From Boswellia sacra (lineage: Eukaryota; Streptophyta; Magnoliopsida; Sapindales; Burseraceae), in NCBI GenBank assembly GCA_013180625.2, contig SNVD02013612.1:18601-82600 (forward strand): 64,000 nucleotides of DNA, in the 5' to 3' direction. A program made the position numbers and the translations under genes. The notes under the pieces were generated by a model. It ran no database searches. It had not been told where the DNA came from and worked only from the letters and a program-made list of their open reading frames with translations. How positions within the stretch are numbered: position 1 is the first letter of the stretch; each line of letters opens with the position of its first letter. Below are positions 1 to 64,000 of the stretch, piece after piece.

Positions 1-869
1 TTAAGTTTGACTCTGAAGGGACGATGGATAGTTGGGTCCCGGAGCAAAGCATCGGTTGTCGTCATCTAATTATTTCCTATGATTAGTTACCCAGGTGGCA
101 ATAGTTACCCGGGTGGCAACTCTAATGACCTCCAGAACTTGCCTCCGTGACTTGTTCTGTGGTACCCTCAAGTGTCGAAAGGCCTTGGACAACAATGCTA
201 TGGTCGCAATCACTTGGGGCGAGATGGAAGCCTTGTCCACAGTGTTCATGTCGTGTCAAAAAATTGCCACCCCTATTTATATCTAATTTTTTATTCTAGT
301 CAAAGACCATAACTTGTATACTAGAGGTATACTACCCACTCAAGATTAAGGTAAGAATGCCTTTAGTGCTCGATTGTTATAATTTACATTCGGTCACAGT
401 ATTTCCACCAAATATTATAATTCCATGTTGTTCGTGTTCAATGCATTGTTAATGCACTATTGTCTTTGTCCTGAAGTCTTCATTTCAAATGGTTAGAGAC
501 TCACCATTTCCCCATTAAAGACAAGTAACACTACAACCTTGTCCAAACAAAGCGTGCAACTTGTGTTTATAGGTTATGAACTAGTTTTAAATTATGATAA
601 AGTTCTATATCTCATATATATAAAACTTTATCAATGTATAAGCTCTGGAGCTTTTAGGCATTGATACAATCATATTTGGCCACAAATAAATAATAACAAC
701 TTTATTTATGATTAATGTTTTACAAATCACAAAAAAAAAAAAAATCCATACTCTTATGATATATTCAACATCGTGCGTCCGGCAACACCTCCAATACCAC
801 CATGACCATCTCCACTAGATATAATGATATCAGAGTATTTTTGAAGGATAGGACAGAATTGGTTGTTAA
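1..869. other. Unannotated AT-rich stretch
   Basis: I see no gene here. Reading frames are short and show no recognisable domain. The first 300 bases are less AT-rich than what follows and could be a decayed repeat, but no terminal repeats or target duplications are visible. Confidence 0.4.
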
Positions 870-1980
870 AGGCCCATAAACATTTGGTTTTCTGAATCTT
901 TTCCAGCCTTCTATGATTAAATGAAGCATCAATTATTGTTAAAATCTACATGGTTGTTTAGATCGTTGAACAACGATCATTTTGGTGTATACCTTGCTTC
1001 CATTGGAGTAAGTTCACTGGCAGATGTTGGGGGCAAGGGGGGGCGGTGGTGACAACGAAGAACGGTCACTATTACTAATTTTTATTTAATTCATTAATAT
1101 AAGTAAAAATAATTATTAGTTGTTATACAATTTTTTAATATTATATTAATTATTACAATAGAAAATAGAAGGGTATTGTGTAAAATAAATCAATTCAGAT
1201 ATTTTTCATGAAGAAAGGTGGTAAAATTTCACTTTTTTAATTGATTGTTATATCACTTATTTTAAGTGCTAGACTAAAAAACAAACAAAAAAAAAATTAG
1301 CACTTAAATCTTAATCTATTAAGGCATAAGAGAAAAATGGAAAAAAACAAACGGCTCCTAAAAAAATGTTAAGTAGTGTAAGTAAATGAGCCCCTAATTT
1401 AAAGCCTATCAAGTTAGGACCTATTTGTTTTTTGCATTTTTCATTTAAATCTTAATAGATTCAGATTTATGTTTGTAATTTTTTTTTTAATTTAGCACTT
1501 CAAAAAAAGTGATATTCTACTTAATTGAAAAAGTGAAAAACCATTACTTTTTTTTCATCCTAATATATGAATTGTGTTTTTTTACCAAAATAATGATATA
1601 ATTCCTATAACAAATTAGTATAATATTTAAAAATTAAATGAAATTTATCATAATAATTTATAATTATATTTTAAATTAAAATTAATAAATAATTAAAGAA
1701 AGAACTAGCAACCGATCAACTACTGGGAGGTCGCCGGCGTCGCTAATAACTTTCGAAGCCATTTAGGGGTATTATAAGCACCAAAATGATTGTCTTTGGA
1801 CAATCTACGCAACCATATAAATTTCAATGGTGAGAAATGCCTTGTTCTGTTGTTGGAGGTCAGAAAAGATTCAATTTTCGAAAATATTTCCAGCCTCTTA
1901 CGATTAAACAATGCATCATTCACATTTGAAATTCATATGTTTGAATAGATTGTCGAAAGATGATCATTTTGATATCAATT
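870..1980. repeat. Fold-back repeat cluster
   Basis: A sequence around 930-1000 recurs in the same orientation near 1890-1975 and inverted near 1730-1850. Inside it, 1190-1290 is imperfectly inverse-complementary to 1490-1577 (a poly-A/T-rich arm containing AAGTGCTA). Each outer copy holds a short palindrome, such as GATCGTTG-AA-CAACGATC at about 960-978 and GATTGTC-TTTG-GACAATC near 1788-1805. This is the structure of a fold-back or MITE-like element, possibly two nested copies. There is no coding capacity and the exact ends are not resolved. Confidence 0.45.
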
Positions 1981-3480
1981 TTGTCACTGCAAGAATTATT
2001 TGGACAGTAGCAGACGACAGAGACAACGACAGATGACGGACAGAATGTCGGCAGTTATTGATGTTCAAATTTTTTGAATTAATTAATGAATAAATAATAC
2101 TAATTTACTTAAATTGATATTGATATGTATTTAATGTTGCTGTAATTAATTTTCATATTTAAATAGTTTATAATTTTATAATTGTCAATGTATTATTTTA
2201 TATAATTTATCATAATAGATCTTTCCTATTATGATTGTTACGTATTTTTACAATAATCATGTTAAGTGATAAGCACTTTGTCAAATACTATCTGGTAGTG
2301 CAAGATAGGTGTCATATATTGTCGAATTTACATTATCAGCAGAACTCGACACATAATGTCGAGCATCAAGCACATAATCAGATAGAGAAACCAAGAATTA
2401 TGTGTTGGATCGCTTGTAACCAACACTCGACAGCCCTTATGATCAAGTGTCAGTTACATTTAATTCCATACTCGACATATATTCTTCTAGGTTTATCGAG
2501 TGTTAAGCACGAAACGAGATCGACATTTGTCATCATCTACCTTTATCCATCGACTTCAAAATTATCATTTTTACATATTTCAAACTTCAAGTAATTCATC
2601 AAATACTCTAAAAACAATAAACAATCATAAGTAATATTTAAAACACAATAAATCATATACCTCTATCATTGTTTTCTTTTTTTTATTTTTATTTTTTTGA
2701 GGGTGCTACCCTTGATCACTGAGGAGGGGGGCTTTTTGCCCTCTTCCAACTCTCACAGCGATCTTGCTGTGAAGGTCGATCCGCGTATGCATCACTGAAC
2801 GGGCTTAAAATAGGAACGATTTGATGATCGGTATCGGTTGTGAAGGAAAGGAAATAGAAATAAATTAGTTGAATTGTTAATAATATAAAGGTTATTTTAT
2901 AGTAAAAAAAATTATTGTATAGAGATATTTGAAGAGTGGGTTATTTTTCATAGCGGTCCCTCAATTTGCGTCATTTTTTTTATTTCTCTCTCTATACTAT
3001 TGGAAATTAGAATCAAATTAAACCAATAGCGGTCGAACCGGTACGTTGAGATAACCGAATCAAACCGGTCCGTCCGAGACCTATTTTTAGCTTTGAAGAC
3101 GGTAAACATATACGCATCGCTTTCTCTCTGATTTTCTCGTAAGCTCTCTTCTGCAATTTCGATTACTTTTCGATAAACAAAAATTTTGATAATTGCAATT
3201 GATGAGATAAATGTGATCAAATCTTGTGTAATCGAGGATTTTAATTTTTTATAAATTAGATTTTGCAATTAAAGCTTTGTGTAATCGCTAATTGATGGAA
3301 TATGGTTTGGGTCGAAGCTTTGTTTGTTTGGCAAGAACTACAGGAAAAGCCTAGAAAATTATTATACATTTATTTTTATTTTTGAATTTTGAAAAAAAAA
3401 ATTTAGGTTAAATTTTAAGGCTTTACTGGTATAGTGAATAGTAAAAGGGTTTTCACTGTGTGAGATTTTTTTACTCAAAA
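1981..3480. other. AT-rich intergenic region upstream of the ATPase gene
   Basis: No gene is supported. One clean hairpin is present at 2345-2363 (CTCGACA, 5-base loop, TGTCGAG), in a stretch (2290-2540) with several TCGAC/GTCGA words. A GC-richer patch at 2695-2820 could be a transposon remnant. The last few hundred bases should contain the promoter of the ATPase gene, but I cannot name a clear TATA box. Confidence 0.35.
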
Positions 3481-3539
3481 AGACGTATCTCATCTCGGCT
3501 CCCTTTGCCTTTCGATAAATTTCGATGCTTTGCACCCTG

Positions 3540-3624
3540 ATTCAATTAATCTTTCTTCTCTAGAAGAGTCGCGCATCGAGTGGCGGGAGACGCGATCGGT
3601 TCCTTTTGATCTCTTCGGTTTCAG
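3540..3624 (+). other. PDR2: Non-coding 5' exon of the P5A ATPase gene (approximate start)
   Basis: A relatively GC-rich, pyrimidine-containing leader ends in TTTCAG followed by GTATCT, a good donor after 3624. The next acceptor is the AG at 4048-4049, so the second exon begins at 4050 and reaches the ATG at 4096. A leader intron at this place is common in plant housekeeping genes. The transcription start is a guess. Confidence 0.5.
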
Positions 3625-4095
3625 GTATCTTCGTTAATGTATTTTTGTGATTTCGGTTTCGAAAATGAATATTATGGTTTCTTTTGTGGAATCACATGCT
3701 GCTTTCGGAACGATCAGGAAATTATGAATTAGTTTTTTAGTTGTTTTCGTTTGCTTATAGCCCTGTTAGATTTACGTGTTTGGTTGCTGAGAAAAATTTG
3801 GTGTTGATACTCGGAAAACACCCAATTAGAGTAGTTAATGTGAAATTTGTGAACAAACTTTTGAAAATTTTGTTCCTTACTATGCTGAGTAGTAAACATC
3901 TCAGTTTGGCTTACTTCTTTTCAAAGAATGAAGCATATTAATGGAGAGAGATATATTCTGATTGCTGAAACTGTTTAGGGGTCATTTCTTGGTGAAAGAT
4001 TTCATTGGTTAATACTTACTACATATGCCTTTTGATTTTGTTGGATCAGAGTAAAGCTTCAGAATCAAGTTTGGGGAGATAAGGCTGGCATTGAG

Positions 4096-5093
4096 ATGTC
4101 GAGCTTCCATGTGGGAGGAAAGGTGGTGGACAGAGTTGACTTGTTGAGGAAGAAGTACTGGTTTTGGCGGTTGGATGTTTGGCCTTTTGCTATTTTCTAT
4201 GCTATTTGGTTGACTACTATTGTTCCTAGCATAGATTTTGTAGATGCTGCCATTGTTTTCGGTGGGCTTGTTGCTTTCCACATTCTTGTGTGGCTATTCA
4301 CAGCTTGGTCTGTCAATTTTAAATGCTTTGCCCACTATAGTAAGGTATGTACATAGCTCTCGTTGCAGTTTTTTTTTTTTTAATTATTATTATTATTGTT
4401 GTAAGAAACTATTAAAATTCTATTCAAATATAATAGCTATATGAAGCTGCACAAGCAGTCCACTAAAGGCCTAAGAGAGCACAAAACTATACAAAATGTT
4501 GAAGCAATCAGCCCTATAAAGTCAGTTAACTGCAAACAGCCAAAACTCCTTTCCAACTTAGATGAATGAAAAAGAAATATGTATGAAAAAATTCTTTTGA
4601 CATTGAAGCCCAAAGAGAAGCTAAAAGCTGTACTCTATCCCAGAAAAAAATGTATGTCTTCCTCTCCGGTATCTTCAAAAAATTCGTCACAATACAAAAT
4701 ATGTGAAGAAACTCCAATGACAGCATGTCCCTAAAATCTTTTGTTCCTTTCTAGTACTTCACTCAAGTCTCAATCAAAATTGCCAATATATGCAGATGTG
4801 TATTACCTTGTTGTATAGTCTACAGATTTAAGCAGCTTCTTTTCTTGTGCAGGTTCATGATATTCATGATGCTGACTCATGCAAAATAACTCCTGCAAAA
4901 TTTTCCGGTTCTAAAGAGGTTGTACCACTTCAATTTCGTAAACAGGTTAGTCTGCTTTTTGTTACTAATTCTATTTTTTTCTTCACTTGCAATAATTCTT
5001 CTGTGGTGTGGAAAGTGAGAGAAATTTGGTATAAATTGTGAAGGAAAGCAACTTTTTTTCTTCCCCATATGGTTTAATTTTTATAATGGAAGT

Positions 5094-5151
<58 letters not shown>

Positions 5152-8100
5152 GACTTCAAAATTATTGAGAGTTAAGACAGTCTCGTGATCAGTCAATTTT
5201 GTAATTTTGTTTTTATTCTGCAGAAGTCGACTCATAAGTGTATCTTTGAAAAATTGAATAATCTGATTAAAGTTCCAAGGGTTGACTGATGTTTTCACTG
5301 CAAAATTCTGCACAGATGTGCTGCTATCTTTGTTAGTTAGAGCTTTACAACTGATGATGCTTAATGGAACATGGCAATAATAGAGTAGTGAAGGCTCCAC
5401 GAGCTGAGGATTGCTGATTATACACTGTTTGGTTGTAAAGCAAATCATGCAGTTGAAACAACTTGGCTCAGTTCCTATGCAAAGAACAGAGGAAATTATG
5501 GCAGTTAAAGAATTATTTGGTCTTTTTTGCAGAAGCACAAACAACTTTTTAATTTTGTCACCATGCTATTAAACACCACTAGCTGATTTTGCCTCCGATG
5601 TTATGTGAAAGGTATTGCTCAAATGGTTGTACGGATAACGTAGACATACAAATGCGCCTGCGCACAGGTGCAAATGTTCACGCTAACGAGATCTTGATTC
5701 TATTTTCAATCATTCACACATGAAAACACCCATACATGTATGTGTTGTGTTGTCCACAACATTGCTGTTTGGCTTTGTCATATATAGTTAGGAAACTAAA
5801 TGCAACCCTAGTTAAGGTAAAGTGTTATTATTCAATGACGGTACAACATCTGAATAGTTCTCTCCAAAAGCTTTCCTCTCCCCTCTCTTTGGCAATTTGA
5901 TTATATGAGTTGTGTGATTCATAATGCATTTTTCCCTTTGTTTCCCTGTTGAACACAATTCTTTACTTTGCGCAGGTGGCAGGTTCTTCAACCCCAGTGG
6001 ATGTGGAAGAGGTTTACTTCTATTTTAGAAAGCAATGCTTCATCTATTCTAAGGAGAATGAAACCTTTTGCAAGCTTCCTTATCCTACTAAGGAAACATT
6101 TGGATATTATTTGAAGTGTACGGGCCACGGCTCTGAAGCTAAAGTTGTTAGTGCCACTGAAAAATGGGGACGGAACGTGTGAGTTACCATTGCAAATTCT
6201 TCTATTCTTCCATCTCTATTTTTCAAATGTCCATAGCTTTTTCAACCTTCTTTAAGATATGATAAAGGATAAATCTGTTTTCTTGGAAGCAATAGTCTGT
6301 CTAGAGTCTGCCTTTCTCTCTTCTTGGCATAGGTATTGCAACTTGGACGACCTTGTTCTATTTACGCAGAGCCATTTGCAGTCTAATTGTGTTTAAATAG
6401 AGAGAAATATATATATATATATGTAGAGAGAGAAGAGGGGGGGGGGGGGGGGGATGCTGGCGGCGGCGGCAGGTGTTTAGTAATTCTGTAATGCTTGCTT
6501 TTGTTTAGGTTTTGATCAAAGTGTTTCACATTATGAAATTTTTGTACAAATGGAGTCCTTTCTTTGTCATTGCATTTGGTGGTTCCTCTTATCTTATCCT
6601 TTTTTTGTGGGTGTGTGTAAATTGTTGAATTTTCTATTATATTTGTGAAGGCTTTGTATAGCAATGCCCTTGCTGTTTTGTGGTAGTTTCAAATGTCTTC
6701 AAGATGGCAACAAATTTATTAAATTCTGGGGGTGTTTAGTACTTCTTTAATGTTTCCTTTTGTTTAGGTTTTGAGCAAAGTGTTTCAGATTATCAATTTT
6801 TGTGTACAAATGAAATTCTTTCTTTTTCATTGCTCTCCGGGGGTTCCACTATTTTTTTTTTTGGCGCAAATTGTTGGTGTTTATTCCATGTACTATGATG
6901 TCCGTAAAAGCTTTGTATAGAAATGCACTTGCCGTTTTGACATGGTTTCAAATGTATTCATAGTAGTTACAAATTTATTGAATCTTGCTGTTATAATATG
7001 CTGATTGTGGTTGTTTTCTTTTCCCTTGATAAAAGTCCAAACATTTTCTAGTGTAACGGAAAACTACTAAAGGGTAATGACATAGCGAACATTTACATTT
7101 GTAGACAAAGAATAATTTTGGCAGAATCACTCTGATATATATGAGAAATCATTGTACACCTTTAGCTTAAAAGGTGACAACCATTTGGTGAACCTATCTG
7201 CACTGTCATGTTTTTAGGATGGAATGTCTACTTGGTGTTGGTGTCCAATTTATGGAACTATCTCTTTTGAATTATTGAACCTGTTGAGATCTTTGATTTT
7301 ATTCTACAACTTCTCTGCAAACTGCTAGAGATTGAATTGTTGGGAAATCACGCTATTTTTTTTTTTTTGGGTCTCGTCTGGGTAATTTTCTACAAAGAAA
7401 AGCCTTGACTCTTGGAGCAAATAATAAGAAAATCTGGGAAAGTTATTTTAAGTTAAAAGTCAAAGGCTAATTACATTATTAATATTCAACAGTCAAGAAA
7501 TATAAAGCACTTTTAGCTTATATTTATTGGGTAAACTTTCTAAGCCATAGTAGCAATTGATCTTGACTGTCAAGCAAATCCAGTGATATGTCTGTTTACC
7601 TAGTATAAATGGATATTTTCTTCAAAAACACTTCTTAACATCAAAAGGATCTAAGGAGATTGGTGTGAACTGCAGCCTATAGCTAAATTTCCTAAAGTTA
7701 CGTGGTATTCATAATTTTCTTTCGGAGGAAAGCTTTTCTATTTGGATGGAATACCTTTTTATTGATCAACTTATGATTTCACTTGAAATTTGTAGAGAAA
7801 ACAAATAAATAATAATAACTCCATAATAAAAATAAATTAAAAGTGAAATTAGTAAATGTAGAGCTGATTAGCTTAGATGGCCCACAAGATAAGAATGAAA
7901 ATGCATTTATTGATTTCAAATTGTATTGCTAAAGTTATAGTTGGTTTTACTATTTGCTTGTTTGTTGATGAAGGAATAAAATATATATCAAATGTGATCA
8001 CAAATTCTATCTGCTGTTCCATATCTGGACGCTGCTCAAAATTTTTTGAAGGCATTGCAATGTGAAATAGCTGCTGTCAATTTATCATTTATGTGTGTTT

Positions 8101-11100
8101 GTGTTTTATGGGACTGTTCTCTTTTTGATAGTTTATTTATTTATTTTTATTATTTAATAGTAGAAGTAATTATGTTTTTTTTTCTCATTTTTGTTCAGAG
8201 ATACCTCCATGGAAGAACTTTATTTTTTTCTTATTTACACCTTAATATGTTTTCTTTTTGGTCATGCAGATTTGAATATCCCCAACCTACGTTCCAAAAA
8301 TTAATGAAGGAGAACTGCATGGAACCATTTTTCGTGTTTCAGGTTTTGTTGTTTGAGATCACTCTCATGTTTCATTTTTGTTTCTTCATTTGCCATTATT
8401 CAATTCAGTTCCTGGCTCTTACAGTTTATTTACTTCTTCCTTTTCCCGCATATAGGTCTTCTGTGTTGGTCTCTGGTGTTTGGATGAATATTGGTATTAC
8501 AGTTTGTTCACCCTCTTCATGCTGTTCATGTTTGAGTCAACAATGGCAAAAAGCCGGTTAAAGACATTAACTGAGCTAAGACGTGTTAGAGTTGATAGTC
8601 AGATGCTAATGGTGCATCGTTGTGGGAAGTATGTCATTTTGCCATCAATCCTGCACTTCAAAAATTCTTCCTTGTTTCAAGATTTATTCATTGAAATTAT
8701 GAATTTTAGGTGGGTGAAGCTCTCAGGCACTGAGATATTGCCTGGGGATGTTGTCTCCATTGGGCGCTCTTCTGGCCAGACTGGTGAAGATAAGTCGGTA
8801 CCCGCAGACATGCTTATATTAGCTGGAAGTGCTATTGTGAATGAAGCCATTCTCACAGGCGAGTCTACTCCTCAATGGAAGGTGGTTCTCTTTTTCTTAT
8901 ATATTCACTTATTTTCATGTTGGGGATAATCTTTTACGATTTGGCCATCCCAATTATTATGGTTATGATGTCTGGATTGCTGATTGTAATTTAAATTTTG
9001 TTTATGTATGCAAATATATATTGTTGTTCATGCACCCGGTTGGCACAAATATAACTTGGGCTGTTATATATATGTGGTTAATGCTGCCTTGTTATATAAT
9101 TTTTAATTTTTGTTTATGTATGTATGCTATAAGGTGTTTGTTCAACCGGGTGGCACAAATATAATTTGGGCAGTAATATATATGTGGCTAATGATGCCTT
9201 TTGTCGTTTTTGGGGCTAGAACAATAATTTAGAACATAATAAGACATTCTCAGGTGGGCTTGCAAATTTAAAATTCGTCAAAAGTTTATTCTAAGTCCTA
9301 ATCTTTGTTCTTTTTGAATACTAATTTGACAAAAATTTCTTATAGAAGCTAGCTGTAATTCTTTATTTGGGTGGATAAAAACAATGGTTTCTGCGATTTT
9401 TTAAGGCATGATTGTATTTTCAGGTTTCAATCATGGGCAGGAGCATTAATGAGAAATTATCAGCTAGACGAGATAAAAGCCATGTTTTATTTGGTGGAAC
9501 TAAGATATTGCAGCACACTCCCGACAAGGTAGTCATACAGAGTAGTGTTCTCTTTATAGATTTGATGCTGGTACAGATGTTCAGGTCTTATTGACATTTG
9601 ATTTTTTTTACTGGAGTCAGACCTTTCCTCTGAAAACCCCTGATGGTGGTTGCGTGGCTGTTGTGCTTCGAACTGGGTTTGAAACAAGTCAGGGAAAATT
9701 GATGAGGACAATATTGTTTTCGACCGAGAGGGTTAGTTAATTGATTCATTTTTTGAAGTAATTCTTACTTCTATTTATTGTTATTGTTTCCTTCTTGTAT
9801 TCTGAATAATCTTTCTTTTAAATTGCACCCATAGGTTACCGCTAACAGCTGGGAAAGTGGACTTTTCATTTTATTTTTAGTTGTATTTGCTGTAATAGCT
9901 GCTGGTTATGTGCTTCTAAAGGTAATCTGATACATGCCTTTTGAGGTATTATGGAACATTATGCTCTCTTTCTGGTGTTTTTGAGTTGATGAAAACAATT
10001 TTAATATAGGGACTTGAGGATCCCACAAGGAGCAAGTATAAGCTTTTCCTGAGCTGTTCACTTATTATTACTTCTGTGATTCCTCCTGAGCTACCAATGG
10101 AATTATCTATAGCTGTTAATACTTCCCTGATTGCACTGGCACGTCGTGGAATATTTTGTACAGAACCTTTTCGAATTCCATTTGCTGGGAAGGTAAGTTG
10201 GATTAGCTTCAAGAATGCTTTTATTTTGGTTATCGTGGGTCAAGAATATTCCATTGGGATTTTTAGTGGTGATACTAATGCCTCTAAATTGGAAGAGAGT
10301 TGCTTTTCTGGTTGTTTATAATTTGATGGTTATCATGTCTCCCAGTGGTCATTTGGATTTTGTTTGCCTAGTTTTGGTGCTTTTAGAAATTGCAGTTAGT
10401 ATTTTTTTTTGCATATGTAAAAATTTACCGCTGATGATAGAACAGAAAATACTGGGAATCATTTTTATTACTTTTTAAAATTCTTTCATGCCAGTTGATG
10501 GAAAAATAATTTAATTGAATTAGTAAATAAGTTTTATGAGTGGGGCTATAAATGATGACATAATATGATAGAAATGCAGATTTAAGTTAAGATTACCCAA
10601 ATAGTAATAAGTAAAGACTGTGAAGCAACTTTATAGGTTTCCAACCTTTCTGTCTCTTCGCAATATGGTTCAGCTAATGCTTGTCAAAATCACTGCTATA
10701 ACTCTTTGTCAAACATAAGCCGTTAGACTGTGTTTTACATTTTTTTGTCGTGCCTTGGTCTGTCAGATTTTGTGGCAATTTATGTTCCATATGGTGGTTT
10801 ACGGTTGCACTTCTTTTTGTGCTGGAATGAGTATATCCATATGCCATTTGATATTAATTGTCATCTGCTGCTTTCCCCCACAGGTTGACATATGTTGTTT
10901 TGATAAAACTGGAACACTTACATCGGATGACATGGTATGTTTATATGAAGATCTGTATTTTTTTCTCATTTGCTAGGTAAATTCTCTTTTTGTCGCTGTA
11001 AATTTCCTTTTTCTTTGCTCATTGTAGGAGTTTTGTGGGGTTGGATTGTCTGGAAATACAGAGTTGGAATCTGATATGAGTAAAGTTCCTGTCCGCACAT

Positions 11101-14100
11101 TGGAGATTCTGGCTTCTTGTCATGCATTGGTGTTTGTAGACAACAAGCTGGTATACCTGAGTTATTTATTTATTTTTTGGCACTGTCATGTAGTTGAAGA
11201 AAGAGAAGTTTTAGATTTTGTTCTTGAGAAATCATTGTACTTTTAAATTCATATAGGTATAAATTGCTCACAGGTTTGTACATATCTAAAGGCCTCTATT
11301 AGTTGTAAAGCTTTGAGTTTATACTTCAAATTTGGTGTAATTCTCTTCTAAAGTACTTGGAAGGAGCACCTTTTTTTGGCTTTTCCTTTTCAACTTTGAG
11401 CACCCATCCTTTTTGAGAAATCTTATAGGAAAGAAGAAGAGGGGAATTCTAGCAGATGTGTTATTTGCGTTTTGCGTTGTTCTGTACATGATGTGGTCTC
11501 ATTTTCTAAGAGTTGGGAAGAAATAAAAATAATGAAACTGTTGATGTTTGTCCTCTTTACCAGCAGGCAATGTGTAGTTCCATGTTGAAGAAATATTTGG
11601 CTCCTCAAGTCCACTCACATTTGTTGTCTTCATTTCTTCTTGACCCTCCTTTCTAAGTATGAGGCTATGTCCAGTAAAAGTTTTCATTTTTGGTTAAGAA
11701 TAAACTCATATCTAGCTTGTTGAAATTTGATGGTGAAGTTTTACTGATCAAGAATAGAATTTTAGCCGTGCAGTTCCCACTGTTCCTACTGTAATTGGTG
11801 ACAGTAAATGCTAATCATTTCCCTTGATGCTTTGTGATTTGCAATATGTTGATGTTATTTTGTATTTGAGCTCCAGTGACTAAGGGCTTTTTTTTTTTTT
11901 TTTAGTATGTTGAGTTTTTGTTTTTAAAATTCAGTAACTAAGAATGTACGGTTGGTTTTATTTATTTTTTTCTTTTGACTTTTGAAAATAATATGTGGTT
12001 GATATTGATTTAAAATGCATTGGTAAACGTGCATTTGCAGAAAATGTTTTCTGAATTTGTAAACAAGCAAGGCCTAATTATTTTCTTATGAAATTAGCCG
12101 TATGGTGCTGTTTGTAGGGTTCTTGCTGATTATTCTGTTTTTTTAGCCTGAAAGTTTCTTGCGTCATTTATTCTGTTCTGCTCTTTGTTTGTAGGTTGGC
12201 GATCCTCTTGAGAAGGCTGCACTTAAGGGTATTGATTGGAGTTATAAATCAGATGAGAAGGCCATGCCCAAAAAGTAAGTTTATATGTTCATGGCGATGG
12301 ATAGAAACTTTCTTTCCAAATTGATTCTTATAACTTCCTGAATTTTATCCTGCTTCAGGGTTTATAAATTCTGATGATTTTTTTATTTATTTATCTTTTT
12401 TGCCTCTGTGAGAAGGGGTTTTACTGCAGACCAAGTCTAACCATGAAAATACAAATCCCATGAGTTCCATATATGAGTGTGCGTATTTGAATATCAATCC
12501 ATAGACAAGCATATTTCCAAAATGACATAAAGACTATTAACATTGTAACGCAAGGAAATCCTATAACCACAAAAGAAAATAAAATTAAACCCAAACACAA
12601 GGTGAAAATAATTAACAATCCTAAATGTATTCTAACATTAAATCTATGTTTAATATTTTCTACATGGAATCCTTCAGATTGATGGGTTTCATACGATAAT
12701 TGAATTGGAATTCTGAATTTAAAGTGATTATACGTGTTAGGAATAGAATAAAAGCCCTTACCGTTACTACAGTTTTTTTATTTTTATTTTTAATTTTTAG
12801 TAAGCAACGAAGCTTTCATTAGAAAAGAAAAGAGTTAGGTACAAAAATGAACAAGCTGTGTACATACGATTCGAGTAATTGAACATAAATAAGTCAAAAC
12901 AGTATTGAACAACTCAAGCAGAGAACCTATAGACAATGAAAACTAGAGCCAACAGCCAAAGTTAACCTATAACTTCTTCCCAATTTAAATTATAAGGAAA
13001 AAAGAAGTATCCTGAAAAGCTTTGGATACTGAAGGCCAAAAAGAAGTTAAAAGATGAACTCTATCTCACAAAAGGTTAAGATCTTCCTTTTAACTATCTT
13101 TCAAAAATCCCTCCATTTCGTTCTTGCCAAATTATCCAAAAAATGGCTAAAACAGTACAATTCCGTAAGGTTTTTGCCTGATCTACTTTACCAAAGCCAT
13201 GGAAGTGTTCTGGAAAAAAAAAAAAATTCATAACAAGTAGCTGGGACAACCCACTTAATATTAGCTTTTTGAAGAAGTTTAAATCATAGATTCAGAATGA
13301 AATTGCAATGAAAAAATAGGTGATCAATATTTCCTGACTTTTCCTACATATAAGACAGCAAGAGGGGGATAATTACCAGTTTGGAACCTTATCTGAATAA
13401 CATCACAACTGTTGATTATACCAAGAGAGATGACCCAAGCTAAAGTTTGGACTTTACTAGGCACTTTAGCTTCCCAGATCATATGGCTATGCTGGAATAG
13501 GCTAAAAGATTGATCATCAATTAGCAATTAAAGAAGGATTTACAAGAGAACAAGTCGAATGGTGGAGTTTCCAAACCCTTGTGACCTCCCTTGTTGTATT
13601 AAATGAAACTTTGTCCACCAATGCTAAAATGGCTGTGAACTCTTGGATTTCTGTATCATTCAAGTTCCTTAAGAAATTGAAGTTCCATTTCAAACTTGAG
13701 GAGAGAGAGGAGGAGACTATCATATCCTTGATGTTAGGTTATGTGTCTACACAATCTGTAAATTCTTGGAAATAAAAAACATAGTGGCAAGTTATTTACC
13801 CACATTTCCTTCCACAATCTGATTCTCGTCCCATTTCCGAGCTCTAATTTGACCAGGCCTAAAAATGTGGGGTAATCTTGAGAAATAAATTTCCAAGGGC
13901 TTCTACTAGAACCATGAGAACCCATTTTTGCATCCCACCTGTTCTCATGTAGGCCATATTTGATTCTAATAAGAGCAAGCCATACAGAATTTGTCTCGGT
14001 TGGAAATCTCCATAGCCATTTTCCTAATAAAGCTCTATTCCTTTTAATCATATTCCCAATCCCTAACCCTCCTTTGATACGAGGCCTAGACACCGTATTC

Positions 14101-14831
14101 CATTTCATGAAATGACTACCTTTACCTCCATCGAAACCTTCCCAAAAGAAATTCCTCATTTCTTTTTCAATCTTCCTAGCAACTCTAGTGGGCATTTTGA
14201 AGAGAGAGAGTAAATTGGAAGACTAGAAAGAGCAGATTGTATTAGAGTGAGTCTGCCTCCATGGGAGAGAAAAGCTTTCTTCCGTCCTTCTAGGTTTTTC
14301 TTAATTTCTTATATAATAGGAGAACCATCACTATAGAATTCATCAGTTTTTGGGTCCAGCCTAATAAATTTGCTTGCCCAAGATCAACAAGGGTGCAATG
14401 AATTTGATAGGAATTGGATTTCTATTGAGAAGTTCATTTGAGAGTTAGGTAGTACCACATGTATTGTGCTAGTGTGTTCTATTATTTTTCTTTGATCAAA
14501 GCATTTTAGATGGTTAGGATTGCATTTAGCATATGTTATTTCATGGTACATTAATTATTCATGGTAGAATCATTCCCAACCATCCAAACTCATGTAAATA
14601 GTGTGACAATTTTATGTGAAAAATTTAGTTTTGTGGATTCTTCCTTCCTCTACCATCAATGGTGGCCCAAGTATATGTTCATTTGGTCGCGAATAAGTTG
14701 GAAATGCCTAGAAAATCTGTTAGATGACTTGCTGATGCAGAACTATTTCCTAGTGATCATCCTACCTTGTTTGTGGAGAGTTGTGCAATTTTATATATCA
14801 AAAGCTACTTATATATTATATACATAAATAA

Positions 14832-14864
<33 letters not shown>

Positions 14865-17800
14865 GAAAATAATATCAGGTTTGAAAGATAACATGTCAAA
14901 AAGTGTACTACTTTTTATTTTTGAGAGAGTAGGCTGGACAGCGTGTCAAATGGAGTGGATTGGATTGGTTTTCTTTTATTTTGGGATCTAGTTGTGGAGA
15001 GGGTGGAGAAAAAGATTGGAGATTGGAGAAACGCATGTTTATCTAGAGTTGGTGGACTTTGATGTGGTTACCACAAGTTTTCTCACTATTTATTTCCGTT
15101 CTCTTTCTGGTACTTCAATTAAAGTGGCTAAAATAACCATAATTCTGCATTTACACGGCACCAAACTTCTTCCCTCACCTAATGGCACTATGATTCCTAA
15201 CCTGCAAGGATAATGAACTTGGAGCTGCCCAGCTCAACTATGAAATTATTTACATTTCTAGATGGAACCAGAAACATGGTCAACAATTAACCCCGGGGAC
15301 CTCTAGATGGATACATTCTAACACAAGTTTGTAAAGAGATATTACTCTGTCATTAAATTGGTGAATATGCTTTTGTTTTTAATGCTTTTGGTGCTTTTTC
15401 AAAATTTTAACTGTTTGTTCTTTTTTCAAGGCAATTATTCTTATTGTCTATATCATCTTTGACTACTATGTGGTCACATGGTCATTTTTATCAATTGCAG
15501 GGGATCTGTTCATGCTGTCCAGATAGTTCACAGACACCATTTTGCATCCCACTTGAAACGAATGGCAGTTGTTGTTCGCATTCAGGAGGAATTTTTTGCT
15601 TTTGTGAAGGTCTGTGTTGCTTCTTGCTTTCTTGAAACACCAATTTATGTGTATTTCTTTAACCAATTTTTATTATGTAACTTTTATTTTTAATATCTTT
15701 TAGGGTGCACCTGAAACGATCCAGGATAGACTTACAGATCTGCCTTCATCCTATATTGAAACATATAAGAAATACACACGTCAGGGCTCTCGTGTTCTTG
15801 CCCTTGCTTATAAGGCCCTTCCAGACATGACAGTAAGTCTACTGAATATCATTGTATTTACTATGTTTAAAAATTTTCCCTCCCTTTATTGAGCATTTTA
15901 GGTGGCATTTCAGCATGTTAACTTAGTTGCGATAGATGTTCATGTATTTTTCTGGAATAGTTTATGCACAAAATTAATTGACACTTCTTCAAATTGAAAT
16001 CCAACAATTAACTTAAACAGATAGCTTTTGTGTGAAAAATGAAAAGGAACAATTTTTGCTCTTTACGAGTGAGAACAAATGTTAATGCCTGACTATAGTT
16101 CAGTGAGGCTCATATTAGATAAAATAGGTTACGCCCCAAGTGACAAAGCCTTTTGAGAGAGGTCTGTCTGAGTTCTTTTTTCTAGCTGACTACCATTTAA
16201 CAGAATGTTGAGAAGACATCAGACAACAAATTGTTTGACTTGCAAATCCGCAGAGTTACTTTGTAAAACTCGTTGGATTTGAGATTTAGAGATTAAGGTA
16301 AGGAGATATTTATGGAGAATAAATTTCATTTATAATGGCTTATTTACAATGTCAAAAATTTTTGCTGACTTTTTGTATTGTTTTATACGCTTGCTGGCAC
16401 TGGATCTTTGGGCTTCTACCTTAGAATTAAAGATAGTTTTTTGCTCCACCATTTACTTAAGTATTTTCTGCTCGGATTGGAGAGCAAACAGCAGATAACC
16501 TAGATACTCCTTCATTGTTCATTTTGATATGATATCAGCTTTTCAGTCCGCACCCTATAAGCTTGGTAGCTGGGAAAAATGTGAGACTTGTGCATGTCCC
16601 AAGTAGGTGGCCCCAAGGGGATTAGAACCTTAACCTCAATGATGGAGTCTAAGGGCTACTTACTGCTAAGCCCGGCCCTCGGGGTTATGTTCTGCATTAC
16701 TACTTGTTTTGTTATGTGAGTTAATCTTCAAAGTGAAGAGCATTATTATCTTCTTAACTATATATGTAGGATGTACACAATAACAACTACAAAAGCTAAT
16801 AACGAAACTAAATGTACAATAAGAAATCCTAGAAATTAGTTGGTCAATTATTCAAAATAAAGAAACTGTTTTAGTTATTTTAGGATTTATGATAACAAGT
16901 AGTACACAAACTAATAAGGAAAATAATTGTAATATAAGAAATCCTGGAAATTAATAGGTAAATAACACAAGATCAAGGAGCTAAATTAGCGGGTGAACTA
17001 ATCCAACTAAGGAAACTACCAAAAAGAAAATAGTAATATTAATAAAAGAACAAGAAAACTGCCTATTCAACATTCCCTTTAAAGAGGGAATTTCCTAATT
17101 TTTTCCAACCAACTTGATTTCTACAGAGATTCAAAATAAAGTTTTGCCATCTCTTAACAATACAGCTTCCCTTAAAAAGGAGCTTTGAAATGCAGATTAA
17201 GTCTTGTCAATCTAAAGGGGGATATAATTAGTAAGCTTTGATTATAAGCAACTATGAAAATTTAATTCAAAGGGGAACGTAAAGTGGTTTTTGTTTTTCC
17301 CCCAAAACCAGGAAGTTCTTGTTTACTGCATTGGAAATTCTTCTTTATTTAAGGTTCTTTCAGTTTCAGATTTTCAAGATTTGAAGAAACTGTTGATGAA
17401 TTTATGACTAGCCCAAGAGGTTGAAAAAATCTATAGAACTGTACCGGGACTGCCCAAAGCTTGTCCAATTGAAAGTAGAGCTTACTGTAAAATCAAACTC
17501 GCAAAAAATAATAAAAATTGTACAAAAGAAAAACTTATTCCAGTATATATAGATTTGACTAAAAGTTCTTCCCAGTTTTGATATATGAAGAAAATGAACA
17601 CTCAAATGGAAGCCAGAAACTGAAACCTTCCTCACCAAAATATGCTATTCCTCGTCCAGATCATGCAAAAGACCATCTAAACAACAGATTTTGGAAGACA
17701 TTTGCTTTATCTTTCCTGCCAAAAGCCATCTACAAAGTCCATCAACTTAGAGCTCCATGAAGGTGAAATTACCCTCACAATATTTTTTGCTGCCTGAATT

Positions 17801-20800
17801 AATTTGTATTATGCTTTAAGCACACCAAGGAAAGATACATATATTTGGTATTAATTCAGGTATAAATTTGCTTTGACGATTTTTTTTTTTTTGGACAACT
17901 TAACTTAGATGTATGAGGAAGTTTAGGTCCTATATTTTTGTTTAATTGAAGAGAAAAGAGAATGATAACTTATTCTAATTCACTATAATATCCTCATTGG
18001 TCGCATAGTGGAAGAATCCTCTATGTTTATTTTTAGCTAATGAATTAAAGTAAGGAATTGGCCTCTTTGTTTTCTCAGATGTCTTCAGTTCTAAAGCAAT
18101 CTAAAATGTGGGCTTTTATAGATGCTGTTGGTGCTTCCTTTCTCTTTTTAGGTGTTTCTACTTATTTGTTAAATATATACTTTGTATTACAGTTTAGCTA
18201 CTCAATAAAAATCTCAACTTACAGCTGTGTTGCCGACTGTACTCTTTGTCTAGTTTTCTTCTAACCATGCATGGACATTTGATTATTGTTATTAGACCCG
18301 GGATATTGCACATTCAGTATTTAATATATTATTTCAATTTATCAACCTAGTTGATACTTTATTACTTAAGTGCTTTTTATTTGTCCATCAAATACGTGAA
18401 GGTTAGTGAAGCAAGGAGCTTGGATAGAGATTTAGTGGAGAGTGGCCTTACTTTTGCTGGTTTTGCGGTAATCAACAAACATTTTCATTTCTTTAATTTT
18501 TTTTTTATTACATTCTTCGATATTTTAATTGGTTTTAGTAATGAGTTTTTGGTACGACTTACATTTTCATAATCTGTTTCTGTAAAAGCTGATGATGTAA
18601 ATTTCAGGTATTTAATTGTCCTATTAGAGCAGATTCAGCCACGATTTTGTCTGAGCTAAAGAATTCTTCCCATGACCTGGTAAGTAACATGTTCGTAAAG
18701 TTCTTCTGTGTGATTTTGTATATTAGAAACTGTGAACATTGAATCTGGAGTTTTGATTCAATAGTTTCTATGCAATATTGCCTCCATAAAGACTATTCTT
18801 TTCTAATGATAGGTGATGATCACTGGTGACCAAGCTTTGACAGCTTGTTATGTTGCTAGCCAAGTACATGTTGTTTCAAAGCCAGCACTAATTCTGTGTC
18901 CCTCAAAGACTAGTAGAGGATATGAATGGATATCACCTGATGAGACAGAGGTGATCAAGTACAGGTGAGATTTTAAACTGTCTCTAACTGTGATTTGATT
19001 GTTTTGTACCTGGTTTTAAATCCAGTGAATTTGCTTAGAATTGTTGGACTTGATGTATCCTCTGATATAGATTCTGTGCCTCTACATTTCTCCGTCCTTT
19101 TTTTTTCTGTCAATTAATGTTTTGAAATGAGCTGAAGCAATATTGAGTACTGGTAATAAGCATTTTTTAGCCTTTTATAATTGAGAAGCATTTTCCCACT
19201 CTGTAAACTGAGGAAAGAAAGAATGTTTTGATATGTCAGCGATAAAGAGGTTGAAGCTTTATCAGAGACTCATGATCTCTGTATTGGAGGTGACTGTATT
19301 GAAATGTTGCAGCAGACATCTGCTGTTCTTCGTGTCATTCCTTGTGTGAAGGTAACTGAATTATACTATTCATTTAAACAGTTTAGGTTGATAGCTTCAT
19401 TTGAATAATGCATATGCTAATGATTATGCAGGTTTTTGCAAGAGTTGCTCCTGAGCAAAAAGAACTAATCATGACCACTTTCAAAACAGTGGGAAGGATG
19501 ACATTAATGTGTGGGGATGGTACTAATGATGTTGGAGCTCTGAAGCAGGTAATTTTGATTTGAAAATCAATATTAATGACTGTTTTCATGTCTTTATATC
19601 AAAATCCTGGTAAGTTAAGCTGAAATCATTGTTTCCGGTTCTTTAGGGATCTTCCCCTCCCCTTCCCTCTTCCCGGTGTTCTGAATGCATCTTTGAATTG
19701 ACCCACACTCGGGTTTAGGCATGGGACTAGTAAGCTTGTTTTAAGACAGTGTGGAAGAAATGTTCAGGCAGGATTTCTCTGTGTCTTCTAGGTTCTGCTG
19801 AAACTGATGCAAATTTTTAACGTTGTATAGGGCATATCTTGTGTTGTTTCTGGGCATGATAATTAGAGATTTGTTCTCCTTTTTTCCTTGCCACAGTCAG
19901 AGGTAGCATCGTAGATGATATTTAATACTTTTTTGTTCAGGCCCATGTAGGCGTAGCTTTGTTGAATGCGGTGCCTCCAACTCAAAGTGGAACCTCATCA
20001 TCAGAAACATCTAAAGACGAAAATGTGAAGTCAGTGAAGTTGAAGAAATCAAAGCCTGCATCAGAAGCAGCAGGAAAACCTATCAGTCTGAATGGTGAAG
20101 GCACTTCAAAAGGCAAAGTTCCAGCAAAATCAGATTCCACCTGCCAAACAGCTGCTAGCCGCCATCTAACAGCAGCTGAGAAGCAACGAGAGAAACTGAA
20201 GAAGCTGATGGATGAGATGAATGAGGAGGGTGATGGTCGTAGTGCTCCCATTGTCAAGCTTGGAGATGCCTCAATGGCATCACCATTTACAGCAAAGCAT
20301 GCATCAGTTGCTCCCACAACCGACATAATTCGCCAGGGTCGTAGTACTTTGGTGACCACCCTTCAGATGTTCAAAATCCTTGGCCTTAACTGCCTTGCTA
20401 CAGCTTATGTGTTGAGTGTAATGTATTTGGATGGTGTCAAGCTCGGCGATGTCCAGGCTACAATCAGTGGTGTATTTACAGCTGCCTTTTTCCTATTTAT
20501 TTCACATGCCCGGCCACTTCCCACTCTGTCAGCTGCACGGCCCCACCCCAATATTTTCTGCTTGTATGTCTTCCTTTCTCTCATGGGACAATTTGCAATC
20601 CACTTGCTTTTCCTGATTTCCTCTGTGAAAGAGGCAGAGAAGTACATGCCTGATGAATGCATTGAGCCAGACTCAGATTTCCATCCCAATCTGGTTAATA
20701 CAGTTTCATACATGGTGAGCATGATGCTTCAGGTGGCCACCTTTGCCGTAAACTACATGGGCCGTCCATTCAACCAAAGCATATCTGAAAACAAACCATT

Positions 20801-21056
20801 TTTGTATGCTCTCGTGGCTTCTGTTTGTTTCTTCACTGCCATTACGTCCGATGTATTCAGGGACTTGAATGACTGGTTGAAGTTGGTGCCTTTGCCTCGT
20901 GGATTGAGAGACAAACTTTTGATTTGGGCTTCTCTCATGTTTTTGACCTGCTATACATGGGAGAGGTTCTTGAGGTGGGAATTCCCTGGTAGAGTTCCAG
21001 CTTGGAAGAAACGGCAGCAGGTGGCTGTAGCTAATTTGGAGAAGAAGCGTGTCTGA
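4096..21056 (+). CDS. PDR2: P5A-type P-type ATPase (PDR2/MIA orthologue), 22 coding exons
   Basis: Endoplasmic-reticulum P5A ATPase. In Arabidopsis PDR2/MIA is needed for phosphate-starvation root responses and male gametogenesis; yeast and animal relatives remove misinserted transmembrane helices. Exons: 4096-4344, 4853-4945, 5976-6178, 8270-8342, 8456-8628, 8710-8881, 9424-9528, 9621-9731, 9835-9921, 10010-10192, 10884-10934, 11028-11150, 12195-12274, 15501-15609, 15704-15832, 18402-18467, 18608-18679, 18813-18964, 19240-19351, 19432-19548, 19941-21056. I list 21 intervals; the non-coding leader exon at 3540-3624 is the other. All junctions are GT-AG, keep frame, and give about 1,191 residues (Arabidopsis about 1,180). 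Motifs: TGES at 313-316 (actuator), the P5A signature PPELP at 447-451, the phosphorylation site DKTGT at 490-494, and GDGTND at 809-814. The long last exon holds a Lys/Ser-rich loop and then the C-terminal membrane segments. No stops or frameshifts, so it is probably functional. The acceptor before 18402 is pyrimidine-poor. Confidence 0.95.
4369..4740 (-). repeat. LINE 3'-end fragment in the first coding intron
   Basis: The stretch starts with a 13-T run (the poly-A tail of a minus-strand insertion). It then resembles, with many substitutions, the 3' part of the larger LINE remnant near 12.8-13.1 kb: shared words include ACAGCCAAA, GAAGCCCAAAGAGAAG and ACTCTATC. It is a 5'-truncated, antisense non-LTR retrotransposon insertion in the 4345-4852 intron. 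Confidence 0.55.
5093..5148. repeat. (AT)n(GT)n microsatellite
   Basis: A short AT run passes directly into about 21 GT units, within the intron between 4946 and 5975. The antisense poly-His/Thr reading frame it creates is an artefact. Confidence 0.95.
6437..6453 (+). repeat. 17-base poly-G run followed by CGG triplets
   Basis: Seventeen consecutive G residues are followed by ATGCT and a short (GGC)n run at about 6458-6470, all on the sense strand of an intron. Such a run can form a G-quadruplex in the pre-mRNA. Confidence 0.9.
6472..6988 (+). repeat. Diverged tandem duplication inside an ATPase intron
   Basis: A unit of about 259 bp starting GGTGTTTAGTA is repeated from 6731. Shared anchors in the same order are TTTTGTTTAGGTTTTGA.CAAAGTGTTTCA, GCTTTGTATAG.AATGC and ACAAATTTATT. 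The copies differ by many substitutions and small indels, so the duplication is old. No coding capacity. Confidence 0.8.
8985..9202 (+). repeat. Tandem duplication of about 108 bp in an ATPase intron
   Basis: Both copies run through TTTTGTTTATGTATG, then GGCACAAATATAA.TTGGGC, then ATATATATGTGG.TAATG.TGCC. The second copy begins at about 9094. It lies in the intron 8882-9423. Confidence 0.85.
12771..14400 (-). pseudogene. 5'-truncated LINE (non-LTR) retrotransposon, antisense in a 3.2-kb intron
   Basis: Read on the minus strand from about 14,345 down, the sequence encodes the C-terminal part of a plant L1-type reverse transcriptase (a region like [19 protein letters not shown]), then an open stretch at 14195-13734 with WRF and W...G. 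Next comes a piece of the zf-RVT domain at 13527-13324 (residues [14 protein letters not shown]). Stops and frameshifts separate these parts. The element ends at a T-rich run on the + strand (12771-12798), its poly-A tail. It lies in the intron 12275-15500, opposite to the ATPase, and explains most of that intron's length. Confidence 0.85.
14833..14862. repeat. (TG)n microsatellite
   Basis: About 15 TG units in the same long intron, just upstream of the LINE remnant in the minus direction. Confidence 0.95.
16545..16690 (-). repeat. Possible tRNA-derived SINE
   Basis: On the minus strand a B-box-like GGTTCTAATCCCC (16617-16629) follows, at tRNA-like spacing, an A-box-like stretch GGCTTAGCAGTAAGTAG (about 16655-16671). 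The block is more GC-rich than the surrounding intron (15833-18401). I cannot define the tail or target duplication, so this is tentative. Confidence 0.4.
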
Positions 21057-21300
21057 ACAAAAACCGAAACCTATATGAATCAAACTATTAGTTCAGGCAG
21101 TCGCTACGAAATGTGGAAGCTTCTGGTGCAGCCAAGATGATGCCGAGGATGTATCTAAGTAGCCTGCTTACATTACAATCATCTGATAATTACAAGGTTT
21201 TGCCCATTCCTGTAGTAATTTTTTTTAACGGATTAAATTACACTTTATTGGACAGCAGGCAAGGCAATCTTTTAGGAATTTTGGTTTCTTAATATCTATA
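21057..21300 (+). other. PDR2: Probable 3' UTR of the P5A ATPase gene (end uncertain)
   Basis: The sequence after the TGA at 21054-21056 keeps a more balanced composition for about 200 bases and then becomes AT-rich. There is no canonical AATAAA close by; plant polyadenylation signals are loose, so the end is approximate. Confidence 0.4.
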
Positions 21301-22784
21301 ATTTAATTTTCAGTTAACACAGGGAGGATGAATTGCTCTGGTGGTCAAAACAATGGTTTTTGAACTTAGAATCTCTAAATCGATGATGAGACTATTACGT
21401 ATCTAATAGTTATCGATATCTGTGACTTTCTGTAGTTTTAGTTATTTTTAATATGTTACTATGCCACTTAGCACTTGCAGAAGTTCCTGATCTCAAAACA
21501 ATGTAGTTAATTATTGATGCAGGAGAATGGATGAGTTGTAGGGCCAATTTCTGGCTTTTTACCTTGCTGTGGGTCTAATAAAAAAAAAAAATCCAAGTCG
21601 TTTTAAACCAGATCTCTTCAAATTTTGGTAAAGATCTTATCCAAGATAGATATTCAATACATGGCACGGAAAAATACGGTTTTTTTGTAGAGGTTATAAT
21701 TTGGGTTACGATATCTGAATACGATAAGAATACGATATACGATTAATAAATGGGTCGGATTCGTGTTGAAGGTGTTTAATACGTTAACTCGTTTAGTGAC
21801 GTAAATAGTTAAATATCTCTTATCAATTCTTAAATGCAAACTCATTTAATGATATAAATTTTATCTATCAACATATATATTATATCAAAATATATGTTAT
21901 AAAAGTAAAAATTTTATACGATAAAATAAATTAATTTTATAATAGTAAATTATGATGATTTTAATAATTTTTTATATTAATAATTATTTATATTTTAAAA
22001 TTAATTTTAATTGATATAAATATATGAAATATAATATATTATGTATAGTTATGTTAAACAATTAAGTAAATTATATGAATTAAGTATGAAATGATTATAA
22101 TACATAGATGACATGTTTAATAACCGTATTGAATCTGTATTTCATATCTCTACACAAATAATTAAACGGGTCGATATGTATGACACGAATTATCACCTTT
22201 ATTTTATAATAATATATATTTTATCTAACAATTATTTCTCTATTCCTTCAAATTTATAAAATAAGAAAAAAAGTCGTGACCTTTTTAACAATTTTTTTGG
22301 GAGAAGAAGAAGAAATATATCATTTATTATAGTAGTTTTATCAAATATATAATGAATTTCAGATGTTGATATAATTCTTCTTTTATTTTTTGAATGCAAA
22401 AGAATTATTAACAACCGGATTTAATTAAAAAAATGATCGAGTAAATGAAACGGTTGAGTTTTTTTTTTTTTTACTTTTTTCTTCTTTTTTTTTTTTCATA
22501 TGGCCAAGGCTATGATTCAGTGGTGGGTTGAAGGAGGCTGCCAATGACATTGTTATCAGTAAGAATTTTGAGAAAATTAGAAATGACCCAAATTAGTGGG
22601 GATACTTGAAAATTTACAACACGCCTAAAAAATTTGAATATTATAATTATACTTGATAGACCAGCACGATCTTCTTGCTATCAGTTTCTAACGCTTGATA
22701 GCTTGACACCTGTCGGTTTTTAGTGGTCGACATTTATCAATTTATCAGTTTTTAATGCATTATAAAAAAATAAAAGAAACTTTA
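21301..22784. other. AT-rich intergenic DNA with a decayed repeat
   Basis: No gene. Between about 21,640 and 22,200 the outer parts contain related inverted words (GGGTCG, GACACGAA/TTCGTGT, ATACGGTTAT), as in a decayed DNA transposon, but the ends are not clear. Confidence 0.3.
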
Positions 22785-24238
22785 GAGGGCGTTTGGTATG
22801 AGGAGTTGGAATCCTAAGAATAGGATTTATATTACTGAGAAAGTAAAACATGAAAATCAGATCAATAAGAAAGTAATATTATTGTGTTTGATAGTTCATA
22901 AAAATCTTATCTTTAATTATTGTAGATATCAGATTATTGTGTTTGGTTGTATATAAGAATAGGAATGTTAATTTTATTTATTATGTGAATAAATTTGAGA
23001 CATTAAAATTTTTTCAATATTTTAAAAATACTTACATTTTTTCTTATTCTAATATAATAATTTCTAATATCTAAATTATTTATATAATTAAATTTCAAAT
23101 AAATAAAAAAATCCAATAAAATATCTACAACAAATTTTCATAAAATATATTCAAAAATTCAAAAAATACCCAATAAAATATCCAAAAATTATAATATTTA
23201 AAATTTTTATACAATTTAATTATAAAACTATTTAAAAATGGCAAATAAAAATATACAAATTAATCTAATGAAAATAACAGTTTCAGTAAATCAATTTTTT
23301 CTTTTTCTTTTTTTTTTCCGCTCCCCTTCTTCTTCCTCTGTTCTCTGCAAACTGACCACCACAGCACACAAGCCGAACTCCATTGCTCTGCCCACTCCCA
23401 ATGGCGCACCACCACCATCAAATTCTAAAAATCACCAAAACAACCAGCACAATACAATCAATTCCCAAAATTTTCCAAACAAGAAAAATGCAATCAAATT
23501 CCAAAAATTTCAGTGAGCCCAACCCAACCGAATACAATTTTTTAAACAAAATTTCCTAAAAAAAGAAAAACCCCTAAAATGTCCAAACGCCTTCGCCTCT
23601 CACGCCGACGCTGCAGCTGCACGCGCATCGCATGGGGAGGCCCTTTACCATCGATTCACGATTCACGGCTTCCTGAGGTCTCATTAATCGATTCACGATT
23701 TCCATTCAGGCCCTTCACCTCTCATTCGATTCAAGCAACCGGCCGGCAGCAACACACCTGTATTCCTCTTATTCAAGCAACCGGCAGTGCTCACCCACCT
23801 CATTCATCGATTTTCAACCCACCTCAGCAGCTCCCTCAGTCAGTGAGGATAAAGAGAAGAGAGAGAGGTGAAGGCGTCGATCCAGGAAGAGCTTGATAGA
23901 GGCGGAGGTAGCAGCAGCGGAGACGCATATGGAGGCAGTGGGGAGACGTGAGGGACAAGAGAGAATATTGAGAGATGAGAGACAGGCAGAGAGTTGAGAG
24001 GTGAGAGACAGAAGAGAGATGGGTGGAGAGAAAGAAGCGAGAGGAGAGACGAATTGGGATTCCCGGGAATCCGAAACTCTAGTTTTGGATGGGTTTCAAA
24101 TGACCCCTGAAGCCATTAATATGAAACTCACGGGAAACTAATTTTTCAGGGTTAAAAACAGTAATTAAGCTTACCAAACAAGGGAGTACATTCAAATTCC
24201 CAGGAATCCGTTTCCTAACCCCCGTATCAAACGCCCCC
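22785..24238. mobile_element. PIF/Harbinger-type non-autonomous element
   Basis: The left end is GAGGGCGTTTGGTA; the right end, read in reverse complement, is GGGGGCGTTTGATA. Both are flanked by TTA (22782-22784 and 24239-24241), the target duplication typical of PIF/Harbinger. The element is 1,454 bp with no transposase. The right half (about 23,320-24,080) is far more GC-rich than the left and purine-rich toward the end. It includes a perfect palindrome GGATTCCCGGGAATCC at 24057-24072, echoed near the right end. The short frames inside show no known domain; a captured host sequence is possible. Confidence 0.75.
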
Positions 24239-24268
24239 TTATTGGTTTATTCAGTGAGATTTTGCCGT

Positions 24269-24391
24269 GGTACAGTAATTATACCATGCAGTAGCCCTTT
24301 TTTTGTGTAAAAACATGTGAACAAGTTGGAAACAACTTGTAAATGAGATTTTAAAAAATTGTGGGCTACTGTATGGTACAACTGTTATACC
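24269..24391. repeat. Short palindromic MITE
   Basis: GGTACAGTAATTATACCATG continuing to CAGTAGCCC (24269-24297) is imperfectly inverse-complementary to 24363-24391. The flanks remain partly complementary outward, so the unit is about 120-150 bp. No coding capacity; the superfamily is not assignable. Confidence 0.6.
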
Positions 24392-25385
24392 GAAGTTGAA
24401 CTAAGCTATTGAGTGGGGACATAGCATAAAATTTTCAGTATCTTATCATTTTTTAAATCGAGCCTTAGTGTGATACTTTTTATAATTCTTTCTAGAATTT
24501 TGTAGCATTGCCAGTATTGGTGGTACGACACGTTTTTTTTTTTTTCGGGTGGCTGCTGAAGTGGGTTGGTGGTGTGACAATGGTTTTTGCTGCATTGGGG
24601 ATGTGGCAGTGGATTGTTGGTGGTGGTGACGAGGCAAGAGTAATGATAACTTTGCAATGACGGTGATAGTGATGATGATGGCCAAGCGTAAAATTAACAA
24701 CTAAATTTAATATTACTTTAATATCTATGTTATTTCAATTATTATTAATAAATTTAAAATAAAAATTATTCTTGTTCATGCTATCAAGCCTAAAGTAATT
24801 TCATTACTTAATTATATGCTGCATTACCAATTTGCCTTTAGAATATTTAATTTATCGTTTAGCACTTAATAACCAGGTTGTTATTATGTATTCACAAAAA
24901 AGTCATAGGACTTGTTGATTTTGTCAAACCTTAGAGGACTCAAAGGAATATCTCCATATTAAAATCAACATAAAAGAGTTATCATTTGAGAAGTTGCTAA
25001 GCTTTCTTGTCTTTGTGGTTGTTCAAACAGGATGCTTTCCTCGAGAGGACGACGAGGGTTCAAAACTGACCTCGTTGAGGTACTTACTGATATTATCCTT
25101 GTTAGTTTTAAAAGTATGCAGTTATAAGTAATATAACAATAAAATTTTAATGTAAATCGGTACAGGAGAATTTTACGTGGTTTGGTTAGAAAACCTACGT
25201 CCACGGACAAATTTAGAGCTGCAATTCACTAAGTTCTTGTTTGTACAATCTTTAGGATCGTTTACAGTGCTGACTCACTCTCACATACTGATCTAATCTT
25301 TGTAAACAAAATCTCGTCAAGACCTTAAACTCTAGTGACACTGCTCACTCTTTATCGCAGATAACTTAACAACACACTGTTAAGT
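24392..25385. other. Intergenic stretch into which the gypsy element inserted
   Basis: No gene. The last 200 bases contain a motif common in plant retroelement LTRs (ACGTGGTTTGGTTAGAAAAC at about 25174-25193). Sequence after 35,412 appears to continue the same region, so the 10-kb element probably landed in an older repeat. Confidence 0.35.
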
Positions 25386-25390
25386 ATATC
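25386..25390. repeat. Left target-site duplication ATATC of the gypsy element
   Basis: ATATC directly precedes the 5' LTR and is matched exactly at 35408-35412. Confidence 0.9.
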
Positions 25391-26792
25391 TGATAGGTGT
25401 CTATTTATGTATCATTTTCATATCAATTCATCTATGTTTCTTTGCTATAATCCTTGGTATTTTTATGTTTTTGTGTGGTTTTGATGTTTGTAGGAGTTTT
25501 GGAGGAACTTGCACAAAAATGGAGTAAAACCCTTCATTTTCACCTCTGCTAGTCAACCATCTTCTCGGATTTAATTGTATTGATATACAATGAACCGGAT
25601 AACATGTTATATACCGTTGGAAAGCTCTCGAAGTCTATTTTCTAGAGAAATTTACGATTCATAAATCCATTCAGTGTACCAAAAGTTATAATCAAAACAG
25701 TGTGAGAAGTATAGAAATGTAATTCTACAAATCACTGTAGCATGTATAATACGGGACACTGTAGCAGGTTACTGTAGCAGAGTATTTAAACACATTTTAG
25801 GGTTTTATTTTGATAACTTGAAGAGGGGAAAACGTGGGAGGAGGCTGCATTTTCTGGATTTCTCTCATCCTTTGGAGTTCTTGAAGGAGAAAGAAGATTT
25901 TGAAAGAGGAGGAACTACAATTTCAAGAAGATTCATCTACAAAGAAGATTTTCAAAGAATTTCCTAAGTTCTTTCTTTCCTTTTCAATTCTGGAATTTCT
26001 CTGTATTGTATTTGTTATTCTGATTGAATATGTGTAACTAAATCTGAAATGGTTGAGGGTGATTTCAAAGCCCTTGATATGGATTTTGTGAGTTGATTGT
26101 GTAAGAAATTGTTATCCAATTCTCTAATTGAAGTTGCTTGTATTTTCCCATATCTAATGCTTATGATTGCTTGCTGATTGTATTTGGAATGACCAACTGA
26201 ATATAATCTGGTTGTTGTCTATTGCTAGACTAGAAATCTTGATCCGTAATTGTCTTGAATTTCTAATCCTTAGTAGCAAAATTGTGATCAGAGATTGCAA
26301 TTGGAGACTACAACCTAAGTTAAATAATCCGAGCTTGTGTGTTTATTGCTTAGATCAACCTATATTTCTTATCGTACTGCATCCATTGAATTAAATTTAG
26401 AGAGCTTGTTCTAGGTTGTTTAATGGATAGAGATTAAATAAAGAGCCTGTTTTATTTAACAACAAAGTAAGGAAAGATTGGGATAACAGAGCTTGTTGTT
26501 ATCTACGGTTGATAATTTCAATGGTGTAATTGGTTGTTATTTTGTGGTAGAGAATGATCCCTTAACCAGATTTCCATCAGCGATTAATTCTCACTTCAAT
26601 TAAGTTTGCATTGTGTTATTCTTTATTTGCATTAATATTTCATCTAGTTAATCAATCAACAAAACCCCCCGTTTATTCTGTTTTTGCTGTAAAATAACAA
26701 ATTCAATTAGAATCAATCCTCGTAGGAACGATATCTTACTCATCACTTTATTACTTGTGCGACTAGTACACTTGCTAGTTTTGAACGCATCA
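25391..26792 (+). repeat. 5' LTR of the cargo-carrying gypsy element
   Basis: 1,402 bp, TG...CA. It contains three CTGTAGCA copies (about 25733-25780) just upstream of a TATA-like TATTTAAA at about 25783. It aligns along its length with 33365-35407 once the hAT insertion there is removed. The 75-codon open stretches near 26,167 and 34,782 recur only because the LTRs are copies. Confidence 0.9.
25733..25790 (+). promoter_or_regulatory. Predicted LTR promoter: triple CTGTAGCA and TATA-like box
   Basis: CACTGTAGCA, CACTGTAGCA and TACTGTAGCA occur within about 45 bp, followed by AGTATTTAAAC. In the 3' LTR the same place reads AGTATATAAAC, a better TATA box, so the 5' copy may be weakened. Transcription from here would produce the genomic RNA that includes the cargo. 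Confidence 0.5.
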
Positions 26793-26798
26793 AGTTTT

Positions 26799-26816
26799 TG
26801 GCGCCGTTGCCGGGGA
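26799..26816 (+). other. Primer-binding site (tRNA-Asp)
   Basis: TGGCGCCGTTGCCGGGGA is complementary to the 3' end of plant tRNA-Asp including CCA. It lies 6 bases after the 5' LTR. Confidence 0.85.
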
Positions 26817-26906
26817 TTGAATTTCTAATCGATTTGTTGTTTTGTTTATATTGTTAATTCCTATTTTTGTTTGTTTTTCTTTTCTGATTATTTGTGTTTA
26901 GGCAAC

Positions 26907-28880
26907 ATGGCAGTAAACTTCCAACAATTCAGTAGCCAATTTGAGCCGCAATTACATTAGAGTGTAAATGATGTAAGCACTCAGAACATTGAACAACAAC
27001 TTTCTGAGCTAACTTCTCTTGTGGAAAACATGGCTGTAGGAGATATGCAGAAATCTTATGAATGTGACGTATATTCTACCATGGAGCATCCAATCGACAT
27101 GTATCCAACTTTACAAGAAGAATATATGGAACAAGCCAATGCCATGGTGGATTTCCAGGACAAACAAGACAATGGTATGATCCTTTCTCTAACACTTACA
27201 ATGCTGGATGGGAAGATCACCATAATTTCAATTACTGGAATCATCAACCAATCACTCCAAATGTGATACCAAATCGGCCAAAAAGTTTCAATCAACCTAG
27301 AGTGCAGCAACCATTTCAAATGCAACCACCACCAATGCCACAACCAGCACCACAACCAGCTCCAGAAAACTCAGGTATGTCACTCCAAGATATTGTTAAT
27401 GCACTTGCCACTAACACAATGCAATTTCAGCAGGAAACTGGGGCAAGTATCCAAAACCTGGCAAATCAAATGGGACAATTGGCTACTAGTATGAGCAAAT
27501 TCGAGGGCCAAGGGTCAGAAAAATTATCTTCTCAAACGGTGATCAATCCAAGAGAGAATGCTTGTGTGATAACTTTGCAAAATGGAGAGCAATTAGATGT
27601 CCTGCCAAAGAAATCACAAACTGATGAAGAAGATGATACCACTTCCACCATGAACAAGACATCATCCTCTAAGGTAAGTCTTAAAACTGCTATTCCTTCT
27701 TATGTTACTCCTCCACCTTTTCCTAGCAGATTGGCAAAATTGAAGAAGGAGGATCAAGAACAAGAAATCCTGGAAACTTCTCACAAAATTGAGGTAAATA
27801 TACCACTTTTGGATTCTATCGAGCAAGTACCTCATTATACAAAACGTCTCAAGGAGTTATGCACCACCAAGAGAAATTTAAAAGGGAATGAGAAAGTAAG
27901 TATGGGGGAAAATGTTTCAATTGTACTACAAAGAAAAATTCCTCCGAAATGCAATGATCCAGGTACGGTCACCATTCCATGCACCATTGGTAAAACCAAG
28001 TTTGAAAGAGCTATGTTAGATTTAGGAGTATCTATTAATGTCATGCCATTTATTTATGCTTCTTCAAATCTTGGACCTTTTGCAAAAAATGGTATTACCA
28101 TTTAGTTTGCTGATCATTTTAATGCATATCCCAAAAGAGTTGTGGAAGATGTGCTTGTGCAGGTGAATCAATTGGTTTTTTCAGCAGACTTCTATGTCCT
28201 TAAAATAGAGAATGAGACATCTCCTAATCCAACACCGATTCTTTTAGGGAGACCATTCTCGAAAACTGCTAGAATCAAGATTGATGTTCATGATGGCACT
28301 CTCACCATAGAGTTTGATGGCAAGGTTATCCGTTTCAATATTTTTGAGGCAATGAGGTACCCTAGTAACTTACATTCTGTTTTTGCAGTTGACGTTATAG
28401 ATTCTTTGGCACAATAATGTTTTGAGTTAACTCGCAAGAATGGATTAGATGTAGCTATTAGTGAGCACATAGGGACAGAAATTCTAAGGAATCAAGAATT
28501 TTTATACAAGTGTCCAAACAAATGGAGGAAGCTGTGGCAAGCTTAGATGAGATCATAGCTATAACCACAAACAGGTATGATGTTTTGTACATTGAATTGC
28601 CTTTATCTAATGAGAAACTTCTTCCTTCTGTGATGAAAGCCAATACCTTGGAGCTTAAGCCACTTCCAGATTATTTGAAGCATGTGTTCTTGGGTGACAA
28701 AGATCCTTTGCCAATGACAATAGAAATGGGCCTTGCACCACTAAAAGAAGAGAAACGCGTCCGAGTACTTAGAGATCACAAATAGCTATTGGGTGGATGA
28801 TTGCTGACATCCAAGGTCCAGCCATATGCATGGACCGTATCTTGTTAGAAGAAGGATCCAAGCCCATTAGTGAAGCACAG
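26907..28880 (+). pseudogene. Degenerate gag-protease of the gypsy element, truncated at the start of reverse transcriptase
   Basis: An ATG at 26907 begins a frame with an early stop at about 26958. The same frame then holds a gag zinc-knuckle remnant (near 27,060-27,110) in which two of the three expected Cys are Tyr. A frameshift near 27,180 leads into a Pro/Gln-rich gag C-terminus and the aspartic protease (28,010-28,060). There the active-site region reads DLGVS instead of the usual D-(S/T/L)-G-A. A TAG at about 28,103 replaces an expected Gln codon; the protease continues downstream through ILLGRPF and IDVHDGTL until another stop near 28,416. The frame is recognisable again up to the first reverse-transcriptase residues (about 28,800-28,910). 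No active product is expected. Confidence 0.85.
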
Positions 28881-29003
28881 CGGAGATTGGACCCTCCCAT
28901 GATGAAACCAACATCGGACTGAGGACGTTAAACCAAGCGCTTATTGGGAGGCAACCCAATGTTTTTGAAAAATAAATAAAAGAAAAGAAAAAAATAAAAT
29001 AAG
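28881..29003 (+). other. Deletion junction and conserved post-pol block
   Basis: Recognisable reverse-transcriptase sequence stops after about 28,910 and is followed at once by AAGCGCTTATTGGGAGGCAA (28936-28955). In Athila-type elements this block normally comes after pol, kilobases downstream. The missing piece is the bulk of reverse transcriptase, RNase H and integrase. Confidence 0.65.
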
Positions 29004-29245
29004 GTAATAATGATCGATTTTTGTGTGTCGAGGAGATTCCTTTTGTAGGCCATCAAATTGATCAGGTTTTATCTCTCTTTGCCATCTGTCTTATTTGTTT
29101 TTTATATTTTTTTACTTGTTTTTTACTTTTGTTTGCTATTGTGTTGTTATCTCTTTTATGTGTCTTTAGTTTCGTTTCTGCTCTTTTCTTTTCCTTCCTT
29201 TTGTTAATTTGATTATTCTGTGCTTTGAGCTCATTTGTGCAACAG
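29004..29245 (+). other. Candidate intron upstream of the first cargo gene
   Basis: AAG|GTAATA at 29004 and a T-rich tract ending GTGCAACAG at 29245 bracket 242 bp of U-rich, intron-like sequence. Splicing here would shorten the leader in front of the ATG at 29365. Env-like genes of plant gypsy elements are often reached by splicing. This is a sequence-only prediction. Confidence 0.4.
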
Positions 29246-29364
29246 CTTGAGGAAACATCCAAACGGGAGCTGAAGTCATTGCTTGAAGGTTTGAAACGTG
29301 CATATTTTGGAGAAAAACAAAATCAATCGCATTATCGGTAATAGCTCTCCTTTTCTCCTCTTCA

Positions 29365-29844
29365 ATGGATGCCGATATCTTTCTGTCGAACATTCGTAAA
29401 TATTTCCCTTCACTTCCTCAAAATGCTGTGTCCAAAATTTATAAAGTACGGATGAATAGACTTTGGGCGTTGATGCTCCTAAATGTGCCTGCTGATATCC
29501 GATGGCTTATCGAAGCCAAGGTGAGATTGTCCGGTGAGCCGGACATTAATCTCGCAAAATACATGACTGGTCTAGGAAAGAGCTACTACGCCAAGAGGCG
29601 AAGAGCGAAAAGGTTACAAGTATGTTATAAATGTGCTAGATGGAATTGTAACCAGACTTGTCGTTCATTAGGTTTTGTATCCAGGAATAGAGAAGATAAA
29701 CTTTCATTTATTAAGAATGGTTTGAGTAATGAGTCGCTGGATAATGTTTTGTTAACTCTCGAGTCACATTCTTGTGGACTTGTTCAGCGTGAATTGCTTA
29801 ATCTTGGACACAATTTCGTGATGAATTGCAGTGTTATAGTCTAG
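29365..29844 (+). CDS. Cargo ORF 1: basic Cys4 protein resembling plant-virus nucleic-acid-binding proteins
   Basis: 159 residues, uninterrupted, in a good start context. A helical N-terminal half leads to a basic patch (Lys72-Arg83, including KRRRAKR), then C87-C90-C95-C99 in a CX2CX4CX3C pattern, then a charged stretch containing KLSFIKNG (112-119). A G-K/R-S-x-x-A-K-R-R-R-A block followed at once by a Cys cluster and then a conserved Lys/Phe/Gly stretch is the layout of the small 3'-proximal nucleic-acid-binding proteins of Betaflexiviridae (carla-, viti-, tricho-, allexiviruses). Several of those suppress RNA silencing. I see the layout; the relationship is from recognition, not a search, and the function is inferred. 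It is not a known gag, pol or env part. The ATG follows a short remnant (29,246-29,340) that resembles the protease-RT linker. Alternatives: a host zinc-finger fragment or an element-specific protein. Confidence 0.6.
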   Translation: MDADIFLSNIRKYFPSLPQNAVSKIYKVRMNRLWALMLLNVPADIRWLIEAKVRLSGEPDINLAKYMTGLGKSYYAKRRRAKRLQVCYKCARWNCNQTCRSLGFVSRNREDKLSFIKNGLSNESLDNVLLTLESHSCGLVQRELLNLGHNFVMNCSVIV

Positions 29845-30146
29845 GGAATCTGACTAAAAACGATCCTGTTTGCCAGTTAATAAGAAAACTGGATGGGAAG
29901 CAAATCCCCGACTCATAGAAGGCGTTTCAGCCGTTACTGGACGTAAAACCAGAGGAAGATGTGAGCCACAATCACACTACTTGTATATTTGAATGTGTGT
30001 TGTTGTTGTCGAATTTTATTTCTTTCTTGTTTCGTTTGATCTGATTATCAATGTTGTTTTTGTGTTGTTGTTGTTTGTTGATTTTGTTTGTTTTAATTTC
30101 AAGTTTTCTTTTTGACAAACCATATGACTACCCCATGACATAAGCA
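29845..30146 (+). other. Spacer after cargo ORF 1
   Basis: Another frame stays open from about 29,812 to 29,918, so ORF 1 may once have been longer and lost its C-terminus by a frameshift. The remainder (29,990-30,120) is T/G-rich non-coding sequence. Confidence 0.3.
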
Positions 30147-30450
30147 CACGTGGGAGACAAGTGTGGAGGTTTTGTCAACCTCCGCCGAAAGTATATCTTT
30201 ACTTTTCATGCTTCACGTGGGAGACAATGTGGAGGTTTTGTCAACCTCCGTCGAAAGTATATCTTTACTTTTCATGCTTCACATGAGACAAGTGTGGCGG
30301 TTTTGTCAAACCCCACCGAAAGTATATCTCCATTTTTCATGTTTCACATGGGAGACAAGTGTGTAGGTTTTGTCAAACCTCGCCGAAAGCATATCTAATT
30401 TTTTCAAATCTTGGGGTGATAAATCTTCATCGAGTAACCCCCACCGAAAT
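30147..30450 (+). repeat. Tandem array of hairpin-forming ~65-bp repeats before the LOG gene
   Basis: Four units begin near 30147, 30214, 30280 and 30346. Each has the order CAC(G/A)TG...GAGACAA, GTGTGG, a hairpin around loop TTGTC, then CCGAAAG(T/C)ATATCT. Units 1 and 2 have a perfect 7-bp stem (GGAGGTT/AACCTCC, 30165-30183 and 30231-30249). Units 3 and 4 change stem bases but keep pairing around TGTC. A fifth, longer-loop hairpin (GGGGT ... AACCCCC, 30413-30442) ends in the same CACCGAAA. Units 1 and 2 contain the palindrome CACGTG. The spurious open frames across the array are a by-product. Confidence 0.8.
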
Positions 30451-30602
30451 TATGTGCCCATGTGTCAAATTTGAGAGTTTTACGTGTGTATATATCCATT
30501 CTCCATATTTTCAAATGTCATTATTATAACCTGTCTTACACTTGAAAAGCATATTACCTAACGTGCATCATTGTCTTACACAAGGTTAGAGCACTTGTAG
30601 AA

Positions 30603-31217
30603 ATGGAGAAAACACCAATTCGGCGATTCCAAAATATATGCGTATTTTGTGGATCGCAATTTGATAAAAATGGAGAGTTTACAACAGCAGCTCTTGATCT
30701 TGGTAGGACATTAGCTGCGAGGGGTATTCATTTGATTTATGGAGGGGGTAGTCTTGGGTTAATGGGGTGTGTGTCGACAGCTGCATCCTTAGGAGGAAGC
30801 AAAGTTCTCGGCATTATCCCTAAACCATTAGCTGTACGAGATATCGTAGGCAACACCATGGGGGAAGAGTTACAGGTTTCTAGTATGCATGAGCGTATTG
30901 CACATATGGTCATTAAATCTGATGCATTTATAGCTTTGCCCGGTGGTTATGGTACATTAGAGGAGATATTTCAAATCACCTCTTGGGCACAGCTAAACAT
31001 CCATCGGAAACCCATTGGTTTGTTAAATGTCAATAATTTTTTTGATGGTTTGTTGTCTTTTCTTGATCAAGCAGTAGAAAAAACTTCATCTCACAGTCTG
31101 GTTACAGCTGCAGGGGAGTTAATTGACAAACTACAAGAATTCGTCTATTCGCCTGATCCAACAATGGCTCGGATAGATTGGTTTGGAGAAGGCAATAAAA
31201 GGCGTAACTGGATTTAA
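30603..31217 (+). CDS. LOG: Cargo ORF 2: LOG-type cytokinin riboside 5'-monophosphate phosphoribohydrolase, intronless
   Basis: 204 residues in a single exon, start AGAAATGG. LOG enzymes hydrolyse cytokinin riboside monophosphates to active free-base cytokinin plus ribose 5-phosphate. The Rossmann-like lysine-decarboxylase/LOG fold is recognisable throughout: ICVFCGS at 12-18, YGGGSLGLMG at 46-55, IPK at 72-74, SMHERIAHM at 94-102 with the conserved Arg98, and PGGYGTLEE at 113-121. Length fits plant LOGs (about 210-220) with a diverged C-terminus. Host LOG genes have several introns, so this is probably a processed copy acquired through RNA. It diverges from typical LOGs at positions such as RIAHM (usually RKAEM) but keeps the catalytic set. 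Transcription would come from the LTR; translation this far downstream needs splicing or an internal promoter. Confidence 0.85.
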   Translation: MEKTPIRRFQNICVFCGSQFDKNGEFTTAALDLGRTLAARGIHLIYGGGSLGLMGCVSTAASLGGSKVLGIIPKPLAVRDIVGNTMGEELQVSSMHERIAHMVIKSDAFIALPGGYGTLEEIFQITSWAQLNIHRKPIGLLNVNNFFDGLLSFLDQAVEKTSSHSLVTAAGELIDKLQEFVYSPDPTMARIDWFGEGNKRRNWI

Positions 31218-32519
31218 CCTCCATCTGTAATCTCTATTTGCTGGTTTGCTTCGTTTTTGTTTGCTTTCTTTTTAGTGTGTTTATTTGAGATTTTTCATGT
31301 CATTTCTTTTGAGTTTTTTTCAGGTTATTTCTTTCGCCCCAGGTAATATTTTCTAATCTCGGTTTTAGAGTGGTGGCTTAAAAAGTTCAAGTTCTCTTGA
31401 AACGCATTCTGGATCTCTTCAATCCATAATGGCTGAATAAGGAGGCTAACTTCTAAACTTTTTAGACCCATTCTAACTAATTGTTTTTGTTTGCTGACTT
31501 GTTGGACTTTGTTATTTTATGAGTAAGTTTAGTTTTGTGTAATTTAGAGTTGTTATGTGTTTTTGTCTTTATCAGTTTCGATTAAAAAAAAAAATTGTGG
31601 AAAAACCTGAGAATGGCAGAATATGGGGTTTCCTTAACCCTTGAAACGCATTCTTCCTTAATAAATCTGTAGTTTGTTTATTTCATGTTGTTTGAAGTGT
31701 CTTGTTTCTTGTTTTGTTCTTTCATAATAAAGGTATATAGGCTGGAAACCTTAAGTCTGCGGGCTACTGGTCCTAAGGATTGTTGAAATATACAATCTTG
31801 ACTCAGGTGTAACAACGCCACGTACCTCTTTTCTTGCATTTTGTGGGTCGATGATAAGATAATGATTGAATTAAGAATAACTCTTGGAAAATGATAAATG
31901 ATGCATGGATCTGTGTGCTTGAAATGTTTATTGTTTTCGCTTTGCTTTTGATTCCTTGCACAACATTGAGCACTGAGCTATTATCACTGAGTTATTTGTT
32001 CACTTAGAGAAAGTTTATGTAATTTAAGTGTTTCTTCAGATTTCAATGAATTCTAGAACTTGTTTGATGGTCACTCGAGGCGAAATCCTAGACTGTGCAA
32101 CATTAGGGAAATGATATAGGCCATCTTTAGACCGTTTGAGCCTTAATAGCCAACCTTTATTAAAATTGATCCCTAGTTACCCCTTTGAGCCTCTGTAAGC
32201 CTTTTGTTTTTTTCTTGTTAACTCACTAAAAGATTTCCTAACCTTAAATGAATTTTTTTTCGAACAGTTTATCCATTCCCTATAAGCATGTAGATCATTC
32301 ACGATTACATTTTGAGCTATGTTTTGGTTTTGGGAAGTTAGAGGAGGTTGGGTTGTGTCATGAGCAATGCAAGTAAGTTTTATTGTGTTTGTAAAAAAAG
32401 AAAAAGAAAAAGAAAAAGAAAAAAAGAAAAAAAGAAAAAAGCCAATCTGTACTTATTGTCCACATATTTACACATTGGGGACAATGGGTTGTTTAAGTGT
32501 GGGGGAGGGGAAGTGTAAT

Positions 32520-32550
<31 letters not shown>

Positions 32551-33350
32551 AAAAAGAACAAAAGAAGAAGAATAAGAGATCTATACCCTTAAGTGTTCTT
32601 AAAAAAAATGAAACAACAAAGTGTGGGGGTGTAGTTTTCTTTTATTTTCTAAAAAAAAAAGAAAAATAGAAAAAAAAGAACAAAAGAGAACAAAAGAAGA
32701 AGAATAAGAGATCTATACCCTTAAGTGTTCTTAAAAAAAATGAAACAACAAAGTGTGGGGGTGTAGTTTTCTTTTGTTTTCTAAAAAAAAAAAGATTTAG
32801 TGTTCTAAATAAGTTTGAGGGAGTAACCTGGTGAATTGAAATGAAGTTGTGTTATAGGGTTGAGCTCTACATAGTCTTGAATGATTTATGTGTTTGTGGG
32901 TGATTTGAGCCAAATTATTATCCTTTATCATACCTTCACCCAAGCCAAACGTTACAAGCTTAATAAAGCCCTACTTGATCTTTGGTGTTGTGCATGTCTA
33001 CATTAGTGGAGAGTGACTTGAAAAGCAGTCCTATGGAGTTCATTTATACACACATCTTCAATATTAAATATGATTCATTTTTATGCATAAACTCATCCGG
33101 TTACAAGTGATTAGGTGAGAATGGCTCTACACACACACACTTGAGGAATTGAAGTGAAGCGAAACTAATCTTTGTAATGAGATTCTTGATCAAGTGCATT
33201 ATTTTGAAGTTTTCCTTGGGTTATAATTAAGTACAATCTTTGAGGCCTATTTGCAAGTTAAAACATGTGTGTTTTAATTTTTTCTTTGAATCTTTTTCGA
33301 TTTAGTTTTGTTTCATATCGTCGTAGTTGCTCGAGGACTAGCAAAGTTTA
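31218..33350 (+). other. Non-coding 3' region of the gypsy element
   Basis: About 2.1 kb with no gene. It contains A-rich tracts (32,393-32,440; 32,518-32,565; 32,650-32,695) and a 132-bp direct duplication (starting at 32,572 and 32,704, both containing GAGATCTATACCCTTAAGTG). A secondary polypurine-like motif TTTAAGTGTGGGGGAGGGG is at about 32,490. These are usual for Athila-type tails. Confidence 0.7.
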
Positions 33351-33364
33351 AGTGTGGGAGAATT
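33351..33364 (+). other. Polypurine tract
   Basis: AGTGTGGGAGAATT lies directly before the TG of the 3' LTR, as expected for plus-strand priming. Confidence 0.75.
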
Positions 33365-35407
33365 TGATAGGTGCCTATTTATGTATTATTTTCATATCAA
33401 TTCATCTATATTTCTTTGCTATAATCCTTGGTATTTTTATGTTTTTGTGTGGTTTTGATGTTTGTAGGAGTTTTAGAGAAACTTGCACCAAAGTGAAGTA
33501 AAACCCTTCATTTTCACCTCTGCTAGTCAATAGGGATGGAACCGGGGCGGGGCGGGTACGGGGCAGGGGATATCCATCCCCGCCCCGGTGAGTTAGTTTT
33601 TGCCCCGCCCCGCCCCATTGCCCCTGACCGGGGCGGGGCCAAAAAAATTTCACTGACCCCATACCCGCCCCGCCCCGCCTATTTACAATTTTTTTCATTT
33701 TTTTCTTATAAACTTCCATTAAATTTAAATATACTTATGTTTATGCCTAATAAACAACAATCCAACAAATAAACAATACCAACACATCAATAAAATCACC
33801 TAATTAACTCAATAAGTGCATAACACTCACAAAATAAAAATAAAAAAATAAAAAATAAATAACTCAATGGTTTTATTTATAAAGTTTGTCAAATTATCTG
33901 GAAACCCACATATATTAAAAGTTAACAAAATATCCCCTTTTAATTTTCCGAAGTCCCTATATTTAAATTTTTTACATTTTCACCCTTTTATTGTACGGGG
34001 CGGGGCGGGTCCAACGGGTCTGGATGACAGACCCGACTCCGGACCCGCCCCGGACGGGTCTTGAACTTTACAGCCCCATACCCGCCCCAATAACACTCCG
34101 GGGCGGGTCCTGCCCCGCCCCATTTGGCCGGGTCCGACCGGGGCTCCGGACCCAACGGGCCAAATGCCCAAGCCTACTAGTCAACCATCTTCTTGGATTT
34201 AATTGTATTGATATACAATGAACCGGATAACATGTTATATATCGTTGGAAAGCTCTCGAAGTCTATTTTCTAGAGAAATTTATGGTTCATAAATTCATTC
34301 AGTGTACCGAAAGTTATAATCAAAACAGTGTGAGAAGTGTAGAAATGTAATTCCACAAATCACTGTAGCATGTATAATACGGGACACTGTAGCAGATTAC
34401 TGTAGCAGAGTATATAAACACATTTTAGGATTTTATTTGAATAACTTGAAGAGGGGGAAACGACATGGAGGCTACAGCTCTGGAATTCTCTCATCGTTTG
34501 GAGTTCTTGAAGGAGAAAGAAAGCTTGGAAAGAGGAATAACTACAAATCTAAGGAGATTTGCAAAGGATTTTCTAAGTTTCTTCCTTTCCCTTTCATTTT
34601 CTGGAATGTTTTTGTATTGTATTGTATTGACTACGTTTTTGAGCATGTGTAACTGAATCTGAATTGGTTGAGGGTGATTTCAAAGCCCTTGATATGGTTC
34701 TTGTGAGTTGATTGTGCAAGAAGTTGTTATCCAATTCTCTAATTGAAGTTGCTTGTATTTTCCCATATCTAATACTTATGATTGCTTGCTGATTGTATTT
34801 GGAATGGCCAACTGAATATAATCTGGTTGTTGTCTATGGCTAGAGTAGAAATCTTGATCCGTAATTGTCTTGAATTTCTAATCCTTAGTAGCAAAATTGT
34901 GATCAGAGATTGCAATTGGGGAATACAACCTAAGTTAAATAATCCGAGCTTGTGTGTTTATTGCTTAGATCAACCTATCTTTCTTATCATAATGCATCCA
35001 TTGAATTAAACTCAGAGAGCTTGTTATAGGTTGTTTAATGGATAGAGATTAAATAAAGAGCCTGTTTTATTTAACAACAAAGTAAGGAAAGATTGGGATA
35101 ACAGAGCTTGTTGTTATCTACGGTTGATAATTTCAATGGTATAATTGGTTGTTATCTTGTGGCAGAGAATGATCCCTTAACCAGATTTCCATCAGCGATT
35201 AATTCTCACTTAAATTAAGTTTGCATTATGTTATTCTTTATTTGCATTAATATTTCATCTAGTTAATCAATCAACAAAACCCCCCGTTTATTCTGTTTTT
35301 GCCGTAAAATAACAAATTCAATTAGAATCAATCCTCGTGGGAACGATATCTTACTCATCACTTTATTACTTGTGCGACTAGTAAACTTGCTAGTTTCGAA
35401 CGCATCA
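33365..35407 (+). repeat. 3' LTR of the gypsy element, interrupted by a hAT insertion
   Basis: TGATAGGTGCC to GCATCA. The extra length relative to the 5' LTR is the 646-bp insertion at 33531-34176 plus its 8-bp duplication. TATA box TATATAAA at 34411-34418. Confidence 0.9.
33531..34176. mobile_element. Non-autonomous hAT element in the 3' LTR
   Basis: It begins TAGGGATGG and ends CCAAGCCTA, with 8-bp duplications CTAGTCAA at 33523-33530 and 34177-34184. The empty site is visible at the same place in the 5' LTR. Both ends are filled with GGGGCGGG/CCCGCCCC repeats and the middle is AT-rich. There is no transposase. Confidence 0.85.
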
Positions 35408-35412
35408 ATATC

Positions 35413-36775
35413 ATAACCACGATGTCTGACACTGAATTACATAAACACTTAACTCGCAAGTTCTCTCAAGTGTTACTAACTCAGACAGACCTAATAAAAA
35501 ATTCATTCACGATTTCAACCTCTCATACATGAACAAAATACTTATAACATCAAATCAATGAAGTATTCTAATTTGTGTTGAAGCTCTCCTTTCAATTCCT
35601 GGAATGCCGTGACATAGACTCACTCAACCAACTTACTATATGTTATATAATCATAACAATATATATAGTGGGAAGCCTGATCGAAATCTTCTTAGATTCC
35701 TGTAAATATCCTAATCAAACTCTCATTAGGATAAAAACAAATATAATAGAAAGAGATATAATTAACTCCTAAAGGAATTAGGATATAAATAGATATTCTC
35801 TTATTTTAACTAGGATACATTAAATAATGTCATAATCTAAGAAGCTATGTATTATAAATCAAATACTTCTTAAAATATACTTCTAGAAACAGTAAAATAA
35901 TAAACAATATAATATTCTTGTTTTATCACAAGTTGGTCAAAAAAATCTTCATGTGCGTGGCACATGCAAGTGTCACACGTTGACACCAACAATCCTAATA
36001 TATTATAGGCACATATATAACAAAAGGGATATTTCAAAATACCTTTTTAATCCTAATAAATTAGTAGGATATGGAAATTTTTCTATATTTAAACTAATTA
36101 TTTTATTATTGTAATTGTTATGGATTTTGAAATGTCATAACTAATAATGGGGCTTTCAAATGATTTTTATTATTAAATTGTACTTTGAAAGAAACCGAAT
36201 CTCCAATTACTTATTTTCTATATTTAAACTAATAATTTTCTTATCATAATTGTTATGCTTATTGATGAGGATAAATGGAGTTAGAATCAGGCATAAACTG
36301 TAAATTTCATTTGTTTTGTTTTTTATAATATAAATGAATAGTTAAATAAATCGATATGTTTTCAAGCATATGGATATAAAAGTTTTTCTATGAATGTGAT
36401 AATAATCCGAAGAACACTTGATATTATTTAAATTAATTTATAAACTAAACAACATTAATTTCTAATTAATTAGCCTTGATCAAATATAAATGTCCTAGCA
36501 AATGCTTTGTTGTATCAAACTGTCCCATTTACGTACATATGTTATTTGTACCAAGCAGCAACAGGCCTCTTAGTGGGCAAAACATCCTATTTGCATGAGT
36601 TAGTTCAAGTCAGCCCCTACTAATTTTCTCGTAAACCTCCATTTCAAATTTTAAAAATAGTATAAATATAATAAAAAATAAATGAAAGACTAAGGGGTTA
36701 ATTGAGCTGTAACACCGTTACTACATCTAGAAATTTATGGCAAACTCCAATTTTTTTTCTTTTTATAATAATTTT
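35413..36775. other. AT-rich intergenic stretch
   Basis: No gene; reading frames are under 70 codons and featureless. The first part appears to continue the repeat broken at 25,390. Confidence 0.35.
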
Positions 36776-36780
36776 ATTAG

Positions 36781-37003
36781 TGCCAGAATCTCAGATAATC
36801 AATCAACATTAAACTTAACATTTATTCCCACTGATTTTTTCCTTTCTTTATAATTGATGACTCAGTTTTTTATTCTTTCATTTTTTTATTATTATTGTTA
36901 CTTCATTTTCCTTTATTGTTTTCATCTTGCTTGTATATATGTATTCCATGTACACAATATTGAACATAGAGTAGTGAAATTTATTCATTCACCATTTTTC
37001 ACA
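36781..37003 (+). repeat. 5' LTR of the copia element
   Basis: 223 bp; the same order of words as 41287-41504, including GCTTGTATATATGTATTCC and TAGTGAAATTTATTCATTCA. Confidence 0.88.
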
Positions 37004-37060
37004 AGGTATCAAAGCCAAGTTCACTGGTTTCTTATTTTTTTGTTCATCCTTCATTCAAAC

Positions 37061-40000
37061 ATGTCCACCAGTTCAGAAATAAAAAAGATTGATTTATTGA
37101 TGTCTTGTCACCATACTTTCTTCATCCATCGGATCATCCGGGGGCTATTCTTCTTTCTAATGTTTTGACATCTGAAGGTAATTTTTCAAGATGGAAACAA
37201 TCCATGAAGGTGGCGTTGAATGCTAAAAAACAAACTTCGCTTCATCGACGGTAGCATTGAGAAACCTTCATAAACTTCTCCATAATTAAAAGTTTGGGAG
37301 CGATGCAATGATATGGTTCTGTCATGGATGCTCAGTGCAATCGAGAAGAATCTTGATAGCAATCTAATATATTGTGATACTCCACGATCTTTGTGGTTGG
37401 AATTGGAGGAGCGATTGTCTCAAAGTAACAATCTGCGTATTTATGAACTCAAGAGGGCCATATGCAACCATCAGCAAGAGCAAAAATCATTGGTGGTATA
37501 TTTTAGTACATTAAAATCATATTGGGATGAGTTACCTGTACTAACCGTTATTTCTTCTTGCACATATGAAACTTCGAATGAATCGCAGGGATTCAGGAAA
37601 TTATATTGAAAAAGTTTTTCAATTTTTAATGGGTCTAAATGACTCATATTCTCAATTACGAAGTCAAATCTTGGCTATGGACCCTTTTCCAAATGTTAGA
37701 AAGGCATATTTAATCATTCACCAAGAAGAACGTCAACGTCTTCTCCAAACTCCATGTTTCCGATCAACTATCCATTGAGTCCGTAGCTTTAGCAGTCAAT
37801 AAAGCCTTATCCGGCAAATCGGTCAAATCAACATAACTTTGGACAAGGAGCACAAGAAACACAAGGAATGGGTAGACCTTATTGTGATCATTGTGAAAAC
37901 ATGGTCATATAAGGCCAAATGCTATAAAATTGTTGGATACCCCTAAAGAGGAAACCTTCAAATCATCAACATGCAGCAGCCCTTGTTAACATCAAGTCAC
38001 CACAACAAGGTGAACTTTCTTCCCATGCTATTCAGAAGAGGCTATCATCATCATCTAGATCTTATATTCATATTTCTGGTCTTATTACTGAACAATTTAA
38101 ATAATTATTGTCTATACTTTCAGCAACAAAGCAATCACTTACTGCAAATTTAGCTAGTAAAAAACTTCCTTCTTACAACTCTATTTCAAATACAAATGAT
38201 AATTCTTGAATCATTGATAACGGAGCATCTGATCATATGACACCAAACATATTCTTTTTTAAAAATTATGTTTTCACATCTCATGCAAAACCTGCTAGAC
38301 TTCCAAATGACTTTACGGTTTCTACCATCAAAAGTGGAATTATTGAGTTGTCTCCATTTTTAAATTTAAATGATGCTCTAATAGTTCCAAATTTTAATTT
38401 CAATCTCTTATCTGTAAGTAAACGACCAAATGATATGAATTGTGCTGCAATTTTTTTCCAACATTCTGTGTTTTTCAGGACCTTTCGTCGAAGAAGCTGA
38501 TTGAAGTGGGTAGGGTTCGAGATGGACTATATCATTATGAGCACATCAACAACCCTTCTCACTTCCTTTCAACAATGAACATTACTAAGGAATCGAGTTC
38601 TAATCTATGGCATCTTCGGCTTGGTCATCTTTCCAAAGAACAAATGCGATGTTTGTCTTTTTTATCTGATGTTTCATCTTTCAACTCAAGTTGTGAAGTA
38701 TGTCAGCTTGCTAAAAATACTTGAAATCCTTTTCAATTAAATAAATTTCGTTTAGAAAGGCCTCTTGAGTTAATTTTTTGTGATATTTGGAGTCCATATC
38801 GCCAACTATATACAGATGCTCATATTGTTTTCTTAGTATAGTTGATGAATATACTCATTGTGCTTGGGTTTATCTCATGTGTCATAACTATGAAACTAAT
38901 CAATTATTACAAAATTTTTACTTCATGATTAAGACTCAACTTCAAATACCTATTAAAAATATTCTTACTGATTAAGGGAGTGAATTTTTGCTTTCTAATC
39001 AAACAAAATCTTTTTTTCGAAAGCATGGAATCTTGCGTCAATGCACTTTTGTTGAAACCCCTCAACAAAATGGGGGAGTTGAACGAAGGCATCGACATCT
39101 TTTAGAAGTTGCTCATGCATTACGACTCCAAGCTAAATTACCATTGTATTTTTGGGGTCATTGTATTTTAACCACAACCTATTTGATAAATTGCATTACT
39201 ACTCCTAATCAAAATGGGAAAATTCTTTACGAAATGCTTTTTAAAACCAAGCCACTGTATAAACATCTTCGTCTTTTTGGATGCCTTTCTTATGCACACA
39301 CCAAAAGTGTTAATCACCATAAGTTCAATCCACATGCCACCAAATGCATATTCTTGGTTATCCTTTCGGTTATCATAGATACAAAGGAAAAAAGACTTTT
39401 ATTTCTTGTTAAGTCACTTTTTTTTTTTAAAATAAATTTCCGTTTGATAAATTACCTCATGATATTTTTGATAAACATATCTTACCTCTTCCTATTGTGA
39501 CTTCTCAAAATGAATTTACTTAGCCCCTTAATACTTCCATCCATGTTGAACCATCTATACCTGTTCAAACACCACCTATTCAATGGTCATAGTGACAATC
39601 GTTCCGTGCTTACTATCTTCAAGATTATATTTGCTCTAATGCTCATCAAAGTCCATTTGGAAACTCTTCCTCACTTCATCAGCCCTCGGTAAGCTCTTAA
39701 TATCCATTATCTAATTATCTCTTCCCTGATAAATTTTCTTGTCATCATGTAGCTTTTCTTTCAGCCATCTCTGATGATGTTGAGCCTAAGACGTATTCAG
39801 AATCCGTCAAGCATGCTAATTGGCATGATGCTATGGCTAGTGAGATTAAAGCATTAGAACAAAATAAAATTAGACTATTCAAGATTTACCTCCTAGTAAG
39901 CCCTATTGGATGCAAATGGGTATTCAAAATAAAAAGAAATGCAGATGGCTTTATTGAGAGTTATAAAGCCCAACTTGTTGCCAAAGGATATACATAAACG

Positions 40001-41275
40001 GAAGGATTAAACTATAGTGAGACATTTGCACCCGTTGCAAAGCTTGTGACTATTAGATGTATATTGGCAATAGTTACCGTCCATGGCTGGTTCTTATTCC
40101 AATTAGATGTTCATAATGCTTTTCTTCATGGAGATTTGCATGAGGAGATTTATATGAGCTTATTGGATTTCATAAACAGGGGGAGACTTCTCAGGTTGGC
40201 CTTTTGAACAAGTCATTATAAGGCCTCAAACAAGCTCCTTGAAATTGGTTTGAAAAATTTGCATCTGCTCTAAAGAAAATTAGGTACATTCAATCACATG
40301 TTGATTCTTGTTTATTTACTAACACTCATCATTCTCATTTTACAATGTTAATTGTTTACGTTGATGATATTATAGTTGTAGGTAAACATTATGACTCCAT
40401 AGTTGCTTTGAAGAATTTTTTGCAGACTTAATTTCATAATAAAGACTTGGGTATGCTCAAATATTTTTTAGGTATTGAAGTGGCAAGTTCACAACAAGGA
40501 ACTTTCTTAAATCAAATGACGCTTTAGACATACTTCAAGATAGTGGGCAATCAGGTGCAATGGAGCAAAACTTGCGACTCTCAAGTGATCAAGGAGAACT
40601 TTGTTCAAATCCAGCTCAATATCAACGTCTTGTAGTCCGACTCATTTACTTGACCATTACCAGGCCATATATTATCTACTCAGTAAACATTTTAAGCCAA
40701 TTCATGTAATCACCAAGACAACCACACTATGATGCTACCATACGTGTTTTGCAATATATTAAATCTTCTCCAAGTGCAAGCATTCTTTTATTCTCTACTA
40801 ACTCTTTAGAACTCTTTGCTTTCTCTGACTCAGATTGGGCAGGCTGCCTATAACTGGTCGATCAACTACGGGCTACTTTATCACGCTTGGCAATAGTCCT
40901 ATTTCCTGGAAGACCAAAAAGTAATCAGTTGTGTGACGTTCATCAGTTGAAGCTGAGTATTGTGCTATGGCGATAGCAACATGCAAACTCATTTAACTTA
41001 AAACATTACTTCGTGATCTTGGTATAGACCATCACATGCCTATGACTTTACATTGTGACAATCAAGCTGCCCTTCATATTGCAACAAATCCAATTTTCCA
41101 TAAACGCACGAAGCATATTGAAGTAGACTTTCATCTTATCCGTGAGAAGTTAACTACATGCATTATTTCATTGACTCGTGTCCCTTCTCGGCAACAATTA
41201 ACTCATATTTTTACCAAGACCCTTGGATGTTCTCCGCCAGTTGGGCGTTACGAATCTTCACTTCCCAACTTGTGG
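37061..41275 (+). pseudogene. Copia gag-pol polyprotein, multiply broken
   Basis: Gag starts at ATG 37061; its UBN2-like part is at 37,313-37,780. A damaged CCHC knuckle lies at about 37,870-37,920 with a stop inside. The protease is at about 38,210-38,430 with DNGAS in place of DSGAS and a stop just before it. The pre-integrase HLRLGHLS region is at 38,611-38,640. The integrase core is at 38,780-39,330, including TPQQNGGVERRHRHLLE. Reverse transcriptase runs from about 39,790 to 40,560 with [11 protein letters not shown] and YVDDI. RNase H is at about 40,830-41,230, ending in KTKHIEVDFHLIREKL-like sequence. Frameshifts and stops occur throughout; no functional product is expected. Confidence 0.88.
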
Positions 41276-41286
41276 GGAAGTAGTGA

Positions 41287-41504
41287 TGCCAAAATCTCAC
41301 ATAATCAATCACCACTAAACTTAACATTTATTCCTTCTGATTTTTTCCTTTCTTTATAATTGATGACTTAGTTTTTGATTCTTTCATTTTTTTTGTTGTT
41401 ACCGTTGCTTCATTTTCCTTTACTATTTTTAGCTTGCTTGTATATATGTATTCCCTGTACACAATACTGAAGTAGTGAAATTTATTCATTCACCAGTTTT
41501 CACA
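41287..41504 (+). repeat. 3' LTR of the copia element
   Basis: 218 bp, preceded by a purine-rich GTGGGGAAGTAGTGA. Confidence 0.88.
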
Positions 41505-41799
41505 ATTCGACTTTATTTGTTTGGGTAAAAAAAAAATCATAGTTTGCTTCTATCATCTTAAGAGTAGTGTAAAGCATGATTTTTACTCTTGTTCATCAAC
41601 ATTCTTAAAGCTCTACAAATGCAGTTGTAGCACACATCAATAGGGACTTGAGAAAGAATGAAGAAAATTTTAATATAATTCTCATTATGACAATTGTATT
41701 ACTGATATTGGTCTATCTCATTTGCACAACTCCTTTCAAGAATACTCGAGCAAAACACCTCTCTACTACCATATGAACAAAAAAATTAAAAGAATGCAA

Positions 41800-42340
41800 A
41801 GCAAAAAATTTGTGTATTATTGAGAAATAATAACCGAAATATATACAATTCCATAGACAAGTTAAACCAGGAAATCTAAAACTATTCTAGGAAAAGAATA
41901 AATACATATATACATAATACACTAAAGGAAAGAAATATCATAGACATAATAATAAATCATAATAGCACTAACTAAATAAATAAAATATTTCATATTCCAA
42001 AAATAGTCTAACCGAGAATATCTCAACAGTCCCCCTCAAGCTGGTTCAAAGATATCAGTTATTCCCAGCTTGCCTATGATAAACTCAAATTGTTGTCCAT
42101 GTAGCCCTTCTGTCAAAATATCAGCAAGCTGTTGTTTAGTTGAGATGACGTGCAGAATACACCTCTTTCCAACTTCTCTTTGATGGAATGACGATTCACC
42201 TCTATATGTTTACTTCTATCATACTGCACTGGATTATTGGCAATACCGATAGCTGCTTTACCGTTACTAAACAACTTCATAGGACTCTCACAATCAACCC
42301 TGAGTTCATCTAGAAATCGTTTGAACCACATCAACTCATG
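41800..42340 (-). pseudogene. 3' fragment of a second copia element, minus strand
   Basis: On the minus strand 42334-42113 encodes the RNase H C-terminus (residues around NGKAAIGIANNPVQ and RSKHIEV, with the usual CDN changed to SNG). This is followed by a polypurine tract (CCCCCTC on the + strand near 42,031) and LTR-like sequence down to about 41,800. The rest of the element is missing. Confidence 0.75.
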
Positions 42341-42856
42341 AAACAGAAACAGAAAGGAAGTAGTATGAAATCGTTCTATACATTTATTTGTTCAACTATA
42401 CATATGAAACAGAAAGGAAGTAATATATCATGAACATCTTTTAATTGATTGTGAAGAAACGAAGATAAATTAAATAATGAGCAAGTGATTGTTCTGCAAA
42501 AGAGACCCATCAATAAGATACATTTAAGTTTGCATCAATCATTCCCAAGATAGATTTTATTTTTTCTATGATACTCAAAAGTAAATGATAGATTGTTGAG
42601 ATCATTCATTCAATAATGATTAGTACCTAAATTTGATGCAAATAGTTATCATGTACATTTTGTGCGTCTACTATTTACTTTCATCCTACTTCTGGAGAAT
42701 TAGAAAAGAAGTTTTCTTAGCATAAAAAGAGACTGGTAAATGATTACGCATTAATTCTTGTTTTCAAAACAAAACCATCTTGTATTATTTAAGTTATATT
42801 TCACAGTTAATTTTAGAGTCAGAAATTGTTTCACTAGGTAGCGTTATGGTTAGTTG

Positions 42857-44426
42857 CAATGGCGTAACTAGAGGGTGGTTGGGCTAAGCTACAGCCCGAC
42901 CAAGTTTTTTAAGAATAATAAATTTAGAGGTAAAAAGTTGATAATTATAATATTTAGTATAATACGTAAATAAAGTGTAACATAGACAATCTAGTCAAAT
43001 CTAAAAATGGTAAAAAAAAAATGTATGTAACAAATAAAAGGTAATATCACTAACTACCATTCAGGTTTGTCTTAATATCATTCAAAAAACCCACTTTGAC
43101 TATTGTATCACTGCACTCCTGAAACTATCACTTTTTTTATCAAAAAAAACCCCAACTAACATATCATGTCTGTCATCAGACTAACAGTGAAGGATAAAAT
43201 AATACATAGACAGAAATCAAAGGGTCCAAGCACAAGCACATACGAGTATGGCCATCGCCCCACCACACAACCAACATTTCCCAAACATAAACTGACTTTT
43301 TAAAGTCAAAATGCAAGCATACACAATAATAAAGCTGAAAAATAACATTGTTCCTTCCAATGTCAGTTGCTACATGCTTGCGTTTCCTCTGCCAAGAAAA
43401 TCAATTCTCTCTGCTTAGCCAGCAAGCAAAACACAAAGAAAATTAACAATTAAAAAAATACGAAAACGGGCAAAAGGAAAGAGTACCTTGGTTGAAGCCT
43501 CCAAACTCACAAGATCATTTGGAAAATCCAGAAATTTTGACAACTTTTCAACAATCAGCTATAACTCGGAAAGCCAAAAAAAATTCTAGGGCCATATCCC
43601 CTAGCCGTAAGGCCCGGACGCTGAGCTACCGGGATCTGGTTGGCCACCACTATAACCAGACATGGGTGAAGCCCTCCCACCAACACATGAGCCACAATCA
43701 CCACAATAGACAAAAAAAAAAAAAAAAAAAAACGAAAGAAGAAGATGTAGACTAACCATAACCACCAAAATAGGAAGAATGGATTGAATGTTTGGGAAAA
43801 TCACTGTTACAGTGTTTCTTCTGGAGACAGAGAGGAAGCAAAGGAGGGAGTAGAAAGTGAAGAAGATAACTGGGGAGGCAGAGGAAGAAGAGGAGGGGTG
43901 TGGAGGTAGCGGAAGGGATAGCCACGGCGGTGGAGCGTAAATTTGAAGATCTATTTTGATTTAGGGTGTAGGAGTAATGTTGTTTTTTTAAATTTTGTTG
44001 ATTCATAACTGAAGGATTCCGCCGGCTGGGGTTTTTTTATTAAAAAAAAAGCGATAGTTTCAGGAGTGCAGTTACAATCGCTAGCCAGAGTAGGGTTTGG
44101 AGTGATACGACATCAAAGCAAACCTAAACGGTATTTTGTGATCTTGCTCCAATAAATAAATAATCAAATTTATAGTACAAGTTTAAAAGAAAAATTCTTT
44201 AGCTTTCTTTTTTTATATTATTTTATTAGAAAATATAATTACATAAATCCCATCCTACTTAAAAAAAATTTAGGATAGATCTTTTCTTTCATGTTTCTCT
44301 GTATTTTAGTTCTTAAATAACAAAAAAGTATTCTATACAACTGTTCATATTATCAAATTGATCAAAAATTAAATATGAGTTGAAAATTTTAGTCCACCCG
44401 AAAATAAATTTTTAATTACGCCCCTG
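42857..44426. mobile_element. hAT-type element (1.57 kb)
   Basis: Left end CAATGGCGTAACTA; right end in reverse complement CAGGGGCGTAATTA, both CARNGGCG-like. The 8-bp flanks are GTTAGTTG (42849-42856) and CTTAGTTG (44427-44434), one mismatch. No transposase; most of its length is explained by the nested element at 43,041-44,147. Confidence 0.65.
43041..44147. mobile_element. Long-TIR (MULE-like) element nested in the hAT element
   Basis: About 130 bp at the left (ATCACTAACTACCATTCAGG ... CTGCACTCCTGAAACTATC ... AAAAAACCCC) is inverse-complementary to the right end (44,015-44,147). Such long terminal inverted repeats are typical of Mutator-like elements. The duplication is not resolved. The interior has GC-rich, purine-biased parts and no recognisable gene. 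Confidence 0.6.
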
Positions 44427-44434
44427 CTTAGTTG

Positions 44435-46949
44435 TAATAACAAATATTACTAGCTAATTATCATATCTTCACTCACATGATATAAACAATTCTAGTAAAC
44501 ACAAATCCAAAGTTTACGGTTGGCTAGTATTGCTATTACATTTCTTTTATTCTTTTTATCGTTGTTGATGGTATGCATAGAACGAACTTCTTGGGCAAAA
44601 TGTAAAAGATCTTTCAAAATCCATATTCGTTCGAGAGGACAATCAGGGTGCAGGCATAAGGCTCTTTTTGACACAAATAATAATTTCCTTCATTTAACTT
44701 TGGCCTCTTTTAAGGGTTATTACTTTCTTGATAGCTCAATACCTGTACTCTTTATGCGCTTATGCATTCATAGTATACTATATACTAGTACTCTTGGAGC
44801 CTGTGTCCTAGTGTTTTTGTGTAATAATCACCTCCAGCCGAAGATCAGTGGTAGGTGATCACAAGGTGCTTTTGGAGAAGGGTAGCGTAATCAGTAAGCA
44901 CAACTGTGAAATGCAACGAACCCTTGTCTATTTGTGAACTACTTCCAGCCACGTAACAATCCACTTAACTTCAAGAAGTTCGAGATTAGAATATTACATT
45001 TACTTGGTGTGTTTTTTTGACAACAACTCCATGTAGCAAGCTATTTAGACGAGTTTTTATCCCACATTCTTATGACCATCGAATCAAATATTGTTAATCT
45101 ACGTCCTTGAGAATTATCATATTCTTAAATCGATTACTTTGTCAATTCTCCAACCTCCATCCGGTATTTACCCCTTACCCACCAGCTACATTTCCATATC
45201 GACCTTATTCAAGTGATTCAGCTCGGAAAGAACCTCTCATATCTTGTTTGTAACACCACTCTCTAAAACAGCTCGACACCTTGCTCTGACTAAATATATT
45301 GTGCTCAGAAGTCCCTGCTCGGCACCGTTGTTTCTTTCCACACTCAATTGGCTTTCAGTTTGACATCTTGTGAATCACAAGAGAGCCAAATAATTAACGC
45401 ATTTGCTCGATGTTGCATGGTTTTGCTTCAACCTTTAAAGGCAAGCATTTTGTTTCTTTGTGACCCATTTCCTGGTTACGTGATACTCAGTATCAGCTCA
45501 ACTTCACAAATGCACAGTGCTCCGTTCCTTCACTCATGACTCATGAGCCATGTCTATAATAATTTCTTTTTGCGTACCACTTCACTGTTTGACCCACATA
45601 AACAAGTCATCTTAATATAGATATTTGATCTGCCTATTGAATGCTTTTCTCAGCCTAATGCATGAAGCGTTGATGCCGAGCTGATTAATCGGTATAACTC
45701 TTTGTTTTCCAATACAAGCCAATCTTTTACGTACCTGGCACCGACACTTTCTTCATTCGCGGAGTCGCTCGGAACCAATTTTTAGTTTATTCAAATAAAT
45801 CATCTCGGGACGAACACTTCATATGTCTTATTTGTACAGATCGCTTATTGCCTCAACTATGACAAGACAGCTTGGTCTCTACTCATGTTACTTCCTATTC
45901 TTTATATTCAATGGCTTATATTTCTTTGCTGAAGAGCGGCCTGCATAAGAATCGCTAGCTGAGCCAATTCAAATTGCTCAACTCTGTAAGAGTTTTTCTG
46001 GAGGGCAGCCTTGCAGTCGTAGTTCAGATTATACTTCCTTTATGCACCCACAGAGCTTATATTCCGGCTATGTACACTTCACAAGATTTGATACTTCACA
46101 TAAGTGTTTCAAGTACGTGTTGTCGTCCTACTCATTGTTTGCACTTCTCTTATCAATTTAATTATGCTTTGAAAGATTTCTGTATTACACAAATTCCAAA
46201 GAGCATGCAGCTCGGCACCAACGTTTTATTCTTAGTCTATGAGGGGCTCCGAAGTTCATCTTCCTCAAATAGCTCGTTGCAAAACTTTTATCTATTTTAT
46301 TTGTGTGGTTCCGTCCAAGCATATTATTCATGCTTCAAATAACTCGATCGGTACCGATTTGTTGTAAATACAAGCTAATTTGGATTGGCTCGAGAATAAT
46401 TATCCAAGTATTTCATTGCAAAGGGTTGTACACAGATCGTTGTCCCACTTACTGTTTACACATTGTTCATCCTATCATGCTTTAAAAGGGGCACATTATT
46501 TGTATCTTAAGAGTTTCGGTACTAATATTGTAATTGTTTCTTACTTGTGGCGTGCTTTTACTTGTGCAACTTATTATTTATTTGTTTACCATTTATGTTT
46601 TTGCTTGTGGCACCTATTAGTTATTTGTTTATCATTTATGTTCGCCTTGTTTAGGACCTAACTGAGGGGTCAGTCGCGCGCCTTAACACCATGACCCGAG
46701 AGACAACGAAGGGGTAAAAATTTTTAAGTTTTCAATAGAATGGCATGAACCTGGGATCTTGATGTAGTGAAATGCACCTAAGTCCTAAGCCTCTCATACC
46801 CCTTAGGGACAACTCAATGGTGAACGAAGGATTAAACTTCTGGAGGAGCCGAGACGCAGAGTTGTAAAAAATTATTATAGGTTAAATATAAAGAATATAT
46901 ATATGAATAAAATAAAAAATTAATATTATTAACTTAACAATTTATAAAA
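44435..46949. other. Unassigned 2.5-kb stretch with recurring CTCGG/GCTCGG words
   Basis: No gene or domain recognised; the longest frame is 122 codons and featureless. GCTCGG(C/A)ACC-like words recur (for example near 45,318, 45,768 and 46,211), suggesting one decayed repeat. About 46,660-46,800 is a GC-richer patch. Confidence 0.35.
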
Positions 46950-47328
46950 TGTTATGGCCATAACAAAATTGGGCCTCAATTGAATCTAATACATTAAGCC
47001 CATTACTGAAGCCCGTTATTTAGGCATATTATCTGGGTCCCGTGATGACTTCTCCTAATACCTATATAAACCCTCCAAACTTTTACTCAAGGTATGCACA
47101 CTTTTCTGAACTCATACTCTCTCTAAATTTCCTCTGCTTTTGAGAGCTTCTCTCTCTAGGAAATTCTCCCAGAAAATTTCGGAGTGTCGGAAACTGATTT
47201 GAGCGTCAGAGGGTTTCCGCCGGCACCACTGCCGGCACCCCTGACTATTTTTCTTTGCTCGCAGGATTGGACCCGACGTACAATTCGAGCTCTGACCCGC
47301 TTCCCGGCCGTCTGGAAATCGTGCATCA
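46950..47328 (+). repeat. 5' LTR of a second Ty3/gypsy element (approximate start)
   Basis: The stretch TGTTATGGCC to TGCATCA contains a TATA box (TATATAAA, 47063-47070) and a CT-rich leader. It is followed at 47333-47350 by TTGGCGTCGTGTGTGGGA, close to the TTGGCGCCGTCTGTGGGA primer site of many plant gypsy elements. The 3' LTR lies outside the window. Confidence 0.6.
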
Positions 47329-47407
47329 ATAATTGGCGTCGTGTGTGGGAAACAACAATTTAAGCTTCTTTAGTTGTTGCTCCCATCCAAACGTACTCAA
47401 ACACATC

Positions 47408-47982
47408 ATGAGTCACGAATCCCAACACTCAACCTCCCTAGAGGTTGATGAAGAAATCGAGGTAGAAGCACCTCCCCGACGTCGAAGGGTAGTTGATACA
47501 GGGAGAGCTTTAGTGATATCCTCTGGGGTGGGGCCTAACCCCAGGCAACCCCGACTTCCACTTAGAAGACCGAGGAAAGGCAAGACGAGTCGATTGACAA
47601 CCATGGAACATACCATACGAAATTTTGGTGAACAAATAAACCGTATGGTGACTATGTTCAACCAAGCATTTGGACAAAGTACTCAGCAGGCTGCAAACAC
47701 TGCTGGAAATAACCCAAGGAGTGCTATGGTAGTACCTAATGTCCCGACAGATTTTGGTGGGCGTCCTGACCTAGTCGTCCAGACTACTGGATTACCTCTC
47801 CATCAGGTCATTCAACCAAATCTTCCCCATCCTATTGTTCAAGGAGGGGATGGTCGCCCAAAGATTCCCTCTCCTTCGCACATCATATATGGACAGCAAT
47901 TAACAGCCGTAGACCTTCGACACTCTCTAAACAAGAAGCGCCATACAAGCGTTGAGCAGGGACCAAGGGGCAGTAATGTTGA
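47408..47982 (+). pseudogene. Gag of the second gypsy element, N-terminal part, split by the CACTA element
   Basis: ATG at 47408; the frame encodes an acidic then Pro/Arg-rich N-terminus and a conserved EHTIRNFGEQINRM-like helix. The CACTA element enters at 47983, and the frame runs into a stop at 48019 inside it. The same reading frame resumes at 63,223 if one 3-bp duplication copy is ignored. As it stands the gene is broken. Confidence 0.75.
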
Positions 47983-47999
47983 TACTACAAGAAAAAAGC

Positions 48000-48920
48000 A
48001 AATATTTGACTGTTTTTAACCGTCAAATATTATCATATTTGACGGTTTTTGCGTGTCATATATGTCACCGTCAAATATGATAATAGTTGACCGTAGGTCA
48101 AACGGTCAAATATTCACTATAGCATTATTTGACTCTTACAAAACAGTCAAGTTTGTATTCAAATTTTAGGTCTTATTTGACGGTTTATTGAAGAAATATT
48201 TGACATTAACCGTCAAATATGAAAAAGTAACGGTCAAATTTTTAAATTTTTGTTAATAATATTGTCAAATATTATGAACCTACGTCGAATTTTTCAAAAT
48301 TTGACTGCTTATAACCGTCAAGTATTGTGCAGTAACCGTCAAGTTTTACAAAATTTTTTTCATATTTGATTGCTTCTGACCGTCAAGTATGTGAGCATAG
48401 AATAATATTTGACTCTTTTTGACAGACAAATATTATTACTTTAATACTTGACCCTTTCGATACTGTCAAGTATGACAAATATTTTGGCTCATATTTGATT
48501 GCTTTTGACTGTCAAGTATGTGAGCTTTCGACAGTCAAATATTATTACTTTAATACTTGACCATTTCAACAATGTCAAGTATGACAAAAATGAAAACCTA
48601 ATTTTTCCATATTTGATTCCTTTTGACCGTCAAGTATGTCAGTATTATTATTTGACTCTTTTTTGACCGACAAATATTTAAGCTCATATTTGACTCTTCT
48701 CATATTTGACTGTTTATTATACTTGTCGGTTTGGATACTGTCATGACAGAACTCATATTTTGACTTATTGTGTCAAATATTACCCCAATTTTTAACTCAT
48801 ATTTGACTGTTTATTAATAGGTAACCATCAAATATGACATATTCAACCCATATTTGACGGTTTGTTATTGTCAACTTTTTAGGAATGGCCAAATCATTGA
48901 ACCAGAACCGTCAAGTATGT
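48000..48920. repeat. CACTA left subterminal repeat array
   Basis: About 20 exact ATTTGAC or GTCAAAT words plus a dozen or more one-base variants (TCAAGTAT, ATTTGATT). Many are arranged as head-to-head pairs, such as TATTTGACTGTTTTTAACCG followed by TCAAATA. In En/Spm-type elements such subterminal repeats bind the regulatory transposase subunit. Confidence 0.85.
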
Positions 48921-49140
48921 ATATATATATTTTATAAATATTTTTCAAAAAAATTATAGTCTTTCTACATAATACAAATAGAATTGGTTGATACATTTTA
49001 GTTAATAACTACGTACCATGGCTATTATTTGCTTCCTAGCAAGTCTTCAAGGGTGCAGCTGATTATAATATAAATCAAGGGTTCTGTTTGGAAACAGAGG
49101 ATAACAAATTGGAATATAACAAATCTTCTCAGTATTCCAT

Positions 49141-49368
49141 TCATTTGCAGGAAATGAACCCAAATAAAATGAAACTTTCTAGTGCTAAAGAAGCATACTT
49201 GACAGTTTTTAAAAAATAAGAAGTTATGCTTACAGTGAGTTCTTGAACTTTGTTTGTTCGACGAACTACAGAATGTGAAAGATAAGTTAAAGGATGATAC
49301 TTTTTGAAAAAGCTCTCAACAGTTTCATTGACAGTGATTCCAGGTGGGACAGGGATACAGTGTCCCAA
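49141..49368 (-). pseudogene. Unidentified exon-like stretch in the CACTA element
   Basis: The minus-strand frame encodes [20 protein letters not shown] and a SHSVVRRTNKVQELT-like stretch, ending at a plausible donor CT|GTAAGC near 49,230. Its composition is gene-like and it has no stop. It overlaps the donor of the SNF2 exon, so it is either the start of a different captured gene or read-through. I do not recognise the family. Confidence 0.3.
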
Positions 49369-50026
49369 ACACGAAAGGCATACAGAAATGCATCAAGGCC
49401 CAAAGTTCAGTAAGATTATTCTGGATAGGTGTGCCTGTCATCAACAATCTTCTTGGCATGACAAATCGCTCTTTAAGAACATTATATAGAACCTGTTAAG
49501 GTTAACCATAAAATATTGCCAATGAGAAATCCTAGAGAAAAGGGAAAATGTCTCAAGAAAACTATGCTTTTCACCAACCCGGACTAGTCTTATTTTACCC
49601 AACTAGTAGCACAATTTCTTTGGAATTCATACAAGTAATCATACAAAGTTCAGGAAAGAAAGAAAGAAACGAAAAAAAAAAGGCAGAAGAAATCAAGAAA
49701 CATAGCCTTACTTCTTTTTTTTCTAATCATATAATATAAACTCACTCAATTATATATGTAAACCATCCAGAATATGTATTCATGTAATTGCTAATTTACT
49801 AGCTGCTTCTATATTATTTATGATAAATAGATTCTATCAGCTACAGTGCCCACTATAGAAATATAGGCTACTGACTACATAAAGCCAAACTTACACTAGA
49901 AGGATTTTTAAGTCTTTGGGCTTCATCAATTATCGCATAGGACCACGGTATTTGAGAAAGAAAATCTTGATCCATTAGTGCTATGTCATATGTTGTCAAT
50001 AGTACATCAAACGGTAATGATAATAC
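49359..50026 (-). pseudogene. Captured fragment of an ALC1/CHD1L-like SNF2 helicase (two exons)
   Basis: Exon 50026-49895 (44 codons) includes [20 protein letters not shown] and the Walker B region [13 protein letters not shown]. Exon 49492-49359 starts [10 protein letters not shown] and includes [19 protein letters not shown] (motif III region). Both have proper minus-strand splice sites, and the intron (49894-49493) is retained, so capture was from DNA. This matches the ATPase domain of plant ALC1-like remodellers (Arabidopsis CHR10 type). The helicase C domain and macro domain are absent, so it cannot be a working remodeller. Confidence 0.8.
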
Positions 50027-51197
50027 CTGCACATGAATTTAACTTATGATAAAAGGTTAACACAGATACTACATGGAAAAATTTTCTCAATTTCGAGTAG
50101 ATAGCATATAAACCCATCCATGTCATAAGTATAATCTCTAAGACCAAAAACCAAGAACAAAACTCACATTAGAAGACGAAGAATTAAATTATCATAGTAA
50201 AGGCAATATAATTTTAACCATAATTCTAGAAGAAAAGATTTCTATTAGAAACCAAACTAGTATTCAATGTCTACACGAGTTCAACTTTTCTCAATAATTT
50301 GAAAAATTATGTAATAACTTGCTCAAATCCGATACATGCCGCTCAAACTCAGATAAACATGAAGTACTGTACAATCAATAACCTCAACTCATTCCAGTCA
50401 AATAGCAAACGAAACAATAATAAATCAACCAGTGAATCAATGAATTACTACCTCTAGAAAACAGAGTAACAGGAGATGAAGGAGAAATGGATGAGAGTGA
50501 GCGTGAAAGCAAAACTGGGATTCACTTGACAAGGAAATAGTGACAGTAAGAATATAAAAGATCCATCTGGTCACAGTAATTCCAGCCTTAAGTTGCTTGA
50601 TCTAAAGAACACGTTCCTTAAAATTTTTTAGTCGCAATAAAGTTAGTGGAAGAAAATTGCCAAAATGAGTAAGGCATGTACCACTGCTTCACGTGCGGAG
50701 TAGAGCTCCAGCAATCTGTTAAACATTATAAAATTTTCAATCAGTGAATGCTAGAACGAATACAAGCATGAAAGTATCACCACAGAGAGATGGGTAGACA
50801 GAGAGGGAAGAGCCTCATATTTTAGTTACTTACGAACAAACAAGTGTGCATTCCATCATGTAAAGAGTATGACCCTCATATTTTAGTTACTTATAAAGCA
50901 AACAATTGTGCATTACATTATGTAAAGAGTATGTCAATTCACTGAAGCTTTCTAAACATTAACTAAGTGGGGAGATCTTTTCACGTAAACACTTTGGCAT
51001 TCAGGATATTCCACTCAAATTCATTCCTTATTCTTTATGTTCAGATATTTCTCAGATTCACATTTATGATTTATGACTTTTTTCCAAGATAGACAAAGCC
51101 TTTTTGACTGATGGAAAGAAAAAGACTTTTATGAGAAAGGCAAGAAGAAAGAAAATGCAGAATCTTAGCAAGCAAGAAGAAGGCCACTCATACTAAC
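50027..51197. other. Captured or filler DNA between the SNF2 and hexosaminidase fragments
   Basis: No exon recognised. A short direct duplication occurs near 50,813-50,850 and 50,873-50,905 (CCTCATATTTTAGTTACTTA). Confidence 0.35.
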
Positions 51198-52401
51198 CTG
51201 TATTGACCTCGTCGCCACCCAAGTGAAATAGCTCAAATGGGAATATTTTTCTCAAATCTGCAACACAAAAATTTCATGCCTACATCAATGAAGGAGAGAA
51301 AGAGTATGTAACACCCACTATAAAGAAGTTACTATGTCCAGGCAAGACAGAAAGGCAATAATGATGTCATGTTTTGAACAACAAGATATTCTGCATATCC
51401 ACATGAATCTAATACACTAAGTCACTGGAAGGGGGCAAAGGACGTAAGAGCATGTACCTAAATGAATTTGGTAGCATATGTATTTTAAATGAGCCGATAA
51501 TTTTATTTTTTTTTTTTGGGCAGGTGAAAGCTTACGTATTAACAAATTACCAAATGAATAATAACAAATTTATTTTAAAACATAAATACACTTTATTTGC
51601 CATGTTGAAGACACTCAGAATTGATCCAAGATTACTTCTGTAATTTGGTTAACCAAAAATTTAAAAGTCACTTCCACATATTTATAAATCAAGTTAATTA
51701 ATGACATTAGCTAACTTTCTCCTTATGAAGGCAAGCATGAATATCAAGTGCACATCACGGACAACATTTCTTAGCAGTGAAAACTAATGTTGATGCAATA
51801 TGTGAGCAAAGGTTTTAAAGATCTTGACCTGAAAGAATCCCAGAAATCACATCAAAAGTAAAATTTTTTGCAACATCAAGTGGCTCTCTACAGGTTGGAG
51901 AAGGCCAAAGATCAGGAAACCCAGTTCCCCTGCATATGCATTTGAAATTTCAAGCACCAATGAATAAATCTGGTATAGTAATTAAAATGTACAATGAGAC
52001 AATGAAGCTGCTAAGCCAAAACAATTTCCAGCTTTTGGTGCTTCAAAACCTAACACGTTTATATGTGTTCCAGACTTCCAGCTTATGGATTTACCCAGGA
52101 AATAAATGAAAAGAAAATGAAACTTAAAAGCATGATTTTTACTTAACCAGGATGCAAATGAGTGTGTGTGTGTGTTCCACTAGAAAAACAATAATCTATG
52201 ATCTTGTACCTATCTGAAAAAGTTCAGCAGCTTATTCATTCTCCTTTCGTTCACAAGAATTAAGGAAAGTATTAAGGCTATGGTAAACAACAGCCAGAAC
52301 CCTACACCCTTCAATATGTCTCAATGGCCATATAGTGGTTATAGATGTTTACCATGATTCTCCATGACCAGGAACATCTACTTCTGCCATGATATTGACA
52401 C
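51198..52401 (-). pseudogene. Captured fragment of a beta-hexosaminidase (three exons)
   Basis: Exons 52401-52353 (VNIMAEVDVPGHGESW), 51929-51829 (GTGFPDLWPSPTCREPLDVA, then FTFDVISGIL) and 51257-51198 (DLRKIFPFELFHLGGDEVNT) join in phase with GT-AG junctions. They include the GH20 catalytic Asp-Glu pair (GGDE). GH20 hexosaminidases remove terminal GlcNAc from N-glycans in vacuole or apoplast; this is about 70 residues from the core of a roughly 540-residue enzyme, so no activity is expected. Introns are retained. Gly replaces Ala in the usual PGHAESW. Confidence 0.85.
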
Positions 52402-54731
52402 CTGCCATAAAATATGCAGAAAAATTAGTTAAAATAAAAGTAATAAACAACTAACCACATTTGAAGCCCAATGCCCTGAAGGCAATCCAACAAGCTTTTT
52501 AAAGATAAAAGAGCACCTCTCAACAAGGATGTCCAATAACATAATTCTAAGAACAATATTTTTGACTCCTATCGGCTTTAAAACTAAAAATTCTTAATTT
52601 ATAGTCAAATGAACAAGTGATGCTGGCAAAAATAATTCACAAGAAAGCAAATAAAAGCATAGATTGTAAAAGTACTTAACTTTCTTTGTAAAAGTACTTA
52701 ACTTTCTAGGAAAAAAGTTTCAAAGCCAAACTAACGTTCTGTATATATTCAAACTATTCAGGAAAAACATGTATTAAATAAAATTATCCAAATAGATAAA
52801 CTATACTGCAGTGAGTGATAATGAGCAACATGGTGAAGAAAAGGCCCCTCCCTCATGATGAATTAATCAACTTTAGAAATATTGCTCTTTTGCTGGCTCC
52901 GACCTATCTTTTTATCTTTTTTTCTCCTCAAATGGAAGTTTAGGAGATCCTCTTATTCATAGAACTTAAGCAAAAAGATTAAAAAAATAAACAAAAAATA
53001 TTTGAAATGCCAAAAAACTCTTTCCTCAATAATAGTTGTGCTTAAAAGCATCATTCTTAGATGGGTTCCCTCGTCTATAGGGATCGTAAATTGTATATGG
53101 TTCTATCTTTTCTAGTGGACATAGTCCACTGTTGTATCCATGTATATTTATAGAAAGAGATTTTGGTCCAAAATTGATTGGAATATGGCTATTGTTTCAT
53201 GAATAAGGAATTTTCTATCTTAGGAAATTGAGAAAGTTAAAGCTGATAACCGTATTAGCTTGATATTATAAGGCATACTAGTTACAGCCGTAATACCTTC
53301 CAAGACAGAAAAATTTTGATTCAAAAACGTAGAGATGTAGCATAAATTATACATCTAATACTGCTAAGACATCAAGTTTAGAAAGACAGAGGAAAGGAAA
53401 TATTCCCTGTTCCATCTTATTCATTATTATAAGGTATAAGGTCTCATCAACATTTTGTTTAAGAAGAGAACTCTGTAGCAATTCCACTCTATCCTGAGGG
53501 ACCTCAAATCACTCATTTTGAATTTGATGAAACGACCACTTCACTTAATTAAACATCAAGGAGATTTTTTTAGGACACGTCGAACTGCGCCTACTAACAC
53601 TTCCTTTATTCTTAAGTAACAAAGGCTAACAAACGAATGTTACCCTGAAGTGATATTGAAGTGGAAAGGATTGGAATTAAGGGGAAGAGCTAGTTAGCTA
53701 AGAAGAAAGTTTCTCCTTGAAAGCATGAAAGTTTTCTTAATAAAAAAGGTAAAATATATGGGACATTTGCTGCATAGTCTGCTGACGCAGATGGTCAGCC
53801 TATTACAGAGAACAGCAAAATAAATGAGAGAATGCACTTGATTTTATTTTACATAGACTTGATAGAATAATCAAACTATTTTACAGAGGTCAATACTATC
53901 AAAACAAACAGCAGTTTTTTTCTAGTAACTGCTGAAGTAGAGTTCGAGTAGACTGTATTACGGCACGATTGGTTTCACTTTAACAGAGCATATTAACTGT
54001 CAGGATATCGACTACATCACAGTAGCTTGTTGCTTTCCTTTATTAGCTTCAAGGAAAGGTATAACGTATACATAAAATGATTTAAGAAACAAATTAGATA
54101 GTAATTTTGTTAATGAAGAAAGAATGAAAAGCAATTCTCTTTTCTTTTTCAAATTTTTAATTTCATAACTTTTTCAAAATGCTGTTTGGAAAATAATTCT
54201 CTATTATTATATTTTCTAATATGCAAAACACATCATTAGTCCATTTATGAGCAACTGGGGGAGATGAGGACAAAACTAATATATCTATTGTCAACCTAAG
54301 TTACAGAGTTCAGCAACTAATGTCAGCAGGGTCTTGGATGGACACTTAAAACCTCAAGTAGATCTTTCATGAGCTTGTAACAGCTGGGTCTCTAAAACCT
54401 ATTGCAACTTCATCCTCCTACTGAGGCTGAGAGAGCCCAAGTATAAAGCCCAAAAGTGTCACATAGCACAGGCAGATTGTAATGGATAAGCATATGCAGT
54501 CCATCTGATGTAAAGTTCAATACAATCAATACCTGAATGACCCTGTTTGGCTTCACTCAAAATACGTGTTTCATCTGACAGCTCAAACTAATTACTCTTT
54601 GAATGGAATCACTCCTCCAAACACACTTCTTTATTCAAGAAAAATAGTGACAAAACCTCCCATTTCTTAAACAATGCAACAATGATAAATGCACATCACT
54701 TTAGCTTCTTGATTAATAGAGTTGATCTTAC
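52402..54731. other. CACTA interior without recognised exons
   Basis: AT-rich sequence with no domain recognised on either strand. A short direct repeat (AAAAGTACTTAACTTTCT) occurs twice near 52,668-52,705. It may hold introns or untranslated parts of the captured genes. Confidence 0.35.
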
Positions 54732-56740
54732 TGTGAATTGATCTGGCCTACGGTGCTCTGATGCAAGAAAATGCAACCTCATTGCAGCCCCTATCTCATA
54801 CTCTCTTTTCAACACATAGCATGTCCAGAAGGTAAAGGCATAGGCCATTACTAAATGGGTCCAAAATCTGAAACCAAAAGGTGTGCATATAATATTAAGA
54901 ATGTGCGTAAAAGACTCTTTAAGTCACAAATTAAGACCAGTCACATTAACTACCATAAAAATTTGAATTCTATTATTTTCAGTTGAAACATCTAATTTGA
55001 TGATTCTTAATTCTAATGAAAGAAAAAAGGGGGAACTTTTAACAACTCAACTATGTCTAACTATTGCAAATAATATAGCAGTCATGCTGAAGATCATACG
55101 TTTCAGTTATCAAATGGAAACATTCAGAAGATAAATAATAAAGATAATAATACAATAGAGCTTTCAGATACATTGACAAACCTGCGTGATCCAGTTGGAA
55201 TATTTGATATAGACAATGCTTCTATGCTGCTGTAACTTAATTTAGAATGCTCTAAGGTCCTGTTTGTCCAATTAACTGGTACCATGACTGTAAATGCAAG
55301 GAAGGCAATCAGAACAAAAATTTTAAGCCTGCACTTAAATAGGAAAGGAACAGGCAAGAGTGAGTCTAAGACAAAAATAAATGAATATCAGGAAAAGAGA
55401 AACTCTCAAAAGAGCATACCCTATCAAGTAAATCCTCAAGTAAATAGCAGAATCCAATCCTGCATGGTCAATTAGTTCAGGCTCTGGCATTTGCAGTGCT
55501 GCTGGCATCCAGCTCAGAAACCTCACATATGACCTGAAGTCCAAATTAACGAACTTGCTTGTAAATGCACCGGTTTGCAAAGGACTACTTCTTAAGCCCT
55601 TCAGATACCATTTCAAAAAGTAGATCCTGTCGTTTATCGGTTGAATTCGAAGAATGGCAAATGCGAATAAGAAAGCAAATGCACTGAGGATATTGATAGT
55701 TGCTGCAACTCCAATATCACCAAGGGTGGCCATATGCTTGCGTCAGTAAATTGGTGGTCCTGTAAAACAAATATAGGTACTAGATAAGCTCATATGAGTC
55801 CTAAAAATATTTATAGGCTATATATTAAAAAGATTTTTTATGATGGGAATATGCACTTTGGAGAAATTATGAAGTTGCGACAACTCTCAATTGCAGTTGG
55901 AAAAACATGATTCAAATAATACCTACTTTTGACTTTACTGCTTCATGTTAACAGGAATATCCCTAATTCTCACAAAACAATACATAAGAAAATGAAATAC
56001 GAATAAAGATCATGGTACATTTCATCCAACAACAAAATTGGAAAATTTTTCACTACATTCCATTATTGAAACAGAATGCTAGTACATAACTGAAACAGAA
56101 ACTAAGCAATCAAGCGGAGAAGTCATAGCAAAACCTATAACAAGCTTTTAATTTTCAACGGTTTCCATTTCTCAGAACATCAGTTAAAAGAAAGAGAAAA
56201 TGAAACTGAAGTCATTTGAAATAACTAACCCAATTATACTTAAAAGTCAATTAAATTCGAAATACGGAAAACTGAAAAATCGATTAAGAATTCAAAGATT
56301 CTCTGTTCGGTTATCAATAGAACATTCATAAAGCTTGATGAAAAAGAAAGAAGTGACATAAAGAAGCAAGATTCAGATCCATTTTCCCTCGATATTCTCA
56401 GAAACCAGACAGAATCAACCTGTCACTGAGTTGTAAGTCACTAAAAAAAAAACTTTTTTTTCCTTGATTGGAAGCAAAAGCAAGAAAATACAAAATAAAC
56501 AACAGACATCGAACCAATGTTTAACAGTTTTCTTCTCTTTTCTCTCGAATTCCATCAACCAAAGAAACAAAAATTTTTTTTTTAAGATCCACCACACTTA
56601 CCGTTTCAACTGAACCTTCTCATTTCACTTCTTCTTCGTCTAACAACGCGCACAATCAAACAAAGCAAGCAAGCAACAAAACAAAACAACCCAGTTGGCA
56701 GTTGAAAACTTCTCTTTTAAGTCTTCTTAACTACACTGAC
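54732..56740 (-). pseudogene. Captured 5' part of an OSCA/CSC1-type osmosensitive channel gene
   Basis: A 5'-UTR exon (about 56740-56602, donor ACGG|GTAAGT) and an 842-bp leader intron precede the coding exons. Coding exons are 55759-55420 (ATG at 55733), 55328-55182 and 54867-54732, all in phase, giving about 199 residues without a stop. They start MATLGDIGVAATINILSAF and contain LKIFVLIAFLAF, VPVNWTNRTLE, LSISNIPTGSRRF and the FTFWTCYVLKREYE membrane segment. OSCA channels are plasma-membrane, hyperosmolality-gated, calcium-permeable. The N-terminal three membrane helices are present; the pore region is missing. The leader and probably promoter were captured too, so the fragment may still be transcribed. 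Confidence 0.85.
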
Positions 56741-58500
56741 AAACACCAAAAAAAAATTAATAACAAAATACAGGCTTAATTTTTCATATTAACCCTTTGT
56801 AAAGAATTGGAAGTTGTGGGAGTAATTAAAATTGCAGAGAAACAAATCGGAGAAGGTTTATTGGGTTAAAAAGAAAAAAAAAAGAGATACTAGCTAACAT
56901 ATCAAATTTACACATACCATGACCTGTTCAAAGACTTGGAAGACTCCAGCCCCCCTTCATCTGCCGAAAGATCATGTGAATAAAAAGTATCATCAGCAAG
57001 TCCACTTTAATTCCTGTCCATGCCACAAACCCCAATTAATTTTATGAGTTCCTCAAGTTCCAACTAGAAATGTGGTATTCTCTCCTATAGAAAAAGGGAA
57101 AATACAGGAGGAAAATAATTATGCCTCCATAATTATATGCCAACTACCACTAAGGTTACTTCTACATTTTAGGAATTAATTGAACCTAATGGCTTAAAGA
57201 TCGAACCACATTAAGACAAAGCCTTGCCACATTTCAGCATCTCTAATCTTCCATGATCAGTCTCTATGATACTAAATTAAGAAGCTAAGAGGCACTGCTT
57301 AAAACCACATAGCTTCAAATATATATATATATTTCCGAAGATGATCAAATTACTAGCAGACCACGAAGATGAATGCTAACAAAGTGCACCAATTGAACAT
57401 TAATATCATCAACACTCACAATAATAAAGCTCATAAGACTAGCGTTAGTAAATTGGTTTGGTTTAATGTTCAAGGAACTGCCTATCAAGTGTGATGCTGA
57501 TCGATTGATGGGAAGTTGTTGGACAAGAAATGGGCTTCCGATGATTTGTGATTTAGGCAGTGTGTTTTGGTGGTGTGGGGGGTATTATACTTATTATGAA
57601 TGTTTCAAAGGTCCGTATGGAGGAGCAATCAATGGTGTAAGAAAAAGCTAGCCTTGGCAAACATTGACTTCCTAGGTGTGTGTTATGAAGTTTCTTTGCA
57701 TTAACTCCCTAGCCATGGCCATACGTACAAGAAGATGCGTATAAATGACATACTCTTATTGCTGTTTTATCAGTTAAATTTGCACCTTTTATCTTATGCT
57801 TGCCTGCACGAAAGCACCAAGCATTGGTGACACTGTTACCGAAGAATCGTTGAGATAATCTAATAAGATAGTTGCAAAGTGTATAGGTGTGAGAGGAATC
57901 TCATCTTTTAACTTGTTTGCTCCCTAGGGTTCAACTTGCTGTTATAACGAAATTTCTTCGTCCAATTGTCTACACAGCGGTATAGACGGTTTGCCCGCGT
58001 TTTCCAATATATGGTATTTTTGAAACTTCTTACCAAATGCAAGGAAATGAATAGACATGCTTCCTGGAAGAAGCCTTGTACATTATTCTCCTTTAAAGAT
58101 CAATCGGATAAATCTACAGCATTCCTTTTCTTACTTACTAGAGAGGCCTACAGCAAACACCAATAAGATATTTCTTCACATTAAGAAGATATTTATTTAT
58201 ATTATTCAAATTTTAAGAGAGGCTAACAGGAAATTAATCTGTTGATAACGTTTGTAATATGTCATATGAGAGGATAAAGGAATATAAGCAGCTGTTAAGA
58301 CTAAAACATGACGTGAAAACCTTGAAATGTAGCTGTTAGACTAAAACAGGACATAAAACCTTGGAATGTAAAGCAGGACATGACAAGTGATAACAATGAT
58401 AACCATGAAAGACATAACGAGTGATAACAAGGTAATTAGAAGCAATATCTGTAGATGAAAACAATGAATGAGGCGGTTGCCTAGAGAGCCCAGGCTGCAC
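56741..58500. other. CACTA interior, no recognised gene
   Basis: The part next to the OSCA leader (56,741-57,100) may include its promoter. From 57,440 onward the composition is less AT-rich and contains a plus-strand Cys/Trp/Tyr-rich frame at 57,466-57,651 that I cannot assign. Confidence 0.3.
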
Positions 58501-58501
58501 A

Positions 58502-59005
58502 CTAGAGGCTAAGCGGAAGTGTAATCACAATGGTGAAGACTATGGTTGTGGCAACAGGGATGACAGCTATTGTTTCCAGCACTTGAGCTGTGGTAGTGAA
58601 GTTTTGGCCAGCGAATTTTGCAACAAAGAGAGAAAGCAAGAGAAGCAAAATAGCCAAAGAAAGCATGTAAAAAGAAAAGGGATGCTGTGGTTTAGTTTGT
58701 GCATTCATGGCTGCCATTCCAAGTGCTGATGAAAAGAAGAATGCAATCGCAGCAATTTGCCATCAGAGCATAAGCTGCTTGTGGTTCTATTGAGCAACAA
58801 TCTGAACGAATGCTTGTGATTCCTGGTCAACAGAAGATGACGGTAGTGTGGATAATATGGAACGAATTTGGGACAATGTAAAGCTCTTGATGCTATCTGC
58901 AATGCCCATGTTGTTTGCGTTATATTGTTTGAGAAAAACCGATGGTATCCTTATATAATCTCGACAGAATGTATTCCAAGCAAATTCTTTCGTCATAAAA
59001 GCCAT
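58502..59005 (-). pseudogene. Captured fragment of an unidentified small membrane protein
   Basis: A frame from ATG 59005 gives 72 residues ending FVQIVAQ. After a stop and frame change, a second stretch from about 58,758 gives WQIAAIAFFFSSALGMAAMN, then two strong hydrophobic segments and the stop at 58502. The C-terminal half looks like a two- to three-helix membrane protein. I do not recognise the family. No intron is apparent. Confidence 0.45.
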
Positions 59006-59804
59006 ACTTTTACATAGTGGGAGGGGAGAATCTACAGAATTACAAGTATTCTAATCCATAACGCATGCAAATCAAATTCTTGGTCTCAATTTTGTCAAAT
59101 TCTGCAGTTCTTTCAAACATATTCTCACTTTTTCCACGGAGTTCTTTCCAACATATTCTCATTTTACAGAATTTTACACAATTTTGAACAAAATCTGTTT
59201 GATTCTTAGTTTTGTTTAGACCACGAAACTTGCATTCCTTGAAGATCTCATACAAATGAAATGGTTTATATATAAATAGACGACCCTTCATCAAAGGTAT
59301 TCACAAATTTTAAAGTATTTCCATTCAAAAGGAATTCCATTTTCTTTTTCTTCTTTTGTCAAATTCCTCCGAAATTGCCATGTTAAACACATCCCTCACA
59401 CTTTTGCACAAGTTTCAACCTCCAAATTCCAAAGGTAATAATCATTAAAAACTAATACTAGAATCAAATTGCATCATTTTATGGCAATAAATTAAGCACC
59501 AAATCAACATTAATAGCAAATGAGAGGGTCAAACAACATTCTCTAGATGCAACAAAACAATGCAAACAATAAAATAAACTAAACAATTAAAAAGGTTGAA
59601 ATTGACTTCTAAAGTACTCAAAATAAGTTCAATAAGGATGCAAGTTATATAAAACTGGACTCACAAATCCTCATATCCAAGTGGTCTGTCAGATATAAGG
59701 AACCTATTTTTCCATTTAGCTCTTTCCATATTTGATTTAAGTTCTTAAAGAAATTAAGCACTAGACAGTAATAAGAAGCATATAAGTAAGCAAAGGTAAC
59801 ATAC
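59006..59804. other. CACTA interior without recognised exons
   Basis: AT-rich. A TATA-like TATATATAAATAG sits on the + strand at about 59,267, but no downstream plus-strand gene goes with it. A repeated CA(A)CATATTCTCA.TTT motif occurs near 59,117 and 59,150. Confidence 0.3.
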
Positions 59805-61245
59805 CTTTATGACAGAGTCACTCATCAGAAGTTCTTCAGCTACAAGCTCAAATTCTGACACTGGAAATTCAGACAATCCAAAGACAATGCTGCCTCCACA
59901 ATAAAGACTAATTTGGCCTCTCACCTTCACAATCAAAGGGTGCAAATAAATATTAGAAACTATGTTTCATAAAGAAATATATCAATAAGAAGAGAATAAA
60001 GAGATAACTAGACAAGAAGAGCAATAAAAAGAGTACTAGAATCTAAAATAAAAACCAAGAGACATTGCATGGAAAAGAAAAATACTAAGCAATAGCCAAA
60101 TTTAACAGCGGTATCAAGTCCCCCAGCACCTTTAAATGAAGAAAAGGCTCTGATTAACATAAAACAATGCTTTCAAATTGTCAAATGCTCTTTTTTTTTT
60201 CCCGATGCCTGAAAACATCCTTGGCTTTATCTCTTATAAATGGTTTGAAACTAGAGACGTAGATCAGAACCCACAACCTTTCATGGTCTAAAAAGCTATG
60301 GAACATAACCTCCCAGCTAGATAGTCCAAACATATTTGAAGCACATTCCTATCTACAAAAAATTCAGCCCCCCAAAAAAAGAAAACAGTGATGGTAAGAT
60401 CTCTAGCACTTTCTGAAGGTACCTCATTAAACTCTCTCTAAATCCGACTATATCAAACCACTAGAGTCCAATGACGAACTTCATCTTCAATAACCATGCT
60501 CTCAAAAATGCAACTTACTTTTTGTATGTAAATTTAATCTTTACAGGCTGAAAAACAGTAGCAGTCTTTATCTTAAACAAATAAAGGAACCAGTAGTATT
60601 CTAAGATCTATAATCTTCAGATTCTATTAGATATTTTCTCAATTTGAGTGTTTTAGCTTTACTATCATCCTACCCTATTATATCCTATCTCAAAGCAACT
60701 AATGATGCTTTATTTCTCTAGTTAATGTTTGTGATTAAATATAGGAAACAAACAGCTATGGTCAACCATCACAAGGTATCCCAAACAGGATTATTACCAA
60801 AAACCACAGGCAAGTATCCATGACCAATTGAAAAAAAAAAGATAAAACAAATACACGAGGAGTAAGAATGCTTGGTCATTCAATTATTCATCCAAGGGAA
60901 AACAATTGCAGCAGGAAACACTGCATAGAAATAGAATAATTCAATTCAACCAATACCTTGCATGGTATTACAGAGAAGTAGAAAAATCCTAAATTTATGA
61001 GATAAGTACTAGTTTTGAAGACAAAGATTCGGTAACCTGAACTCTGGTCCAAAGCAATGGAACTAAAACTTTTGCATTTTTCTCCACAAAAACAGTTGAC
61101 AATAGAGGGCTGGTAGGAAAATCGAGCAGAGGAGTTTCTGTTTCTGTCGTTAGATTATCGTTGCCAACTCTTAAACTCAGTAAATATGCATTAAAGTATG
61201 TACCAGCTGCTCCAGCATTCTCAGGATAGCCTCTACTAAAACCAC
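59805..61245 (-). pseudogene. Captured fragment of a large plant glycine-rich protein (two exons)
   Basis: Exon 61245-61037 contains GGFSRGYPENAG, AGTYFNAYLLSLRVGNDN and TETETPLLDFPTSPL. Exon 59924-59805 (40 codons) contains VRGQISLYCGGSIVFGLSEF and PVSEFELVAEELLMSDSVIK. Both have proper splice sites, join in phase (VQ|VRG), and have no stops. They match consecutive exons of the about 1,400-residue plant glycine-rich family (Arabidopsis At5g11700/At5g47020 type), whose function is poorly known. The intron (61036-59925) is retained. Only about 110 residues are present. Confidence 0.75.
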
Positions 61246-63139
61246 CTGCAAAAGTTACAATTTAGTCTAAAAAGAATCAAGATTATTAAATCTCAATTGA
61301 AGACAATCTGCAAAGATCCTAAGGAATAAACACTGAATATTAGAAAGTTCCTTTCTGCTAATATATCAGTTCTCAGATATCACAAGCAGATAGCACCATA
61401 TTGAATATTTTCAGGATCTCAGTGTGAATAGTATCTATGTTATAGACATTTTCCTTGTAATTTTAAAACCATTTATTTCATGTTACGGTGCTTTTCAATC
61501 ATTGTCCTCTATATTTTCAGAGGTACTGGAGGTAAGTTCAAACCAAACTAGCAATCTCATTTTGTCTTTGTTAAACCATCAAATTAAATTTGCAACTAAT
61601 AGTGACTCAAATAAGAAAAAAATATTTAGCATAATATCAAGCTTCTTTAAGTCAACAGATTTCTTAGACACATTTTTATAAAAGAAACAAAAATTATTAA
61701 TTGTTAGTTCTTTAAATCGACAAAGTAGTTGATGAAGCGGAAGGGAAAGATAAAAAAGTCTTCTAACATGTAAAGTTTTGGACATATCAAATCCACGATT
61801 AAAAAAAAAACTTCCAATTTTCGATCATAAATCAAGAAAACTCAAAGCCGAAAACATACAACACCAGAAATTCAATTACTTGTCAAAAACACTAAAATGC
61901 GTACAGATTCAATCACCAATCGTAAACCCAGAAAATTCAAAGCCCCTACAAATCAAAACCAACAAATTTAACCCCCACGCACTGCAATTACCTTATGATA
62001 GAAACAACCATAGCATAAATCAACACAAATCCCTCAGAAATTATACACCCATCAACCAAGATCTACTAGATATCCAAATTGCAACAAAACCGCCAATTAG
62101 CAAGCCCCAAGGTAAGGTCACAACATGACCCAGATCAGATGCACCCAATTTCCGTAAATATCACAACCCAAGCAACAAAACAAATCAAATAATGAAGTCA
62201 GAAAAAAACCACAAATGAAAACCCTATCAACTGATGCAACGATTAAGAACCATCAACCAATCGAAAAATCAAACTAGCAAGGTCAAGTAAGTTGGAAATG
62301 AAAGAGCAAGAAAGTGAGGAGGGACTCACAATTGGGAAACCTCAAGCTTCTTCCTCATAGTCTCAAATTTTGAAGCTTTCAGTTAAAGTATATGCTATCA
62401 AATAATTATAAGAGAAAATAGATTACATAGAATCCCTTCCTCTCTCAAGCAAAACAATTTCTTTATAATATCTATCCTAAGAAATCTACTAGACACCACC
62501 ACCATCTCAGATCTGAAATTTCCTTATTCTCTTCTTTTTATTTTTTTTAATTTCAGCCAAAAAAATATAGTTAACTGATTCCTCTTTTATTTTTTTAATT
62601 TCGATTTATATGATGCCACATCTAGCAGATTTGCAACGGCTATAAAAGTTCATAGCAAAGTGAGCTTTCCATTCAAGATTTTGACTAATTTCCAATCAAA
62701 TCAAAGGGTTCCTTCAACAAAATAGGAAAAATGAGAAAGTGAGATTTCAGATTGGAGAAATTACCATTAACGAAGTTAAGAGCTAAGACGACCTTCAACC
62801 AAAAGCTTTTGTGGTGACTGAAAGTGAGAGATTTGCTTCAGATCTGAGAAGATCTTCAACCAACTGATTTTTGGTGACCTAAAGTAATAGATTAGTAGTC
62901 GAATCTGATGAGGAGGCATTGCGTTCTGTGACTGATATAGGAACGATGAAGGAAAAAGCGGGCTGGAGCAAAAAAGAAGAGGGAACAATGTGAAGGAAAA
63001 AGCGGGCTGGAGAAAAAAGAGGAGGGAACAATGACAACGAAAAGGGAAAGGAGATATTTATATAGAATGGCAATTTTGTAAATAAGTTAAAATAGGATGG
63101 TGTCAAATAAGTAAAAATGTGGGTTGACTTTACGAGGCT
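61246..63139. other. CACTA right interior, possible leader of a minus-strand chimeric transcript
   Basis: No coding exon is recognised. A plausible minus-strand donor (AATT|GTGAGT) sits at 62,329. The stretch 62,780-63,040 contains tandem duplications: GAAGGAAAAAGCGGGCTGGA at 62,949 and again near 62,991, and a diverged repeat of ATCTTCAACCAA. Purine richness and position suggest a 5' UTR reading leftward. Confidence 0.35.
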
Positions 63140-63221
63140 ACGTAATATTTGACTGCATATTTATAAAACCCTCAAATAAGTTAAAATTGATGTGTCAAAT
63201 ATTAAAAAATTTCTTGTAGTG
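63140..63221. repeat. CACTA right terminus
   Basis: AATATTTGACTGC, CCTCAAATAAG and GTGTCAAATATT precede the terminal TTTCTTGTAGTG. The subterminal array is much shorter here than on the left. Confidence 0.85.
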
Positions 63222-64000
63222 TCAGCCAGCCTATTCTTATCATGGTCCTTACGCTCCAGGAGGTAATTATCAGTCAAAAAGAAATCGCCCTAGCTCACCA
63301 CCTAGAGTGAAGAATCATCACCCAGATGTTGTCCCAATGGATGTCTCAGAGGAGGAAACATCAGATAATCATTATGCGGAGTTCAAGCGAGAAATGGATG
63401 AAAAAATTCATAAACTGGAAAAGTTGATTAAGCGTTCAGGAGGAGAAGAGGATGGTCGTCCACAATGGGAGTCACCCTTTGCTGAAAATATCCTAAGGGA
63501 AAGATACCCGTACGGATTTCGGATGCCGCAACTTGAGCTTTACCAAGGGACGACGGACCCCCAAGAGCATATAGACTCTTTTATTTCTCATATGGAGATA
63601 CAAGGGGTCTCAGGGGGAATCATGTGTAGAACTTTTTCTCTTACCTTTGGAGGATCAGCTAAGCAGTGGTATAGGAGGTTGCCAGCTGCATCCATCTCCA
63701 GCTTTGATGAGCTTGCTCGTAGTTTCCTCACGCACTTTGGCAATATGAAGACAAGAAGTCGACCAGCACAAAGCTTTCTGTCAATCAAGCAGGGTCGTAA
63801 TGAATCCCTCCGTGCATTTGTGGACAGATATCAGCGGGAGGTTGCCCGAGTGGATCTATTTAATGATGGTTACGCTATGCAAGGTTTGGTTCAAGGAATC
63901 AAAGGGGAGCTCCCTCTAGCATGGGAATTTTCTGTTAACCTCCCTTGCACGTACCAAGAAGCATTGGCAAGGATCTCTAGCCATGCCGATGCAGAGAAAA
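63222..64000 (+). pseudogene. Continuation of the second gypsy gag (runs off the window)
   Basis: From 63,223 the frame is open to the window end. It contains a PRVKNHHPDV linker, an acidic segment, a coiled-coil-like EFKREMDEKIHKLEKLIKRS stretch, and then the retrotransposon gag domain (PF03732-like) with FGGSAKQWYRRLP and LARSFLTHFG. It is the downstream half of the gene interrupted at 47,983. Without the CACTA insertion the frame would be continuous. Confidence 0.8.

What the first reader, a model, noticed from the sequence alone, without database searches (positions are those of the whole stretch)
25391..35407. A retrotransposon carrying a cytokinin-activating enzyme and a virus-like nucleic-acid-binding protein
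Between precise LTRs and an ATATC duplication, the space that normally holds pol and an env-like gene instead has two open frames: a basic Cys4 protein (29365-29844) and an intronless LOG enzyme (30603-31217). Seen: the structure and motifs. Known: LOG produces active cytokinin; Betaflexiviridae Cys-rich proteins bind nucleic acid and several suppress silencing. Inferred: the element may pair defence against host silencing with local stimulation of cell division, which would increase its transmission. I know of no described retroelement with this pair.
Basis: partly seen in the sequence, partly recalled or inferred. Interest (0 to 1): 0.95.

Follow-up and report, generated by a model that had tools for sequence, protein, structure and literature searches.

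The report
Cytokinin-gene retrotransposon with virus-type protein
This is a decayed copy of a plant jumping gene that carries a nucleic-acid-binding gene of a kind known from plant RNA viruses and a gene for a predicted growth-hormone-activating enzyme; relatives of both genes occur in several plants, and the pair is predicted to help the element escape silencing and spread with dividing cells.

Summary
Window 25391-35407 is an LTR element with an ATATC duplication (LTR divergence 0.071), without most of pol, with a Cys4 basic ORF (29365-29844) and a LOG ORF (30603-31217). The Cys4 ORF matches Pfam Viral_NABP and Carla_C4. It is no one-off: a profile search found 995 relatives, typically 182 aa, named ones in Populus, Citrus, Acer, Xanthoceras and others. 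One fetched relative (L001) has the NABP directly behind an integrase, with no LOG. Window and L001 NABPs show purifying selection (pN/pS 0.34). NABP and LOG recur together in six fused gene models and probably on three shared contigs.

New here: LOG relatives end in a conserved basic LxLxL tail (86 of 105 proteins; 27 of 34 clusters at 80% identity). It resembles an EAR motif and is absent from Arabidopsis LOG3. LOG in such elements was reported before; in my searches the NABP, the pair and the tail were not. This window copy is decayed: both ORFs have altered C-termini.

Function is inferred: a nuclear silencing suppressor or regulator plus cytokinin activation, perhaps with TOPLESS binding. 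No expression, enzyme or copy-number data could be had; a small co-divergence test was negative.

The parts
25386..25390 (.). 5' target-site duplication ATATC
25391..26792 (+). 5' LTR (TGATAGG...CATCA)
26799..26815 (+). primer-binding-site-like TGGCGCCGTTGCCGGGG (tRNA-Asp by recall)
26907..28414 (+). damaged gag/protease-like stretch with stops; longest ORF 27320-28105
   Evidence: Athila-like label recalled, no Pfam match
28773..28919 (+). short piece resembling the start of an RT, then pol is missing (label recalled)
29365..29844 (+). NABP-like ORF, 159 aa, basic, Cys4; conserved end of relatives lies in another frame downstream
   Evidence: Viral_NABP 8.6e-10, Carla_C4 1.3e-5
30147..30396 (+). 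3.8 tandem copies of a 66-nt unit between the two ORFs, each with a GGAGGTT...AACCTCC-like inverted repeat (best kept in the first two)
30603..31217 (+). LOG-like ORF, 204 aa, no intron; lost the LxLxL tail of its relatives
   Evidence: Lysine_decarbox 6e-34
32109..32191 (+). 3' block shared with L001:3016-3099 (75%)
33352..33364 (+). purine-rich stretch before the 3' LTR
   Evidence: read by eye
33365..35407 (+). 3' LTR, including a 646-bp insertion at 33531-34176
35408..35412 (.). 3' target-site duplication ATATC

Best explanation
The window holds a decayed, mostly pol-less copy of an LTR retrotransposon, likely of the Athila lineage, that carries a carlavirus-type nucleic-acid-binding gene (NABP) and a LOG gene whose relatives keep a conserved basic LxLxL tail, and the two proteins are predicted to let the element escape host silencing and multiply with dividing cells. 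Shown: the element structure, the homologies, an integrase-NABP arrangement in one relative (the position of env), recurrence of both proteins in several plants, purifying selection on NABP between two copies, and the conserved tail on the LOG relatives. Inferred: NABP enters the nucleus and binds RNA or DNA as its viral relatives do, suppressing silencing or switching host genes. Also inferred: LOG makes active cytokinin, and its tail takes it to the nucleus and to TOPLESS corepressors, weakening repression of the element or of cell-division genes. More meristem division would then place new copies in more of the cells that form gametes. The window copy itself no longer codes for complete versions.
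For: Pfam matches to viral NABP families in the window ORF and in 99 (Viral_NABP) and 96 (Carla_C4) of 110 relatives. 995 of 2313 candidates at E<=0.01 in the profile search. Integrase followed by NABP in L001. NABP pN/pS 0.34, bootstrap 0.24-0.44, over 148 codons. LxLxL in the last 12 residues of 86 of 105 LOG relatives, 1.2% in shuffles, 27 of 34 clusters, not in AtLOG3. Viral relatives of the NABP are reported as silencing suppressors, and one as a transcription factor causing hyperplasia (PMC12172455, passages).
Against: No expression, enzyme or binding data. L001 shows NABP without LOG, so the two need not act together. Distances of 8 NABP/LOG pairs do not correlate (r 0.01, p 0.40). The LOG motif PGGxGTxxE is exact in 89 of 105 relatives only. 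19 of 105 lack the LxLxL tail, among them the two earliest-branching rows of the tree. Most relatives sit on short unnamed contigs, so that they lie in LTR elements is shown only for the window and L001.
Confidence: 0.42

Rival explanations
1. NABP serves the element's own cycle: a second nucleocapsid, RNA chaperone or nuclear-export factor for genomic RNA. LOG is an accessory of unclear use. No effect on host silencing or growth is needed.
For: NABP without LOG in L001. Basic and Cys-rich like a nucleocapsid (mean net charge +14 in 110 relatives). A retrotransposon protein for nuclear export of genomic RNA is known in C. elegans Cer1 (PMC10309623, title and abstract start in a listing).
Against: Does not explain the LOG or its conserved tail. 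The nearest family with tested functions, viral CRPs, acts on host silencing and transcription (PMC12172455, passages).
Confidence: 0.27
2. LOG's enzyme activity is secondary: the protein is a scaffold that shows an EAR-like tail to TOPLESS as a decoy, lifting repression of the element.
For: Tail more uniform than the linker before it (27 of 34 clusters); exact PGGxGTxxE in 89 of 105 only.
Against: 22 columns of the LOG core are invariant in 63 of the 105 relatives that were aligned, and most catalytic-motif columns at least 90%, which suggests a working enzyme.
Confidence: 0.13
3. Passive cargo: gene pieces picked up by the element by chance and now decaying.
For: The window copy has altered C-termini on both ORFs and lacks pol. 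LOG could be a host gene caught as cDNA.
Against: Full-length relatives at 50-80% identity in several plants, pN/pS 0.34 for NABP, conserved added tail on LOG.
Confidence: 0.12
4. An endogenous RNA-virus fragment into which, or beside which, the element fell.
For: Pfam matches to viral NABP families. RNA-virus pieces do occur in plant chromosomes (PMC3136472, title and abstract start in a listing).
Against: Lies inside one LTR pair. L001 has it directly behind an integrase. Large family with a conserved C-terminal block in several plants.
Confidence: 0.03

Closest known systems
LOG (YgdH/LOGL) extra ORFs in plant Ty3/gypsy elements (Alvarado-Marchena 2022, PMC9289625, section 12 read; Steinbauerova 2011, recalled, Athila-like)
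   Same: LOG domain inside a gypsy-type LTR element, in Citrus and Populus
   Different: The section read does not mention an NABP neighbour, a tail motif or a function test
Cys-rich proteins (NABP/CRP) of carla-, allexi- and mandariviruses (PMC12172455, PMC10335701, passages)
   Same: Pfam families Viral_NABP and Carla_C4; basic stretch before a Cys motif
   Different: Here encoded by a retroelement, about 182 aa in relatives, with a conserved C-terminal block
Plant LOG enzymes (Arabidopsis LOG3, PDB 2a33)
   Same: 50% identity over 193 residues; PGGxGTxxE
   Different: No intron in the window; relatives end in a basic LxLxL tail that LOG3 lacks
Phalaenopsis gypsy elements with an AlkB-type RNA demethylase ORF (PMC9289625, abstract and passages)
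   Same: LTR element with a captured enzyme kept over several rounds of replication
   Different: Other enzyme; there activity was shown in vitro, here none was tested
Pathogen effectors with EAR motifs that bind TOPLESS (HaRxL21, Jsi1; listing only)
   Same: Short EAR-type motif on a parasite protein
   Different: Here on a LOG enzyme of a retroelement; binding untested
Retand antisense ORFs with TRP28 domain (PMC11963269, passages)
   Same: Extra ORF between pol and 3' LTR, proposed to bind DNA
   Different: Antisense and another domain; here sense orientation

Membership tests
LTR retrotransposon | Paired LTRs and target-site duplication | tested here: met
   TGATAGG...CATCA twice, ATATC on both sides, K2P 0.071
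LTR retrotransposon | gag-pol with RT, RNase H and integrase | tested here: not met
   Only a damaged gag/protease-like stretch in the window; L001, a relative, has integrase
Athila lineage | Position in an RT or integrase tree | not tested
   No RT in the window; no reference set in hand; label rests on recalled gag/protease and primer-site letters
Viral NABP / Carla_C4 family | Profile match above the curated cut-off | tested here: met
   39.4 bits vs 23 and 25.5 bits vs 20.9
Viral NABP / Carla_C4 family | Nucleic-acid binding and silencing suppression | not testable with these tools
   Bench assay needed
LOG cytokinin phosphoribohydrolase | Lysine_decarbox domain and PGGxGTxxE | tested here: met
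   6e-34, PGGYGTLEE
LOG cytokinin phosphoribohydrolase | Release of free-base cytokinin | not testable with these tools
   The window copy lacks a short internal stretch
EAR-motif protein | LxLxL motif near the C-terminus in the LOG relatives | tested here: met
   86 of 105, 27 of 34 clusters; the window LOG itself lacks it
EAR-motif protein | Binding to TOPLESS | not testable with these tools
   Bench assay needed
Endogenous betaflexivirus sequence | Neighbouring viral genes (coat, triple gene block, replicase) | tested here: inconclusive
   None recognised by eye among the ORFs of at least 90 aa in the window or of at least 50 aa in L001; not every ORF was run against Pfam

The most novel reading that the evidence does not exclude
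A heritable plant retroelement lineage works like a mild oncogenic retrovirus. It carries a nuclear, TOPLESS-engaging cytokinin enzyme and an RNA-virus-type silencing suppressor or transcription factor, so that it gains copies by stimulating the dividing cells that become the germ line. Its NABP gene is part of a pool exchanged between retroelements and flexible RNA viruses, with retroelements possibly the source.
Probability: 0.22. Interest if true: 0.94.

Novelty: new variant of a known kind. Interest (0 to 1): 0.8.

Why it matters
The gene in the env position of plant LTR elements has mostly had no known function. A large protein family, homologous to RNA-virus Cys-rich proteins and found there in at least one element with integrase, would link retroelements and RNA viruses through a shared host-manipulation gene. 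A cytokinin enzyme with its own EAR-like tail would make the idea of growth-stimulating transposons directly testable. It also suggests that some annotated plant LOG genes (for example Populus LOGL10, P0122) may be element genes, which would affect surveys of the LOG family.

Tried and rejected
Tried without result: scans of viral contigs with the NABP and LOG profiles found no confirmed relative, so no tree with viral NABPs could be built and the direction of transfer stays open. The window's own genome could not be searched: searches were unanswered. Rfam: no match at gathering score in the element. Mantel test of NABP and LOG distances over 8 pairs: no correlation (r 0.01, p 0.40); some pairs are fragments and two are paired by genus only. 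The tree (41 rows, bootstrap not settled) holds only two host LOGs, and its other plant LOGs were picked by similarity to the window, so their grouping (99/97) is weak evidence for one capture.

Considered and rejected: an endogenous RNA-virus fragment (integrase-NABP arrangement in L001); a coding artefact (Pfam above cut-offs, many relatives); unique cargo. Left open: in-frame splicing inside NABP and from NABP to LOG. It fits ENA proteins P0064/P0065 and the Citrus models, but those may be gene-prediction artefacts.

Literature, ten answered searches: in the listings (15-20 rows each, nine, sixteen) I saw no paper that joins a carlavirus-type NABP with a retrotransposon or a LOG with an EAR motif. 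Text seen: PMC9289625 (passages and section 12); passages of PMC12172455, PMC7264820, PMC11963269, PMC10335701 and PMC9956375; a term search in PMC6317226 found none of six terms. All others: listing only. Not held: Steinbauerova 2011 by the DOI that I recalled, PMC3634699, PMC6638135.
Full report
Observation. The element is real and its ends are exact: 5' LTR 25391-26792, 3' LTR 33365-35407, ATATC on both sides. The LTRs differ at 93 of 1381 sites (K2P 0.071), so the insertion is not recent. The interior starts with a primer-site-like TGGCGCCGTTGCCGGGG and a broken gag/protease-like stretch, and lacks the rest of pol. Downstream are two ORFs on the same strand: 29365-29844 and 30603-31217.

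Identity of the two ORFs. The first matches Pfam Viral_NABP (8.6e-10) and Carla_C4 (1.3e-5), both above curated cut-offs; the second matches the LOG domain (6e-34). The closest solved relatives of the second are Arabidopsis At2g37210 (LOG3) and At5g11950 (LOG8; LOG names recalled); identity to LOG3 is 50% over 193 residues.

Recurrence. A single-sequence search with the NABP gave 77 of 90 candidates at E<=0.001, the best 70% identical. A profile of 27 sequences (A1) gave 995 of 2313 candidates at E<=0.01, of which 120 were listed. Of 159 listed NABPs (P0001-P0069, P0198-P0287) I examined the 110 of 165-200 aa and dropped 49 shorter or longer ones; P0070-P0077 (fused models and a fragment) were left out beforehand. 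69 of 110 are exactly 182 aa and 89 of 110 carry C-x2-C-x4-C-x3-C. 99 of 110 match Viral_NABP and 96 of 110 Carla_C4 at E<=0.01. Basic residues before the cysteines, the four cysteines and a C-terminal block (QF.RKLD.K) are at least 90% conserved. The LOG search scored only the 7999 candidates that share most words; 7856 passed E<=1e-10 and the best 120 were listed. Named plants with an NABP relative: Populus, Citrus, Acer, Xanthoceras, Rhamnella, Orobanche, Diplodiscus; with a close LOG relative: Populus, Xanthoceras, Diplodiscus, Reevesia, Melia, Primulina, and Citrus in the fused models.

A relative with integrase. The one scan of genome contigs returned L001, 3330 bp filed under a Nomurabacteria MAG. 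It holds an intact integrase ORF (rve 2.1e-16, Integrase_H2C2 1.1e-12) followed about 200 nt later by an NABP of 182 aa (186 from the first ATG). I take it to be plant contamination (inferred). No LOG follows in the remaining 980 nt, yet a block at L001:3016-3099 matches window 32109-32191 at 75%. So the LOG region is extra in the window's subfamily, or lost in L001's. Between the window and L001 NABPs, 148 codons give pN 0.241 and pS 0.717, ratio 0.34 (bootstrap 0.24-0.44), dN 0.29 and dS 2.3: purifying selection along this lineage, with dS near saturation.

Do NABP and LOG travel together? Six gene models, five from Citrus x changshan-huyou and one from Diplodiscus, contain NABP and LOG pieces in one protein, best explained by adjacent ORFs. 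Three NABP/LOG pairs have the same longest-contig length (8723, 2737 and 2128) against 0.4 expected from offset lengths among contigs of at least 1900 bp; over all 72 x 38 contigs used (shorter and chromosome-size ones dropped) there were 4 against 0.8, the fourth at 1558. Against this, distances among 8 NABP/LOG pairs do not correlate (r 0.01, p 0.40), a small test with partial sequences.

The LOG tail. Of the 120 listed LOG relatives, 105 are 205-232 aa. 86 of 105 have LxLxL in their last 12 residues (shuffled proteins: 1.2%), and none of 105 has LxLxL before its last 20 residues. After clustering at 80% identity, 27 of 34 keep the tail: a variable linker after a Trp (Tyr in one), then mostly 3-4 basic residues and LDLTLRL-like letters. 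AtLOG3 ends in WEMERIGYSSEE instead; the last ten residues of AtLOG8 were not seen, and no other host LOG was at hand. LxLxL is the commoner of two EAR motif forms, the extended LxLxLxL is known, and EAR motifs are most often C-terminal (PMC9956375, passages). That it recruits TOPLESS here is inferred. The window LOG has lost this tail. The exact PGGxGTxxE motif is in 89 of 105 relatives and in the window.

State of this copy. NABP is open through its Cys motif, but its conserved end is in another frame; the LOG lacks a short internal stretch and the tail. Full-length relatives exist elsewhere. This copy is a witness of the family, not a working example.

Mechanism. Viral Cys-rich proteins of this family are described as silencing suppressors and pathogenicity determinants, and chrysanthemum virus B p12 as a transcription factor that causes hyperplasia (PMC12172455, passages). 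LOG enzymes produce active cytokinin (established knowledge). The simplest joint reading is that the element pairs a nuclear nucleic-acid-binding regulator with a growth-stimulating enzyme, the latter perhaps also engaging corepressors. Plants set germ cells aside late (recalled), so more meristem division would carry more new copies. Each functional step is inferred.

What is known. LOG (YgdH) in Citrus and Populus LTR elements is published (PMC9289625, section 12 read, citing Steinbauerova 2011, which was not held). That survey of 121 genomes names PMD, G-patch, AIR1, YgdH and others in the section read, not the NABP; its supplement was not seen. My ten answered literature searches listed no paper that I saw to report the NABP, the pair or the tail; most papers of subscription journals are not in that library. 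I therefore call it a new variant of a known kind.

Noticed in passing
window 33531-34176: 646-bp GC-rich insertion inside the 3' LTR with 8-bp duplication CTAGTCAA and ends TAGG...CCTA, which looks like a hAT-type non-autonomous transposon (label recalled).
   Followed up: partly
window 29534-29671 and 29534-30600; L001:1962-2099: A GT-AG stretch inside NABP that would remove the basic and Cys part in frame, in both window and L001, as in proteins P0064/P0065; the same donor with an AG just before the LOG ATG would join NABP's start to LOG in frame. Possibly a retrovirus-like splicing scheme, possibly chance.
   Followed up: partly
window 30147-30396: 66-nt tandem repeats with small inverted repeats between NABP and LOG; not seen in the L001 sequence read. 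Role unknown.
   Followed up: no
window 32520-32792: 132-bp tandem duplication, 97% alike, containing AAAGTGTGGGGGT.
   Followed up: no
window 36781-41471: Two direct repeats about 4.5 kb apart around ORFs that look like copia gag and pol pieces (recalled): probably a second, truncated LTR element close by.
   Followed up: no
window 8519-8929, 20208-21056 and 55335-55733 (-): Host-gene-like ORFs: P5-type ATPase pieces and a CSC1/OSCA-like piece (labels recalled, untested).
   Followed up: no
P0122, P0140, P0177: Populus proteins named LOGL10 carry the basic LxLxL tail and may be retroelement genes annotated as host LOG genes.
   Followed up: partly
L001 (DAIEQH010000041.1): A contig binned into a Candidatus Nomurabacteria genome is plant retroelement DNA by content, that is, probable contamination of a reference MAG.
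   Followed up: partly
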